DNA from: Saccharomycopsis phalli
Taxonomy: Eukaryota; Ascomycota; Saccharomycetes; Ascoideales; Saccharomycopsidaceae
Reading direction: 5' to 3'
DNA length: 64,000 nucleotides
Assembly (NCBI GenBank): GCA_020342235.1
Contig: CP073215.1
Span: 620,001 to 684,000 of the forward strand
Below the pieces are notes generated by a model. The model was not told the origin of the DNA. It ran no database searches and saw only the letters and a list, made by a program, of their open reading frames with translations. Positions 1 through 64,000 of the stretch are shown piece by piece. Made by a program: the position numbers and the translations under genes. Within the stretch, counting starts at the first letter, position 1. Each line of letters begins with the position of its first letter.

Positions 1-132
1 AGCCGGAGCTTGGAAGACCGGATCCAGTCGCGACCACGTGGGCCACGGGCGCATAACCTCTTTTAGTACATAAGCCGTTAGTCAGCATGGAAAAAGAAAA
101 ACGCAATCAAGCTGGCTGTGAGATTTGTAGAC

Positions 133-445
133 ATGTCGGTAAGTAGGCATTGGAAGAAATGGATTTTTTGGTATTAACAAATAGTTGGTAAAACCGGTTA
201 ATCCCAAACCGTTCTTGAAGTCTTTGATTGACAAGCCGGTCAATGTGCGATTGAAGTGGAACCAGACCGAGTATCGCGGCACGTTGTTGTCGGTGGACAA
301 TTACATGAACTTGCAATTGGATGATGCTGTAGAGTACATTGGTGGTGAGGAGCAGGGCAAGATTGGAGAGATTTTTATTCGGTGTAACAATGTGTTGTTT
401 GTAGGGGAGGGTAATCTAGATGAGGATACGGAAATGGCTTCATAA
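133..445 (+). CDS. SMX3: Small nuclear ribonucleoprotein SmF, spliced
   Basis: SmF is one of seven Sm proteins that ring the U1, U2, U4 and U5 snRNAs in the nuclear spliceosome. The gene has two exons: a two-codon exon 133-138 (ATG TCG) and exon 185-445, giving 88 residues. Joined, the N-terminus reads [13 protein letters not shown], which matches the conserved MSLPLNPKPFL start of SmF. Without splicing the second exon has no ATG start. The Sm1 motif ([20 protein letters not shown]) and Sm2 motif ([13 protein letters not shown]) are both present, and the acidic tail is normal for the family. A CACGTG site lies at 35-40. Start and splice choice are firm because both the family sequence and the splice signals agree. 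Confidence 0.93.
139..184 (+). other. Spliceosomal intron of SMX3 (46 nt)
   Basis: The intron starts GTAAGT, has a branch-like TATTAAC at 172-178 and ends TAG at 182-184. The branch adenosine lies only about 7 nt from the 3' splice site. It sits between codons 2 and 3 (phase 0). Confidence 0.9.
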
Positions 446-615
446 ATGGCTACAAGGGAATGGTGCTGAGCATCATTGGTGAGACAAAACAGGGACTGGG
501 CAGGTGCACAGTGGCGGGACACGTGGCTCTGGAATCATTTTCGAATCGTCAAGGTCATGTTGAAATTTTTTATCCAAAGGGTCCTGCGTACTACGTTTAG
601 TGACAAACCAGTTAC

Positions 616-660
616 CATGGAGCCTAGTATAGCTATTTACCATGAATGAATATTAAAAGT
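616..660 (+). mobile_element. Tiny LINE 3' tip (fragment)
   Basis: The string GAGCCTAGTATAGCTAT matches the extreme 3' end of the LINE family seen in the opposite orientation near 4130, 20800, 23910 and 30590. Only about 20-40 bp is recognisable and the tail is degenerate, so this is either a very strongly 5'-truncated copy or a chance match. Confidence 0.4.
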
Positions 661-680
661 GCAGCGGAGACATATGTATT

Positions 681-747
681 GACGGTATAATTTTGACGGT
701 ATAATTTTGACGGTATAATATTGACGGTATAATTTTGACGGTATAAT
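681..747 (+). repeat. 14-bp tandem repeat, five copies
   Basis: GACGGTATAATTTT recurs at 681, 695, 709, 723 and 737 with almost no variation. It lies in the gap between SMX3 and GAB1 and encodes nothing obvious. Confidence 0.95.
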
Positions 748-1008
748 GTATTAGCAATATTGTAATAAAGAAAAGGTTTACCCTAATATTTCAACCCTGT
801 TTGTCCTTTAATATTTTTAGAGAATCAGGACTTTGCTTTAAATAATCAGACCTCTCGCTGAATAGCATTGAGCTCCGTCAGTAGTTCTCTAGTTAATTTG
901 GAATTGGTCATTCTGCAATCGGTATTTGGGTTCATTTAGAGTTTATAGATTGTCAAAATACTGCTCCAATGGTATATTTCAGCTCTTTTACTAAAATATA
1001 TTCTAGGT

Positions 1009-1160
1009 ATTATATTGCATGTGTAATGAGAAGGTTTACTCTAATTTTTACAACCCGGTTCGTCCTTTGATCCTTACGAGAATCACGACTTTCTTTGAAT
1101 TATCAAGCAAAGGTATTTAGCTATTTTACCAATTCGTATACCAGTTACTATACCGATGTA
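1009..1160 (-). repeat. Dispersed repeat family R1, minus-orientation copy
   Basis: This copy shares several blocks with 3948-4063: GTAATGA, a run like AAGGTTTACTCTAAT, TCAAGCAAA, TTTAGCTATTTT and a TTACTATA end. A second, partial copy of its first 100 bp lies at about 755-870. The remainder of 446-1364 is AT-rich with no gene that I can support. Confidence 0.6.
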
Positions 1161-1364
1161 TTAATATGACGTATTAGCATAATGTATAATGTATAACATA
1201 GTATATTTAGCCACACCCTTAGCAACATGTCGCATATAGACATCCTCAGATAATATAGATCTCAGCACAATCTCATTACAATATTCTAGTTCATTATACA
1301 AATACTCTACAAGGCACATTGCACTGTACAAAGACATTATGCATTCACCAGCACTGCTAGTATG

Positions 1365-2663
1365 TTATATCTGAGTCAATCTCACTTGCTCATCACCGGT
1401 AATTTCCTTCCCCCCGTTCTTGTCAAATATATACTCCATGGATAAATAACTCCATGTGAAATCTATCAAAATCGCACCAAGCCCCAATCCATAGACCAAA
1501 TTGATGGCATAAAAAAAGTTGGAGTTCCCGCTGCCGCTGAAGATCCACAAGTAGTAAAAAATCGGGCTGAGAATGATCGCATGAGTAATCAAAAGCACCA
1601 GAACAAGCGGATACTTCAAGAACGCGAGGATCTTCAAGTTGTTTTGGAACACAAGCACAAGCAAGAATTGGATAAAGAGAGCAAGATCGACAAGCGTCGG
1701 GTAAGCTTTTGTAAGGGTGAGGAACCCAAGGCAGAGCACAAGCGGGAATATCTTGTAACGGTTATTTGCTGGTAAGTTCAGGTACCGGGACCCTTGGAAC
1801 CGGATTGTAATGGGGAGGATGTATATCACGTGGTATATGTTGAAGACGCCAATGAAGAAGTTGCTGAAAAAGTCAAATACCTCGATAAAGAAGTACCACC
1901 AGAGGCCGATGTTGGGGCGGATTTTCGTAAAGAAGATGGTGGTTCCGTACGTGGACCAGAGAAAGTTCCAATTGGATCCATTGACCCAGTAACTTCCATA
2001 GACTAGGGCAGCCAAGGTTAGGAAGTATGTCAATAGTACCAGGGTTAATTTTGCCCTGTAATTGAGCACGTAGCCAATGAATGGCACCAAGAGAAACACA
2101 TTTGTGTAGTAGAGATATGTGCAAACTGCCAAGGAGCTGCTAGCTAGAATAGGGCTGTCGAGGAACACACCATTGAACAACACCGAAACTAGGAAAAAAT
2201 TGCTGATAAGCAGCGACGATTTCAGGAAAACCGCAAGAAAACCCACCGGGCTGAAAGCATAGAAGAACGCTAGAAGCCGAAGAAGCCGGTTTTTCGACTC
2301 GCCCGTGACCTGGTGGAGCGTGAGGAATTTGCCGCACACCGCCAACAACTGAAGACTGGCGAAAAAGTCAATGGCAATAAAAAAGAGATCCAGCACACAC
2401 TTCCAGGCGGCAGGAGAAGACGTCAAGCCTTTGAGCAACGAAAGAGCCAGCACCACCAAAGGAGGGTGGTACACCACTCCTCCTTCATAAGGGTCTATAT
2501 GATGGTTCCACAAGAAGATGCCCTCCTCTAGACTTTTCCACGAGCTCACCGGGGTAGAATATTCGGCAGATCCATCTAGGAACGTGTGGAAGTTCGGAAA
2601 TCCCACAAACACCGCGGCTTTGACCACACAAGAAAGTACCAAGACCTGGTTATAACTCGACAT
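1365..2663 (-). CDS. GAB1: GPI transamidase subunit Gab1/PIG-U
   Basis: Gab1 is a multi-pass ER membrane subunit of the GPI transamidase, which attaches preassembled GPI anchors to proteins. The 432-residue product has the PIG-U hallmark near its N-terminus: STPVSSWKSLEEGIFLW followed by DPYEGGVVYHPPLVV (about residues 36-69). Many hydrophobic segments follow throughout, as expected for this polytopic family. Length is close to that of fungal homologues (roughly 390-440). It is transcribed divergently from DOT5 across a promoter with five CACGTG sites. The start is the first Met and the family motif follows at the usual distance. Identity is by motif recognition, not alignment. Confidence 0.86.
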   Translation of the reverse strand: MSSYNQVLVLSCVVKAAVFVGFPNFHTFLDGSAEYSTPVSSWKSLEEGIFLWNHHIDPYEGGVVYHPPLVVLALSLLKGLTSSPAAWKCVLDLFFIAIDFFASLQLLAVCGKFLTLHQVTGESKNRLLRLLAFFYAFSPVGFLAVFLKSSLLISNFFLVSVLFNGVFLDSPILASSSLAVCTYLYYTNVFLLVPFIGYVLNYRAKLTLVLLTYFLTLAALVYGSYWVNGSNWNFLWSTYGTTIFFTKIRPNIGLWWYFFIEVFDFFSNFFIGVFNIYHVIYILPITIRFQGSRYLNLPANNRYKIFPLVLCLGFLTLTKAYPTLVDLALFIQFLLVLVFQNNLKILAFLKYPLVLVLLITHAIILSPIFYYLWIFSGSGNSNFFYAINLVYGLGLGAILIDFTWSYLSMEYIFDKNGGKEITGDEQVRLTQI

Positions 2664-2689
2664 GTAAGAGGCCAGATGGGTAGTAGCCG

Positions 2690-2950
2690 AGATTGCCTAT
2701 TATGCACGTGACATTAGCGTGACTGATTGTGTCGAGATTGACAAATGTACACGTGATAACAAGTGTTTACCTGTCGTACACGTGATATTAGCGTGACATT
2801 GTGTATCGAGATTGCCTATTGTACACGTGATATCCGTTTATGCTTAGTAATGTGGGGGAAGTAAATGGGTAGGCTATTGCCAATGCCAAAAGGGGGGGGC
2901 GTTTCAAGTTTATGTAGATAATACGGCATCCAACAATTCCATCACGTGAT
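2690..2950. promoter_or_regulatory. CACGTG cluster and ~74-bp direct repeat, GAB1/DOT5 promoter
   Basis: CACGTG occurs at 2705, 2750, 2779, 2824 and 2943, mostly as CACGTGA. Two copies of a ~74-bp unit are visible: CACGTGAyATTAGCGTGAC followed by TCGAGATTG and TACACGTGAT. CACGTG is the core bound by Cbf1-type bHLH factors; that this factor acts here is inference. Confidence 0.75.
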
Positions 2951-3024
2951 ATATATACGGGTGCCATTGGCCCGGGTCGGTGTATAAAAAGCGTGCGAGC
3001 CGGGCATGTTGTTTTCTTGTCATC

Positions 3025-3777
3025 ATGTCAACTGTAAGAAGATCATCACGAATTGCTGGAAAGAAACCGGGTTCCGAGGAAGTCCCTGCGGTCGAACACG
3101 TTTCCAAAAAGCCAAAGAAGCAGGCGGCTCAAAAAAAAGTCGACGATTCCGTAAATGGCGAGCTGGATAGCGTGGTTTTAGGGGTCGGCGACTTGATTCC
3201 TGACTTGGTTTTGAAAGATGAGAACGACAATGATGTCAATTTGCGGCAATTGACCAGCGAAAACGAAATTGTCGCGATTTTCGCCTACCCAAAGGCCTCT
3301 ACCCCTGGATGTACCAGGCAAGCTTGTGGCTATAGCAAGAATTATGACAATTTGTCCAAGTACGCCAAGTTGTTTGGCATTTCTGCTGACTCGCCAAAGG
3401 CGCAAAAGTCCTTTGTTGAGAAGCAGAACTTGAAACTCGACGGATTGTTGTCTGATCCGCATCGGGAATTGATTGGCGCGTTGGGAGCTAAAAAGTTGCC
3501 TACGGGGATTAAGAGGCTGCATTGGATCTTTGTCAATGGTCGTTTGCGGATTAGTCGGGTTCAAATCAGTCCTGAGGTGAGCATTGAGGATGGTAAGGAC
3601 GAGATTTTGAAGCTTCATGAGGAGTTGAAGGGGGAGAAGAAGGGGGAGAAGAAGGAGGAGGAAGAAAAGGAGGAAGAAAAGGAGGAAGAAAAAGAAGAGG
3701 AAAAGGATGAAAAGGATGAAAAGGATGAAAAGGATGAAAAGGATGAAAACTTGACCAAGGCAGAGGAAAAGGAGTAG
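3025..3777 (+). CDS. DOT5: Nuclear thiol peroxidase, peroxiredoxin Q/BCP type
   Basis: Dot5 reduces alkyl hydroperoxides with thioredoxin and is nuclear. The product is 250 residues. The N-terminus has the basic RRSSRIAGKK block that resembles Dot5 RRSTRIA, a likely nuclear signal. The peroxiredoxin fold follows at about residues 50-200, with the catalytic STPGCTRQACG motif (peroxidatic Cys96, resolving Cys101) and SADS and SDP motifs. After about residue 200 comes a 50-residue Lys/Glu/Asp tail built from KEE and KDE repeats that the S. cerevisiae protein lacks. I start at 3025 rather than the in-frame ATG at 2980, because 3025 gives the family-like N-terminus and 2980 adds an unrelated Cys-rich stretch. 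Confidence 0.9.
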   Translation: MSTVRRSSRIAGKKPGSEEVPAVEHVSKKPKKQAAQKKVDDSVNGELDSVVLGVGDLIPDLVLKDENDNDVNLRQLTSENEIVAIFAYPKASTPGCTRQACGYSKNYDNLSKYAKLFGISADSPKAQKSFVEKQNLKLDGLLSDPHRELIGALGAKKLPTGIKRLHWIFVNGRLRISRVQISPEVSIEDGKDEILKLHEELKGEKKGEKKEEEEKEEEKEEEKEEEKDEKDEKDEKDEKDENLTKAEEKE

Positions 3778-3947
3778 AAAAGTAAATTCCTTCCTTTATA
3801 AGGACGAAAATGTAAACAATTTATTATATGTTTGGGAATATAAGGATGCCATCACTGTAGTTGCGCAACACATTGTACTCGGCACTGTGACAACTGACAC
3901 TGTTTAAGCCTGCTATTAAAAACAGTTTTAAATACCATCTTAGCCAC

Positions 3948-4063
3948 CATGTAATGAAGAACAAGGCTTGCCCTAATATCTTTGTTTTTCGAATAGTCAA
4001 GCAAATATATTTTAGCTATTTTGTCCACTTGTATCCTAGTTACTATATTACACTCCAGTTTTG
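3948..4063 (-). repeat. Dispersed repeat R1, minus-orientation copy
   Basis: Reverse-complemented, it reads TGTAATATAGTAACTAGGAT and then AGTGGACAAAATAGCTAAAA, ending near ATTACA. It resembles 1009-1160 and 46165-46252 and, in the other orientation, 30391-30560. The ends look like TGTAAT...ATTACA, as in an LTR, but no internal region is present. Confidence 0.6.
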
Positions 4064-4096
4064 TTGTACCATAAATATTCTTCTGCTCCGCAATCT

Positions 4097-4600
4097 TATA
4101 ATAATAATAATGTTTATTTACTTCTATAGCTATACTAGGCTCCCCAGAAGGGTGAGATTGATATTTCACCGTCTAAAAAAAACTAAGGACGGCGCCGCTA
4201 ATTTTGGAGTCGAGAGAAAAACCTTTGAATGGGGATAAAAACTTTCGACTTGATCTTTAAGGAACTGTTGAAGAGAGATGACTCAGAAAGAGCTGTGGGG
4301 TCTCGCTTTTAGGACTACCCGCCCGGCCGCCCTTCTTGTGTACTGTAAAAGGAAAAGAAATCTATCCATCCAGCACTAACCTGTAGAAACCTATAAGAGA
4401 ATGAACTGATTTTGTGTCTGTAAAGAGGCGGCGAATCTGCGCTCTGGTTGTGAGGCCTTCGCCGATTGTTTCCTGAGTTCGGAATACCTCTAAACATGGG
4501 CATGATAGGTCATGGAATATTGTTTGGAAGGGATTGTCGCACCTAGGGCACTTTGGATCACAATCAGGATTAAATTGTTTCTTGATGGTGTCTGCTATAT
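4097..4600 (-). mobile_element. LINE fragment, subfamily A, 5'-truncated
   Basis: This is the 3' end of a non-LTR retrotransposon on the minus strand. It has the end of the reverse transcriptase ORF (stop near 4366), a ~250-bp 3' UTR containing AGCCTAGTATAGCTATAG, and a terminal (ATT)n tail at 4097-4112. The coding remnant reads in one frame for about 70 codons and holds a CX2CX8HX3C knuckle (CPRCDNPFQTIFHDLSC), typical of LINE C-termini. It ends VLDG, matching VLDR in the copy at 24170. Everything 5' of about 4600 is missing. The rest of the gap to RET1 shows only an ATCTTC microsatellite at about 4613-4630. Confidence 0.82.
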
Positions 4601-4848
4601 TCGGATCGTCATATCTTCATCTTCATCTTCTATTGTCTAGCGGATCTTCTACAAAGTCTCCTTCATAGACTGAAATAGTCAAGAAATACATTAAACCCTT
4701 TGCATTTCATATCTAATTACATATTCATGATGTAGCATTTCAAACATTGCCATTTTCATGGACGTGTGTTGTGCTGCATGCTTAGTCATACCTCTTAGTC
4801 AGCATCTGTTTATCACTGCACATAAATTTTTTCTCCCACTTACTCATC

Positions 4849-7800
4849 ATGAGTGATCCCTTCAATGAACTACTAAAGCCTGTATACAAAGGAAAAGAAT
4901 TGACCGACAAGATCGACACCGCCGAGGATAAATGGAACCTTCTTCCGGCTTTCCTCAAGGTCAAGGGGCTTGTGAAGCAGCATCTCGACTCGTTCAATTA
5001 TTTTGTCGACAAGGATCTCAAGAAGATTATAAATGCAAACCAAACAATTCTCAGTGACATTGTGCCAGACTTTTATCTCAAGTATACGGATATCCGGATT
5101 GGCCACAAAAGCAATGCGTCCAAGGGATCGCATATTGAGGTGAACTTGCCGCCGCACGAGTGCAGGCTTCGGGACATGACGTACCTGGCGCCTATTTACG
5201 TTGACATTGAGTACACGCGGGGCCGCAAGATCATCATGCACCGAGATTTGGAAATTGGACGCATGCCGGTGATGTTGCGTCTGAACAAGTGTATCTTGGA
5301 AGGCAAGTCCGACCTGGAGATGGCCGCGTTGAACGAGTGTCCGTTAGACCCGGGCGGGTACTTTATTGTCAATGGTACAGAAAAGGTGATTTTGGTGCAG
5401 GAACAATTGTCCAAAAACAGAATTATCGTCGAGAGCGATGAAAAAAAAAACATTGTGCAAGCGTCAGTAACGTCGTCGACGCACGAGCGCAAGAGTAAGA
5501 CGTACGTGGTGACAAAAAACGGCAAGATATACCTCAAACACAACTCCATCAGTGAGGAGGTGCCGATTGTAATCGCCCTCAAGGCCGCAGGCATCATCAG
5601 CGACTTGGAGATTTTGCAGTTGGTATGCGGCAACGACTCCAAATACCAGGACTTGTTTGCAATCAACTTTGAGGATGCCCTTCGCTTGAAAGTCTTGACC
5701 CAGAAGGAAGCGTTGTTGTACATTGGCGAAAAGGTGCGCACGATCCGGCGGTTTGGTGCGCCAAAGCACAGCAAGCTTGAGGAAGGCATTGAAGCTGTTG
5801 CCAACACAGTGGTGGCGCATATCACGTGTGACGACGGTAACGACCTCCGGAAAAAAGGCTTGTACATTGCCATGATGGCGCGTCGGGTGGTATCTGCAAT
5901 GCACGACTCGAAAATGGTGGACGACATTGACTATGTAGGAAACAAGCGGTTGGAGTTGGCTGGCCAGTTGATGTCGTTGTTGTTTGAGGACTTGTTCAAG
6001 AAGTTCAACAGCGACTTCAAGTTGAACATTGACAAGACGTTGAAGAAGCCGAACCGGGCGAATGAGTTTGACGCGCTTCTCACCATCAATGTGTACAGCT
6101 CGCATATCACAAACGGGTTGGCCAATGCGATTAGCACGGGTAACTGGTCGTTGAAGCGGTTCAAGATGGAGCGGGCCGGAGTGACGCATGTGTTATCGCG
6201 GTTGTCGTACATTTCTGCGCTTGGGATGATGACGCGGATCTCATCGCAGTTTGAAAAGTCGCGCAAGGTTTCGGGACCGCGTGCGTTGCAGCCGTCGCAG
6301 TTTGGCATGCTCTGCACGTCTGACACCCCCGAAGGTGAAGCATGCGGCTTGGTCAAGAACTTGGCGCTCATGACGCACATCACCACTGACGACGAGGAGC
6401 AGCCGATTGAGCGGTTGTGCTACAGCCTCGGGGTCGAGGACATTCGGTTTCTCGACTACACCGGAATCTTCACCGACCGGCGCAACTACTGCATCTTCCT
6501 CAACGGAACCGTCATTGGCACCACCAAGTTCCCGGCCAAGTTTTTGCACATGTTCCGGTACCTCCGGCGCACCGGAAAGGTGTCGCCGTTTGTGTCAATC
6601 TACTCCAACTCATACCACAAGGCGATCCAGATCGCCACCGACGGCGGCCGGATTTGTCGCCCGTTGATTATCGTCCAGGACCAGAATCCAAGAGTCACGG
6701 CCGAACATCTTGCCCGGTTGAAGACCGGCGAGTGGAACTTTGACGACTTTCTCCAGCACGGATTGGTCGAGTACCTCGACGTCAACGAAGAAAACGACTC
6801 CTTGATTGCCTTGTACGAGTCGGATATCGAGCCGGAAACCACCCACTTGGAAATCGAACCGTTCACCGTGCTCGGCGCCGTGGCCGGTTTAATTCCGTAC
6901 CCGCACCACAACCAGTCGCCAAGAAACACGTACCAATGTGCCATGGGAAAGCAGGCAATTGGCGCAATTGGATATAACCAGTTCCAGCGGATTGACACGT
7001 TGCTCTATTTGATGGTGTATCCGCAACAACCAATGGTAAAGACCAAAACCATTGAGTTGATTGACTACGACAAGCTTCCAGCCGGACAAAATGCAACCGT
7101 GGCGGTCATGTCGTATTCCGGGTACGATATTGAGGATGCGCTTGTACTCAACAAGGCGTCGCTCGACCGGGGGTTCGGCCGGTGTCAGACGCTCCGCAAA
7201 AATACCACGGTGTTGAAAAAGTATGCCAACCACACCAAGGACATTGTCAATGGGATGATGGTCGATTCTGCCACCGGCGAGCCGGTTCCGGGCCACGAGG
7301 CCCTCGGGCCGGACGGTCTTGGGGAGGTCGGAACTCGAGTGGCGAGTGGACAGGTGTACATAAACAAGTACATTCCGACCGACACCAACATGACCAACGC
7401 CAACCCGACTGCGCCGGTACAGGGTACGTCGTCCCACCGGGAGACCCCGGTATACTACCGGGCCCCAGAACCGAGTTACGTCGACCAGGTGATGATGTCG
7501 GTCGGCCTGAACGACCAGGCGCTCATCAAGGTGTTGCTTCGACAAACGCGTCGGCCGGAATTGGGCGACAAGTTCAGCTCGCGGCACGGGCAAAAGGGTG
7601 TCTGTGGCATCATTGTGAACCACGAGGACTTGCCGTTTAACGACATGGGGGTGTCGCCGGATATCATCATGAACCCGCACGGATTTCCGTCGCGGATGAC
7701 GGTGGGGAAGATGATTGAGCTCATTAGCGGCAAGGCGGGGGTGTTGAATGGCACGTTGGAGTACGGCACGTGCTTTGGAGGAAGCAAGCTCGAAGACATG

Positions 7801-8283
7801 TCTAAAATCTTGGTGGAAAACGGCTACAACTACTCAGGCAAGGATATGCTCTACAGCGGAATCACGGGGGAATGTCTTCAGGCATATATATTCTTTGGAC
7901 CGATTTACTACCAGAAGTTGAAGCACATGGTGATGGACAAGATGCACGCCCGGGCTCGTGGCCCGCGGGCAGTGCTTACCCGGCAACCGACCGAGGGTCG
8001 GTCACGTGATGGTGGATTACGGTTGGGGGAGATGGAGCGGGACTGTGTGATTGCTTATGGAGCTTCGCAGTTGTTATTGGAGCGGCTTATGCTCAGTTCG
8101 GATGCGTTTGATGTTGATGTTTGTAACCAGTGTGGGTTGATGGGATTTCATTCGTGGTGCAACAATTGCAAGAGTAGTGACAAGGTCATTGGCATGAAGA
8201 TTCCATATGCTGCGAAATTGTTGTTTCAGGAGTTGATTTCGATGAATATAGCTCCGAAATTGCGTCTTGGGGATGTGTTTTAG
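4849..8283 (+). CDS. RET1: RNA polymerase III second-largest subunit (Rpc128/C128)
   Basis: This subunit forms half of the active centre of RNA polymerase III, which makes tRNA and 5S rRNA. The 1144-residue product matches Ret1 along its whole length, including [50 protein letters not shown], the TPEGEACGL and [14 protein letters not shown] blocks, [12 protein letters not shown], and the C-terminal zinc ribbon [16 protein letters not shown] (about 1090-1106). Length is normal and there is no intron. Only four CTG codons occur (113, 145, 156, 887). At 145 the context MLR-X-NKC has Ser in the S. cerevisiae and human proteins, and at 113 (TY-X-AP) relatives have Ala or Ser, which supports CUG=Ser. 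Confidence 0.98.
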
Positions 8284-9549
8284 GTGATGAAGGGTCATAT
8301 TGGAACGTTGGAAGAAATGGTGTAAGGTGGACTGAAACGGGTGGTTGAGTGACAATTGAACTTGTTTTCTGATTCTTTACAAAGACTTGTTGGATGTTGT
8401 AGAGTGTTGGCAGTCTAAGGAATTTAATAAAAGTGTTTACTAAACGGATATGTGGCACGAGTCTGGTTAAAAAACTCTTGAGATTTTGGTGATTTAATCT
8501 TGCATGGTGATTTAATAGAATAGACCTTTGATACGTAGTTTTAATAGAGTTGGTCTATGATGTCGTACTGAATTATGGTTGTAGTTCTTGTAATTGTTTT
8601 AGTCATTGCAAGTGTTTTGGTGTCATTGCAAGTGTTTTAGTCATTTTAATTTGTTCTTATCATTACAATTGTCCAAGTCATTGTAAGTTGCCTTACCGTA
8701 AAGTACATTGTAAACAGCATATTGTAAAGTGCATTGTAAAGTGCACATCACAATTGCACATCACCGTAAGACCACTCCTCATAACCACCTGTACCATAAC
8801 CGAGTCTGGTATACTTTACTAGACTCAGTCTCTAAGCGACTACGATCCAATGCACGCTAATACCGGAGCACTACAATCCTTATGACATGAGACTCGGTCT
8901 AAAAGGTGCAACCGTAAACGTTAGTATTAAAGGTGCAACCGTATGTTAACATGTGGGATGGACATCAATGAGAAGCTGGCATTTAGACAAGCTGCAATCA
9001 AGACAATGTAACATCCAGTAAGCCACAATCTATACTATAAATTGCAAGCTAGCCAACACTCTGGAACTGAAAATTTCATGAAATTACCACGTCTTTGGTG
9101 TGTATTCAGCAGCATATATTCACATCCATTGAGTTAGGCTATATGCAAGGCCAGTATTTCATGTGACTGGTATTCTGTTAGGAAACCGACAATTGTATGG
9201 AGACGTACAGTAATGCGGTGAAAAAAAAACACCTGGATCCAGAGTTTCAGCCGTGCGGCATGTCAAGTGGAATGAATAACGATAATAAACAATTACATGG
9301 GTAGTTGTAAATGACTTGGCAGTAGATGGATCGACTCATTGACGGAAGGCGCATATTGTCGTACGTTATCTTGATAGTTTGAGAATTTTCTGCATTGGCT
9401 TTCAGTGGGATTTGCAAACAAAGGTCGGTGAGACAATGCTGTGAGGTCGATCAGCTAGTGATTTTGTAACTGTCGATCACGGACGAGTGACGTAGTCTTG
9501 CGCTTAGATTTGGACAGGTGTAGGGTTATCAGATGGATCAATGAGAGAA
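8284..9549. other. Intergenic, no gene seen
   Basis: The stretch holds short imperfect repeats (TCATTGCAAGTGTTTT twice near 8605-8640; GTAAAGTGCA near 8720-8745; GGTGCAACCGTA twice near 8905-8945). No ORF looks conserved. Confidence 0.6.
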
Positions 9550-9650
9550 GTAGGTGGAGGAGTAGGTGGAGGAGTAGGTGGAGGAGTAGGTGGGGGAATA
9601 GGCGGGGGATTGATTGTTTGGGCATGTATTGAGACAATACTGTGTTCCAT
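9504..9650 (-). CDS. Possible short proline-rich ORF or exon (48 aa)
   Basis: The frame starting MEHSIVSIHAQTINPPP contains a PPPT tetrapeptide repeated four times, then a normal mixed C-terminus ending PTPVQI. The same DNA is a 12-bp tandem repeat, so the protein could be an accident of the repeat. I could not find a convincing upstream exon. If real it may be the last exon of a gene whose first part lies at about 9700-9870, where minus-strand frames are hydrophobic. Confidence 0.2.
   Translation of the reverse strand: MEHSIVSIHAQTINPPPIPPPTPPPTPPPTPPPTSLIDPSDNPTPVQI
9550..9597. repeat. 12-bp tandem repeat, four copies
   Basis: GTAGGTGGAGGA is repeated four times with a slightly diverged last unit (GTAGGTGGGGGA). 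The flanking stretch from 9598 to 10306 contains no gene that I can defend. Confidence 0.92.
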
Positions 9651-10306
9651 GTGGGTAACACATCAGGAAACTGATGAGTACCCTTTTTAGGAGGTGAAAT
9701 AAGACCGACAATTGAATACCCAAAGAGGAAAGTAAGAATGGGGGAAGAGAGTACGAGTAAGAAAGATAAGAAACAGTAAGAAGGAGTAAGAAAAGTAGGA
9801 AAGAGAGACAAGAGAATAGTAAAAAGTGCCATACAATGGATAGACACGAGTAAAACAAACAATACAAAACCTAAACCAATAGTCCCGCTGCGCTTTCAAT
9901 CACACTACACATTCAATCCCACTACACTTTTACATCCCCCTACTTTGCCATGCCCTAAATTGCAATTTCCTGCTTCCCAAATCGCCCTACGGTCCAATCC
10001 ACAACCGTGTACCTGGAGAACCAATTGAATGCCCTTGCATGAGAAACGTTCAATGAACGGCGTGGCTCTAGGAGAAAGTTTCCCAAAGCGGCAATCCGGC
10101 CACGATGACAGGGACAGGTGGAGCAATGTACAGACAATCACAGCCGGGTAACTATGCAAGATGGCACAGGAGCCATGGCAAGGCGGGTCTATATACAATG
10201 GGGACGAAACAAGGCTGCCTATTTTGGAGAATGAGCTATGCAGCAAAGAACGTCCCGCCACGCTACGGAGGGAGAAATTATAGATTGCCATTATATAGTG
10301 CCGCTG

Positions 10307-11017
10307 CTAAAAGCGATCGTCCTTGTAGTAGGAGCGGAAAAAGTCTCTGAGCCGGTTGAACTCGGTCTTTGCATTGTCCAAGCTGTTTTTCACGTAAAAC
10401 ACCCACAACTCGTCCGGGGTGCCGGGCTGGGCCACCAAGTGGCTCAAATACTGGCTGTGCTGCGCGTCAATTGCTTGAAAGTACGCATCGTTCTCCGGCA
10501 GAAGCACAAACCCATCGTAGTTGAGATAGTTGCCGTAGTTCTGGATGCGCTCGCAGTACTTTTGCAACGCATGGAACCCCAACGACAGCGCCAGACCCTT
10601 GATGTAGTGCCCCAACTCAGAGAGCCCCGCCAACTGGATTTTGATGTTGCGCGGGTTCTTGATCTTGTCCAACGTCTTGGCCTCGTTCAACTTCAACTCC
10701 TCCTGGATCTCCTTCAGAAAGTGGCCGTTGGAGGCGCTCGGCGGCTCCTGCGCCACATCTCCAAACTCATCAGGTACCTCAATCACGTCGGTGCGAGCAA
10801 TCTTGTTGGAGAACTTCGCATAGTCAATTCCGTCGGGCATGATTGCCGCCAACACGCGGTCGATTTTGGCAAACGTCTCGACGACCTGGTTGATGAAAGT
10901 GGACACGAGGTTCTGGGAAAACTCCGCGTTGTCCTCGTCCATTGAGATAATCTCATTGAGCACGCTCCAGTCTATTATATCCTGGTATTCCTTGTTTGTA
11001 TCGTTCATAGCTGCCAT
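10307..11017 (-). CDS. YPD1: Histidine-containing phosphotransfer protein Ypd1
   Basis: Ypd1 carries phosphate from the sensor kinase Sln1 to the response regulators Ssk1 and Skn7 in the osmotic stress phosphorelay. The 236-residue product has the Ypd1 start (IDWSVLNEIISMDEDNAEFS, residues 15-34) and the HPt core LSELGHYIKG with phospho-acceptor His137, followed by CERIQNYG. It is longer than the 167-residue S. cerevisiae protein because of a ~50-residue insert between the first helices and the HPt core (about 65-115). Two CTG codons directly follow the KG of the HPt core (142 and 144). The family consensus is KGSS or KGSA, so reading CTG as Ser restores the motif while Leu breaks it. A start at Met4 is also possible. 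Confidence 0.9.
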   Translation of the reverse strand: MAAMNDTNKEYQDIIDWSVLNEIISMDEDNAEFSQNLVSTFINQVVETFAKIDRVLAAIMPDGIDYAKFSNKIARTDVIEVPDEFGDVAQEPPSASNGHFLKEIQEELKLNEAKTLDKIKNPRNIKIQLAGLSELGHYIKGLALSLGFHALQKYCERIQNYGNYLNYDGFVLLPENDAYFQAIDAQHSQYLSHLVAQPGTPDELWVFYVKNSLDNAKTEFNRLRDFFRSYYKDDRF

Positions 11018-11298
11018 CGGTTCCTAGCTCAGTCCGCCGAAGCGTATGTATTCCTGTCTCGGTGAATGTACAGTCTGGTCTAGGCCACAACCATATATCC
11101 TTGGGAAGAAAAAACCTAACGGTTTCACAGCCCGCTACCCTACCCATGACGTAATATCGGGGCTCACAACTGAGCGGGACGGGGCTCGAAACGATATGGC
11201 ACAGGGCTCGTACCAATCATCCGTGTAGCAGGGCTCATAGGTGCCGGCTCGTATCCCGCGTCATAACACCATTGTCATATCACGCCTCATAACATCCC

Positions 11299-13590
11299 TC
11301 ATGCTCCCGCCTCATTTCTAAATCCCTGATAATACGCAACCATCTCCTCAGTAATCCCCGGCACAACTTGCGCAAGCCCGTGCTCAAAATCCGACCACGT
11401 GACGTCGCGTGCATTGCGATCCTCCATAATCGCATGTATACCGGCCTCCTGGCACACCAACACAACCTCGGCTCCGGAAAAACCCTCGGTGCGTCGCGCC
11501 AACTCATCAAGCATTTCGGGGTCCTCGAGATTGAAGCCACGCGTCCGGATCGCAAAGATTTGCCGGCGCGCGCCCTCGCCGGGCGGTCCAACATAAATGT
11601 GCCGGTCAAGGCGGCCAGGCCGGAGCAACGCCGGATCTATCGCATCCGGCTTGTTGGTTGCCGCCACTATAATCACGCCTTTTAATTCCTCCACCCCATC
11701 AATCTCGTTCAAAAGCGTAGTCAACACTGTGCTGTGCGCATTGTCGTCACCGCGACGCGTCCCGGCAATCGCGTCAATCTCATCGAAAAATACAATGCTT
11801 GGCGCCGCAGCACGCGCCTTGCGGAAAACTTCGCGTATCGTCCGCTCAGACTCTCCCAAGTACTTGTTGAATATCTCTGCGCCTTTCACCGCCAAAAAGT
11901 TCAAGCCGCTCTCGGTGGCTAGTGCCTTTGCCGTCAACGTCTTGCTGCATCCTGGCGGCCCGTACAAGAGAATGCCGCGCGGCGCCGCGACGCCAAGACG
12001 CGAAAACGCGTCAGGACACTCCAACGGCAACTGCACCATCTCCTTGATCTTGCGCTTCAACTCTTCCTGCCCGCCAATCTCGCGCCAGTACACTTTCGGC
12101 ATCTCGAGCAGCACCTCCTTCATCGCCGACGGCCTGATCTCGCTGAGCGACGCGTCCAAGTCGCTGGCCTGCAACACAAACACGCCCGTCGCGAGTCCGC
12201 GCCGGATGGTCTGCATCACCGCGCCGCGCACCAACGCGACCAAGTCCGCGCCCACGTACCCGTGAGTCTTGCTCGCGAGTCGAGCGGCCACGCCCTCGGA
12301 AATCGCGACCGATTCCATGCCACCAAGAATCTTGCCGAGGATGGCGAGCCGGGCGCGTTCCCCCGGAACGGGGATCTCAATCTCCCTGTCCAACCGGCCA
12401 GCCATCCGGAGACCTCGGTCAACGTGGCTCGGCCGATTCGTTGCAGCAATCACCAAGACGCGTCCGGAAATCTCTAAGTTGTCCATCTGGCCCATGAGCG
12501 TAGCCACAAGCCGGTTGCCGGTCAAGTCCGCGTCCTCGGTCAGGTCGCTCCGGCTCGGGAGCAACGCATCAATCTCGTCGAAAAATACGATACTCGGCTG
12601 GTACTGCCGCGCCTCGCGAAACACGTCCTCGACGCGCTGCTCCGCGTCGCCCAAGTACTTTGACACCACGCGCGCCATGTCGACCTTGATCACGTGTACC
12701 CGGTCAAAGTGCTCGTTGCGCACCGCGTCCAACAACATGGTCTTGCCGGTTCCGGGACCCCCGTATAACAAGATCCCGCGGCTCGGTTTGATGTTGAACC
12801 GCGTAAACAACCGAGGGTGCTGAAGCGGGATCTGGATCGCGTCCCTGAGCTGGCTGATTTCCGCGTCGAGGCCGCCCACCGACGCGAAACCCGGTAGCTG
12901 CGGCAAGTACGGGTGCCCTCGGTACATTTCCTGGCGCGCGGCCTCGGCCTCGGCCTCGGTCGCCATGGCCTCGACCGTGATCCGGGCGCGTTGCCGGTGG
13001 TACGCGAAATGCGGCGCCACAAGCGGCTGCTCGTCGTCCACCGCGTCGCCCTCGGAATCAAGCGCCAACTGCGCAATTCCGTCGGTAATCTCCTGGTCAC
13101 CGGGACCGGAAACCTGCAACACCCGCACCTCCAATCCCTCCACCTCCACCTCAAGACCGGCCATTATTACGCCAATTTCCAGCAAAATTTTGCCAACTTT
13201 TGCCTCAAACTTGTCATCAAACGAGCCGCCGCTCACTCCAAGCTTCACGGACTCGCACTCTGGTAAAACCGAATTGTACCGCTCTAAAGACACACTGGTC
13301 CCCAAATGGAACCCACCAACTCGCCGAAAACCGGTGGCCATTTGTACAATTTCCAGTGGCTTTTGGCCAACTGCGACGGTTCCAACGACGCCTCTCAATC
13401 CCTGGGTGCTCACAAACACCAAATCGCCGACCTTGGCGCCCAAAGCTTGAGGAATTTGTTCGCCGACATAGACTTTAGCCGCGGCTTTTGGTGAGCCGGA
13501 AATCGGCCGGACTAGGAACTTTTTCGGCGCCTTTGGTGCCTTGACTTTTTCCGGCTCAGGAGCATTTGGAGACTTTTTTTTGATGACCAT
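11299..13590 (-). CDS. AFG2: AAA-ATPase Afg2/Drg1, 60S ribosome maturation
   Basis: Afg2 is a hexameric type II AAA+ ATPase that strips Rlp24 from cytoplasmic pre-60S particles. The 763-residue protein has a Lys/Pro-rich start, an N-domain to about residue 230, and two ATPase modules. D1 has Walker A GGPGTGKT and Walker B VFFDEIDALLPSRS. D2 has GPPGCSKT, the Cys-Ser form typical of Afg2/SPATA5, and VFFDEIDAIAGTRRG. The linker SAMKEVLLEMPKVYWREIGG and the second-region string HIYVGPPGEGAR are also family-specific. Length matches the S. cerevisiae protein (780). Base composition here is GC-rich compared with the window. It is divergent from the gene at 13815 across a CACGTG-rich promoter. Confidence 0.96.
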   Translation of the reverse strand: MVIKKKSPNAPEPEKVKAPKAPKKFLVRPISGSPKAAAKVYVGEQIPQALGAKVGDLVFVSTQGLRGVVGTVAVGQKPLEIVQMATGFRRVGGFHLGTSVSLERYNSVLPECESVKLGVSGGSFDDKFEAKVGKILLEIGVIMAGLEVEVEGLEVRVLQVSGPGDQEITDGIAQLALDSEGDAVDDEQPLVAPHFAYHRQRARITVEAMATEAEAEAARQEMYRGHPYLPQLPGFASVGGLDAEISQLRDAIQIPLQHPRLFTRFNIKPSRGILLYGGPGTGKTMLLDAVRNEHFDRVHVIKVDMARVVSKYLGDAEQRVEDVFREARQYQPSIVFFDEIDALLPSRSDLTEDADLTGNRLVATLMGQMDNLEISGRVLVIAATNRPSHVDRGLRMAGRLDREIEIPVPGERARLAILGKILGGMESVAISEGVAARLASKTHGYVGADLVALVRGAVMQTIRRGLATGVFVLQASDLDASLSEIRPSAMKEVLLEMPKVYWREIGGQEELKRKIKEMVQLPLECPDAFSRLGVAAPRGILLYGPPGCSKTLTAKALATESGLNFLAVKGAEIFNKYLGESERTIREVFRKARAAAPSIVFFDEIDAIAGTRRGDDNAHSTVLTTLLNEIDGVEELKGVIIVAATNKPDAIDPALLRPGRLDRHIYVGPPGEGARRQIFAIRTRGFNLEDPEMLDELARRTEGFSGAEVVLVCQEAGIHAIMEDRNARDVTWSDFEHGLAQVVPGITEEMVAYYQGFRNEAGA

Positions 13591-13629
13591 GATGATTGAC
13601 TATTTTTGCAGTCCACTGAATATTCATGT

Positions 13630-13780
13630 GATGTCACGTGGACATGATCGATCAAGATTTGTCACGTGGCATGATCGATCAAGACTAATCGCATGGGCAT
13701 AATACGATTTGCATGTGATGCACGTGATGAGAATCGATCAAGACTATCCATGTGATTCGCTACTTCGTCACGTGATGTGC
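13630..13780. promoter_or_regulatory. CACGTG cluster, AFG2 / 13815 divergent promoter
   Basis: CACGTG occurs at 13635, 13663, 13721 and 13769. Three copies of ATCGATCAAGA are interleaved (near 13646, 13674 and 13733), giving a repeated TGATCGATCAAGA / TCACGTG pattern within about 150 bp. Confidence 0.75.
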
Positions 13781-13814
13781 AGCACATTTTTCCACACCTC
13801 TTTAGCCAAAATGA

Positions 13815-14660
13815 ATGTCATATCGTCTGATATTGACCGCTTGTGGTTCAAAAAACAGCGTATTTCGCACTGTCCAGCTTGTAGAGTCGTCTTTCCAGCA
13901 GCCAGTTGGGCTACGCTTCATTCTTCGCGAGAAGAGCCTTGGAAAACAAGCAAAAGTCGAAACCTATCTAGGCCGGCTCAAACGGTTTCTAGGAAAGTCT
14001 TATCAACTAAAAAACGAGCATTTAGTGGCAACCACCCGCACATATGACTCACAGGTGCTCATTGGCCTGCAAAAGTACTCCATGAGCCAATTGACGAGGT
14101 TTGGTCGGGAATTGTACCGGATTGTTGTCATGGAGTATCTTGCAGGGTTTCAACCAGTGAGCCGGAGATACAAATTCATGGATCCGGTTTACTATAAATT
14201 AAAAGACTTGAGCCGGATTGGAGGACTCGATTTTGAAAAGCTAGAGGAGGCACCAAAGTGGACAAACCGGGGGCTCATCAACAAGTTTATGAAAAAAAAT
14301 GGGTTGGATTATTCGGTAAATGTGACCAGTGTGCTTTTGCAAAGCCCCATTTACAAGAAAATACGGTTTCCCTCTGCTCGTGAGAAGTTGAAGGTTAAAT
14401 GGGGGCTTCGGAGCGTACCAAAAGGCAAAGTGAGGCGTCATTTGATGAGTAAACTGAGGTACGAGATGGTTAAGCGGAAGTCGTTGAGCAAAGCGCGGTA
14501 TATTCGTAATTTGGATACGTTTTACTGGTTGATTGCCATGATCCGAATCGAGTATGGGGTAGATGCAGCTCGAAAGTATATCGAGGAGCAGGTCTTGACG
14601 CTGAAGAGGGGGATTTTGATGTTGCGGACCTCAGAAAGGGTACGCTGGGATTGGAAATAG
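13815..14660 (+). CDS. Basic protein, possibly RNase III-like mitochondrial ribosomal protein
   Basis: The 281-residue product is strongly basic. Its start (MSYRLILTACGSKNSVFRTV) lacks acidic residues and looks like a mitochondrial targeting sequence. A block resembling the RNase III helices is visible: SQLTRFGRELYRIVVMEYL (about 95-115), and near the C-terminus a run like AMIRIEYGVDAARKYIEEQV. This is reminiscent of the catalytically dead RNase III-like large-subunit proteins mL44/mL57, but I see no acidic catalytic signature and cannot name the gene securely. The start at 13815 is preceded by an overlapping out-of-frame ATG at 13811 (ATGAATG), so initiation must be at the second ATG or be leaky. 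Confidence 0.55.
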   Translation: MSYRLILTACGSKNSVFRTVQLVESSFQQPVGLRFILREKSLGKQAKVETYLGRLKRFLGKSYQLKNEHLVATTRTYDSQVLIGLQKYSMSQLTRFGRELYRIVVMEYLAGFQPVSRRYKFMDPVYYKLKDLSRIGGLDFEKLEEAPKWTNRGLINKFMKKNGLDYSVNVTSVLLQSPIYKKIRFPSAREKLKVKWGLRSVPKGKVRRHLMSKLRYEMVKRKSLSKARYIRNLDTFYWLIAMIRIEYGVDAARKYIEEQVLTLKRGILMLRTSERVRWDWK

Positions 14661-14743
14661 GTGGTGTGTGTTGCCTGGGCTGGTTCTCTGGTGATTGGTG
14701 GAATTGGGTTTCTAGAAGTTTTGAAGAGCTAGTAAGATTTTGA

Positions 14744-14806
14744 AATCTTTGGGAAAATCTGGGAAAATCTCTGGGAAAATCTCTGGGAAAATCTCTGAGG
14801 AAATTG
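14744..14806 (+). repeat. Short tandem repeat GGGAAAATCTCT
   Basis: GGGAAAATCT(CT) is repeated four to five times just 3' of the preceding gene. The rest of 14661-15559 shows a weak copy of dispersed repeat R1 near 14937-15010 and no gene. Confidence 0.85.
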
Positions 14807-15559
14807 CTGGGAATGACAAGTTCCAGGGATAAGAATCTCTAAGGATAAAAATCCCCTATGTATATAGTGTGCCTAGATCATTGACATGGTGCTAAATAGA
14901 CGAATTAACGAATAATTAAATGGGAAAATATAGTACAGGGTATTATACAATTGCTATAAAATACCCTCTAGTTCACCTGGCAAAGAAATAAATTTACATT
15001 TATACTTGAAAAAGGGAGTGAAATAACCTTTCGTCAGAACAGAACCAAGGCCTATTGGAATTAGTTATCATCTGTAGATTGGTTGTTTCGGGAAAAGATA
15101 AAGCACAACAGATAAAAGGAAGAAGCATAACTGCCAAAGACGAGCACAATTGATAAAAGACTAGCATAATTGCCGTAAGGAAGTGGAAATGGTGCGTAGC
15201 CAAGAAGCATGTGAAAATTAAGGGATTAATGTAGCTTCAAGAAAGAAATGTAAGCCTTTTTTATTACATAATAAAACACATATGTGTACCGATCCTTGAA
15301 TATACAAACTTGAGCACTTCTGGAATACTCTTGAGCATTTCTGGATTACTCTTGTCATTGCACAATTGCAGTCATGTGTGATTTTTCACATCAGATTCCA
15401 TGACCTAACCTATATGAGACCCTGAATTGTAAATTTCTGTTTGCCATCGTTTATTTTAGTAGCCCACCAATGCAGAAAGTAGACCCATTTCAAACGAGGC
15501 AATGATTCGGCTGGAATTTTGCATTGTAGCCGTCGGTGATACAACTAACAAGCATAGTA

Positions 15560-16585
15560 TCAATAAATACCCTTGATACGTATAATTTGGCTGGTGCGTC
15601 CTACAGTATAAACCTTTGGAGAAGGTCTCACAGATTTTAGTTTTCTTGGTCGTGGTGAGAGACAATAGTTTTGAGCTTCGTATTTCGTGCCGTTGGGATA
15701 TAGTGACAAAGTTGGCGAGTAGTCTCCTTTTTCGAGGAGTATCATTGCACATAATTCTTGGAAATCGGTAAATGATGGTGATTTGGCAATGAGCGACATG
15801 ACATAATTGGAATGTCGGTCATGGCCACGGATATTTGGAAATAGATACCCAAGAGTGTCTTGGGCCGAGAGAAACGACAAGTAATGAGAACGAGAGGCTA
15901 GTTTGAGTAAACTGCGACAGTCTTTGTAGGAAGCATGCACAGGAAGTTTGTCGGCGAGCCGTTTCAAACGCCCAAGAGCACGGTTGACTTTCTGGCGTAA
16001 TTTAGGGTTTTCTAATTCAAATCCAAGTACGGCTGCTTTGAAGTCTGATTTTGTTTTGATAGTCTCTGCATTACTCTGTAGATGGGCCAATAGTGGACTC
16101 ATTTCGTTAACTTCATAAAGCTCACCGAGGAGCAGCAAACAATCAAAAGGTTTTTTGCGGAGTAATGTGACAATATCGTCAAGAATAGACACGGCAGATT
16201 CCGTGGATGGGCAAGAGTACTGATGTAACTGATAGTGTTCTTTCTGGGAGGGTTGTGGAGCAGGGTGGTGCTGAATAAGGGAAATTGATTCGCTGAAAAC
16301 AGATGAAGGAGCTGGACTCACGATCAGTAAGCAAGCTTGTGGGGTTTGAGCGGGTGTTGGCGAGTTGAAGCGGACTAATTTGGAGTAATTTCCGAGGCCG
16401 AGGACAATGCCAAGTGATACTATTGGATGATTGGATGCTAATTTAGCAATAAAGGCGATAATGGTGTGAAATGGGAGACTTGCGAAATCTGCAATGGTTA
16501 GCGAAATGAATAAAGGGTTCAGGATAGCAACATTGGGACAAAACACCAGAAACAATGCCAACAACACATGAAGAGCCGATGGCAT
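15560..16585 (-). CDS. Orphan membrane-anchored protein
   Basis: I do not recognise this 341-residue protein. The first 23 residues (MPSALHVLLALFLVFCPNV) look like a signal peptide or anchor, and a second hydrophobic stretch follows at about 50-75. The middle (about 80-125) is rich in Ser, Pro and Gln. The C-terminal 210 residues are mixed, basic and look folded (for example RQKVNRALGRLKRLADKLP and DTLGYLFPNIRGHDRH). It ends in a basic tail. It stands alone, flanked by repeats on both sides. A lineage-specific gene is most likely; the length of the open frame and its ordinary amino acid composition argue against chance. Confidence 0.6.
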   Translation of the reverse strand: MPSALHVLLALFLVFCPNVAILNPLFISLTIADFASLPFHTIIAFIAKLASNHPIVSLGIVLGLGNYSKLVRFNSPTPAQTPQACLLIVSPAPSSVFSESISLIQHHPAPQPSQKEHYQLHQYSCPSTESAVSILDDIVTLLRKKPFDCLLLLGELYEVNEMSPLLAHLQSNAETIKTKSDFKAAVLGFELENPKLRQKVNRALGRLKRLADKLPVHASYKDCRSLLKLASRSHYLSFLSAQDTLGYLFPNIRGHDRHSNYVMSLIAKSPSFTDFQELCAMILLEKGDYSPTLSLYPNGTKYEAQNYCLSPRPRKLKSVRPSPKVYTVGRTSQIIRIKGIY

Positions 16586-16839
16586 TTTCCATAACGCATA
16601 CAGTGCTGGAAGAAGGACTATTATCTAGCGATTTGCTCTATGGTACATGGTCCCACTTGGTTTGGAAACGAAAAAATCAAACCAGTCAATAGCAAGAGAG
16701 TCCTGTAGCGCATTTTCGCAAGCAGCAATAGCCAAGCCTTGAAGAATAAATTGTATGTTTGACACTGGAGTCATTGTGTGAATTTATGGATCGTAAACGG
16801 TTTAGGAGATGGTGATTGATATTGTGGAAGGAGCAATTG

Positions 16840-16965
16840 TTGTAAAAGTAGCAGTTGTTGTAAAGTAGCAACTGTTGTAAAAGTACCAGCTGTTGTAAAA
16901 GTACCAGCTGTTGTAAAAGTGCCAACTATTGTAAACGTAGCAACTGTTGTAAAAGCACCAACTTG
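16840..16965. repeat. 18-bp minisatellite (TTGTAAAAGTACCAGCTG type)
   Basis: About seven diverged units of GTTGTAAAAGTACCAGCT are arrayed. Short ORFs through it on the minus strand code for SWYFYN or FTTAGT repeats, which I treat as by-products of the repeat. Confidence 0.9.
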
Positions 16966-17039
16966 TCAAGAGATTTGGTATAACAGATGTAGAGGCTGAT
17001 TTTTGCTCGAGGCGCAACCTAATGTAATCTAGTAGCTAG

Positions 17040-17150
17040 GATCTGCGTGTGATATGATAGCTATGATATGAGTTGGTAAAATGGCTAGAATATATTCGCT
17101 TGACAAATCAAAAAAAGCCCGCTTATTTATACTTGAGAAAAGGCAGAAAT
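17040..17150 (+). repeat. Dispersed repeat R1, diverged copy
   Basis: GAGTTGGTAAAATGGCTAGA followed by ATATTCGCTTGA and TTTATACTTGAG matches other R1 copies at 17750 and 25020. Confidence 0.5.
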
Positions 17151-17454
17151 AACAAAGAAGAGGGACAAAGACAATGCGGCTGTAGGAAAGAAATGAACTT
17201 TACTACACTGTACATGTAAGACGGGTGTCTCATCTCCATTAGAGGAATGAGAGATGCCGCATAAGGAGAAAGGTCTGATTGGTCAAGGTGAAAGAAGTAG
17301 AAATGACGATAGAAAGACGTGTATTTGGACTGATCATATGGCTAGAAATATTTTAATGTACAAAGGATCACTAGTCGTTGGTTGAATCATCTAAAGAACG
17401 TATTTGCTATAGACGAAATCACACATTGATCAAACTAATCTATGTACAACTAGC

Positions 17455-17675
17455 TCTGTAATAGTAACTAAGATATGTGTTGATACTATTGTTGGAATAT
17501 ATTTGGTTAATCTATTTGGGAGCAAGACGGGCTTTATATAGTGACAAGGTAGTTGGCAACGGAGAGAGCGAGCAAGGTACGAATGTTTTGATGTTGCGTC
17601 AAATGGTCTAGGGAATGTGTTTTGGGTAAACATTTAATAGTGATTGTAGGATTTGAGTTTAGTATCAGAAAGAAT
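17455..17675 (+). repeat. Dispersed repeat R1, long copy
   Basis: It begins TAATAGTAACTAAGATATGT and continues with TTTATATAGTG and GGGAATGTGTTTTGG. The order and spacing of these blocks match 30391-30560 and 56182-56368. Another partial copy lies at about 17750-17860. No gene is supported in 17150-17990. Confidence 0.65.
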
Positions 17676-17989
17676 TGAGGTGAGTATGGGTTTTACAGTT
17701 TTGATTAAGTCATTTTCTAGTGGTTCTGAGGCTAATTATGGCAAAACATACGATCCAGTTGTAATATAGTAGCCATACGAGTTGGTAAATGGTAATATAG
17801 TCGCTTGGGTATTTGAAAATCAGAGTATACTTGAAGAGGGTACATTTTCTTGAAGGAATGGACGTGGCTAGGCTATTGTCTTTGTAAAGAGTCATACAAC
17901 AGTAAGAGAAGACATGTGTTTGGAGAGATTGAGGATAGCTGAGAAGTGGATTGTTTAATACGTCAATCACTAGGCAAGAGAAATGTGTC

Positions 17990-18200
17990 TACTACAAGTT
18001 AAAAAGCCAACCACATGTCAAATCACAATAGCCAAACTACAAGTTAAGTAGTCAAACTACAATAGTCAAACTACAAGTTAAGTAGCCAAACTACTTTAAC
18101 CAAACTACAAATTAAATAATCAAACTACAATAGCCAACCACAATACACATCAAACCACCATAGCCAACCACGATAACCAACTACACATCAAACCACAAAA
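17990..18200. repeat. Degenerate AGCCAAACTACAA repeat block
   Basis: Units such as CAAACTACAAGTTAAGTAG and ATAGCCAACCAC are repeated about a dozen times just 3' of ADE12. The strand composition is skewed (few G on the plus strand). Confidence 0.85.
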
Positions 18201-18259
18201 TTTATACCATTCACATCTACCATACAAACGTGGATCAGACATACACATGTGCAAATCCT

Positions 18260-19555
18260 CTATACGTCCCGAGTAATGGTGCTTTCCCGACCAGGACCAA
18301 CACCAATCCATCTAATTGGAACATTCAAGTCCTTCTCAATGTACTCCACGTACCGGCGGCAGTTTTCTGGCAAATCGGCATACTTGGTCACCTTGCTGAT
18401 ATCCGTCTCCCACCCTGGAAAAGTCTTGTATAGAACCTCGACATTGGCCAAGACCTTCAAGTCGGCAGGGAACGAATCAAGCAATTCGCCATTGTGCATG
18501 TAACCAACTGCCACCTTGATCTCCTTAAAAGTGTCCAAGACATCCAATTTGGTGAGATTCAACGCAGTGTACCCGTTGATAAAGTTGGAATACTTCAAGA
18601 TCACCAAGTCCAACCATCCGCACCGGCGTTTTCTCCCGGTGGTCACCCCGTATTCGGCACCAATGTCCTGCAACTTCTCACCAATCTCGTTCAACTGCTC
18701 AGTGGCAAACGGCCCTTCGCCAACACGCGTGGTGTAAGCTTTGACCACGCCAAACGTCTCGTCAATGGCCTGAGGCGGGATTCCCAACCCGGTCAAAACC
18801 CCACCGATTCCGGTGTTGGACGACGTCACAAACGGATACGTGCCGAAATCAATGTCAAGCAACAACGCATTTGCACCCTCAATCAAGATGTTCTTCTTCT
18901 GGGCGAGTGCCTGGTGCATAAACGGAACCGTGTCCACCACAAACGGACGCAATTGCTCCTTGTACTCACGATATCGCTGCAATTCCTTGTCGACATCGTA
19001 CTCAAACCCGCCATATCTCTTTTGCCGGGTGCTCACAAGCCGACGGAACTTCGCCTCGAACTCGTCCCAAGCTCCTGGCTCGTCGTTCACCAAATGGTGG
19101 ATCCGCAAACCGGATCGAGACACCTTGGTGGAGTATGCAGGACCAATTCCCTTGCCGGTGGTGCCGATCTTGGCCTTTTCCTGCGAGTTTGTCAACTCGT
19201 GCTCACGCAACTTGTCGGTGATTTGGTGGAAGTCAAACACAATATGCGCACGGTTCGAGATGAATAACCGATTCTCGACGTTCACACCCTGATCAACGAT
19301 CTTCTGGAGCTCCTGGAAAAACGACGGCACGTGGATCACCACCCCGGACCCAATCACGTTCTTGCAGTTTGGGTTGATCAACCCAGACGGAAGCATGTGG
19401 AAATCGTACTTTTTCCCGTCAACAACAATCGTGTGGCCGGCATTGTTGCCTCCTTGGCACCGCGCACAGATCTCCACGTCCTCGCACAAAATATCCACCA
19501 ACTTTCCCTTTCCCTCGTCGCCCCATTGGGCCCCAAGTACAACTGATGTAGGCAT
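18260..19555 (-). CDS. ADE12: Adenylosuccinate synthetase
   Basis: This cytosolic enzyme joins aspartate to IMP using GTP, the first committed step of AMP synthesis. The 431-residue protein matches the family end to end: phosphate loop [14 protein letters not shown] (residues 8-21), [51 protein letters not shown], the [10 protein letters not shown] block and the C-terminal [13 protein letters not shown]. Catalytic Asp and His of the GDEGKGK and NNAGHT motifs are present. My manual scan found no CTG codon in the gene. It is divergent from the complex I subunit gene at 19728 across 172 bp. Confidence 0.98.
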
Positions 19556-19595
19556 TGTCTAGTGGAATTTCCTCCAAGCAAGTTTTTCTCATGTC

Positions 19596-19690
19596 AGCGC
19601 ACGTGGCACGTGACACGTGACAATAAGCGACTGGCACGTGACACATACATTGTCCAGCAACCACTCGTCGGTCGTCTTGGTCACGTGTAT
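19596..19690. promoter_or_regulatory. Five CACGTG sites, ADE12 / NDUFA13 promoter
   Basis: CACGTG occurs at 19600, 19607, 19614, 19635 and 19682, the first three spaced exactly 7 bp apart (GCACGTGGCACGTGACACGTG pattern). The density is far above expectation for a 6-mer in 172 bp. Confidence 0.8.
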
Positions 19691-19727
19691 TCAAGTGAAA
19701 TCACACTTTTTTTATTGGTCCCTGCTA

Positions 19728-20102
19728 ATGCCTACTGTTCAAGATCTTCCACCAGTTGGTGGCTATGAGCCAGTCCAATGGAAGCGGAATATTCCTACCC
19801 GGGGATTCAGACCTAAGATTTGGTTGTTTGGCCTTATTTCCATCACCTCATACGGCTTCTACAAAGCAGTACAGTCGATCCAAGAGCGTCGCGAGTTGCA
19901 AAGAGAAAAGGTCTGGTCGCGCATTTATTTGACGCCATTGTTGCAAGCAGAGACTGACAGAGACACTGTCAGACGGTTTTACGCCGACAAGGAGAAGGAG
20001 GCCAAGATTATGAAGGATGTTCCTGGCTGGGATGTCAACAAGGGAAGTTATAACGACGGGAAGTTCCGGACACCTACCTATTCATTTTCGGATGTAAAGT
20101 AG
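19728..20102 (+). CDS. NDUFA13: NADH:ubiquinone oxidoreductase subunit NDUFA13/GRIM-19 (B16.6)
   Basis: This accessory subunit sits at the membrane arm of mitochondrial complex I. The 124-residue product has the family pattern: a QDLPPVGGYEPVQWKRNIP start, a single membrane helix (about 27-45), RRELQREKVWSRIYLTPLLQ and AETDRDTVRRF, then IMKDVPGWDV. Length is typical for fungi. I start at 19728 rather than at the in-frame ATG 19617, since MPTVQDLPP is where homologues begin and the extra 37 codons cross the CACGTG-rich promoter. Its presence shows the organism keeps a proton-pumping complex I, unlike S. cerevisiae. Confidence 0.93.
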   Translation: MPTVQDLPPVGGYEPVQWKRNIPTRGFRPKIWLFGLISITSYGFYKAVQSIQERRELQREKVWSRIYLTPLLQAETDRDTVRRFYADKEKEAKIMKDVPGWDVNKGSYNDGKFRTPTYSFSDVK

Positions 20103-20757
20103 ATGAATATACAATGTTGATGTTGTAGGGCGTAGAGCGTGGCAAATGATGAGTTACCATTGGCAAATGACGAGTTATTGGAAAATAACGAGCTACCATT
20201 GGCATGTGGTTTAGTTTATGTTGTAGCCAGAAGTCAGGCAGTTGGCAATATTGGGCTTCAAAATGTAGTCATGACTGAAGATTGGATTCTGGAGACAACC
20301 AGTTGTCTTGTCATTATTTATTTTGCAAACAGCTGGTTTCATTGATTGTCGAGAAATTTGGGCTCCTAGGCTTGGAAATCAGGCAAGTTGTGAATTGTGA
20401 CCAAGGTCCAGGAAACGATGAATATAGTATAAACTGAAATGAAAGCGGTAGAAGTGAGTTTTAGGACTAGTGAATCCATGGAAGAGTGCAAGGATATTAT
20501 ATAGAAGCTATAACAAGGTACGTCATAGAATGTCGTAGATATGCCATAGACCCATCATGGATATTGTAATATAGGAACCAAGATACGTTTGGAAATGACC
20601 AATATTCAAATGACTATTCCAAGTCTGATTGTTCTTGACAAGGACTCTGCTCGTGGTAAATGGATATGGTGGTCCACAAGAGTCACACGACTCTATAAAA
20701 GTCAATGAAGCAATGTCAAACATGACAATTCAAGGCCTAGAAGTAAATACATATCTG

Positions 20758-20990
20758 TATAATAATATAATAATATAATAATAATTATTCAAGGCTATAG
20801 CTATACTAGGCTCCCAGAGGAGATTTATACTTTGCCGTCTACGACTAAGGACGGTGCTGCTATGTTGTTGTCAAAAGAAAACTCTGCAACAGAGATACAC
20901 TGTTGACTAGAGCTTGTAAATATATAAGGTATTGAACATTGGAGGGGCAATTAGCTTTTGCCTAGATCTTCAGAGGTGACTTGAGCTATC
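20758..20990 (-). mobile_element. LINE 3' UTR fragment, subfamily B
   Basis: A (TAATA)n tail at 20758-20785 is followed by GGCTATAGCTATACTAGGCT, GCCGTCTACGACTAAGGACG and ACTCTGCAACAGAGAT, in the same order as the copy at 23888. It is cut short before the coding part. The rest of 20103-21369 holds no gene that I can support. Confidence 0.75.
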
Positions 20991-21369
20991 TGTATACATG
21001 ATGTATACCATTGGAAAAGCCACCCATGCCCTGGATAAGAAAACACCTGGATAATAATACCCATTGTAACCAATTAATCCAATTCTGTAGGAAAATAAAA
21101 GTCTACTTGATTTACAATTCACATTTGCCAACTACAACATAAGCTATCTATCTTCAACCACTACATCTACCTACCATCTTCGATCATGAGTGTCATCAAT
21201 TCTTATCTCCAACCACTAAACCTACCTACCATCTCTAATCAGTGCGTCATTTCAATAATTCACCTACAATCATGCGATCCAACCAGGCTCACTTGGCTCA
21301 GCACTATGCATTACGAGCCCCGCTCAGGTAGTTTTTCGAGTGGCGATTTCAAAATGTCCACAACGTACA

Positions 21370-22644
21370 ATGGAAGAACTAGGCATATATCCAGCAAAGC
21401 CCGAGAACCTTGATAATCCTGCGTCGTCGATTGCAAAGTTTAACCACCAGGCAAAGCCAAAGACTGCGAGCCAGGCGGGAAACGGGTGCAACGATGCCTA
21501 CTTGAAGCTCAAGAAGCTCGAGAAGCAGTTGGACTTGCTCCAGCTCCAGGAGGACTATATTCGGGACGAGACAAAGTTCTTGAAGCGCGAGCTTGTGCGG
21601 GCGCAAGAGGAGGTGAAGCGGATCCAGTCTGTGCCGTTGGTGATTGGCCAGTTCTTGGAGCCAATTGACAACGCCTCTGGGATTGTGTCGTCGACCGCGG
21701 GCTCAAACTACGTGGTGAAGATCTTGTCGACGTTGGACAGAGAGCTTCTCAAGCCGTCATCGTCGGTGGCATTGCACCGCCACTCCAATGCGTTGGTGGA
21801 CATTCTTCCGCCAGAAGCTGACTCGTCGATCTCGATCTTGGGCGACAACGAGAAGCCGGACGTGACATACAACGACGTCGGCGGCTTGGATATGCAGAAG
21901 CAGGAAATCAGAGAGGCCGTCGAGTTGCCGTTGACCCAGGCAGATTTGTACCGGCAGATTGGCATTGATCCGCCGCGCGGGGTGTTGCTTTACGGACCTC
22001 CAGGTACAGGCAAGACAATGCTTGTGAAGGCGGTGGCAAACTCATCAACTGCGTCGTTTATCCGGGTGAACGGGTCCGAGTTTGTGCAGAAGTATCTTGG
22101 TGAAGGACCGCGGATGGTGCGCGACGTGTTCCGGTTGGCACGTGAGAACTCGCCGTCGATCATCTTTATTGACGAGATTGACGCGATTGCCACCAAGCGA
22201 TTTGATGCACAGACCGGTGCCGACAGAGAGGTGCAGCGGATCTTGTTGGAGTTGTTGAACCAAATGGACGGGTTTGACCAGACGTCGACGGTGAAGGTGA
22301 TTATGGCGACAAACCGGGCCGACACATTGGACCCTGCGTTGCTCCGTCCGGGCCGGTTGGACCGGAAGATCGAGTTCCCGAGCTTGAAGGACCGTCGTGA
22401 ACGGCGCTTGATCTTCCAGACCATTGCCTCCAAGATGTCGTTGGCGCCAGAATGTGATTTGGACTCGTTGATTGTGCGCAACGAGCCGTTGTCGGGGGCA
22501 ATTATCGCCGCCATCATGCAAGAAGCGGGACTTAGAGCCGTGCGCAAGAACCGGTATGTTATTTTGCAGCACGACTTGGAGGAGGCGTATTCGTCACAGG
22601 TGAAGACTGCCTCTGATGTGGATAAGTTTGAGTTCTATAAGTAA
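21370..22644 (+). CDS. RPT3: 26S proteasome regulatory ATPase Rpt3
   Basis: Rpt3 is one of six AAA ATPases in the 19S base that unfold substrates and feed them to the 20S core. The 424-residue protein begins MEELGI as in S. cerevisiae, then has a coiled coil (about 35-90: [20 protein letters not shown]), the OB domain, and an AAA module with [26 protein letters not shown] and [20 protein letters not shown]. It ends FEFYK, an HbYX motif that docks into the 20S pore ring. I choose 21370 over the ATG at 21340 because homologues begin MEELG. An out-of-frame ORF from ATG 21186 runs across this start to 21413, and another ATG lies at 21354. No CTG codons were found. Confidence 0.97.
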
Positions 22645-22671
22645 TGAGATAGATTCAGTGATGTAGATTGG

Positions 22672-22860
22672 GTGTTGATTTGGTGTTGATTGTATTATTG
22701 ATTGTATTATTGTATTATTGATTATATGATTGATGGTTTGGTTGACCGATTGTGTGGTTCAACGATTCGGTATTTGACCGATGTATGGTTGATTGTATGG
22801 TTATATAGTTGATTGTATGGTTTTATGGTTGATTGTATGGTTATACGGTCGTATGGAATC
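22672..22860. repeat. Degenerate GATTGTATTATTG / GTTGATTGTATGGTT repeats
   Basis: Two related short units alternate for about 190 bp directly 3' of RPT3. From 22860 to 23887 I see only AT-rich sequence and no gene. Confidence 0.85.
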
Positions 22861-23887
22861 TAAATTTCATGCTAGACTCTAAATTACACTACAATACTAT
22901 TCATCAACATCAGTTGCCTCGAATTTATACAATCATTGTCACGATCAGCCGTTTATCAACCGAATCCGTAGATACTACACACCAGATCAATACTGACCTG
23001 GAATTATTCGTATACCTGGTAAGATAATCCATGTTATACATGAAAATCAACCATCTATAAGGGATTTCCACTTGGTTAGGGCACAATTATCGGTTAGCCA
23101 TCACACCAGTTAGCCAACCGCCATTAAATACAACTTGCCTTGGAGTTGATTCTATTGCAAATTACAATTTTCCAATAGAAAATGATTCCAACTGCAAATT
23201 GCCCATATCAAGCTCCTTCTCATTTCAATGGCAACTATCCATACCGTTATATATATCCTCAAACACTAATCGTCCCTGATTAATCACCTTACCAAAATGC
23301 CATAATTAGTCAACAGTATTACCAACACTCTCCTAATCATCAGGATCTGCTTAGACCATGCCAATGTTTAGTAGTTATATTTAAATTTGTATTAGAAACT
23401 TTAATTTGAGCAATTTATTCTTGACTCCGAGTGCTCAGCGTCGTGTAAGCCTGGTGCCTTTGCCAAGTTGAGTGCCGAATCTCATTAGCCGAGAAACATG
23501 CAATGGTGATTAGGTATAGTGGAAATAGGAATTTTGGAAAGGTATTATACATTTTGCACTTTACGCCCTCCAATGTTTAGTACGCAAGGCAATTAGCTCT
23601 GAAGGCGTGATTTTAAATTCCAATTCGCCAGTGTCATTTATCAAAGCACTCACTTAATTGGTTCACCATGGTCATGGACTCAACAATTCACTATTATTTA
23701 CGCCTTTGTCTTAGCTGGTATTCGGATTCCATCGAGCTTCACTCAATGGCTTGCCGTGCAACTTATTGTAGTGGGACATGTATATAGGACTAGAATACAA
23801 GTTCATACATGGTCCTGGCTAGACCATTGCCTTGTAAGATTGGGCCAAGAAAAAGTTATAAAAAAGACCAGAGGAGTTTTGAAAAGA

Positions 23888-24790
23888 ATATTTAATAATA
23901 TTTATTTAAGGCTATAGCTATACTAGGCTCCCAGGGGAGATTTATACTTCGCCGTCTATGACTAAGGACGGTGCTGCTATATAGTCGTCGAAAGAAAACT
24001 CTGCAACAGAGATAAAAAACTTTCGACCAGAGCTTGTAAATATGTAAGGTAATGAGCATTGGAAGGGCAATGTGTTTTTCGCCTAGATCTTTGGAGGTAA
24101 CTTTAGCCACCCCCTCCCCAAGGTACTAATTCGGTAGCCCTCCTAACGTGCTGTAACAAAAAGAGAAAGCTACCGGTCCAGCACCGACGAGTAGAATTCT
24201 ATAAGATTTTTAAGCTTCGCCTTATCTGAGAAGAGGATGCGAGCTTGAGTAGCGTTGGTAATTCCTTCAGGAATCTGTGCTTGGGCACGAGAGTCCAATA
24301 GTATCGGGCATGTGAGATCGTGAAAAATAGATGGTGCAGCATCCTCACATCGGCTGCATGATGGGCTCGCTTCGGCATTGAATAAAGTCTTAGTTTTATG
24401 TGAGACTAGGCTTTGGCCGCTAAGGAGTTGACTGATTTTGCTTAGAGCTCGTTTGGGCCCAACTAGTGCTTCTGAAAGTAGTAATGTTGACTTTTCAGTA
24501 GTAACTTGAATTGGACCTCGGCGTAGCGTTGTGTAGTGAGTCGGTAGTCGGATTTCATTGGAGTCAATGAGTTCTTGCCATTCCTTGGTTAATTTTTTCC
24601 TTGTAGCTTCTTTTAAAACAGAAATTTTTCTTTGTTTCAGCGGGGCCATTTGTTGTGTGGCAGTTTCCAGTTCAGTCTGATCTTGAATTAGTTGCTCCGC
24701 CCTCTGATTGATTCTTGAGGAGACGTCTTCAAAGGATCGCTGGTAGGGAATGCTGATGTTGAGGGCCGTTGAAAAGAATATGATATTCAG
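23888..24790 (-). mobile_element. LINE fragment, subfamily B, with end of the ORF
   Basis: This is the longest LINE copy in the window. On the minus strand it has an open coding part from about 24790 to 24170, then a ~280-bp 3' UTR and an A/T-rich tail near 23890. The coding end includes YQRSFEDVSSRINQRAEQ, RLPTHYTTLRRGP, LLLSEALVGPKRALSKI, and the knuckle CSRCEDAAPSIFHDLTC (CX2CX8HX3C), finishing FYSSVLDR. This region lies 3' of the reverse transcriptase core, so the enzyme itself is missing by 5' truncation. The following 24790-25320 gap has a weak R1 repeat copy near 25020-25100. Confidence 0.82.
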
Positions 24791-25320
24791 AGAAAGTCAA
24801 TGAGTGGTACCAAAAAGTGAAAATTCGTCTTGTTACAAAATTGCCTCAGAAAAGGAATCAGAATTGTCAAAACTACGTCCAACATCATGAGTCAACAGGA
24901 TTGAAAGAGCTGTTCAAGAGTTTTCTCGATACTATGTGATTTTTCAATGTGAATCACTCTTCAGAGACGGCTAAATGAATTACAACTCCACGTTATTCTA
25001 GTGGATTATCATAAAATTGAAATCGCATACGATACAAGCTGGCAAATGGCTGAAGTATATTCGCTCAACTATTTATACTTGAAAAACAAGAAAACAAATC
25101 TTGGGAAACAAGAATAATCACTTTGATTACACGAATTATCCCAATAGACTATCCACATTGTAACTACACCCACCAACGCTCGCCTATAGACCAAAGTACC
25201 CGATTGTCTACCACTTAAAATATAACCAACCTTTGCTCCAAAGTAGTAGCCATATTTTTGATTCTTTACTTGCCGCAACAACTTAGATTACAAAAAACCT
25301 CAAGTCCCATTAAAGATTCC

Positions 25321-25896
25321 TCATTTACAAGTAGCAAGCATAGTGGAAACCACGCTTAGCAACTGGTGATTTTCACAGGCCGCACTGATGCGCTCCTTAT
25401 CGTTCAACTGCTTGTTCACCAGATTCTCAGACTGGTGCGAACCTTCCTTGAGCAAAATCTTTATACGGAACCGTGGAGGAAGACACCGTTCAAGACGTAC
25501 TCTGATTCCTAATCCAATGAGTGTGGCCAATGAGCAGTGATTTATAGTGGGCGTGATCCGTACTGTGATCTCGGCAAGTCCAGTTTTGGACTGGTTATAA
25601 TAGTCAATGGAAATATCCTTTAAATTGACAACTCCTAGAGCAGCTAGCGTAAGAGGATGCTCGGGATCCGAGATCGAGGCTATGAGCTCGTATATTTCCA
25701 AGGGGTCGATTTCTTCGTCTTCTTCGTCACTGGAATCTGATTCGTGCTGGATATGACTAATATCCGAGTCCTGGAGCGAAAGAGAGTACAAGTTGAGTTC
25801 CTCTTCCAAAGATGCACCGGCCTGTTTTTTCCCGCGTCTGCTGGGAAGCAAGCTGACGTCATAAATCGTAGGGTTGGCGTTTAAGACGGTAGTCAT
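25321..25896 (-). CDS. CIA2: Cytosolic Fe-S assembly targeting factor Cia2/MIP18
   Basis: Cia2 works with Cia1 and Met18 to deliver 4Fe-4S clusters to cytosolic and nuclear proteins. The 191-residue product has an acidic N-terminal region (SDSSDEEDEEIDPLEIYELI) and the MIP18/DUF59 domain from about residue 60: ISDPEHPLTLAALGVVNL, VRITPTINHCSLATLIGLGI (with the conserved reactive Cys) and ACENHQLL at the end. The ATG at 25896 is chosen over the upstream in-frame ATG at 25992, because MTTVLNANPTIYD resembles homologues and the longer form would read through the start region of NAF1. The two start codons are only 95 bp apart, so the genes share a very short divergent promoter. Confidence 0.93.
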   Translation of the reverse strand: MTTVLNANPTIYDVSLLPSRRGKKQAGASLEEELNLYSLSLQDSDISHIQHESDSSDEEDEEIDPLEIYELIASISDPEHPLTLAALGVVNLKDISIDYYNQSKTGLAEITVRITPTINHCSLATLIGLGIRVRLERCLPPRFRIKILLKEGSHQSENLVNKQLNDKERISAACENHQLLSVVSTMLATCK

Positions 25897-25991
25897 GGAG
25901 GAAGAATGTAGTGGGATAATATGAATAGTAGTGATGCATAATGGTGCATGCAACCAGGCCGATGAGATATTTTTTTTTTTCGTGCAAAGCA
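25897..25991. promoter_or_regulatory. Compact divergent promoter of CIA2 and NAF1
   Basis: Only 95 bp separate the start codons. A 13-base T run at about 25967-25979, which would disfavour nucleosomes, is the main visible feature. Confidence 0.55.
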
Positions 25992-28061
25992 ATGGAGGTT
26001 GATACAGCTAAACAGGAAAAGGAGAAGGCTGAGTCTAGATTTGGGGAGATGGAAACGAATAATGCGGAGAAGGAGTGCGAGAATATGGAAGTGGATATAG
26101 CAGGTGTGGATGGAGAGGGTACAAAAGTGGATGTCAAGGTGGATGCCAAGGTGGAGAATAATCAAGAGGAAAGTATGAAAAGTTGTATAGAGAATAATCA
26201 AGAGGATCAGGAGAATAACATGGAGGTTGAATATAATTTGGAGACTAAAGATAATTTGGAGGTTGAAGATAATCTGCAAACTGCAAACAAAACTATTCAC
26301 AGATCTGAACCAGAAGCTCAAAAGATGGATCAAACCAGCAATACGCCTCAGCCTGTTGCAAAAAAGCAATCAACTCGTATGAAGCTGGAAAGAAAGGAAA
26401 TTGCAAGTCTCATTGATAAATTGGACCAAGACCAAGAGATGGACAAGTACTCGTCAGATGAGGAGCCGTTGAATAGTGAAGAAAGGGAGGAAAAGGGGGA
26501 AGATAAAGAGGAAAAGGAGAAAGAAAGGGAGGAAAAGGAAAAAGAAAAAGAACAAGAAAAAGAAGAAAAGGAAAATGTGAAAAATAACAATACTGATCAA
26601 GATCAATCAAGTGAAAGCGATAGTGATAGTGATAGTGATAGTGATAGCGATAGTGAAGACGGCTCCAGTGATGAAGTCGCTGAAAATTTCGACGCCAACG
26701 ACGAGGATGAAACCGCCGACGAACCAATTAAGTCCAAAAACGAACAGGACGAAGTCGCCCCGCTTCTTCCTCCTGATTACAAGATCGATGAAAATGCTGC
26801 AATTGAATTCATTGGCGAAATCCACGTCTCCAGTGAAGGTTCATTAATCGTCAAGGCACATAATTCGGCCGAGTACAGAGTCTTGAAAGAAAATTTTGTC
26901 TTGTGCTTCGCAGACAGACAACCAATTGGCATCGTCTGTGAAGTTTTTGGCCCACTCAAGTGTCCATATTATCGCGTGAGAATTGCACCAGACTCTAATC
27001 ACGAGTATGCAAAAGGCACTCATGTCTACTATGTGGTTCGAGGAGCCGAATTCGAGCTCACTGAGCGGATAAAAGCTTTCAGAGGGTGCGATGCCAGTAA
27101 CGGAAATGACGAAGAAGTTGCGGAAAACGAGTTGGAATTCAGTGATGATGCAGCAGAGGCCGAGCATAAAAAGAGCAGAAAGCGCAAGCGCAAGAGAAAG
27201 CAGGATGAGGAAAGCAGCAAGAAGCCGGGACAAACAAGTTCTGTAAAGGCTAAGCCGTACATGGAAACTTATGGACAAAAAGAGAGAAGCACTCTGGAAT
27301 ATGTTCCTATAAGTTCCAACACAGGAGAGAATCAAGGGTATCAAAGAAACCTGGGACAGACTCAAAACCATAAAAACCAGTCGGGTTATAATCAGGGCCA
27401 CGGGTATCAAAATTACAACTCGTCCCAAGGATATCAAAGCCAGGGATACAAACTGCAGAATTTTAACCAAGGGTATAGCCAAGGGCAATATTCTAGTCAA
27501 ACTTCGTATAATACGCAGTTTAGCCAAGGGCAATCTAACCAAGGTCAGCCTAATCAAGGGCAGTTTAACCAGAGTCAGTTTAACCAGAGCCAGTTTAACC
27601 AAGGCCAATTTAACCAAGGCCAATTTAACCAAGGTCAATATAACCAAGGTCAGTTTAATCAGAACCAGTTTAACCAAAGCCAATATAACCAAGGCCAATT
27701 TAGTCAAAACCAATTTAGTCAAAACCAATTTAGCCAGAACCAATTCAATCAGAACCAATTTAACCAGAACCAATTTAACCAGAATCAATTTAACCAGAAT
27801 CAATTTAACCAAAACCAGCTTAATCAAAACCAGCTTAATCAAAACCAGCTTAATCAAAACCAGCTTAATCAAAACCAGCTTAATCAAAACCAACCCAGCC
27901 AAAACCAATATAACCAATTAAATGGGCAGAACCAACAGTACCAGTCTCAAATTCAGGCCCAACTAAGTCAATTGCCTCCTGATCAAGTTAACCAATTGGC
28001 AAGCATAGTTCAAGCAGCTATTCAATTCAAGAATTCGCAAAATGGCCAAAATGGTCAATGA
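25992..28061 (+). CDS. NAF1: H/ACA snoRNP assembly factor Naf1 with long Q/N-rich tail
   Basis: Naf1 holds Cbf5 during early H/ACA snoRNP assembly and is later replaced by Gar1. The 689-residue product starts MEVDTAKQ. It has a Glu/Lys-rich N-terminal part with a Ser/Asp run (about 205-220), then the Gar1/Naf1 core (about 255-355) with FIGEIHVSSEGSLIVKA, RQPIGIVCEVFGPLKCPYY and GTHVYYVV. A basic KKSRKRKRKRK stretch follows, likely nuclear targeting. The last ~240 residues are a prion-like Q/N tract built from pentapeptides FNQNQ, FNQGQ and LNQNQ, about 35 units, encoded by near-identical 15-bp repeats. The upstream in-frame ATG at 25941 overlaps the CIA2 side and gives an unlikely start. Confidence 0.9.
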   Translation: MEVDTAKQEKEKAESRFGEMETNNAEKECENMEVDIAGVDGEGTKVDVKVDAKVENNQEESMKSCIENNQEDQENNMEVEYNLETKDNLEVEDNLQTANKTIHRSEPEAQKMDQTSNTPQPVAKKQSTRMKLERKEIASLIDKLDQDQEMDKYSSDEEPLNSEEREEKGEDKEEKEKEREEKEKEKEQEKEEKENVKNNNTDQDQSSESDSDSDSDSDSDSEDGSSDEVAENFDANDEDETADEPIKSKNEQDEVAPLLPPDYKIDENAAIEFIGEIHVSSEGSLIVKAHNSAEYRVLKENFVLCFADRQPIGIVCEVFGPLKCPYYRVRIAPDSNHEYAKGTHVYYVVRGAEFELTERIKAFRGCDASNGNDEEVAENELEFSDDAAEAEHKKSRKRKRKRKQDEESSKKPGQTSSVKAKPYMETYGQKERSTLEYVPISSNTGENQGYQRNLGQTQNHKNQSGYNQGHGYQNYNSSQGYQSQGYKLQNFNQGYSQGQYSSQTSYNTQFSQGQSNQGQPNQGQFNQSQFNQSQFNQGQFNQGQFNQGQYNQGQFNQNQFNQSQYNQGQFSQNQFSQNQFSQNQFNQNQFNQNQFNQNQFNQNQFNQNQLNQNQLNQNQLNQNQLNQNQLNQNQPSQNQYNQLNGQNQQYQSQIQAQLSQLPPDQVNQLASIVQAAIQFKNSQNGQNGQ

Positions 28062-28282
28062 TTTTTCTTGATTATGCTAGTTTTTAATATTCAAGTGCAT
28101 AGAGAATATTTGCGAATACCAAGGTCGTGTCACACGTACCGTAGTAAATCAATCACTTTATGAATCACTGTAGCGATCTGCCAAACTATAAATGCAATAT
28201 CAATAAATTTTACGTCTCAAGTGGCACTCTTTGGAGATTCCGAGGTTTATAGAGTTGCCTGGAAACCGGATTGATGCACAAG

Positions 28283-28330
28283 TGTAATACAAATTGGTAA
28301 AATAGCCAAATTATATTTATGAAAAGCCTA
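28283..28330 (+). repeat. Dispersed repeat R1, short copy
   Basis: GTGTAATACAAATTGGTAAA followed by ATAGCCAAATTATATTTAT matches the R1 head. No gene lies between NAF1 and the protease gene at 28652. Confidence 0.45.
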
Positions 28331-28651
28331 GAGCTGCAAAGGTAAAGTCAATCATCTTGTTTGTGAAAGACTCAAGATACGGCAATACAGAGATTAATGT
28401 TTGTAGAAATGAAATAGGCATCCTACGCTACTACTCAGAATAACTTCCAAGAATCATTCAAGTTCAAAAACATCGTAATATACTATATTTATCATGCATG
28501 TCACCTGCCAGTACTTTCAACGATAGTAACAATATCTCATCACATCTCCATGTATCTAAATGCCATCTTGGCCATTCTGCCTTGGTCAGATCCACTTCTT
28601 TACCAGAAAGAAGTTGTGTCAGTTAATATACTTGTCCCTATCTTGCTTAGC

Positions 28652-29845
28652 CTAGTGTCCGGTACCAATAACTAACCTCTTACCAGGAGGGGTAATTAAT
28701 GCTCTTACAGAGCTTCCAGCTGGAACTGACTCGGCTATTCCAATCCGAGAATTTTCAATATCATAAAAGACGTATGCGGCCCTCATAAATGGGACACCTA
28801 GGGATATTTCCGGATCTTGTGTAAAGACAATGTCAAACAGGCACTGCGCTTTTGGATCCGTGTATGATTCGCTTACCAACATATCAGGCAGCACAATGAT
28901 GGAAAGTTTACCAAAGATAAACTCCAAATTGCCAATTCCACTTCCGTCACAGGTACTATATGTGCGCTCATTTACTATACTTATACTAAAATACTTTTTG
29001 TACTCATCGGGTAGAAAAATCGCTGTGGCTCCGCTATCAATGACAATGTCAACGGAAGGAATGATTTTTTTTCTAGTCCGACCAAGTCTCATCGCAGTAA
29101 TAGGTATTTCCAAGAAACCTAGTTCGTGATTGGTACCAGGAATAATCACCAAGGGCCCACGGAACCGGTTTGTATCTACTCCTCCAAACACAATCTGCCC
29201 ACTGGATCTGCCTCTCAACAGGTTCATGTGAATTCCATACATCTGTCGTTTTATGTAATTTGAGTCTTGGAGCAACTGGAGCAATCCTGGTTCTGTAATG
29301 TGAGAGCCTTGTGGACCTAAGCCTATGTTACCATATAGACTACCCGTCTTGGATGCAACGCCAAATGGAGCATTATTCAATATAGCTGATTCAAAGACTA
29401 TTTCGTCGACATAATATAGTCCTGTAGTGATGGTACCGTCTAAAAATTTCTGACGAAAATCCTTGCCAGGTACCTTTCTTGCAGAGGACGTCATTGTATC
29501 AAGCATGTATCTTGTGACCGGATAATTAATCAGACGACTATTGTCAATATACTTTCTCTTCGAAGACAGGAGGATGTCTTTCAAGGTCCCTTGTTTGGGG
29601 AACCACGTCAAACTTGATCCCGTATCGTACACGACACTTAAGATCTGTTTACCAACCTGAATTCTTGTTTCTGGCCTGTTTGACCTATTGTCAAAATAGT
29701 CAATCACATAGCCAATTCTATCACCAATTATTTGGCCAGATGCGCTTAGTCTTTGGGGAGCTCGCTTTTCAATTGAGTTACTTTGCGGATTCAATGATGC
29801 CGAGAAGACATGGCCAAGGGCAATGAAGTAAACTAAAAGTTGCAT
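28652..29845 (-). CDS. Secreted aspartic protease, copy 1
   Basis: This is an A1-family (pepsin-like) protease of the candidapepsin/yapsin type. The 397-residue protein has a signal peptide (about 1-17), a very short propeptide ending in the Kex2-type site EKR at 28, and the two catalytic triplets DTG (Asp74, in VVYDTGSSLTWF) and DSG (about Asp270, in VIDSGATAIFLP). The late STCDGSGIGNLEF and DPEISLGVPFMRAAYV blocks are typical of the C-lobe. There is no hydrophobic GPI-signal tail; it ends LVIGTGH, so secretion into the medium is likely. It is the closest relative of the broken copy at 31185 and belongs to a five-member cluster. Confidence 0.93.
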   Translation of the reverse strand: MQLLVYFIALGHVFSASLNPQSNSIEKRAPQRLSASGQIIGDRIGYVIDYFDNRSNRPETRIQVGKQILSVVYDTGSSLTWFPKQGTLKDILLSSKRKYIDNSRLINYPVTRYMLDTMTSSARKVPGKDFRQKFLDGTITTGLYYVDEIVFESAILNNAPFGVASKTGSLYGNIGLGPQGSHITEPGLLQLLQDSNYIKRQMYGIHMNLLRGRSSGQIVFGGVDTNRFRGPLVIIPGTNHELGFLEIPITAMRLGRTRKKIIPSVDIVIDSGATAIFLPDEYKKYFSISIVNERTYSTCDGSGIGNLEFIFGKLSIIVLPDMLVSESYTDPKAQCLFDIVFTQDPEISLGVPFMRAAYVFYDIENSRIGIAESVPAGSSVRALITPPGKRLVIGTGH

Positions 29846-30365
29846 GGGTTTATTGGTGATGGAACGTGTTATTTATGTCTTCCTTTGATACCAAGGTGTT
29901 TCTTGGGTACATGCATGCCCTATGCATTATACAGAATTGCCGTGAAAGGCATATCACAAATTAACAATTATACTTGTGAATCTGTGAAATATCCAACGGC
30001 TATGATGTTTGTCATTCCAATAATGACCAGGTATCTATGATATTTGCCCAGGACTTTCAAAATCTAGTGGTATTGGATGGAAGTGTTGCATGAATATACA
30101 TCTGATACACTATGGTAAACACTAAATCTGTCTCAGATCAAGACTGGGCTTGGTCTAAATGATCACATACTTTGATTACTGATCATGGAAATCATCCAGC
30201 CATACCTCCCAACATCAAATAACGGCAATCCAGCACATATCACCCATTCATTACATTTTAATTTGTTATTATATTTAGGTTTCAAGTCGAGCCGACTGAA
30301 AGCTAATATTGCATATCGGAGATCGGTCCCTTGCCTATGGTTACATACACAACGAGGCTTTTAAA
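29846..30365. repeat. Duplicated upstream flank, unit 1
   Basis: This flank and the gene 28600-29845 are repeated as 31153-32930. Shared blocks include ACAATTATACTTGTGAATCT, TCCAGCCATACCTCCCAACA and TTGCATATCGGAGATC. The duplication therefore covers about 1.75 kb. Confidence 0.9.
29938..29953 (-). promoter_or_regulatory. Shared protease promoter element, gene copy 1
   Basis: TGCCGTGAAAGGCATA lies 93 bp upstream of the start codon. All five protease genes have it at 92-95 bp upstream, with TATTTAT-like TATA boxes about 20-35 bp upstream of each ATG (here near 29862). Confidence 0.8.
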
Positions 30366-30390
30366 TATAGGAAAATGAATGGTGTAATAT

Positions 30391-30560
30391 AGTAGCTAAG
30401 ATACGTGTTGATAAGTTAGTTAGAATATATTTGCTTGGATTATTTGGAAGCAGGGCAGACTTTATATAGTGGCGAAGTAGCCGGGAAAGAAGAGGCCAGA
30501 CCTAAATCTCGGATGTCTTATGATACGTCTATGGTTTAGGGAATGTGTTTGGATAAAGAG
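30391..30560 (+). repeat. Dispersed repeat R1, good copy
   Basis: It begins TAATATAGTAGCTAAGATAC and contains GATAAGTTAGTTAGAATATA, ACTTTATATAGTGG and GGGAATGTGTTTGGATAA. It is placed between the duplicated unit and a LINE fragment. Confidence 0.65.
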
Positions 30561-30562
30561 AA

Positions 30563-31150
30563 ATAATAATATGTTTATTTACTTCTATAGCTATACTAGA
30601 CTCCCTGGAGAGTGAGCTTGATATTTCACCGTCAAAAAAAAACTAAGGACGGTGCCGCTAATTTTTTGAGTCGACAGAAAAGCCTTAAAATGGGGATAAA
30701 AACTTTCAACTTGATCTGTAAGAAACTAACAAGAGAAGACTTAGAAGGAGCTATGGGGTATCGTTCCTAGGACCACCTGTCTGGCCACCCTTCTTGTGAT
30801 GCTGTAAAGTAAAAAAGGAATCTACCCATCCGGCACTAACTTGTAGAATCCTACAAGGGAATAAACTGATCCTCTAAACATGGGCATGATAGGTTATGAA
30901 ATATTTCTGGGAAGAAATTGTCACACCAAGGGCACTTTGGATTGCAATCAGGGTTAAACTGTTTCGCGATGGTACTTGATACCAAGCTTTTTCCACTTGG
31001 AAGTTGGCTGATCAGACTCAAAATTTTCTTTGGGCCAGCTAAGGCCCCAGCTAGTAAGCGTTTATCTTTGACAGTTGTAACCACAGGTGAACCCGTTCCA
31101 TGTAAAGTTCTATAGTGGGTTGGGAGAGTAATCTCACCAGCGTCCACTAA
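30563..31150 (-). mobile_element. LINE fragment, subfamily A
   Basis: The 3' tail is (ATT)n near 30563-30575, followed inward by the same 3' UTR as the copy at 4097. The coding part has LPTHYRTLHGTGSPVVT, LLAGALAGPKKILSLISQLP and the knuckle CPWCDNFFPEIFHNLSC. A short internal deletion has removed most of the last ~60 codons compared with the 4097 copy. The 5' truncation point at about 31150 abuts the 3' flank of protease copy 2. Confidence 0.82.
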
Positions 31151-31184
31151 CTTGATTCGACTTCTTTACCAGAAAAAAGCCGTA

Positions 31185-32408
31185 TCAATCAATATGATTG
31201 TCCCTATCTTCCTTAGCCTTGCGTCCAATACCAATAACTACATTCCTACCAGAAGGGGTAATTATTGCTTTCACAGAGCTTCCAGCTGGAACTGACTCGG
31301 CTATTCCAATCCGAGAAGTTAAATTATCATAAAAGACGTATGCGGCCCTCATAAATGGGACGCCTAACGATATTTCCGGATCCGATGAAAAGGAAATGTC
31401 AAAGAGGCAGTGTGCTTTAGGATCCGTGTATGATTCGCTTACCAACATATCAGGCAGCACAATGATGGAAAGTTTACCAAAGATAAACTCCAAATTGCCA
31501 ATTCCACTTCCGTCACAGGTACTATATGTGTACTCGTTATGTGTACTTACTTTAAAATGCTTTTTGTACTCATTGGGTAGATAAATATCCGTGGCTCCGC
31601 TATCAATGATAACGTTAACGGAAGGAATGATTTCTTGTCTAGTCCGATCAAGTCTTATCGCAGTAATTGGTATTTCCAAGAAACCATCTGGGTTACTGAC
31701 AGCAGGAGTCATCCCCAAGGGCCCACGGAACCGGTTTGTATCTACTCCTCCAAATACGATCTGCCCACTGGATCTGCCTCTCCAGAGGTTCATGTGGATT
31801 CCAAATATTTGCCGTTTTATATATTTTGATTCATAGAGCAACTCGACAAATCCTGGTTGCAAACTTTGGGGCTTTTGTCCCAAGCCTATGATACTATACA
31901 GATAGCTAGTCTCGGATGCGACGCCAAATGGAACATTTCTCAATACAGCCGATTCAAAGACTATTCTATCTTGATAAAACAGACCCAGGGCGCTGGTACC
32001 GTCTAAATAGCCCTGATGAAACCCATCACCAGGTAATTGTATTGCAGAGGACTTCTCTACATCAAACATGAATCTTGTGACCGGATAGTCAATCAGACGA
32101 CTATTGTCAATATACTTTCTCTTCGAAGGCAGGAGGATGTCTTTCATGGTTCCTGGTCTCGAAAATCACGTCACACTTGATCCCGTATCGTAAATGGCAC
32201 TTAAGATCTGATTACCAATCTGAATTCTTGTTTCTGGCCTGTTTGACTTATTGTCAAAATAGTCAATCACATAACCAATTTTATCACCAATTATTTGGCC
32301 AGATGCGCTTAGTCTTTGGGGAGCTCGCTTTTCAATTGAGTTACTTTGCGGATTCAATGATGCCGAGAAGACATGGCCAAGGGCAATGAAGTAAACTAAC
32401 AATTGCAT
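31185..32408 (-). pseudogene. Secreted aspartic protease, copy 2, one in-frame stop
   Basis: It matches copy 1 over its full length, with the same signal peptide, EKR processing site and both catalytic triplets (DTG then DSG in IIDSGATDIYLP). The Trp codon right after DTGSSVT is TGA (32166-32168), where copies 1, 3 and 5 have TGG. The reading frame is otherwise open from 32408 to 31185. A lone nonsense change in an intact frame suggests very recent loss, a sequencing error, or polymorphism. Its high similarity to copy 1, flanks included, points to a recent tandem duplication. Confidence 0.88.
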
Positions 32409-32499
32409 GATTTATTAATGAAAGAGCACGGTATTTATGTCTTTCTTTGGTACCAAGATATTTCTTGGGTACATACATGCCTTATAAATTTTACAGCAG

Positions 32500-32515
32500 T
32501 GCCGTAAAACGCATA
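32500..32515 (-). promoter_or_regulatory. Shared protease promoter element, copy 2
   Basis: TGCCGTAAAACGCATA, two differences from the consensus TGCCGTGAAATGCATA, lies 92 bp upstream of the ATG at 32408. Confidence 0.75.
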
Positions 32516-33285
32516 TCACAAATTAACAATTATACTTGTGAATCTGTGAAATATCCAACGGCTATGGTGTTTGCCATTCCAATAATGACCTAATATTTAT
32601 GATATTTGCCTAGGATTTTCCAAATCTGGTGGTATTGGATGGAAGTGTTGCATGAATATACATCTGATACACTATGCTAAACACTAAATCTGACTCAGAT
32701 TAAAGCTGGGTTCGGTCTAAAATGATCACATATTTCGATTACTGATCATGGAAATCATCCAGCCATACCTCCCAACATCAAATAACGGCAATCCAGCATA
32801 TATCACCCATTCACTACATTTTAATTTGTTATTATTTTCAGGTTTCGAGTCGAGGCGACTGAGAGCTAATCTTGCATATCGGAGATCCGTCCCTTGGCTA
32901 TGGTTACATACTCAATGAGGTTTCTAATTATAGGTGATCAATGGTATCTAGAAAGAAATAAAACGTTGATTTTCAAGCAATTAGGATAATAGCAAACCTT
33001 CAATTACAAAAGACACAACAAATGCATATGCTAAATTCAGGTACCATCTCTTTACCCGTTGAAATTTATTCATTGACCTAATCATTGAGTATCTTACTAT
33101 TTAAATAGCCAAGGCATCTACCTGGATTTCCTATCCATCCTTGGTGGAGAATATGCGTAATTACCGGAGTTTATTCGTCTACTCAGGCCAGCCATGGAAA
33201 TTAATGTAAACTATAAACTCACAACCTTTTATTTTGTTACTTGGGGATTAGATAATAGGAATGGGTAATAATTATCACTCATTTG

Positions 33286-33455
33286 TCATATATAGCTATG
33301 CTAGGCTGCGGAGGGGTTGATGTTTCGCCACTCTGCTGTGTGTTGAAAGAAAACCCTTAATATAGACAGAAAAATTACAAACCAGGCTTTGAGAGACGTC
33401 AATGATGAGGCAATTCTGATAGCGTAGCAGGGCCTCCCTCCAATTCGGCTATGCT
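33286..33455 (-). mobile_element. Old LINE 3' UTR fragment
   Basis: ATATAGCTATGCTAGGCTGC, GATGTTTCGCC and TTGAAAGAAAACCCTTAATA match the LINE 3' UTR but are clearly more diverged than the other copies. The rest of 32930-33808 holds nothing that I can call. Confidence 0.6.
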
Positions 33456-33808
33456 CCTATACATAGAATGCCAGTCTCATTAAACACTATTGCAAACCAT
33501 TATATGAAGTTAAACATTAAATTGTTGACCAGCTATTGTATTCAGTGTCGGTACATGACAGCTTCGTTCCCAATTACTAACGGAACGCGTGTGTATTTCT
33601 GTAGAGGTAACCTAGGCACTGGTACAATCTGGACAGTAATGCACATTCACCTTGGCTACGGTTTTCAACTTTGACCCTTTTTATCATTATATTAATGCTA
33701 TATCACATGCTAATTGGAACTATTGATACTTTTAAACTCTCAAGTTTCTAAACCTCCTTGCCAGAAAGAGATTAGAAATCCATCAATTTGATTTCCATTG
33801 TCTCAGCT

Positions 33809-34999
33809 TTACTTTCCAGTACCAGTAACCAACCTCCTTCCCGGAATGACAATACTCGCTATTGTAGAGCTCCTCACAGGAATTGACTTTGCTAGTCCAA
33901 TTCGAGGAGTTTCATTGTCGTAATAGACATACACGGCCCTCATAAACGGGATTCCAAGAGTTATTTCTGAACCTGATACAAAGCCAAGATAAAACAGGCA
34001 TTGCGCATCAGGATCCGTATATCCTTCTCTTCGCAAATCATCAGGCAGAACAATAACTGAATAGTTATCAAAGAAAAACTCCAAATTGCCAATTTCATTC
34101 CCGTGACAGGCACTATAAGCCTTTCCGTCTTTTATATCTAGTTTAAAATACTTTTTATACTTCTTGGGTAAGAAAATCGAAATGGCACCAGTGTCAATAA
34201 CGACATTGACTGAAGGCTCAATTATTTGACCACTTTTACTAAGTTTTATGGCATTAATAGGCAATTCCAAGAAACCTAAACGGTTTTTGATAGCAGGAAA
34301 CATCTTCAAAGGCCCCTGGAATCGGTTTGTGTCTACACCTCCAAACACAATCTGCCCACTATATTTACCAATGCGCTCGTTCACGTGGATTCCATACGAT
34401 TGCTTCTTTATATAGCCTGATTTTTGGAGCACCTCCACTATTCCTGGTGGCTTGCCAGGGGGTTGTGTGCCCAACCCTATAAGACCATATCTGTTAGTAG
34501 TTTTGAAAGCCAAGCCAAATGGAACATATGACAATATAGCCGATCCAAGAACTATATTATCACGGTAATATAGTCCTTTGGTGTTGGAACGATCGGTGTA
34601 CTGTTGACGAAACCCATCACCAACTACCCTTTCTGCATTGGACTTCTTTAGATCAAACATGTATTTTGTGACTGGATAGTCCTTCAGACGACTATAGTCG
34701 ATATATTTCATCATGTAAGGCTGATTAATGTCTTTGAAGCTTCCGGGCTCGGGGAACCAGGTCATGCTTGATCCAGTATCGTAAACTGCACTTATGATTT
34801 GGTTACCAACCTGAATAGTTGTTTCTGGAATATTGTATCTGTTGTCAAAATAGTCAATCATAAAACCTTCTTTTTGGCCAATTACTTGTCCTGCTGGGCT
34901 TATAATCTCTGGTGTTCGTTTTGCAAATGAACTGTCTGGTATACCCAATGATGCTGAGAAGACATGACTGAGGGCAATGAAATATAATAATAGCTGCAT
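33809..34999 (-). CDS. Secreted aspartic protease, copy 3
   Basis: The 396-residue protein keeps the cluster architecture: signal peptide (about 1-17), a short propeptide with AKR at 28, catalytic DTG (Asp74, VYDTGSSMTWF) and a second DTG rather than DSG (about Asp270, VIDTGAISIFLP). The C-lobe has SACHGNEIGNLEF in place of the STCDGSGIGNLEF of copy 1. It ends LVTGTGK without a GPI signal. It is intact and equally distant from copies 1/2 and 4/5 by eye, so it likely predates the tandem duplication. The nearest neighbour downstream in coordinate is the copia element. Confidence 0.93.
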   Translation of the reverse strand: MQLLLYFIALSHVFSASLGIPDSSFAKRTPEIISPAGQVIGQKEGFMIDYFDNRYNIPETTIQVGNQIISAVYDTGSSMTWFPEPGSFKDINQPYMMKYIDYSRLKDYPVTKYMFDLKKSNAERVVGDGFRQQYTDRSNTKGLYYRDNIVLGSAILSYVPFGLAFKTTNRYGLIGLGTQPPGKPPGIVEVLQKSGYIKKQSYGIHVNERIGKYSGQIVFGGVDTNRFQGPLKMFPAIKNRLGFLELPINAIKLSKSGQIIEPSVNVVIDTGAISIFLPKKYKKYFKLDIKDGKAYSACHGNEIGNLEFFFDNYSVIVLPDDLRREGYTDPDAQCLFYLGFVSGSEITLGIPFMRAVYVYYDNETPRIGLAKSIPVRSSTIASIVIPGRRLVTGTGK

Positions 35000-35093
35000 G
35001 TGGTTTTAGCGAAATGTAGCAGCCTTTGCCATATTTATCTAGGGCTCCAAGAGTTTTCTCCGATGTTTTCATGCCCTATACACCTTACAATAG

Positions 35094-35109
35094 TGCCGTG
35101 AAATGCATA
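35094..35109 (-). promoter_or_regulatory. Shared protease promoter element, copy 3
   Basis: TGCCGTGAAATGCATA lies 95 bp upstream of the ATG at 34999; TATTTATCTAG lies near 35031. Confidence 0.8.
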
Positions 35110-35796
35110 CTACTGCAAATTCCAATTGATACTAGTGATTCTGTGGAATCTTCAATGCTTCTGATATTTGCAGTTCCTTGAACAATTCACGATAATCGTC
35201 AAGTATTTTCCAAATTAAGTTGCCTGGGACTGTAGATCATGGATGTTCATTTGGTACACTCTAATATAGGTTAATCAGGCCCAGACCAACGATAGTTACG
35301 GTACAAATGGCCATATGTTTTGAATACGGCCCATAAATTAAATCAAATGCCTACTCAATAATATAGCTTCACTAAGCTTCTCCTATTGGAGACGCTTACA
35401 GCCTGACGGTAATCCTCTGTTGAATCTTACAATTTATCAATGGAATAAGCCTCACAACGGAATATTTCTACTGATTTTTGGTAATGAAGACTCAAGTGCA
35501 ATAGATGTGTAATTGATTCTTTCATCAGCATATAAGAGCTTCAATTTACAAGATTACTTTAAAGTGATGGTAGTAGTTTTGGCGAAAGTATCAGTGTGCA
35601 ACAGTACTGTACGAATTACAGTTCATTAGTTACAGTCGTAGTACATGTAAAATAATATATATAAATTTGTTCCTCAATTCAGTTGACCTCCTGTCACTTA
35701 AATACTGATCGTATGTCTGAGACAATTGTTGTCTATTTATGCCGATGTCCAAGATATTTATTGTTATTGCTCTCTGGTCAACTCAGACCATTCAGC

Positions 35797-35825
35797 ATAA
35801 TAATAATAATAATAATAATAATAAT
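35797..35825. repeat. (ATA)n microsatellite
   Basis: Nine ATA units, followed by TTTTTGTATTTAGCTCTATA, which might be another eroded LINE 3' end. The gap 35110-36060 shows no gene. Confidence 0.85.
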
Positions 35826-36060
35826 TATTTTTGTATTTAGCTCTATATTGTCTCCGGCATTACGGTTATTCGATAGATATATTTTCACTCAGGAACATCC
35901 TGAGGCAGCATTGCTGTTGAAGATAACCCTTTGTCAACCCTCATTTGGTTGCTTGGGATTAAAAACTTCAATGGGAGCAGTCATTTATTCAGTATATATG
36001 TAGTGTGTATGTCAATTGTTAATCACAGACAGTTACACAAGTACTGATGATAAAGGGTTT

Positions 36061-36408
36061 TGTCGTGGTTGAGAACCACTGCAGAACAAGTTCACTAGTG
36101 CAACATCGGTGTCGGTAATATCTTTACCGACTCCCGGTTTTGATTAGACTAAAGTAATCCAACCAATGATGTTTTTGATAAGATATTATTGGAGGATAAA
36201 GATCTGATAAGAGATCCAGAGTAGTCTATATAAGAAGGGCTTCCTTCTTATAGAGAACACACAATTCAACTGAACAGTTCAGCTAGATATTATATCTAGC
36301 AAAGCCCAATCCGGTTATCCAAATACTAAAGGAACAAAACAAATAATTAAGTAGTTTATAGTTCACATAATACTATGTCTATTCCAGGCGATACTATTAA
36401 CTACGACA
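36061..36408 (+). mobile_element. Solo LTR of the Ty1/copia family
   Basis: The 348-bp LTR starts TGTCGTGGTT and ends AACTACGACA. It is flanked by a perfect 5-bp target duplication GGTTT (36056-36060 and 36409-36413). It appears identical, base for base as far as I can read, to the inverted LTR at 36447-36794. Confidence 0.92.
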
Positions 36409-36446
36409 GGTTTTCTTCAACAGTGAAAATATAGTTGTTGAATAAA

Positions 36447-36794
36447 TGTCGTAGTTAATAGTATCGCCTGGAATAGACATAGTATTATGTGAACTATAAA
36501 CTACTTAATTATTTGTTTTGTTCCTTTAGTATTTGGATAACCGGATTGGGCTTTGCTAGATATAATATCTAGCTGAACTGTTCAGTTGAATTGTGTGTTC
36601 TCTATAAGAAGGAAGCCCTTCTTATATAGACTACTCTGGATCTCTTATCAGATCTTTATCCTCCAATAATATCTTATCAAAAACATCATTGGTTGGATTA
36701 CTTTAGTCTAATCAAAACCGGGAGTCGGTAAAGATATTACCGACACCGATGTTGCACTAGTGAACTTGTTCTGCAGTGGTTCTCAACCACGACA
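36447..36794 (-). repeat. 3' LTR of the copia element
   Basis: The ends are TGTCGTAGTT and AACCACGACA as read on the plus strand. With the solo LTR at 36061-36408 it forms an inverted repeat with a 38-bp spacer. Confidence 0.92.
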
Positions 36795-37383
36795 TGCCCT
36801 CTTCTTTTTGAAAAGTAATCGATTGATCAGAAAGATTATTTTCCAAGAAGAAATGTATATCCTATGACGTAAGTTATCCGACGGGGAGGAACTCTCCAAG
36901 AGACTTCCCATAGTAATTGTAACGTCCAATAAACTATGGTTCGAGTGGGACTTTTACCGCACCGAAAAACCCGTGCATTTTCGCGCTATCAGTTCCTAGG
37001 GCTGTCTTCGCGAGAGACATTTTTTGTTCCTTAAACTGGTTGCGAATGATGTCCTCTGTGTTTACCATTCACAGTGTAATTCAGACATCTGGTTGAGTGA
37101 TTCTGATCTTATCTTACAGGTGGACTCGCCGCAAGTAAGCTCTTGACAACAGAGATAGCACAGCCCATGTGACTCAGGAGTTGAAGGATCCATTGTCGAA
37201 CCGACTATCTTTGCTATCTGATGGTTTGTCCCGACCCGAAAGCTTCGTTTGGTACAGCCATCAAGACCTTCCTCGTACTCTGGAGTGTCGTATTGAGTGA
37301 CTCCCATATTCGTCATCGTCTTGTGCACTAACAATAACGAATATGTACATTGTGGGTTGATTAAGTCCACTTGATTTGAGTAT

Positions 37384-40300
37384 TTATTCTGCATGCATAT
37401 TTATACTCCTCAAATCATCTATCCATGTTATACCATTCGTGGTAAATGCCTTCGGCTTGGTAAACATGTCCGCTTGCTGCTCCGCGGTTGGAACATACTT
37501 TAACTCCAATTGTCCCTCAGCTGCAAGATCTTCAATTTTTCTCCAATACGCCACATATTTCATTTGACCCAACTTTGCACGTGTAACTTTAGACAAGGCA
37601 GGTTGACTATCCACGTAAGCAGTTATCTTTTCTTTTGTCCTAAAATCGTTATCGTCTTCTCGGGTCTTTCTCATCCTTTGCTCCATTCCCATAGCGTTGA
37701 GTAGTAAGCTTGTGTAGTCTTCAACTTCCTGAGCTGCCAGCAGACCTTCGTAAAGCGCTAAAATTTCAGCTTCCGTTGTAGAACTAACCTGTTTATCAGT
37801 TTTCTTTGACCTCCATGTTACAGGCACCCCGTGAACCTTTACCACATAGCCGTAATATGAAGACAAAAACTGAGGCAACTCCTCGTTCTTCTCGCCAAGG
37901 TATGAAGCGTCTGAATACAATTCTATTCTCGTAGGTCGGTCTCTTGGCTTGATATTAATACCAAACCTTTGAGTGCTAAGATAGTAATGCATGGCATCCC
38001 TAACTTTGTACCAGACTTCGAGATAGTTCGTCAGAGCCATGGATGAGAGATAGCATGCGACAAATGATAAATCTGGTCGACAAGCTCCCTGGACATAGTT
38101 TAAGATTCCTGTAAATTTCAAAAAGTTCTTATACTTACTTTCCTCATTGTTCCGGTCAATATTCACGTACGTATGGATTGGTACTGACTTTACCTTTCGT
38201 GCTGGAACTGGTGTTACTTCCGGAATCCGACTTTCGTCTTCTCGTTCTCTGCACATTATCAATCCATTTCGGCACACTAATGTCCCCTCAGTATCTTCTT
38301 TTGGATCCATTTTCTTCAACTCGATACCAAGCAAACATTTTGGAAATCCTAATATCGTCAATTCTACCCTGTCCCCCACTCTTTTCAAAAAATTGTCGAC
38401 TTCTGAGCGATTTTTTCCCACAACTAGTATATCGTCAACATAAACTACCACAATCATAGTCTTTGTAGGGTTCAGATAAATGGATTTGAGAATTGGCGCT
38501 ATTTCCTCCATATCTAACTCTTTGAGGATTTTCTTGAAATGTTCATACCACGCTTTTGGACTTTCCTTCAAACCATAAATGGCTTTCTGTACTTTGAGTG
38601 CCCACTTGTGTCCATGTTTGGGTCTGCCTTTCAACTTTTCAATTACCTCTCTTGGTGGTTGTGCAAGAACACTGGTACCCTCTGGGAGTTTAGCATTGAG
38701 AAACGCAGTTTTTACATCAGCTTGGGCGAGACACCACCCTTCCTTAATGGCTAACGTAAGCAAAATGCGGATCGGTGTCGGTCGTACTGTAGGAGAGTAG
38801 ACATCTCCCTCGTACCCATATTCTTGATACCGATCAACTTGATCTCCTCTCAACACTAATCGACTCTTGTAAAGCGTTTCACTCTTCCTCCTGTCTACCC
38901 AAGTCATTCCCATTAAACTAGTCTTATCAGGCACCTCCACTGGTACAAACGTTTCATACGCCTGATGAGAAAGAATCTCTTTTTCTCTCGCTTCCTGTCT
39001 ATTCGCTCGATCATCTCTAGTCAACTTCTTAATATGGCCATTAAATAACGCATCATTACCATCGATAGCTAACTGATTCTTCACTCTCTTAGGTGCTTGT
39101 TGAATAGATTCATTGTGTTCATTGATGATCAGCCTCTGGACAGGTTCTGACGGTTCAAGGTTGGAGTTGTTTTGTGATTCACCTGCAGATAGTGAATCGA
39201 AGTAGTAACCTGCATTTTCTTTTTCAATTTCTTGAACCGTCTCTCCTTCGCTTTGAGAAATCTCACTTCCTTTTGTCCGTTTTCTCGTCTGTGGTGACAA
39301 ATCTTGGATAACTTCACTCTTTCTGCCTCTAGGTAAGATTGGCATTGGCAAAATTGTTTCATGAGGATCAAACTTCACGTTGGAGGTAATGTAGCGATGG
39401 CCAGTTACCGCATCTTCAATGACGTACCCCACAACGTCCTTTAGACAGCCGATGAATCTTCCGATCCTGTTGGGGATCATCGGATTTTGCTTTTTCTCCG
39501 TTCCCTTATTGTAGTATACCTTGGATCCAAACACATGAAGTGATCGCCTGTCTATCGTTTGGACCACATCAGAGCCGTTATGTTTCTTAAGGGGAATCAA
39601 TCCATCACGCGCTCTTGGCAATCTATTGTGCTGGTATACCACGTGACTCAAAATGTCTTGGAGATAATATTTCATCATGTCTTCATCCAGTATTTGCCAT
39701 CTTGGATTAGGACTGCCTCCTCTTAAACTTGCCACAATCACACTCACCTTGTGCTTTACCACACCCACATATCGTTCAATAAGACCATTGAGCTTGCTCG
39801 AGTTGGGAGCAAGTTTGACCTTCTCAATGTTATTCTTGACTAGGAAGTTCACAAAACTCTTGGAACTAAATTCCGTTCCTTGATCAGAATAGAAGCGTTT
39901 GAACCCCTTGCTTAGCACTTCTTCAATAACTCCTTGTGCCGAGTTCTTCGTTGGTATCACCCTAACATCAAGCATCTTACTATACTCATCGAGCATTACC
40001 AACAACGTAGCTTTCCCGATCCACGCTAAATCAGCATGTAATGTGTGTCTCGGACCACTGGCTTTCGGGTGAAAGGACCCTTTTGGACTTATCTTTTTCA
40101 CATTTGCATTTAAACAGTCTTGACAACTGATCTTAGAGGACTTAAGCACCTGGATCTCACGTTTTGATAATTTGAGATCCCCAGCCAGTTTCACCAAAGT
40201 GATGGGATGTAGGTGTCCATTGGCTTGGTGTAGTAGTAGCGCCTCCAGAATAGTCAGGTGGGACATGCTTACAAAAGAAGACAGCACCTCTTTATTGAGT

Positions 40301-40746
40301 TTAATATAAAGCATTCCTCTTGAAGTCCGTAACAACGGGGTAGAATTTCCGTTATATGAGATATGGGGATTTCTTAATACCTGAACATCGATCCCTTGTA
40401 TGTCAGCAATATCATTTAGGGAAAGGATTGAAATGTCTTGCCCCACATCTTCTTTCTTCATGTAATAACCCTTGACTGTAATGTGTAAATCTCCTATAGG
40501 AATCTTGATGTTGCCTGGTCCGGTAGCTTTGAAGCCTCCGTACCCTAGTGGTTGACAATCAATAACTTCATCCTTAAGGTCTGTGAACAAGTCCAACTTC
40601 GTACTTAAAGTAGCCTGCGCTCCTGTATCCAACAACATGACCGAAGTGCCTAAGTCTTCCAATTCTTTCTCTCCTATCCTGTATTTAAAGACCCAGTTGG
40701 CACCGTCTTTATTTACGAGGCCTCCTGTTTGACTTATCCTTAGCAT
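37384..40746 (-). other. pol region of the copia fossil
   Basis: The reading frame is long (about 1120 codons). Recognisable parts, in order, are an aspartic protease motif (MLLDTGAQATLS), the zinc-binding HHCC head and DDE core of the integrase, the reverse transcriptase with YVDD, and an RNase H-like end. It is treated as part of a broken element. Confidence 0.9.
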
Positions 40747-40895
40747 CTCTCATTTTTGCAACCCTGCAATTCTTGATGGTATGGAAACCCTTCTTGCCAC
40801 ATCCTTCGCAAACCTTGAGATCTCCACTCGGGACATGTCTGAAAAGGAACTTGCTGAATTAGTCGTACCTTCATCAGTACACAGAGCTCGCACCA

Positions 40896-41241
40896 TGTCG
40901 TAGTTAATAGTATCGCCTGAAATAGACATAGTATTATGTGAACTATAAACTACTTAATTATTTGTTTTGTTCCTTTAGGATTTGGATAACCGGATTGGGC
41001 TTTGCTAGATATAATATCTAGCTGAACTGTTCAGTTTTAATTGTGTGTTCTATAAGAAGAGAACCCCTCCTTATATAGACTTTCTCCATCTCTTATCAGA
41101 ATATTATCTTCCAATAATATCAATTCCAATATAACTGGAATTGGAGTATTCAGTCTTATCAACACCGGGAGTCGGTAATGTTCTTACCGACACCGACGTC
41201 GTACAGGTGAAATTGTTCTGCAGTGGTTGTTAACCACGACA
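40896..41241 (-). repeat. 5' LTR of the copia element
   Basis: It shares both ends and the first ~130 bp with the 3' LTR but is visibly diverged in the middle and distal third. Confidence 0.9.
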
Positions 41242-41337
41242 AATTGACAATTTTGAACTTTTCAGTTTACAGACTCCAGGCCTCTTCCAAAAAAAAAGTT
41301 TAATCTATCAATGTGATATTTCATTTCTTGCTTAGTT

Positions 41338-42537
41338 CTATTTTCCAGTACCAATAATCAATTTACCATCTGGAATGACAATATTTGATGGCGTAGAGCT
41401 TTTTGCTGGAACCGCCTTTGCTAATCCAATTTGAAGCGTGTCACTGTCATAATAGACGTATGTATCCCTCATAAATGGGGTACCTAAGACTACCTTCGAA
41501 GTCGATAAAAAGTAAATGTTAAACTGACAGTACAGCGGACGGTCAGGGAGTCTGTCCATCTTCAACCGATCAGGCGTAATCTTGAAAGTTTGATCACCAA
41601 ATGAAAATTCCAAGATGCCAATACCTCTCCCATTACAGGCACTGATAGTGTACCCGTCCGGTGTTTCCACATTAAAATACTCTTGATAGTTCAGTGGTAG
41701 AAAAATCGAAGTGCTCCCACTATCAATGAGAGCATCAATCGAAGGCTTAATCTCCTTCCGGTTTATTCCAAGGACCATGCTACTAATTGGTAATTGCATG
41801 TACCCCCGCTCTTTTTTGAAAGCAGGAAACATAGTCAATGGTCCTTGGAATCGGTTTGTATCCACTCCTCCAAACACAATCTGCCCACTGTCTTCGCCGG
41901 TCCGCAGGTTCATGTGGATTCCGTAGGATTGCTGCTTTATATAACCTGATTCTTCAAGTACCCGCACCATTCCTGGTGGCGTACCAGACATTCGTGTAGC
42001 TAAGCCAATACGACCAAGTGTAGTATAAGACACTAAGCCCGCGCCAAATTGAGTTTGTGGCAATGAAGCAGACCCAAGAACTATATCATCGCAATAATAT
42101 TCTCCCGAGAAGATGAGGCCATCGCTATATTTGTTATAAAACCCATTGCCAGGCACAAGTTTTGCAGTCTTGGACTTTTTTGGATCGTATACGTACGTCG
42201 CAGCTAGATTGGACATCTGAAGAAGACTGTTGATGAACCGTTTTATAGGGGACATACTGGTGCTGGTGCTTTTCATGAGTGATGGTTGGGGAAACCATGT
42301 CTTGGCTGTTGAGGTATCGTATACTGCATTGATGATTTGGTTACCAACCTCAATCCGTGCTTCTGGCAAAAGACCCCTATTATCAAAAAAATCAATTACA
42401 TAGCCATCTTTTTGGCCAATTACTTGCCCTACTGGGCTTTTAATCTCCGGTGCTTGTTTTGCAAATGAACTATCTGGTGGACTCATTGATGCCGCGAAGA
42501 CATGACCGAGGGCAATGAAAAACAATAAAGCCTCCAT
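41338..42537 (-). CDS. Secreted aspartic protease-like, copy 4, altered active-site triplet
   Basis: The 399-residue product has the cluster's signal peptide and length. The first catalytic triplet reads DTS (Asp74, in VYDTSTAKTWF) where the family has DTG, and the Kex2-type site reads AKQ where the paralogues have AKR or EKR. The second triplet is normal DSG (LIDSGSTSIFLP). The Gly of DTG is nearly invariant because it shapes the active-site loop, so activity is doubtful, and propeptide processing may be lost too. The frame is open, the promoter element is perfect, and the ending LIIGTGK is kept, so the gene may still be expressed. It lies just beyond the copia 5' LTR. Confidence 0.9.
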   Translation of the reverse strand: MEALLFFIALGHVFAASMSPPDSSFAKQAPEIKSPVGQVIGQKDGYVIDFFDNRGLLPEARIEVGNQIINAVYDTSTAKTWFPQPSLMKSTSTSMSPIKRFINSLLQMSNLAATYVYDPKKSKTAKLVPGNGFYNKYSDGLIFSGEYYCDDIVLGSASLPQTQFGAGLVSYTTLGRIGLATRMSGTPPGMVRVLEESGYIKQQSYGIHMNLRTGEDSGQIVFGGVDTNRFQGPLTMFPAFKKERGYMQLPISSMVLGINRKEIKPSIDALIDSGSTSIFLPLNYQEYFNVETPDGYTISACNGRGIGILEFSFGDQTFKITPDRLKMDRLPDRPLYCQFNIYFLSTSKVVLGTPFMRDTYVYYDSDTLQIGLAKAVPAKSSTPSNIVIPDGKLIIGTGK

Positions 42538-42631
42538 GATTTATTAATAAAAAGTAGAAGCCTTTACCTTATTTATCTAGTTCCCCAAGAAGATTCCCAG
42601 ATCCTTTCATGCCGTGTGCCCCTCGCAGTTT

Positions 42632-42647
42632 TGCCGTGAAATGCATA
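42632..42647 (-). promoter_or_regulatory. Shared protease promoter element, copy 4
   Basis: TGCCGTGAAATGCATA lies 95 bp upstream of the ATG at 42537, with TTATTTATC near 42570. Confidence 0.8.
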
Positions 42648-42988
42648 CTGCTGCAAATTCCAAATACTAGTTGTGATTCTATGCCATGTCTTGAATTAAA
42701 GGGTGCCGTCTAATGTTCATTAAAACAAAACTTCTATCAGTGACTTCCATGGATTCATTATAGCTAGTTTCTATCAATCTTAAAATAAAAAATAAAAATC
42801 TTTATTATAGTCTGATAATACTTTAATCATATCATTAAATACTGATTAGTATTTTCTCAACAAGATCACATAATGTAAACTGTATTATATCATTATGAGT
42901 CTCTGATAAACTGAACTAGTATTCTCTCAAATGGCTCCGAAGAACGTAACATGAATTATCAGGCAATATCCACATTTAGACCCATTTT

Positions 42989-45772
42989 CTAGTTTGCTTG
43001 ATTTATAGTTTCATCCAACACACCCATCGGCTCATCATTCCACCCTTTTATAGCCTCAATTGCTGTATCTGTCACTTCCTTTGGAATCCCAGCCAATCTT
43101 GCAATAGATACTGCATGCGAATATTCGCTGATTCCTGGCCGAAGTCTGTGGTCAAAAAACCGACCATTGAATATAGGGCCGGTCAACTTCTGTCCATCAT
43201 ACGTCTCGAGATACTTTTCTAGATACTCGTGACAAAGACTGGTATGGAAATAGCACACATTGTCGTTGGTCCCAAGGAGTTTACTCAACTCTGGTGCATA
43301 ATGGGTAGCAAACAAGAACCGGGAGCGTACATGGGATATCATGTACTTCAAAATCCCATAGGCAATAGCTATGCCTTCCTTGTTGGAAGTGCCTCTTCCG
43401 ATTTCGTCAAAAATAATGAGCGAATGTGATGTGGCATGTGTCAATGCGTTGCATGCTTCTGCCATCTCCACCATAAACGTGCTACTATGGTTTGAAATAT
43501 CATCAGCTGAGCCAATCCGCGTGAATATCTTGTCAACAATACCGATATTTGCCTTTTCTGCAGGCACAAAGCTGCCAATCTGCGCAAGAATCACCATCAA
43601 GGCATTCTGTCTAAGGTAGGTACTCTTGCCACCCATATTGGGCCCAGAAATAATCAGGCCAAAAGTGGACTTGTCAAGTGTGCAATTGTTTCCTTGGAAT
43701 TCAACAGAGTTTGCTTCTAAGCTGGTCTCAACCACTAAATGACGCCCGTTGACGATTTTCAACTGCGGCTTGTCGCTCAAGACAGGACACACGAGATTAT
43801 GATCCTTGGCAAGCCCAGCAAACGATTGGAGCACGTCTACATAATCTATGGATTCACTGGTGGCTTTTATAGTGTCAAAGTGAGCAATGGTCAATTTTCG
43901 AAGCTCGTTCAACACCTTCATCTCCAGGGCCTTTATGCATGAAGCAGTCTTACCAATCTTGGTAGCCAAGCTCTGCCACTCGCGATTTATGAAATGGCAA
44001 GAGGTCTTGGACTGCTTGTAAATTGTGGTAATATCAAATTCCAGCAACTGTGACACGTCAAACTTGCTGCCATACTGGGCATATATCGATGGGATATCGT
44101 TGTCAATACGCATCAGAAGCGACTTCATGCCTAATTTCTCACATAGAGCCTGGTTCTTTTGCTCCAAGATATGTTTTTCTGCCAATAACTTCTCCAAAGA
44201 CTTGTGGTGCCGCTCCAATTCCTGGTTTGCAGTCCTGTTGATAATCCAAGACATGTCAGGCAAGTTTTTATCTTGCTCCAGAGTCTCGCTGAGCCTTTGC
44301 AAGCCGTCTATATCAATCAACTTGTCAATGCGCTCGACTAACTCAAACGGCACAGAGATCTTCCCCGGAAAATTGACGGCCGTATCCTGTAACAACTTTC
44401 TGATTTTCTCGTAGCTAGCCAAGATTTTCATCAAGTTAACGTAGTTTGTGGCCAAGCTGATGTTGTCGCTGCTCACAATCGTGTTATTGTATCCGATCTC
44501 AAACAACAATCGCATACAGTCAATGCCTGCCAGTTCCTTGAGATGATACACAAGCATGGTCAAGTGTTCCTTGTATTCCTTTGCAGAAAACCGCTTCACC
44601 AAGCGTAGCCGTTTCCGAGACTCTTTGAGATCGTACGGCGGCGAATCGAGCCAATTAGAGAGCATACGGGTCCCAGAAACCGTCTGGGTGCGTCGAATAG
44701 TCGAGAAGAGCGTGTTTTTCCTGCTGCGCGTCCTCATAGTCTCGGTGATTTCTAGTGCTTCACGCGCAGCTGCATCGATCATCATCACGTTCTTGGACAG
44801 TCGCTTCACGCTGAAACTAAACAAATTCTCGGCACCCAACTCAAAGTGCTGCTGAATATATCCCAACAACACCTGGCTGGCACTTTGTTCGGTCGTGGAA
44901 AGCTGTCTCAATTTGGCGACACTCTTGCTACTGAGTATGCTGGTATGGTCGCTGCTTGAGGGCTGGGGCCAGGTGACTTTGAATCCCTGGAGCAAGAAAC
45001 TGGGCTCTAGAATCTTCTGAAACTGCTCAGGAACAATCACTTCCGTCGGCTTGATGCGGAAAAGGTCGTTTCGTATGTTGGAAAGCCGAGATTCTTGGAC
45101 ATAAAACTCCATGGTAGAGATATCGCACCACGCAAGACCTACAGTCAGGTCGCGAAACATTGTCATTTTCGGAAGAAAAACCAGGAGCAAAAAGTTGTTT
45201 TGCTCAATTGCCAAGATATCCTTCTCAATGATCGTTCCTGGAGTGATTATCCGATGAACTCGTCGAGAAAACCGCTTCACGTTATCATCCCCAACCTCAA
45301 GATACTGCTTCACAAGCACCACGTCGATCCCCAAATGATTTACAAGAATATCAACGTACTTAAGACAGTTTTGTGTCGGGAACCCAGCCATGGCCACTTT
45401 CCCATTCAGATACTGTTTTTTAGCCACTCGGAGATTCAATGGTGGACCGTACTTTTCGGCATGCTCAAAGTACAATTCGTAGAATTTCCCCATTTCGGTT
45501 AGAACAGCCTTCTCAGGATGCTGATCAATGAGCCGGCGGATCTCTTTCAATGCCGGTGGACAACTTTCAGCGTCCCATTTGCTTGCCGGTACTAATCCTA
45601 CCTTTGGCGTAACAATTGGCGGAAGATCATCCAATTTAACGGTAGTCTTTATAGATGCCGCCCTGGGACTGCTATTGACAGCATATCGTCGCAAAAATAC
45701 CTGACCAAGGCTCCTTGGAAGGTACCTGATCATTGAATATTCAGTGGCTCTTGGCCCAGTGGAGTGGTACAT
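42989..45772 (-). CDS. MSH1: Mitochondrial MutS homologue Msh1
   Basis: Msh1 maintains the mitochondrial genome through mismatch binding. The 927-residue protein has an Arg-rich, acid-poor start (MIRYLPRSLGQVFLRRYAVN from Met14) that fits mitochondrial import. The mismatch-wedge motif Phe-Tyr-Glu is at 97-99 in EMGKFYELYF, and the ATPase has Walker A GPNMGGKSTYLRQ (about 710), NHSSTFMVEM and Walker B LIIFDEIGRGTSNKEG. Length is close to the S. cerevisiae 959. Starts at Met1 and at Met14 (45733) are both plausible; Met14 gives the cleaner presequence. CTG codons here (for example at 43655-43657, just before the Walker A motif) sit at positions that tolerate several residues. Confidence 0.95.
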   Translation of the reverse strand: MYHSTGPRATEYSMIRYLPRSLGQVFLRRYAVNSSPRAASIKTTVKLDDLPPIVTPKVGLVPASKWDAESCPPALKEIRRLIDQHPEKAVLTEMGKFYELYFEHAEKYGPPLNLRVAKKQYLNGKVAMAGFPTQNCLKYVDILVNHLGIDVVLVKQYLEVGDDNVKRFSRRVHRIITPGTIIEKDILAIEQNNFLLLVFLPKMTMFRDLTVGLAWCDISTMEFYVQESRLSNIRNDLFRIKPTEVIVPEQFQKILEPSFLLQGFKVTWPQPSSSDHTSILSSKSVAKLRQLSTTEQSASQVLLGYIQQHFELGAENLFSFSVKRLSKNVMMIDAAAREALEITETMRTRSRKNTLFSTIRRTQTVSGTRMLSNWLDSPPYDLKESRKRLRLVKRFSAKEYKEHLTMLVYHLKELAGIDCMRLLFEIGYNNTIVSSDNISLATNYVNLMKILASYEKIRKLLQDTAVNFPGKISVPFELVERIDKLIDIDGLQRLSETLEQDKNLPDMSWIINRTANQELERHHKSLEKLLAEKHILEQKNQALCEKLGMKSLLMRIDNDIPSIYAQYGSKFDVSQLLEFDITTIYKQSKTSCHFINREWQSLATKIGKTASCIKALEMKVLNELRKLTIAHFDTIKATSESIDYVDVLQSFAGLAKDHNLVCPVLSDKPQLKIVNGRHLVVETSLEANSVEFQGNNCTLDKSTFGLIISGPNMGGKSTYLRQNALMVILAQIGSFVPAEKANIGIVDKIFTRIGSADDISNHSSTFMVEMAEACNALTHATSHSLIIFDEIGRGTSNKEGIAIAYGILKYMISHVRSRFLFATHYAPELSKLLGTNDNVCYFHTSLCHEYLEKYLETYDGQKLTGPIFNGRFFDHRLRPGISEYSHAVSIARLAGIPKEVTDTAIEAIKGWNDEPMGVLDETINQAN

Positions 45773-46164
45773 TGACCCGTTGAATCGGTATACAAATGGA
45801 CGATTTCACATCAACGTGACGTCACAGGTAAAATATATGGCTGTGTGCAGAGATTGAAATTTCGCTATCTAAACAAAGACAACACCTATATAAACTTAGA
45901 AATAAAACTCTTGCAAGATCAAGTAAACTTTGTTGGTGTACCGTCTTCTAATCTTAGGAGGGGTGGACTAGGTTCGGTATCAAGGCTTGTCCTTTTCCTG
46001 GATCAAAATATTGCAAAAGTGTCGACATAAAGGTGAAGATTGTCCGAAAGGAATTGTAATTTGGATGGAATTGTGTAAATTTAAAATGTTCGATTGTGTG
46101 CTAGCCCAAATGCTCTTTGTTATTAGTATGATATAGCCCTGTTAAGATTATTGGTTCTACTTTC

Positions 46165-46252
46165 CTAACATGGCCAAGCTTTGTTTTGGGCTGTTGGGCG
46201 AATGTATATTAGCTATTTTGCCAACATATATCCTAGCTGCTATATTACAATT
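46165..46252 (-). repeat. Dispersed repeat R1, minus copy
   Basis: ATATTAGCTATTTTGCCAAC followed by ATATCCTAGCTGCTATATTA is the reverse complement of the R1 head. Another weak copy lies at 54577-54622. The rest of 45773-46712 holds no gene. Confidence 0.6.
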
Positions 46253-46712
46253 ATTGCATCTCTATTATTATATCTATAGTCTTGCATGCATCTATTATCT
46301 AGTATACACTACTAATGCTCCTGACAGATTCCATATCAATCACTGGAAAAACTGGTATATGCTCTATCCCCAATGATCATTGTCAAAGTAAATAATCATG
46401 GCCTAATCAAATAATAATACCCATTAATAATAATGACTTATCAATCTGTGTGCTCCTATAATACCTCCAAATAACATTAATCTTAAACAATTCTTGCAAA
46501 ACCTAGTGAAACTGCCTTATATTCACGCGTGCCCAGCATAATACATAGAATCTTAACCAAACTGGATATACCAAAGACCCAATCATCTTGGGCAATCTTC
46601 CATTGAAAAATATCACTAGCCACTCAAATCACCAGCCCTCTTGATCTTTATATTAACCTCTGCAAACACAATGGCCCAGCTCATCACATTCGTTAAAATA
46701 CCTCACAATACT

Positions 46713-47879
46713 TCAGTCCTCTTCATCGTCGGTCAAAATGTACTCACTTATATCATCCACAGGCCACTGAATTCCCTCGGGGATACTGTTTATCGTAGTT
46801 AGGCATCCGTAACAAACATCAATTGGCTTTCCATCAGTTGGCATTCCATCATCCGACTCTCCAACTGAATCCACAGTGATGGTATTCCACCACTTGGAAG
46901 AACCCCTTACCATCTGAAACTTGCAAACAGGACACTTGCCTAAATCACCTCGTGGTAACGCAAGACGATCACCCATGGACAGAACAGTCGAAACAGTTGA
47001 ATATCCGCTTTGCTCCAAGCTGACAAAATAATCATTGATCAATTCATTAATTGTCGCCTTTTTCACATTTACTACACGCTGGTTTGCGCTCTCAAACGTG
47101 CTCTTAAAGTCCTCGCTAATAATTCCAACAAGCTCAACATACTTGACAATTTCGCGATTCAACACGTCCTTAAATGGATAGAAAATTTCCACATCACCCC
47201 TCTTATCCGTCAAAACCTGATTAATTTCTCCGCCACGGCCCTTTACTACGTTTGAAAGGATCTTGGTCGCGATATTGTCTGAGGTATTACTCAACAAAAC
47301 TACATCATATCCATACAATTCGCAGCATTTCCATATGGAGTCCCAGTAAATGGCAAACTTCAAGTCCTCTTGAGCAGAAGAATCCTTGATCCGGCCAATG
47401 TACTCTGAAAATGATGAGGGCAAGTCGTCTTGAATCTCACTCCAGTAGGCAGTACCGCTGGAAACCTTAACTTTCTGCAACATTCCATGTTCCTTGATAA
47501 GCTCCATGACATCAATTGGCTGCACTGTTACAAATTCGCCATACCTTTGTTGTATCATATCCATCAATACGGAATCATGGGGACTTCCAGTAAAGAATAG
47601 CGCCACGATTTTGAAATACTTCACATAACTTGACGCTAAAAAGTCGCAAATAACGTCTATAAGCACCATAGAGCTAGCAAAGTTCACATATCCGCTAATA
47701 TTGAAGTCACAGTTCATTGGAATCACCAATTCAATTGCAGTCTGGCTATATTTGCTAATGAGCGGCGTCATGGATTTCCGTTGCTTTGCTCTGACAAACC
47801 GCAAAAAGCAGGTTTCACAAAACTCCTGCTTCCTCGTGTTAATTACCGACTCTTGATCGCATCGCTGACACTGCACCAT
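46713..47879 (-). CDS. NCS2: Cytoplasmic tRNA 2-thiolation protein Ncs2/Ctu2
   Basis: Ncs2 pairs with Ncs6 to thiolate the wobble uridine of tRNA-Lys, -Glu and -Gln, using sulphur carried by Urm1. The 388-residue product opens with a zinc-binding pair (CQRC at 4-7, then CETCFLRFVRAKQRK), the Ctu2 signature. It continues with an atypical PP-loop-like region (VIPMNCDFNISGYVNFASS) and ends with a second cysteine cluster (CPVCKF and CYGCLTTINS). The SGGxxS motif of active PP-loop enzymes is absent, as is usual for Ncs2. Length is somewhat shorter than the S. cerevisiae 493. It is divergent from the gene at 47985 with about 105 bp between starts. Confidence 0.88.
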   Translation of the reverse strand: MVQCQRCDQESVINTRKQEFCETCFLRFVRAKQRKSMTPLISKYSQTAIELVIPMNCDFNISGYVNFASSMVLIDVICDFLASSYVKYFKIVALFFTGSPHDSVLMDMIQQRYGEFVTVQPIDVMELIKEHGMLQKVKVSSGTAYWSEIQDDLPSSFSEYIGRIKDSSAQEDLKFAIYWDSIWKCCELYGYDVVLLSNTSDNIATKILSNVVKGRGGEINQVLTDKRGDVEIFYPFKDVLNREIVKYVELVGIISEDFKSTFESANQRVVNVKKATINELINDYFVSLEQSGYSTVSTVLSMGDRLALPRGDLGKCPVCKFQMVRGSSKWWNTITVDSVGESDDGMPTDGKPIDVCYGCLTTINSIPEGIQWPVDDISEYILTDDEED

Positions 47880-47984
47880 GTTGAAGAGTAAAATTTACCC
47901 AGAGATTTTATAGTGGTGTGCGCAAGGAGCAGCGTGCGTGTAGCAATCTATATATTAGGAAGATGCATTTGGTAATTCCAAGCC

Positions 47985-48551
47985 ATGGAGTACCCCAAAA
48001 ATCCTACGTTTATCTACTTGGCAAATTTACTTCACTATGCTGGATATTCTGCCATAGCAGGATATTTGGCAGCGTTTCTTATTTTTAAGCCGTTATTGGA
48101 GAGAAAGACCCGGCTTTTAAAGGGTTATTATTCGTGGAACCTTGATCAATTGGCACAATTGTACTCACAACTCGTGAAGAAGTTTGTCATTGTGCCGTCA
48201 ATAATGGTGGATTATAATGGTAAGAAGTACACTGATTCCATGGTGCAAACAGAGCCTCCGAAGTACAATTTCAGCAAGTTTGACGACCAATTCAACAAAT
48301 CAACATATGTCACCACCAGTGCCGAATCCTTGAGCCAGATGGAACGTCTATTAGAAATCTTGACGATATTTGACGATAATGTTGGGCGCCCAGTGTTGTA
48401 TAAACAGGTTAATACCCAGTTGAACGAGTTTAATAACGAGATGCAGGATGACAGGTATGGTCATGGGAAGTTGTTTGATAAGCCAAACGTGTTGGATAAC
48501 ATTAATGCGTCTGTTCGGGAAATAAAGGGGAGAATTCTTGATTGGAAATGA
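47985..48551 (+). CDS. Small membrane protein, possibly peroxin Pex17-like
   Basis: The 188-residue product has one clear hydrophobic helix (about 18-40: HYAGYSAIAGYLAAFLIF), then a basic juxtamembrane segment (KPLLERKTRLLKGY) and two stretches compatible with coiled coil (about 48-66 and 112-160). The size, single N-terminal helix and coiled-coil tail fit Pex17, the docking-complex partner of Pex14, but I recognise no decisive motif. It could be another small organelle membrane protein. The gene is intact and follows NCS2 in divergent orientation. Confidence 0.5.
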   Translation: MEYPKNPTFIYLANLLHYAGYSAIAGYLAAFLIFKPLLERKTRLLKGYYSWNLDQLAQLYSQLVKKFVIVPSIMVDYNGKKYTDSMVQTEPPKYNFSKFDDQFNKSTYVTTSAESLSQMERLLEILTIFDDNVGRPVLYKQVNTQLNEFNNEMQDDRYGHGKLFDKPNVLDNINASVREIKGRILDWK

Positions 48552-48970
48552 GGTACGGGGTGATTCAGATCTGATAGATTACAGTGGAGTTGTAATGATA
48601 ATGAAGTAATTACGAGTAATGACTGTTGTGAACCAAGTTCGTGAAGTGGCGTGATATAGTGGGATAAATATACTATTTTGCAACAAAGACAGTCGTAGAA
48701 TTTGATATCATTTATAAGCTACTGGTAGAGGATAATCATGAATAGACTGCAGATCAATCGTTGATGTAAATTCAGATAGGGTTACAATTTAAGACGACAA
48801 TGATAGTTTGTTTAAGATAATGGGTGTTTATTTGTTTATTTCCAACTACCTTATCTGCTAACTTCTTCAAGAAAAGATCTATTCTAAAATGATTAAATAG
48901 TATAATTGGCCATAACTTCCATGTTTCTGGAAATTAATCACCGGTACTCCAGAGTTACTGGGCATAAATT

Positions 48971-49781
48971 CTACAAAAACCTTTTAATGTCAAATGTCTC
49001 AAAAGTATCAATAATTTCACCATGGTTTTCAATGATTTCCTTCTCCTTGCCATCTAAAACTGCCAATGCACGCTTATCTGCAATCCAGATAACATAACTG
49101 CCGGCATTAATTCCGCTCTCTACTCCTGGGGCCCCGTCCTCGAAGATCAAGCACTCATTTATCAAGATCTCGTCCGGGGTTCCGAGATACCCGAGCTTTT
49201 CATTCAACTTCCGCAACGTCACGAGATAAATATCTGGATGTGGCTTTCCACGTCCCTTGGGAATATCTGGATTGTCACCAGTGATGATAACATCAAACAA
49301 CTCAAATCCCTTTTGCAAATGCATAGTCTTCAAATCATATCCCTTTGATGTCGAAGAAGTGGCTACTGCCATGGGAATTCCATCGTGTTTTAAGCTCTGA
49401 AGTAACTTCTCGACACCAGGCAAAAACAGGCACAGAGGAAACCTGGCTTCTTGTAACTTGATTGTTTCCGCCAAAAAGTCCTTGGCAGTAATTTTATCAC
49501 CTATGCCATAGTGGTCAACAGTCAATTGTGCTGAAACCAATGCCGGACGGCCCTGTAGATTTATTTTAACGTCCCAAGTCAAGGGTCCTACGCCATACTG
49601 AGCCAAGACCTGGGAAATTGTTTCTGTGTAGACATCTTCAGAATTGATGAGGGTTCCATCCATGTCTAAATTAGATTGTGTCGGAGGATATGGGTGGTTA
49701 CTTACCAAACAAACATGCTCGGATGTTTCTAAGTTAGTTTAAACTGAAACAAGCTGATTCTTACTTTGGGTGGTTTGCCAT
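48971..49781 (-). CDS. HAD-family sugar/nucleotide phosphatase, three exons (YKL033W-A-like)
   Basis: The product belongs to the HAD hydrolases near pseudouridine-5'-phosphatase and yeast YKL033W-A. The exons are 49765-49781 (17 nt), 49706-49728 (23 nt) and 48971-49665, giving 244 residues. The spliced start is MANHPKNIRACLFDMDGTLI, which restores the catalytic motif DxD (FDMDGT) split across intron 2. An unspliced start at 49708 would give NLDMDG and lose the conserved Phe. Motif II is TSST, motif III Lys lies in KGRGKPHPDIY, and motif IV is IFEDGAPGV. The family dephosphorylates small phosphometabolites; the exact substrate is unknown. No terminal anchor is seen, so it is probably cytosolic. 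Confidence 0.9.
49666..49705 (-). other. Intron 2 of the HAD gene (40 nt)
   Basis: It begins GTAAGT and ends CTAATTTAG, with a branch-like CTAAT four bases before the AG. It splits the Asp codon of the FDMDGT motif after its first base. Confidence 0.85.
49729..49764 (-). other. Intron 1 of the HAD gene (36 nt)
   Basis: It begins GTAAGA and ends AACTAACTTAG, with a canonical CTAAC right at the 3' end. At 36 nt it is near the lower limit for yeast introns, but removing it joins the frame cleanly. Confidence 0.78.
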
Positions 49782-50168
49782 TTTGTAAAGCAAAAAGGTA
49801 ATGCAATGCTTATATACGACAGGGCTCATACTATGCCGTGGAAATGTCGGGGAATTTCCAAATTGCTTTGACATGTACTTGAAACAGAAGAGACATTTTC
49901 GTAGTTGACGTTATTTAAATAATTCCAATATTTATTTCTGTATTTATCTATCTCTGGAAACACAGTGATTCATACTCTCATCTGGGAAAAGCCCAAGACA
50001 GCTGTTGAGAAACCCCTTGAGCTGCACTTGCATCACTGGCTGAATTACAGACTTGAATCAAGGGGAACCGTTGGCACGTGATATTCAGTGTGGGGTGCGA
50101 CAAATCTGGTTTCTTTACTGAATCACATGTTGAACACGTCGTGCTCCATAACGTTCTAATAGATCTCA

Positions 50169-50258
50169 ATGAGTGGACATTTCCTTGGTTTGACGTTTCT
50201 GATAGGTTTTATTGGCTTGGGCTTTTTTTACTGGAAAAACAGGGTTAAAACAATGTGA
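50169..50258 (+). CDS. Possible 29-residue membrane micropeptide
   Basis: The ORF reads MSGHFLGLTFLIGFIGLGFF and continues YWKNRVKTM. It is a single hydrophobic helix followed by a basic end, the layout of small organelle membrane subunits. It is followed after 28 bp by a solo LTR. I recognise no homologue, and an ORF this short can arise by chance. Confidence 0.25.
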   Translation: MSGHFLGLTFLIGFIGLGFFYWKNRVKTM

Positions 50259-50286
50259 TTTTGATGTAATTGTGCTCTTTTATCTA

Positions 50287-50727
50287 TGTAATAGTCAATA
50301 TCCTAAATCGTCCGGATATTCAGTATTACCTCAATAAAATACTATTCCGAGGGGATAGAAGAAGCTTACAATAATGTTTGTTATAATAAGCTAAAATGGA
50401 ATTTCTCCCAAAGTGAGTTGAGCTTATAGCAGGTTTCCCGGCTATTTATATTATTCTATATGGTGGAGGTGTTCCATTGTCTTGTGTCTGGTGGAGGCGT
50501 AAGAATCCTTTTTAGGGCGGTCTCGACCTTCTTTTGTCCTTAATAGGAAAGAGTATGTCTGACTCTTGGTGCAATGTAACTTAAAGATGTATCCTCGTAG
50601 GGCCTAGACCTTGTTCTAGCACTCACGGTCTTCTTCATGTTGTTCATTGCCTGTTGTATGCCTTCACGTGCAATTCACGTGTATCTTCTATGCACCAAAG
50701 GAGAGGTACCGGGGATTGCCCGTTACA
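50287..50727. mobile_element. Solo LTR, family 2 (copy A)
   Basis: The 441-bp LTR starts TGTAATAGTC and ends TTGCCCGTTACA. It has a perfect 5-bp target duplication ATCTA (50282-50286 and 50728-50732). It matches copies B and C near 61581 and 62028. No internal region of this family is in the window. The remaining sequence to 51105 shows no gene. Confidence 0.93.
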
Positions 50728-51105
50728 ATCTATACATGGGTGGATCTCCATTTATTATCGAGGATTGAATGGTGATTTCAAAATGATTAAAGTACAATGA
50801 CGTAAGTATAATAAGATTGGATCAGTCATGTGATATCTCATGTAAAACAGTCATGTTACGCGACACCAACCAATTCAAGAGCTCTACATTATATCTAGTT
50901 TGTAGAACTTTTCAAAAAACGAGTAATGAGTGTAATTTAACAGGCTTGAAAATTTAAGGAAGTTGATTTAAGTTGGTTTTCTGGGAATAGCATGAATGGA
51001 AAGTACATAACTGATAACCCCAGCTTACACCAAGCATTCTCAACTGACCAAAGTACATCAACAGAAAATAATCACAACATACAAAAATCCACTAAATACA
51101 CTACC

Positions 51106-52632
51106 TTAATGCTTAGTCTCAATGTCGTGCAAATACTTTACTCTATCGGCACCATTGGAAAGCCCCTCAAGCACAATTTTGGAAATCTCCTCCGGGTCCT
51201 TGGTAATCTTGGTCAAATTTTCGTGACCCGAGGCCGTGACAAGAATATCGTCTTCGATCCGAACACCGCCAATCTTCCAGTACTTGTCCAACACATCATG
51301 GTTCACAAACTTGGCCCGAGAAGAATCCTTCAAGGCATCTTCAAGAAGAAACTTGCTAAAGTAAATCCCCGGCTCGTCGGTGACAACCATTCCAGCTTTG
51401 AGAGGGCGCCGAAGACGCAAATACTTCAACAACGGGTCTGGGTCATCGTAGTTTGGATACCCACCGACATCGTGGGTATCCATACCCAACAAATGGCCAA
51501 GACCATGTGGGAAAAACGACCCTGAGATGCCAGAGCTGAAAATTTCATCCTCTGTGCCGTTGGCGAAGATCCCAAGCTTCAAAAATCCCCGTATCAAAAT
51601 ACGGTGCGCCATCAAGTGGAGGGTCTCCCAAGACTGGGTTGGTCTGATCTCAGCAAGGGTTTCTTCCTGCATCTGTAACACCAAGTTGTATATAGCCAAA
51701 TGCTCTTCGGACCACTTTCCATTGATTGGGAAACACCGAGTGACGTCACTAGCATAATTAGACCACTCTGCGCCTGCATCAATGAGAATACTTTCTCTGG
51801 TGCCAATCTCCTCGTCATTTTTCACGTAGTGAAGTGTGCCGCAATTTGTGCCTGAGCAGCAAATCGGGTCGTAGGACTGGTTCTTCGAGCCCTGGCGCAT
51901 CGAGTGGTAGACAAATTGCGCATGAATATGACCCTCGTGCTGCTCAATGGACGCCGAGTTCATTACAGCGTAGTGAGAGTTGTCGGTTATTTGGGCGGCT
52001 TTGCGCATCAATGCCAACTCGTAGTCGTCCTTGATAAGCCGGGACTCGTCGAGGGCATAGAAAAAGTCCGGATTCCCCGGTAAAAGATACTGGGTGTAGT
52101 GGTGGTTCGTGCCTCCCAAGTCGGTAGTGAGGATGGTATTATTGCCAAACGTAGCAATGTTGTGAAGAATGTCGTGCAAATCCTTGGAATACTTGACGTC
52201 GTCCACATCGTACCTCTTCTTTGCCTCCTCGAGTCCCACGGGAGGACCGCTCCACATGATATCTTCCATGTCGGGATCCGGAAGGAATAACGTCGACCTC
52301 TCGTTCTTGAGCGAGAACAAGACGTGTGCCCCTGGGATATTCACGCCACTGAGGTAGTAGAAGTACCGGTTCTGTCGGAACGGAGGCGACTGGTCGCAAT
52401 ACGGATACAACGTCTGGTGCTCTCCTGAGACAAAGAAAAACACCTCGTTCGGATTGAGCGACTCCTGGCGCTTTACAAAATGCGACTTTACTGTTAGAGC
52501 ATGCTGCTTTGCAGGATACTTTTTGTTCCAGATACTTTCAAGGTGGTTGATGCTCATACTTCTAGAGACAATGGAGCGTCTCCGCAAGATACTTGACATG
52601 TTACCCGTCAAGAAGAATGACACTTTTGACAA
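51106..52632 (-). CDS. Xaa-Pro dipeptidase/aminopeptidase, M24B family (YFR006W-like)
   Basis: This metalloenzyme cleaves peptides at Xaa-Pro bonds. The 508-residue product has an N-terminal aminopeptidase P domain (about 45-180, with PPFRQNRYFYYLSGVNIPGA) and a pita-bread catalytic domain. The five metal ligands are visible: Asp in LIDAGAEWSNYASDVTR (about 283 and 294), His in FFPHGLGHLLGMD (about 377), Glu in VTDEPGIYF (about 418) and Glu in GGVRIEDDILV (about 458). The SGTNCGTLHY block is typical of the prolidase branch. The N-terminal 30 residues are basic (ILRRRSIVSRS) and could target mitochondria, so cytosolic and mitochondrial forms from Met1 or Met12 are possible. No CTG codons were found. 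Confidence 0.92.
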   Translation of the reverse strand: MSKVSFFLTGNMSSILRRRSIVSRSMSINHLESIWNKKYPAKQHALTVKSHFVKRQESLNPNEVFFFVSGEHQTLYPYCDQSPPFRQNRYFYYLSGVNIPGAHVLFSLKNERSTLFLPDPDMEDIMWSGPPVGLEEAKKRYDVDDVKYSKDLHDILHNIATFGNNTILTTDLGGTNHHYTQYLLPGNPDFFYALDESRLIKDDYELALMRKAAQITDNSHYAVMNSASIEQHEGHIHAQFVYHSMRQGSKNQSYDPICCSGTNCGTLHYVKNDEEIGTRESILIDAGAEWSNYASDVTRCFPINGKWSEEHLAIYNLVLQMQEETLAEIRPTQSWETLHLMAHRILIRGFLKLGIFANGTEDEIFSSGISGSFFPHGLGHLLGMDTHDVGGYPNYDDPDPLLKYLRLRRPLKAGMVVTDEPGIYFSKFLLEDALKDSSRAKFVNHDVLDKYWKIGGVRIEDDILVTASGHENLTKITKDPEEISKIVLEGLSNGADRVKYLHDIETKH

Positions 52633-54760
52633 TTTTATTCGCTGAACTGGCTTTACCGGCTATATTTATTCACCTTCTCACAATATTTCTATACTCAATC
52701 GGATTGATTCGCTTGACTCTCTCTCACCCGTTGAATGCGTCCTATTTGCATGAAATTTAATCCCCAGTGAATCGTCTTCACTTGCCTATTTAGTACAGGT
52801 TCTCTATTTTTCACTTATTAAGAGGTTACTAACACCAATTGGTTCGTTTCGAATTTTCTACCATCGTACATTATTCACATATATATATCTATACATGTAT
52901 CTACACCACACCCACCCTTCTCCTCAATTCGGACATACGGGCTATCATGTGTGTAGATAGTCACGTGTTTCGGCGCAGTATTAATTAGATTTACCTTTCT
53001 TTTGCTTTTGTGATCAACACCATTTCCAACACAGCATCAAATAAATTTATAAAGAATTGGGCGGTATGTGTTTGTTTAGATGAATACAACTCTTCTATTG
53101 TAAACAGACCAACTGATTTGCCTTAGCCAGAGGTAGATTCTAGCAATGTTTAATGCCATTGAGATTTATAGTTGTATTCAGCTGCATATATAACAATGTT
53201 CTTTGAGATTTTGGCATGGAATTTATTTGGGGCTTATTGACTGCTCCAAGATCCACAAAAATGGGATTGGAAAAGCGCCAAATGATTCTTCAACCTTGAA
53301 TCAACCGCTCTCAATTCGAGAATTCAAAACCTTGTACTGGCACGACACTCGTGCCACCAAAGTGGTGACAGGTTTCTCATACAAGCTATTGGTGACATCT
53401 CCTTCTCACACAAAATCGAATCAAATACCCACAATTGGGACTTTAAAATATAATTGACTTGTTCAAAACTGAAGATGTCAAAGGTTCCTATCAATGGATA
53501 ACCGAAACAACATCAAGGTCTACACAAAGGCCTACTTCAAGACTAACAAGAAATGCCACCAAATGGTAGAAAGCACTCTGGTGCCGCTTTTATTGGCTAG
53601 GGTGAGCTTCATCAACATGGGCCACCCAATTCTACTCAAGAAAGTCCACATACCAGGAGCACTCGCTTCAAAATCAAAGGCCGATCATCAAATCAGCCAC
53701 TCTCAGGTACTTTTTAAGTCCTGTAATACTCATCTATATCCCCAATACTATTCATGATTTATACACACAAATGCATCAACTTGAAAGGGCCCACAGTCCT
53801 ATAATTCATTGATGACATCATAATTGCCAAAACGGGTACCGATCGAAACAGGGGAATTTTAATTACAGACCAAAAATTCAATGCATCAGTTTCTTTTCGA
53901 ACCGATGATGTTCACTTTAAGCCTCTAGCCCCCATGAGGGCAAATGTCAGAGACAAATGAAGTAAACTTATTAGACATAACCTTCGATACGCAACTCAGC
54001 TTTCGAAGTCTCTTAAGCAACCTTTATCTCATTCGAATGATGGTATTACGGATCGCACTATTATAACTTTGGTCAAAACGTATACGCAATTGCAAAAAAT
54101 TTTCAGTTGAAGTACGCAATAGCATAACAAAGATCCAATGTGGCCAACTTAACATAATCCATAACACAATGCTATAGTTGGTATCAGGACTACTTATGCC
54201 AACTTTTAGTTCATTCATCGACATAGCGAGTAGTTCACCGTCACCTCAGATCCTACTCAGATAATTGATTATGACAAAGGTCATGGGTTATGAACATGTC
54301 TAGTCATAGCCTGGACAATACCATTTTATTTCAAACAGTGCAAATCATCAGAAACATGCGAGTGGAAATTCATAAACCCTCCCTCATCCGAGAAATGTTA
54401 CAAGTGACAGCTCCGCATATTCCATACATTAAAGTCTTTTTACTCTCTTGACTGTCACAATTTTATTCTCTACTCTTTAACGCTGATAATACCAATTATA
54501 AACATACAGTTGCTTTGTTAGTGTCTTGTTATGAAAAATGAATTGCTTCATAATAATCATGATGAGCCATACTCAAGTCATTTAGCAACTCTTATCCTAG
54601 GTACTATATTACATGGGTTATATTTCTTCTTTATATTAATACTATATAACAAACTAACTGGAAGTAAACTCTTGCTAATTTTTAACTTTTAAGTTTCCAA
54701 ACCTCATTGCTAGCAAAAGGTTAGAAATATACCAATTTGCTTTCACTATTTTGACCAGCC
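52633..54760. other. Large AT-rich gap, no gene seen
   Basis: About 2.1 kb. Two short plus-strand ORFs (53203-53457 and 53494-53757) have no recognisable family features. A short FIDDIIIA string near 53800 is discussed under rejected items. Confidence 0.55.
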
Positions 54761-55954
54761 CTATATTCCAGTACCAGTAATCAATTTTTTATCTGGAAAA
54801 GCAATGTTTGATGGCGTAGAACTTCTCGCTGATACTGCCTGTGCTAATCCAATCATAGGAATTTGATTGTCATAATAGACATATGCGGCTTTCATAAATG
54901 GGCCGCCTAGAATTGTTTTTGAAGATTTCAGAAAGGAAAGGTTAAACAAGCACTGCCCTTTACGGCTCGGATATGAGTCTATTCTCATCATTTGAGGCAG
55001 AACCTTGATTGACAATTTACCAAAGAAAAACTCTAAATTGCCAATGCCACTCCCATCGCAAGCACTATAAGTGAATTCGTCTACTATGGTTACTTCAAAT
55101 TTGTCTTGATGCTCCTCGGGTAAATAAATTGAAGAGGTTCCAGTGTCAATGATAGCGAGACTCGAAAGCTGTATTTTCTGTTTAATCCGATCACTGGCCA
55201 TTCCACTAATAGGTATTTCTAAGTACTCTTGGAGGTTTATGGTAGCACGAAACATCTTCAAAGGCCCCTGGAACCGGTTTGTGTCAACACCTCCAAATAC
55301 AATCTGCCCACTTTATCTTCCAGGGTGTTTGTTCATGTGGATTCCATAAGATTGCCGTTCTATATAACCTGATTCTTGGAGCAACTGCACTATTCCTGGT
55401 GGCTTACCATATTTTTGTCGGCTTAAGCCTATGAGACCAAATGTACTATCAGTCACTGATGCAGAACCAATTTGAGTTTGAATCAATTCAGCCGACCCAA
55501 GAACTATAGTATCGCGGTAATACAATCCCGACGCAGTGGTACCATCATTATATTTTTCATTAAGAGATTGGCCAAACAAATTTTTTGCACTATCAGACTT
55601 CACTGGATCGTACAGGTAGGTTATAGCTGGATTGTTAATCCGGCGAATCTTGTTCAAGAACAGTTTTATATTAGACACTCTGGTCTTTTCAGTGGTTCCT
55701 GGTTGGGGGAACCATGTCACACTTGATCCGGTGTCGTAAACTGCATTGACGATTTGGTTACCAATTTTAATAGTTGCTTCCGGCAAATTCTCCCTGTTAT
55801 CAAAATAGTCGATCACAAAACCGACTTTCTTGCCAATTTCTTGGCCTGCTGGGCTTCTGAGTTGCGGAGCTCGTTTTGCAAGTGAACGGTCTGGTATGCT
55901 CAATGATGCCGAGAAGGCATGACCGAGGGCAATGAAATATAATAATAATTGCAT
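54761..55954 (-). pseudogene. Secreted aspartic protease, copy 5, one in-frame stop
   Basis: The frame runs 55954-54761 with one TAA at 55313-55315, just before the SGQIVFGGVDTNRF block. Paralogues have Ser, Tyr or Asp codons at this site. Otherwise it is complete: signal peptide, AKR site at 28, DTG (VYDTGSSVTWFPQP) and a second DTG (IIDTGTSSIYLP), ending LITGTGI. As with copy 2, a single nonsense change in an open frame means recent loss or an error. It lies about 12 kb from copy 4, beyond MSH1, NCS2 and others. Confidence 0.88.
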
Positions 55955-56048
55955 GTGTTTTTAATGATTACAAGCAATAATGATGCTATTTATATAGAGC
56001 CCCATGACGTTTCTTGAATGCATTCACGTCCTACGCACCTTATAATAG

Positions 56049-56064
56049 TGCCGTGAAATGCATA
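56049..56064 (-). promoter_or_regulatory. Shared protease promoter element, copy 5
   Basis: TGCCGTGAAATGCATA lies 95 bp upstream of the ATG at 55954; CTATTTATATAG lies near 55990. Confidence 0.8.
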
Positions 56065-56181
56065 CTACTACAACACATCCAAAACCTATGATACTTAAGA
56101 TCCAATGAAGCGTCTTGAATTTATGATATTTGTCAAAGACTCTCAAAATCAACCTATATGGGATGGTAGTATACATGGATA

Positions 56182-56368
56182 TATGTAATATAATAACTAA
56201 GATACGTGTTGATAAGATAGTTAGAATAGGTAACGGAGTCAGGAAAGGAGAGATGTGAGCCTAAAAAACGGCTGTCTTAGTATTGCCTCAACTGGTCAAT
56301 GGAATGTGTTTAGGATAATTATCTAATACTAATCGTGGGAGTTCGAGTCTTGTATTAGAAAGTGAAAA
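56182..56368 (+). repeat. Dispersed repeat R1, long copy
   Basis: It begins TGTAATATAATAACTAAGAT and carries GATAAGATAGTTAGAATA and GGAATGTGTTTAGGATAA, then a TGTATTAGAAAG end that parallels 17670. The rest of 56370-57486 holds no gene. Confidence 0.65.
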
Positions 56369-57486
56369 TCATGGCAGTGTGAGCTTATGAGAGGATATCT
56401 CTCCTATAAAGGAGAGATATTTCCATAGCTAAAGGGATCAATAAGAATATCAATTCAATCATCACTACCGTTCCGATTATTCAATTGCCAGGGAACAAAA
56501 CTCATCTATAATTAACTAAATATCTGAGTATAAGTTTGTAACGTTGTCACACTCAATGGACAAGAAACTAGACATCGACAAAACCCTTTGGGTGCTCATA
56601 AAAATTTGGATATAACTATGGGAATATTCTTAAAATCTCCCTTTGAAAGAGCTGGGTGTCTCCCAATATGTGCATAATGTATCATTGAAGATGATTGGAT
56701 TGAGACTCGCAATAGGTATGTTTGAGACGGTTGATCTGCGTATTAATGACACTTGATAGAAGTCATTTTCTACTAAGCTGGCTTATAAGCTTAATATTTT
56801 GTTTGGTTAGGGCGTTGGAAAAGCTTATCTTTATCCGTCGTGTTTCAGAGTGAGTTTGTTTCTCACCATCGTGAGTCAACTTCTCAGGCAATATATTACC
56901 AATTATAAGCCAGTTAGTATTGCGTGTTAGTTTTTAATGCAATCGTCAAATCATAATCACGAACACATTTATATTCTTAATTTACGAATTGCAAGACTGG
57001 TATATTTATACCAGTCAGCATTTGAGTGATTTCAGTCAGACTATAATAGGCTAAGCCACTTGATTCAAAATGCGTCTTGTAGACAAAGACCCATTGATAA
57101 ATCTCCTGAATCTCGACAATACCTTCAACGTCTTGAACTGTCTAAATCCCTCAGCCACACTTTAATCCTTTCAATAAAACTTCCTGTAATAAATTAGCGT
57201 TCTAACTTTCAATTTATATCATGTCTATTTTCGTGATACATTGCATAGCTGGATTTCATGCATGTCAAGAATGCCGTGCCAAGCCACAATTGCTCATTGG
57301 AAAACTTGACTCAGTTCACAAAATTGGGCACAACATTGGTCAAATATTCGAGATCCTGATAAATATCCTGGCCTAAAAATCTTCAATTCATGACAAACTA
57401 CGCGTGGCTAGAAAAAATACATCTCGCTAATCCCGCTTATTCCACTAATTTAGGCTTAGCCCCGTTCGACGCTACTTAAACCAACT

Positions 57487-58347
57487 ATGGCCTCGGAAAT
57501 CCCCCCGGAAATCCCCACAGAAATGCCTCGAGCCAAGTCTCCAAAACCTGAGCGTCGACTCAAAATATCTGCCACCACACAGTACTCGTCAGAGACGTCC
57601 AGTGACCTTGAGATTGTGCCCGTGAACTCCGGCTTGCTCGACTTTGAAACTTCACAGGCCTCTCTAAGGCTCCGCGTAGATATTCGGGACTTCCAAGGAT
57701 CAAAAGAGCATAAAGAAAATAGTCAGCACAACGGCGAGTTGGTCGACGATTATTTGCAGATTCTTATTCAGGTTAGACCTAAACAAGATATCAACGGGGG
57801 CCTGTTACTCTTTGGTAACGACTTTCCTCAGTCGATCAAAAAGTTTCTTCCCTATGGCACTTCACTTGCACTTAAGGCATTTAATAAATTTGTTGACCCC
57901 TCAGTTACTGGGGATTTATACTGTGACAAACCATGGCTCTATGGCAAGGCATTATCCAGCTTCAATATAATCAACGTCTCGGAGCAAGACAATTTCACCA
58001 CTCATCCACAAGAGGACACACTGCTTCTCTCCAAGAACTTGCCAAGTGAAGCCGCAGCTAGACAGAAGTATTTTACCGTACCCGAAAATCTGCAAAATGT
58101 CATATTGAGAAAGGATCTCAACTACTTGTTGTGCTTCACCACCAGTGTCCTTTCCCTCCAGGATAGTAACTTTCAGATCGCCCTTCCTGGAGGCTTCAAG
58201 TTGAACTTGCTGAACTATCTTGGCTCAAAGGCAAAGAGTAACAGTGTCCGTTGGGTCTTGAAGTTGGATGATGGGGTTCCATTAGGTGTTGATGGTGGTG
58301 AGCCTTTGTTGGTGATTTCCTTCGAACTAGTCGAGGCTAATGAATAA
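57487..58347 (+). CDS. DUF1769 (UPF0590) family protein
   Basis: The 286-residue product belongs to the fungal DUF1769 family of unknown function. The signature is clear in the middle: a block like GLLLFGNDFPQSIKKFLPYG, then GTSLALKAFNKFVDPSVTGD and LYCDKPWLYGKALSSFN (about 115-165). The N-terminal ~50 residues are Pro/Ser/Glu-rich and probably disordered. A Ser/Glu-rich linker precedes the domain. No signal peptide or membrane segment is seen, so it is likely soluble. Family members are found across ascomycetes; no biochemical role is known to me. Confidence 0.86.
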   Translation: MASEIPPEIPTEMPRAKSPKPERRLKISATTQYSSETSSDLEIVPVNSGLLDFETSQASLRLRVDIRDFQGSKEHKENSQHNGELVDDYLQILIQVRPKQDINGGLLLFGNDFPQSIKKFLPYGTSLALKAFNKFVDPSVTGDLYCDKPWLYGKALSSFNIINVSEQDNFTTHPQEDTLLLSKNLPSEAAARQKYFTVPENLQNVILRKDLNYLLCFTTSVLSLQDSNFQIALPGGFKLNLLNYLGSKAKSNSVRWVLKLDDGVPLGVDGGEPLLVISFELVEANE

Positions 58348-58686
58348 TGAATACAAGGCAATAGTGAATGTTGTATGTTAATAAACGCGATTCATCAGTG
58401 ATTCTGAACTTGTAATATTAATGTCTACTAGACCATTTTTGGTTAAAGTTCACATATCTATTTCTCGTACATGTCTAAGTGATGTTTGTAATAAAAAGAG
58501 TGACTATATTACAATTCTCATATGGTCCACATGCCATCCTTAATTTGTCAGGGAATTCCCATACCAACACACATCGAAAATTCCCAAAATCTCTCACCTA
58601 ACATCATTCAGCTCGCAAAATAACTAATTCTCTTGACAACATTCACTGTAATTAGAAATTCAAGACATTATCCATGCAAAAAATGA

Positions 58687-58787
58687 CGTCACAGACAGGA
58701 TTCGAACCTGCGCAGGTAAAACCCAATGCCTATCAGCTAAGTTTGAACTATAGCAGGGCATCGCCTTAACCACTCGGCCACTGTAAC
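58687..58787 (-). tRNA. tRNA-Ser(GCU) with a 19-nt intron
   Basis: The gene reads GTTACAGTGGCCGAGTGGTT at its 5' end and has the long variable arm of serine tRNAs and the B box GGTTCGAATCC. The acceptor stem GTTACAG pairs with CTGTGAC, with discriminator G. The anticodon GCT follows ATGCCCT. The intron at 58732-58750 begins one base 3' of the anticodon and contains AGC, which can pair with the anticodon, as in the yeast orthologue. Mature length is 82 nt. Solo LTR1 begins 99 bp upstream. Confidence 0.95.
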
Positions 58788-58885
58788 CAAGTTAAAATCT
58801 TATTTTTAGATTGGAGTATACAAGGCGCACTATCTCTAAATTTGAAAAATTTAGAGAAAGAGCAAAACTCCTCATTGGTAGTCGA

Positions 58886-59220
58886 TGATGTACTAACAAA
58901 AAACCTTAGACTGTAATCAATCATAAGGAAAAACTTAATACGTAAATACGGCCCACAATATTAAATAAATAATATTGTAGGTTCGGAGCACAGAACTATC
59001 AGTAGCTACTATAACAATTATACATTGTTCCAATAGATACCGTAATATGCATTGTGTATATAAAATTCTGAACTAAATTACTTGGAGGCAGTAAATCCCT
59101 TTTATAAGGTATTATAGGTAGGGTAATACTGCTCCATCCGGTTGTAACCACATCATCAATAATCGTGGTTACGAGACCAAGAACTCTGATAGGATAAGTA
59201 CATTTCACTAATGTACGTCA
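58886..59220 (-). mobile_element. Solo LTR, family 3 (LTR1 of the inverted pair)
   Basis: The 335-bp LTR reads TGACGTACAT... to ...GTACATCA on the minus strand. The flanks are GTCGA on the left and TTACT on the right, which do not match each other. Orientation is arbitrary and only relative to the copy at 59288. Confidence 0.9.
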
Positions 59221-59287
59221 TTACTACCCGTGCAAAGTCCCCATCAGAGAAGAGACCACACTAGGTACGTCATACGTCATTATCGAC
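59221..59287. other. 67-bp spacer, apparently inverted
   Basis: It starts TTACT and ends TCGAC. These are the reverse complements of the right flank of LTR2 (AGTAA) and the left flank of LTR1 (GTCGA). Read in reverse, each LTR would have a perfect 5-bp target duplication. Confidence 0.85.
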
Positions 59288-59622
59288 TGACGTACATTAG
59301 TGAAATTTACTTATCCTATCAGAGTTCTTGGTCTCGTAACCACGATTATTGATGATGTGGTTACAACCGGATGGAGCAGTATTACCCTACCTATAATACC
59401 TTATAAAAGGGATTTACTGCCTCCAAGTAATTTAGTTCAGAATTTTATATACACAATGCATATTACGGTATCTATTGGAACAATGTATAATTGTTATAGT
59501 AGCTACTGATAGTTCTGTGCTCCGAACCTACAATATTATTTATTTAATATTGTGGGCCGTATTTACGCATTAAGTTTTTCCTTATGATTGATTACAGTCT
59601 GAGGTTTTTTGTTAGTACATCA
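59288..59622 (+). mobile_element. Solo LTR, family 3 (LTR2 of the inverted pair)
   Basis: It is 335 bp, the same length as LTR1, and nearly identical to it in reverse orientation, with only a few differences. The flanks are TCGAC and AGTAA. Confidence 0.9.
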
Positions 59623-61494
59623 AGTAATAAATAAATAATAATCAATAGTAGTGAGCTCAGTAAGATACGAGGTATTATTGATAGTGCCGAGCTATCTTAC
59701 AAACGTATCTTGTATTTATATTAAACTAAAGATCTTCAGGTCTAAACTAATATCTTTTATACCTGCATCTCTCACATATACGTGTCCCCTGTGTTGTGGC
59801 GGAGTCATACTGCACATCATCATAGATCGGCGTCCATGCTTCCCATGCTGCTTATTCCGCTTATCACGTGACCATCTTCTTGTATCATACTTCGTATGAC
59901 GTCAACGTACATACTACGTATGTACTGAACATTCTGGGCTGTTCAGAGAGCAATAATAACAAATAACTTAGAATCGGGACGAGGGGAAGGCCAGTATAGA
60001 AGATATTTAATCAGTATTTAAGAAACAGGAGGTCCGCTAAATCGAGGAGCAAATTTTTATACATATATTACGGCTGTAATTCGTGCATTGTGACCGACAC
60101 AACACTGTTACCCACTGATACTTTTGCCAACAAACCACCAACAACCCACCAACAACAACCTAAAGTGGCCCCGTAAATTCGAGGTCCGTCAACGGCACCA
60201 AACTATGGTGTTGAACATTAGTCTGGCACGGTCTTCCATAACAATAATTAATCTTGCATTTAGCCATATCTCTGGGACACGGCGATTGGATAAGTACACT
60301 TTCATTTAAGACAATCCCAAGGTACCAGTGTAACGGAAAATCTGCCCTTCGCTAGCTCATCCATAGACAGGATTAAAACTTATACGGGAGCTGCCGTGTT
60401 CTTGATCCGTAGTGTTTCATGTGCATATGTGAGAATCCGGTAGCCGTTCCCAAGGGCAAGTTTACTGAATCTTCTAGAGTGTCGAGTTATTACATTATGA
60501 TAGAATTCAATGAGTTGGTGGATCGAATTGTCATCATAAAACACTCATTCGAGCGCGTTGCTTATTCTGCTAGGAGATTCACGCGCTCAGGAGCTCAGAA
60601 CATTGGAGGTTGTATATGAGGGCGATGTACTTGATCCCTCATCATGTACATTTTGGATGGTCATTGCGAAATATCTGTAGCAACTCATTGTCTGTAGGGC
60701 TGATTCCATTGAGTAAGTGGGGTATCATACTGACTTTGGGGTTGCGAGTGTCTCAGTTAGGCGAAGCTTGGTTTTGTCTTTGTGCACTTTGAGGACCCGA
60801 CGATTGTATCGCTCTTTGATAGTATCTTGAGAGGATCTTGCTGTAAGATACAATAGTTTCCTGCCATGACCCTTGTGGTCAATGAATTGATTAGAATCTG
60901 TGGTATATCACTTTCCATGTAGATAATAGAATTTGGTATGTTGAATCCCAATGCTAGTAGTAAAATTGCATTGATGACACTAGCTTGCCCCATTGAGCCT
61001 TTGCTAAGTTACTGTAGAATACTTTCATTCCGTATCATTGAACTGCACCTTTTAAACAAGCTTTCTGTGCAGTCGGATGTGCTTTTGATCATTCTGCTGA
61101 GGTATCATATCTAATCCACTGTTTGCACATCATGGTCATTATGTTACTATCATACTGTAATAGCCCATGTTTAATCTCTATTTATAGCACGCAAGTAATC
61201 CCTTTACATAGATATCATTTCATGCTATATCTAGAAACTCCTTTAATCCGAAATAATGGAGCAAATTTCAATTAGTCCGCGGGTCACAACATTCTAACTT
61301 GATATATAGCAGCACTCATAGCTCTCTAACCATATCATTATATGGCGTTATGGTCTACCTATTGTAACATATCAGGTTTGCTGTTCAACTTATCAAGCCT
61401 ATAACCCCGTTTCTATGTCTGACAAATTAGTTTCTATCTTAAAACTATTCACCACACGCTAAAGTAAAGCAATTTTTCAAAGAAAAGAATAAAA
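59623..61494. other. Gap, no gene seen
   Basis: 1.9 kb with several unrelated short ORFs, none with a recognisable family pattern. Some of it (59640-60160) may be eroded transposon DNA, but I cannot show it. Confidence 0.5.
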
Positions 61495-61567
61495 TGGACG
61501 AGTTGGGAATCGAACCCAAGACCTCTCCCATGCTAAGGGAGCGCGCTACCAACTACGCCACACGCCC
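61495..61567 (-). tRNA. tRNA-Ala(AGC)
   Basis: The sequence GGGCGTGTGGCGTAGTTGGT at the 5' end and CTCCCTTAGCATGGGAG in the anticodon arm match yeast tRNA-Ala almost exactly. The G3:U70 identity pair of alanine tRNAs is present. There is no intron and the length is 73 nt. Confidence 0.97.
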
Positions 61568-61580
61568 GTTTTGTTTACTG

Positions 61581-62024
61581 TGTAACATTCAATATCCTAA
61601 ATCGCCAGGATATTCAACATTACCTCTATAAAATAACTATTCCGAGGGGATAGAGGAACTTACAATAATGTTGGTTATAATAAGCTAAGATGGAATTTCT
61701 TCCAAAAAGTGCCTTCCGCTTATAGCAGGTTTCCCAGCTATTTATATTATTCTATATGGTGGAGGTGTTCCATTGTCTTGTGTCTGGTGGAGGCGTAAGA
61801 ATCCTTTTTAGGACGGTCTCGGCCTTCTTTTGTCCTTAATAGGAAAGAGCATGTCTGACTCTTGATGCACGTGACCTAAAGACGTACCCTCACAAGGATT
61901 ATACCTTGTTCACCGAGCGTCCCGGTCCTCTTCCTACTGTTCATTGCATGTTGTATGCATTCACGTGTCATTCACGTGTACCTTCTATACTCCAGAGGAG
62001 AGGTACCGGGGATTGCCCGTTACA
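61581..62024. mobile_element. Solo LTR, family 2 (copy B)
   Basis: It is 444 bp, TGTAACATTC to CCCGTTACA, with target duplication TACTG (61576-61580 and 62025-62029). It starts 14 bp upstream of the tRNA-Ala 5' end. The second duplication copy covers the first two bases of copy C, so B landed in the very end of C. Confidence 0.92.
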
Positions 62025-62027
62025 TAC

Positions 62028-62798
62028 TGTAACATTCAATATCCTAAATCTCCAGGATATTCAATATTACCTCTGTAACGAGATAAGGTCAGGACGCCCT
62101 TAGTCACGTGCTCATATGGTTATGAAGGTATGCATCGCGATATCTGGAGGGCATTGGATGAAGTAATTAGAAGTGGCGCAGCAACTACTTACGGGAGGTA
62201 GCGTTAGCCTATCTACCTTAGGTAGCATCGGGCTACCCTACTTAGGAAAGAGTATAAATATGAAGGAAATACAATGTTAAGGACAACCAAGATTTTGGAG
62301 ATCAACTTACAACTTATATTCTGTAGTTAGCGTGTCTTGTATTGCTAATTGGATTGTATAAGTGATATAACGAACCCATTGAACTAATTTCGTTATAACC
62401 TCTATAAAATAACTATTCCGAGGGGATAGAGGAACTTACAATAATGTTGGTTATAATAAGCTAAGATGGAATTTCTCCCAAAGTGAGTTGGCTTCATAGC
62501 AGGTTTCCCAGCTATTTATATTATTCTATATGGTGGCGGTGTGCCATTGACTTACGTCTGGAAAGGCGTCAGAATCCCTTTTTGGGACGGACTAGACCTT
62601 CTTTATCCTTAATAGGAAAGAGTATACCTGTCTCTTGATGTACATGACCTAAAGACGTACCCTCACAAGGGTTATACCTTGTTCACCGGAGCGTCCCGGT
62701 CCTCTTCCTGTTGTTCATTGCATGTTGTATGCATTCACGTGCCATTCACGTGTATCTTCTATACTCCAGAGAAGAGGTACCGAGGATTGCCCGTTACA
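62028..62798. mobile_element. Solo LTR, family 2 (copy C), interrupted
   Basis: Without the inserted element D it is about 442 bp, matching copies A and B. Its target duplication TTTAC is at 61574-61578 (left, now separated by copy B) and 62799-62803 (right). Confidence 0.9.
62074..62397. mobile_element. Solo LTR-like insert, family 4 (D), inside copy C
   Basis: It is 324 bp with ends TGTAACGA and TCGTTATA, and a perfect target duplication ACCTC (62069-62073 and 62398-62402). It is unrelated in sequence to family 2. Downstream, 62804-64000 has no convincing gene. Confidence 0.88.
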
Positions 62799-64000
62799 TT
62801 TACATTTTTATTTTCCATATATACCGTAATAGTATATTTGACACGTGTATGTCGCGTGACTTTATTAGAGACGTTCTGAATAGTTGGTAATATGGCTAAC
62901 GGATTCTTTACAGCATTTATGTTTTAATCAATGACAGAGTATTGAGACCTACTTATTGATGGTACTCGATTAGAGATACTTGATTTGGCTAGATGTGAAT
63001 TATGTTAAATAATGTATAGCAGCATTTATTAGTTTGCTCGAACGGCTCACGGCATTTTAAGATTACAGTTTCATTGTTTCTTGGCTCTTCAGCTGTCAAC
63101 CAAAGCCTATGTGAGCCGGATTGTTTTCACGGAGGTTTATAAGGTGAAATGATCTTTCCATATTGCAGTCTTGGATGAAACGGTTAGTTGAGCAGCATTT
63201 TCACGGAAATTCTTGGGTAAATGGGTCAATTAGGTATTAGGGTTATAGATTATCCATTGTTGTTTGTCGCTACAAACTGCGAATTAATATACTGTGGCAC
63301 CTCTCCAGTTATATAGACTCCCTGTCGTGATAACCGGACATACCCACATAGGTACGATTCCTAAGAATATAGATGAGAAAATATTACATCCACTGAGAAT
63401 ATTATTGTGCTTGATGTATACTAAACTAGTCTGGTTATCACTACAAAAAGGAGAAGAATACTATCCAAAAGATAGACAACAATCTATCTATTCCCTAGGA
63501 ACAACAAAATACACCATTGTGCACGACCTTATTAAGACAAGGACATTGTCAATTTCTCGGCTGTCAAAACAGCGTAGTGAAGAACGCTTTATTATTGCTA
63601 AATATGTACGTTGAGTAACTTCAATAAACGGACATCCCAGTATGTTTCATCCTTGCATGGTTTTGGCAGTTTTCCCGGCAAATATGTGACTATAAACACA
63701 TGAGAATTCCGAGATTTGGACTGTTGGCAGGCCTGGAGGTGGGTACATAATATGGTGGCTTTGTCAGAATTTATTTTCATGTAAAATTGCGATGGTTATC
63801 TCTGGAATATTTTAAAATAGCCTGCCATGCATCAAGCTCCAACCGACTCGTGCGGAAGAATAAGAAATAGTGCATTGATATCAGCTCGTTTCTGAATTTC
63901 CTTTTTTCATTCTTTCTTTTAGTTATTTTCTGTTCTTGTCTGCTTAATAAATTAATTATCTTTGCCTACCTACGTAATTACCTTATTACACTTGCTTAAT

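Follow-up and report, generated by a model that had tools for sequence, protein, structure and literature searches.

A 64-kb stretch of budding-yeast DNA in which CUG is most probably read as serine

Introduction

The RET1 gene in the stretch of DNA analysed here (64,000 nucleotides, hereafter the window) carries a CTG codon at a position where its relatives have Ser, and this raises the question of which amino acid the codon encodes. An earlier note, made from the sequence alone, had claimed that CTG is very rare in this DNA and that it is read as serine and not as leucine, with the caution that alanine is hard to exclude at RET1 codons 113 and 156. In this work we have analyzed the CTG codons of the window by codon counting, by alignment to homologous proteins and by a search for tRNA genes. 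In our judgement, with a probability of about 0.9, the window would be nuclear DNA of a budding yeast that reads CUG as Ser (NCBI table 12) and that probably belongs to the CUG-Ser1 clade. This finding is correct and ordinary; CUG reassignment itself has long been known.

Results and Discussion

CTG codon usage

The rarity of CTG was confirmed, since only 85 CTG were counted among the 10,908 codons of 25 ORFs of the window, the retroelement and aspartyl-protease ORFs included, and the ADE12, RPT3 and Xaa-Pro peptidase ORFs contain none. In ten genes that we ourselves chose as conserved (5,300 codons in total), CTG occurs 27 times and TTG 274 times. In these same genes CTG represents 27 of the 218 CTN codons, whereas GTG represents 176 of the 366 GTN codons (binomial p = 3e-29). 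Among the eight four-fold boxes, counted over the 25 ORFs, CTN has the smallest proportion of G-ending codons (0.158), followed by Gly (0.206).

The base composition varies along the window: the G+C content is 0.50 at 4-8 kb and falls to 0.38-0.43 in the 4-kb bins past 28 kb. GC3 reaches 0.71-0.78 in RET1, YPD1 and AFG2, against 0.35-0.42 in the ORFs of the proteases and the retroelement.

CTG codons at serine positions of conserved proteins

Ten proteins, translated with X at CTG, were compared with the sequences of solved structures, and up to five printed alignments were read per protein; for RET1, 80 such sequences matched. The PDB chains are named below by the species that we take them to come from (S. 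cerevisiae, human). For the archaeal columns of RET1 the best 80 of 566 relatives were used. The sites discussed are the following:

4849-8283, plus strand: RET1 gene, 1144 aa, with CTG at codons 113, 145, 156 and 887
5185..5187, plus strand: RET1 codon 113, CTG in a TY-X-AP context; S. cerevisiae and human both have Ser, archaea mostly Ala (56/80) and less often Ser (16/80)
5281..5283, plus strand: RET1 codon 145, CTG in an MLR-X context; Ser in the five PDB alignments shown and in 80/80 archaeal loci
5314..5316, plus strand: RET1 codon 156, CTG; opposite Ser in S. cerevisiae and Ala in human; in archaea mostly Glu (56/80), then Gln (15/80)
7507..7509, plus strand: RET1 codon 887, CTG; S. cerevisiae Asp, human Ala; archaeal column variable
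10592..10594, minus strand: YPD1 codon 142, CTG in the HPt motif H-x-x-K-G-X; opposite the Ser of HFLKGS in S. cerevisiae Ypd1
10586..10588, minus strand: YPD1 codon 144, CTG; Ala in S. cerevisiae Ypd1
3517..3519, plus strand: DOT5 peroxiredoxin codon 165, CTG; Ser in DOT5 chain 2a4v, context IRSHFIF
2223..2225, minus strand: GAB1/PIG-U codon 147, CTG; Ser in GAB1 chain 9ub7, Ala in PIG-U chain 7w72
2040..2042, minus strand: GAB1/PIG-U codon 208, CTG; Ser in GAB1 chain 9ub7
1599..1601, minus strand: GAB1/PIG-U codon 355, CTG; Ser in GAB1 chain 9ub7

The CTG coordinates that the earlier note had named in RET1, YPD1 and MSH1 are all correct, and its descriptions of three key sites hold. Thus, RET1 145 lies in the Ser-bearing MLRS context, with Ser in every alignment read; RET1 113 lies in TY-X-AP, where relatives have Ala or Ser (four Ser and one Ala in the five PDB alignments shown); and YPD1 142 faces the Ser of the HPt motif. 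A Leu at CTG would be expected to break RET1 145. The archaeal column of RET1 887 is mixed, Ser being the commonest residue (17/80) and Leu appearing in 3/80. To the sites listed in the note we can add four that face Ser, i.e., DOT5 165 and GAB1 147, 208 and 355, and one that faces Ala, YPD1 144.

The remaining CTG codons of these proteins face a variety of residues in the chain alignments. GAB1 72 is opposite Phe, and GAB1 91 and 151 are opposite Ile, while AFG2 79, 137 and 494 are opposite Val, Asp and Phe, respectively. A HAD phosphatase contains two CTG codons, which are opposite Thr and Ala in pseudouridine-5'-phosphatase; the three alignments shown to more remote proteins have other residues there, none of them Leu. 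The DOT5-like peroxiredoxin also has a Glu/Lys-rich tail encoded by tandem repeats (3627-3749).

Likelihood of the possible assignments

The 21 CTG codons of RET1, AFG2, YPD1, GAB1 and DOT5 include 17 that pair with an S. cerevisiae residue, and these residues are Ser at eight sites, Asp, Phe and Ile at two each, and Val, Ala and Thr at one each, with Leu at none. In the same alignments the other Leu codons face Leu at 170 of 253 sites, a proportion very different from the 0/17 of CTG (Fisher p = 1.8e-8). The proportion of Ser at CTG (8/17) does not differ from that at Ser codons (71/136; Fisher 0.8), and it exceeds those at Leu codons (1/253; Fisher 3e-10) and at Ala codons (27/168; Fisher 0.005). 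CTG occupies conserved serine positions, as in table 12, at 8 of the 17 sites, RET1 145 being Ser also in 80/80 archaeal loci; an alanine position, as in a CUG-Ala code, at one (1/17, against 77/168 for the Ala codons; Fisher 0.0013); and a leucine position, as in the standard code, at none in the comparison with S. cerevisiae. The opposite is found for MSH1 616 and 706 when they are compared with prokaryotic MutS.

The log10 likelihoods relative to Ser were -1.3 for Ala and -14.0 for Leu with empirical counts taken from the present alignments, and -2.7 for Thr, -2.9 for Ala and -6.0 for Leu with BLOSUM62, while a four-class multinomial placed Ser over Ala by log10 3.6. When calibrated with each codon's own counts left out, this recipe named correctly 54/54 other codons with at least 10 sites; an earlier run that included MutS had named 58/59, missing CGA. 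In trials with subsamples of up to 17 sites, 93-100% of the answers were right for each Leu, Ala or Ser codon shown other than AGC (48%). Thus, the claim that CTG encodes Ser and not Leu is sustained, Ser being the best assignment by both the empirical and the BLOSUM62 likelihoods and Leu being rejected.

A 13-site subset considered confident was also analyzed, but it was chosen by eye after the residues had been seen, and we prefer the all-site result. When RET1 113, RET1 145 and YPD1 142 are removed from this subset (10 sites left), Leu is still rejected (-7.6 empirical, -3.8 BLOSUM62), and Ser is ahead of Ala by 1.7 with BLOSUM62, but Ala and Ser tie empirically. In an earlier run without DOT5 and these three sites (13 left), Ala was even ahead of Ser by 0.5 log10 empirically. 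The choice of Ser over Ala therefore depends largely on these three sites, and the caution about Ala was justified, since over all sites the likelihood margin is just 10^1.3 to 10^2.9.

Comparison with prokaryotic homologues

Four CTG codons were considered in particular in MSH1 and AFG2:

43655..43657, minus strand: MSH1 codon 706, CTG, against Ser; Leu in the MutS alignments shown; Leu 27/36, Ala 7/36 MutS loci
43925..43927, minus strand: MSH1 codon 616, CTG, against Ser; Leu in the MutS alignments shown; Leu 29/32 MutS loci
44531-44533, minus strand: MSH1 codon 414, CTG; mixed column in MutS loci
12109..12111, minus strand: AFG2 codon 494, CTG, against Ser; S. cerevisiae Phe; archaea Phe 9, Leu 8, Tyr 5 of 28

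The MutS columns come from the 36 loci that were retrieved, including three haloarchaeal genomes identified by name, one of these also by class. The earlier note had mentioned MSH1 706 and 414 as sites that would tolerate or even favour Leu: the first one stands, the column of the second one is mixed, and MSH1 616, which was unlisted, is to be added. MSH1 616 and 706 are the strongest counter-evidence to Ser, but the prokaryotic MutS proteins are only remotely comparable to a fungal mitochondrial MSH1. Among the other MSH1 sites, 498 faces Leu in 11/27 MutS loci, 197 faces Ala in 21/34, and 122 faces His in 21 and Ser in 7 of 33, the five remaining columns, that of 414 among them, being mixed. 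The six sites aligned to E. coli MutS (S, A, K, E, L, L) do not tell the assignments apart. AFG2 494 falls in a hydrophobic column, and AFG2 350 is opposite Val in 25/29 archaeal relatives; like MSH1 498, these two sites speak against Ser.

A Codetta-like sum over prokaryotic profiles (16 sites) placed Ser first; its lead over Ala, Val and Leu was 0.1, 1.5 and 1.8 log10, respectively. In its calibration 56/59 other codons were correct; TCA and TCC were called Ala, and thus the tie between Ser and Ala carries little weight.

tRNA genes and codon neighbourhood

Two tRNA genes were found, and neither of them reads CUG:

58687..58787, minus strand: tRNA-Ser(GCU) with a 19-nt intron; Rfam RF00005, 47.9 bits; anticodon gct by ARAGORN with introns
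61495..61567, minus strand: tRNA-Ala(AGC); ARAGORN and Rfam

A tRNA with a CAG anticodon was not found in the 64-kb window, either with Rfam at the gathering score or with ARAGORN allowing introns of 0-200. The tRNA-Ser(GCU) gene is overlooked by ARAGORN without the intron option.

The residues that neighbour all 85 CTG codons were scored by naive Bayes. By its Ser-minus-Leu score CTG is nearest to the Leu codons (1.7 sd), then to the Ala codons (2.3 sd) and farthest from the Ser codons (3.2 sd), with the Ser and Leu classes themselves just ~1.5 sd apart. In a gene-matched hydropathy version, CTG is nearest to Ala (0.4 sd), followed by Ser (1.3 sd) and Leu (2.3 sd). We have treated these tests as uninformative, though neither favours Ser.

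Aspartyl proteases

The window contains five candidapepsin-like aspartyl-protease genes or remnants, all on the minus strand:

28652-29845, minus strand: aspartyl protease
31185-32147, minus strand: aspartyl protease, without the N-terminal part
33809-34999, minus strand: aspartyl protease
41338-42537, minus strand: aspartyl protease
54761-55954, minus strand: aspartyl protease, split across two ORFs
29219..29221, minus strand: CTG at codon 209 of the aspartyl protease SAPa; each of the five alignments shown, all to aspartic proteinases and three of them to proteins named candidapepsin, has Ser here

The Pfam Asp family was tested on the first copy, and the other four were assigned by alignment to it; the best E is 6.3e-22. 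The other four CTG codons of SAPa were left out of the counts: by eye, the residues opposite 319 and 336 are neither Ser nor Leu, and 93 and 105 are poorly aligned. When the protease paralogues are compared, another copy carries a Leu codon at 5/13 CTG columns and a Ser codon at two, one column having both, and the codons exchanged with CTG include CTA, CTC and TTG. We have discounted this lean to Leu because a single base separates 7 of these 8 Leu codons from CTG and because one of the copies is truncated.

Alternative readings of CUG

The reading of CUG as Ala, which is known from Pachysolen, Nakazawaea and Peterozyma and would require a tRNA-Ala with its anticodon changed to CAG, is unlikely, although it is the least improbable of the alternatives. 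Ala codons do face Ser fairly often (27/168), Ala predominates among the archaea at RET1 113 (56/80) and among the MutS loci at MSH1 197 (21/34), YPD1 144 faces Ala, the prokaryotic profiles leave Ala just 0.1 log10 behind, and without RET1 113, RET1 145 and YPD1 142 the empirical comparison ends in a tie, or with Ala 0.5 ahead in the earlier run. However, CTG faces Ala far less often than the Ala codons do (1/17 versus 77/168, Fisher 0.0013), Ser is ahead in the three all-site comparisons (log10 1.3, 2.9 and 3.6), RET1 145 is Ser in 80/80 archaea, and none of the 18 RET1 columns that are Ser in at least 80% of archaeal loci carries Ala in the present RET1. A truly ambiguous CUG, mostly Ser but Leu often enough for MSH1 616 and 706 to persist, a state resembling the one reported for Ascoidea asiatica, seems to us very improbable. 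Even less probability is given to an explanation built on the mix of Ser-like sites (RET1, YPD1, GAB1 and DOT5) and Leu-like sites (MSH1 498, 616 and 706, and AFG2 494), because Leu appears at 0/17 of the S. cerevisiae-aligned sites, the Leu-like sites depend on distant prokaryotic homologues and, according to a survey of recoded yeasts (PMC5951914), CUGs in such clades lie mainly at less conserved sites. The standard code, in which CUG would be Leu and CTG merely disfavoured, can hardly be sustained: MSH1 616 and 706 opposite Leu and the protease exchanges with CTA, CTC and TTG speak for it, but against it are the absence of Leu at the 17 sites compared with 170/253 for other Leu codons (p 1.8e-8), a likelihood deficit of 10^6 to 10^14, and RET1 145, which Leu would break.

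Relationship to known CUG reassignments

The preferred reading, CUG as Ser, has well-known precedents. The study of Krassowski et al. (2018; PMC5951914) describes three CUG reassignments in yeasts, Ser1, Ser2 and Ala. It derives the Ser1 tRNA from a UCN-reading tRNA-Ser and the Ser2 tRNA-Ser(CAG) from tRNA-Ser(GCU), with tRNA-Leu(CAG) kept in 4/5 Ser2 species. It reports that CUGs are relatively rare in the recoded clades and tend to lie at poorly conserved sites, and that the CUG-Ser2 clade itself has few CUGs in conserved genes. Shulgina and Eddy (2021; PMC8629427) report that about 8-34 aligned columns, depending on the codon, give >95% power, and leave CUG without a call in Babjeviella and Cephaloascus, which are basal in the Ser clade. 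The same Ser/Leu test at conserved CUG positions is used by Muhlhausen and Kollmar (2014; PMC4986446) and in the Bagheera paper (PMC4050208). What is seen here, a number of clear Ser sites next to many that say little, agrees with these descriptions.

Like the CUG-Ser1 yeasts (Candida albicans, Debaryomyces and relatives; table 12), the window has CUG at conserved Ser positions, rare CUG codons, no CUG at the Leu positions of the S. cerevisiae comparison (though MSH1 616 and 706 face Leu in most MutS loci) and candidapepsin-like aspartyl proteases, and no clear difference from them was seen among its sequence features. In the CUG-Ser1 clade the tRNA-Ser(CAG) usually carries G37, and a tRNA-Leu(CAG) gene is expected to be lacking. 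The CUG-Ser2 clade (Ascoidea, Saccharomycopsis) shares with the window the probable reading of CUG as Ser. The CUG-Ala clade (Pachysolen, Nakazawaea, Peterozyma) resembles the window in that CUG is rare and reassigned to a small residue, but differs in that the CTG sites here face Ser at 8 and Ala at 1 of 17. We favour the Ser1 clade because CTG is not extremely rare (27/5,300; 85/10,908) and because of the candidapepsin-like proteases; these are weak cues, and the placement is a guess.

Following the literature, a tRNA-Ser with a CAG anticodon, encoded elsewhere in the genome and charged mainly with serine, would read CUG. The tRNA-Leu(CAG) would have been lost, the ancestral Leu CUGs would have been swapped for other Leu codons, and today's CUGs would have arisen later, mostly at tolerant sites.

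In practical terms, the record should use table 12, otherwise RET1, YPD1, DOT5 and GAB1 get wrong residues at conserved sites. Knowing whether CUG stands for Ser or Ala would also be of use in assigning the yeast to a clade.

Other features of the window

A copia-type retroelement lies within 36446-41241, and its ORF (37384-40746) contains RVT_2 above the Pfam cut-off, with rve, RVT_1 and SH3_retrovirus below theirs. This ORF is flanked by direct repeats, of 142 nt at 99% and of 93 nt at 85%, that fall within 36446-36794 and 40895-41241 and are consistent with LTRs. No PDB chain matched the retroelement ORF at E <=0.01, and the ORF at 13815-14660 had a single match, with E 0.92, so that neither informs on the code. 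Finally, the NAF1-like ORF at 25941-28061 contains about 20 tandem 15-bp units at 27519-27917, which form a C-terminal repeat of the FNQ(G/N)Q type.
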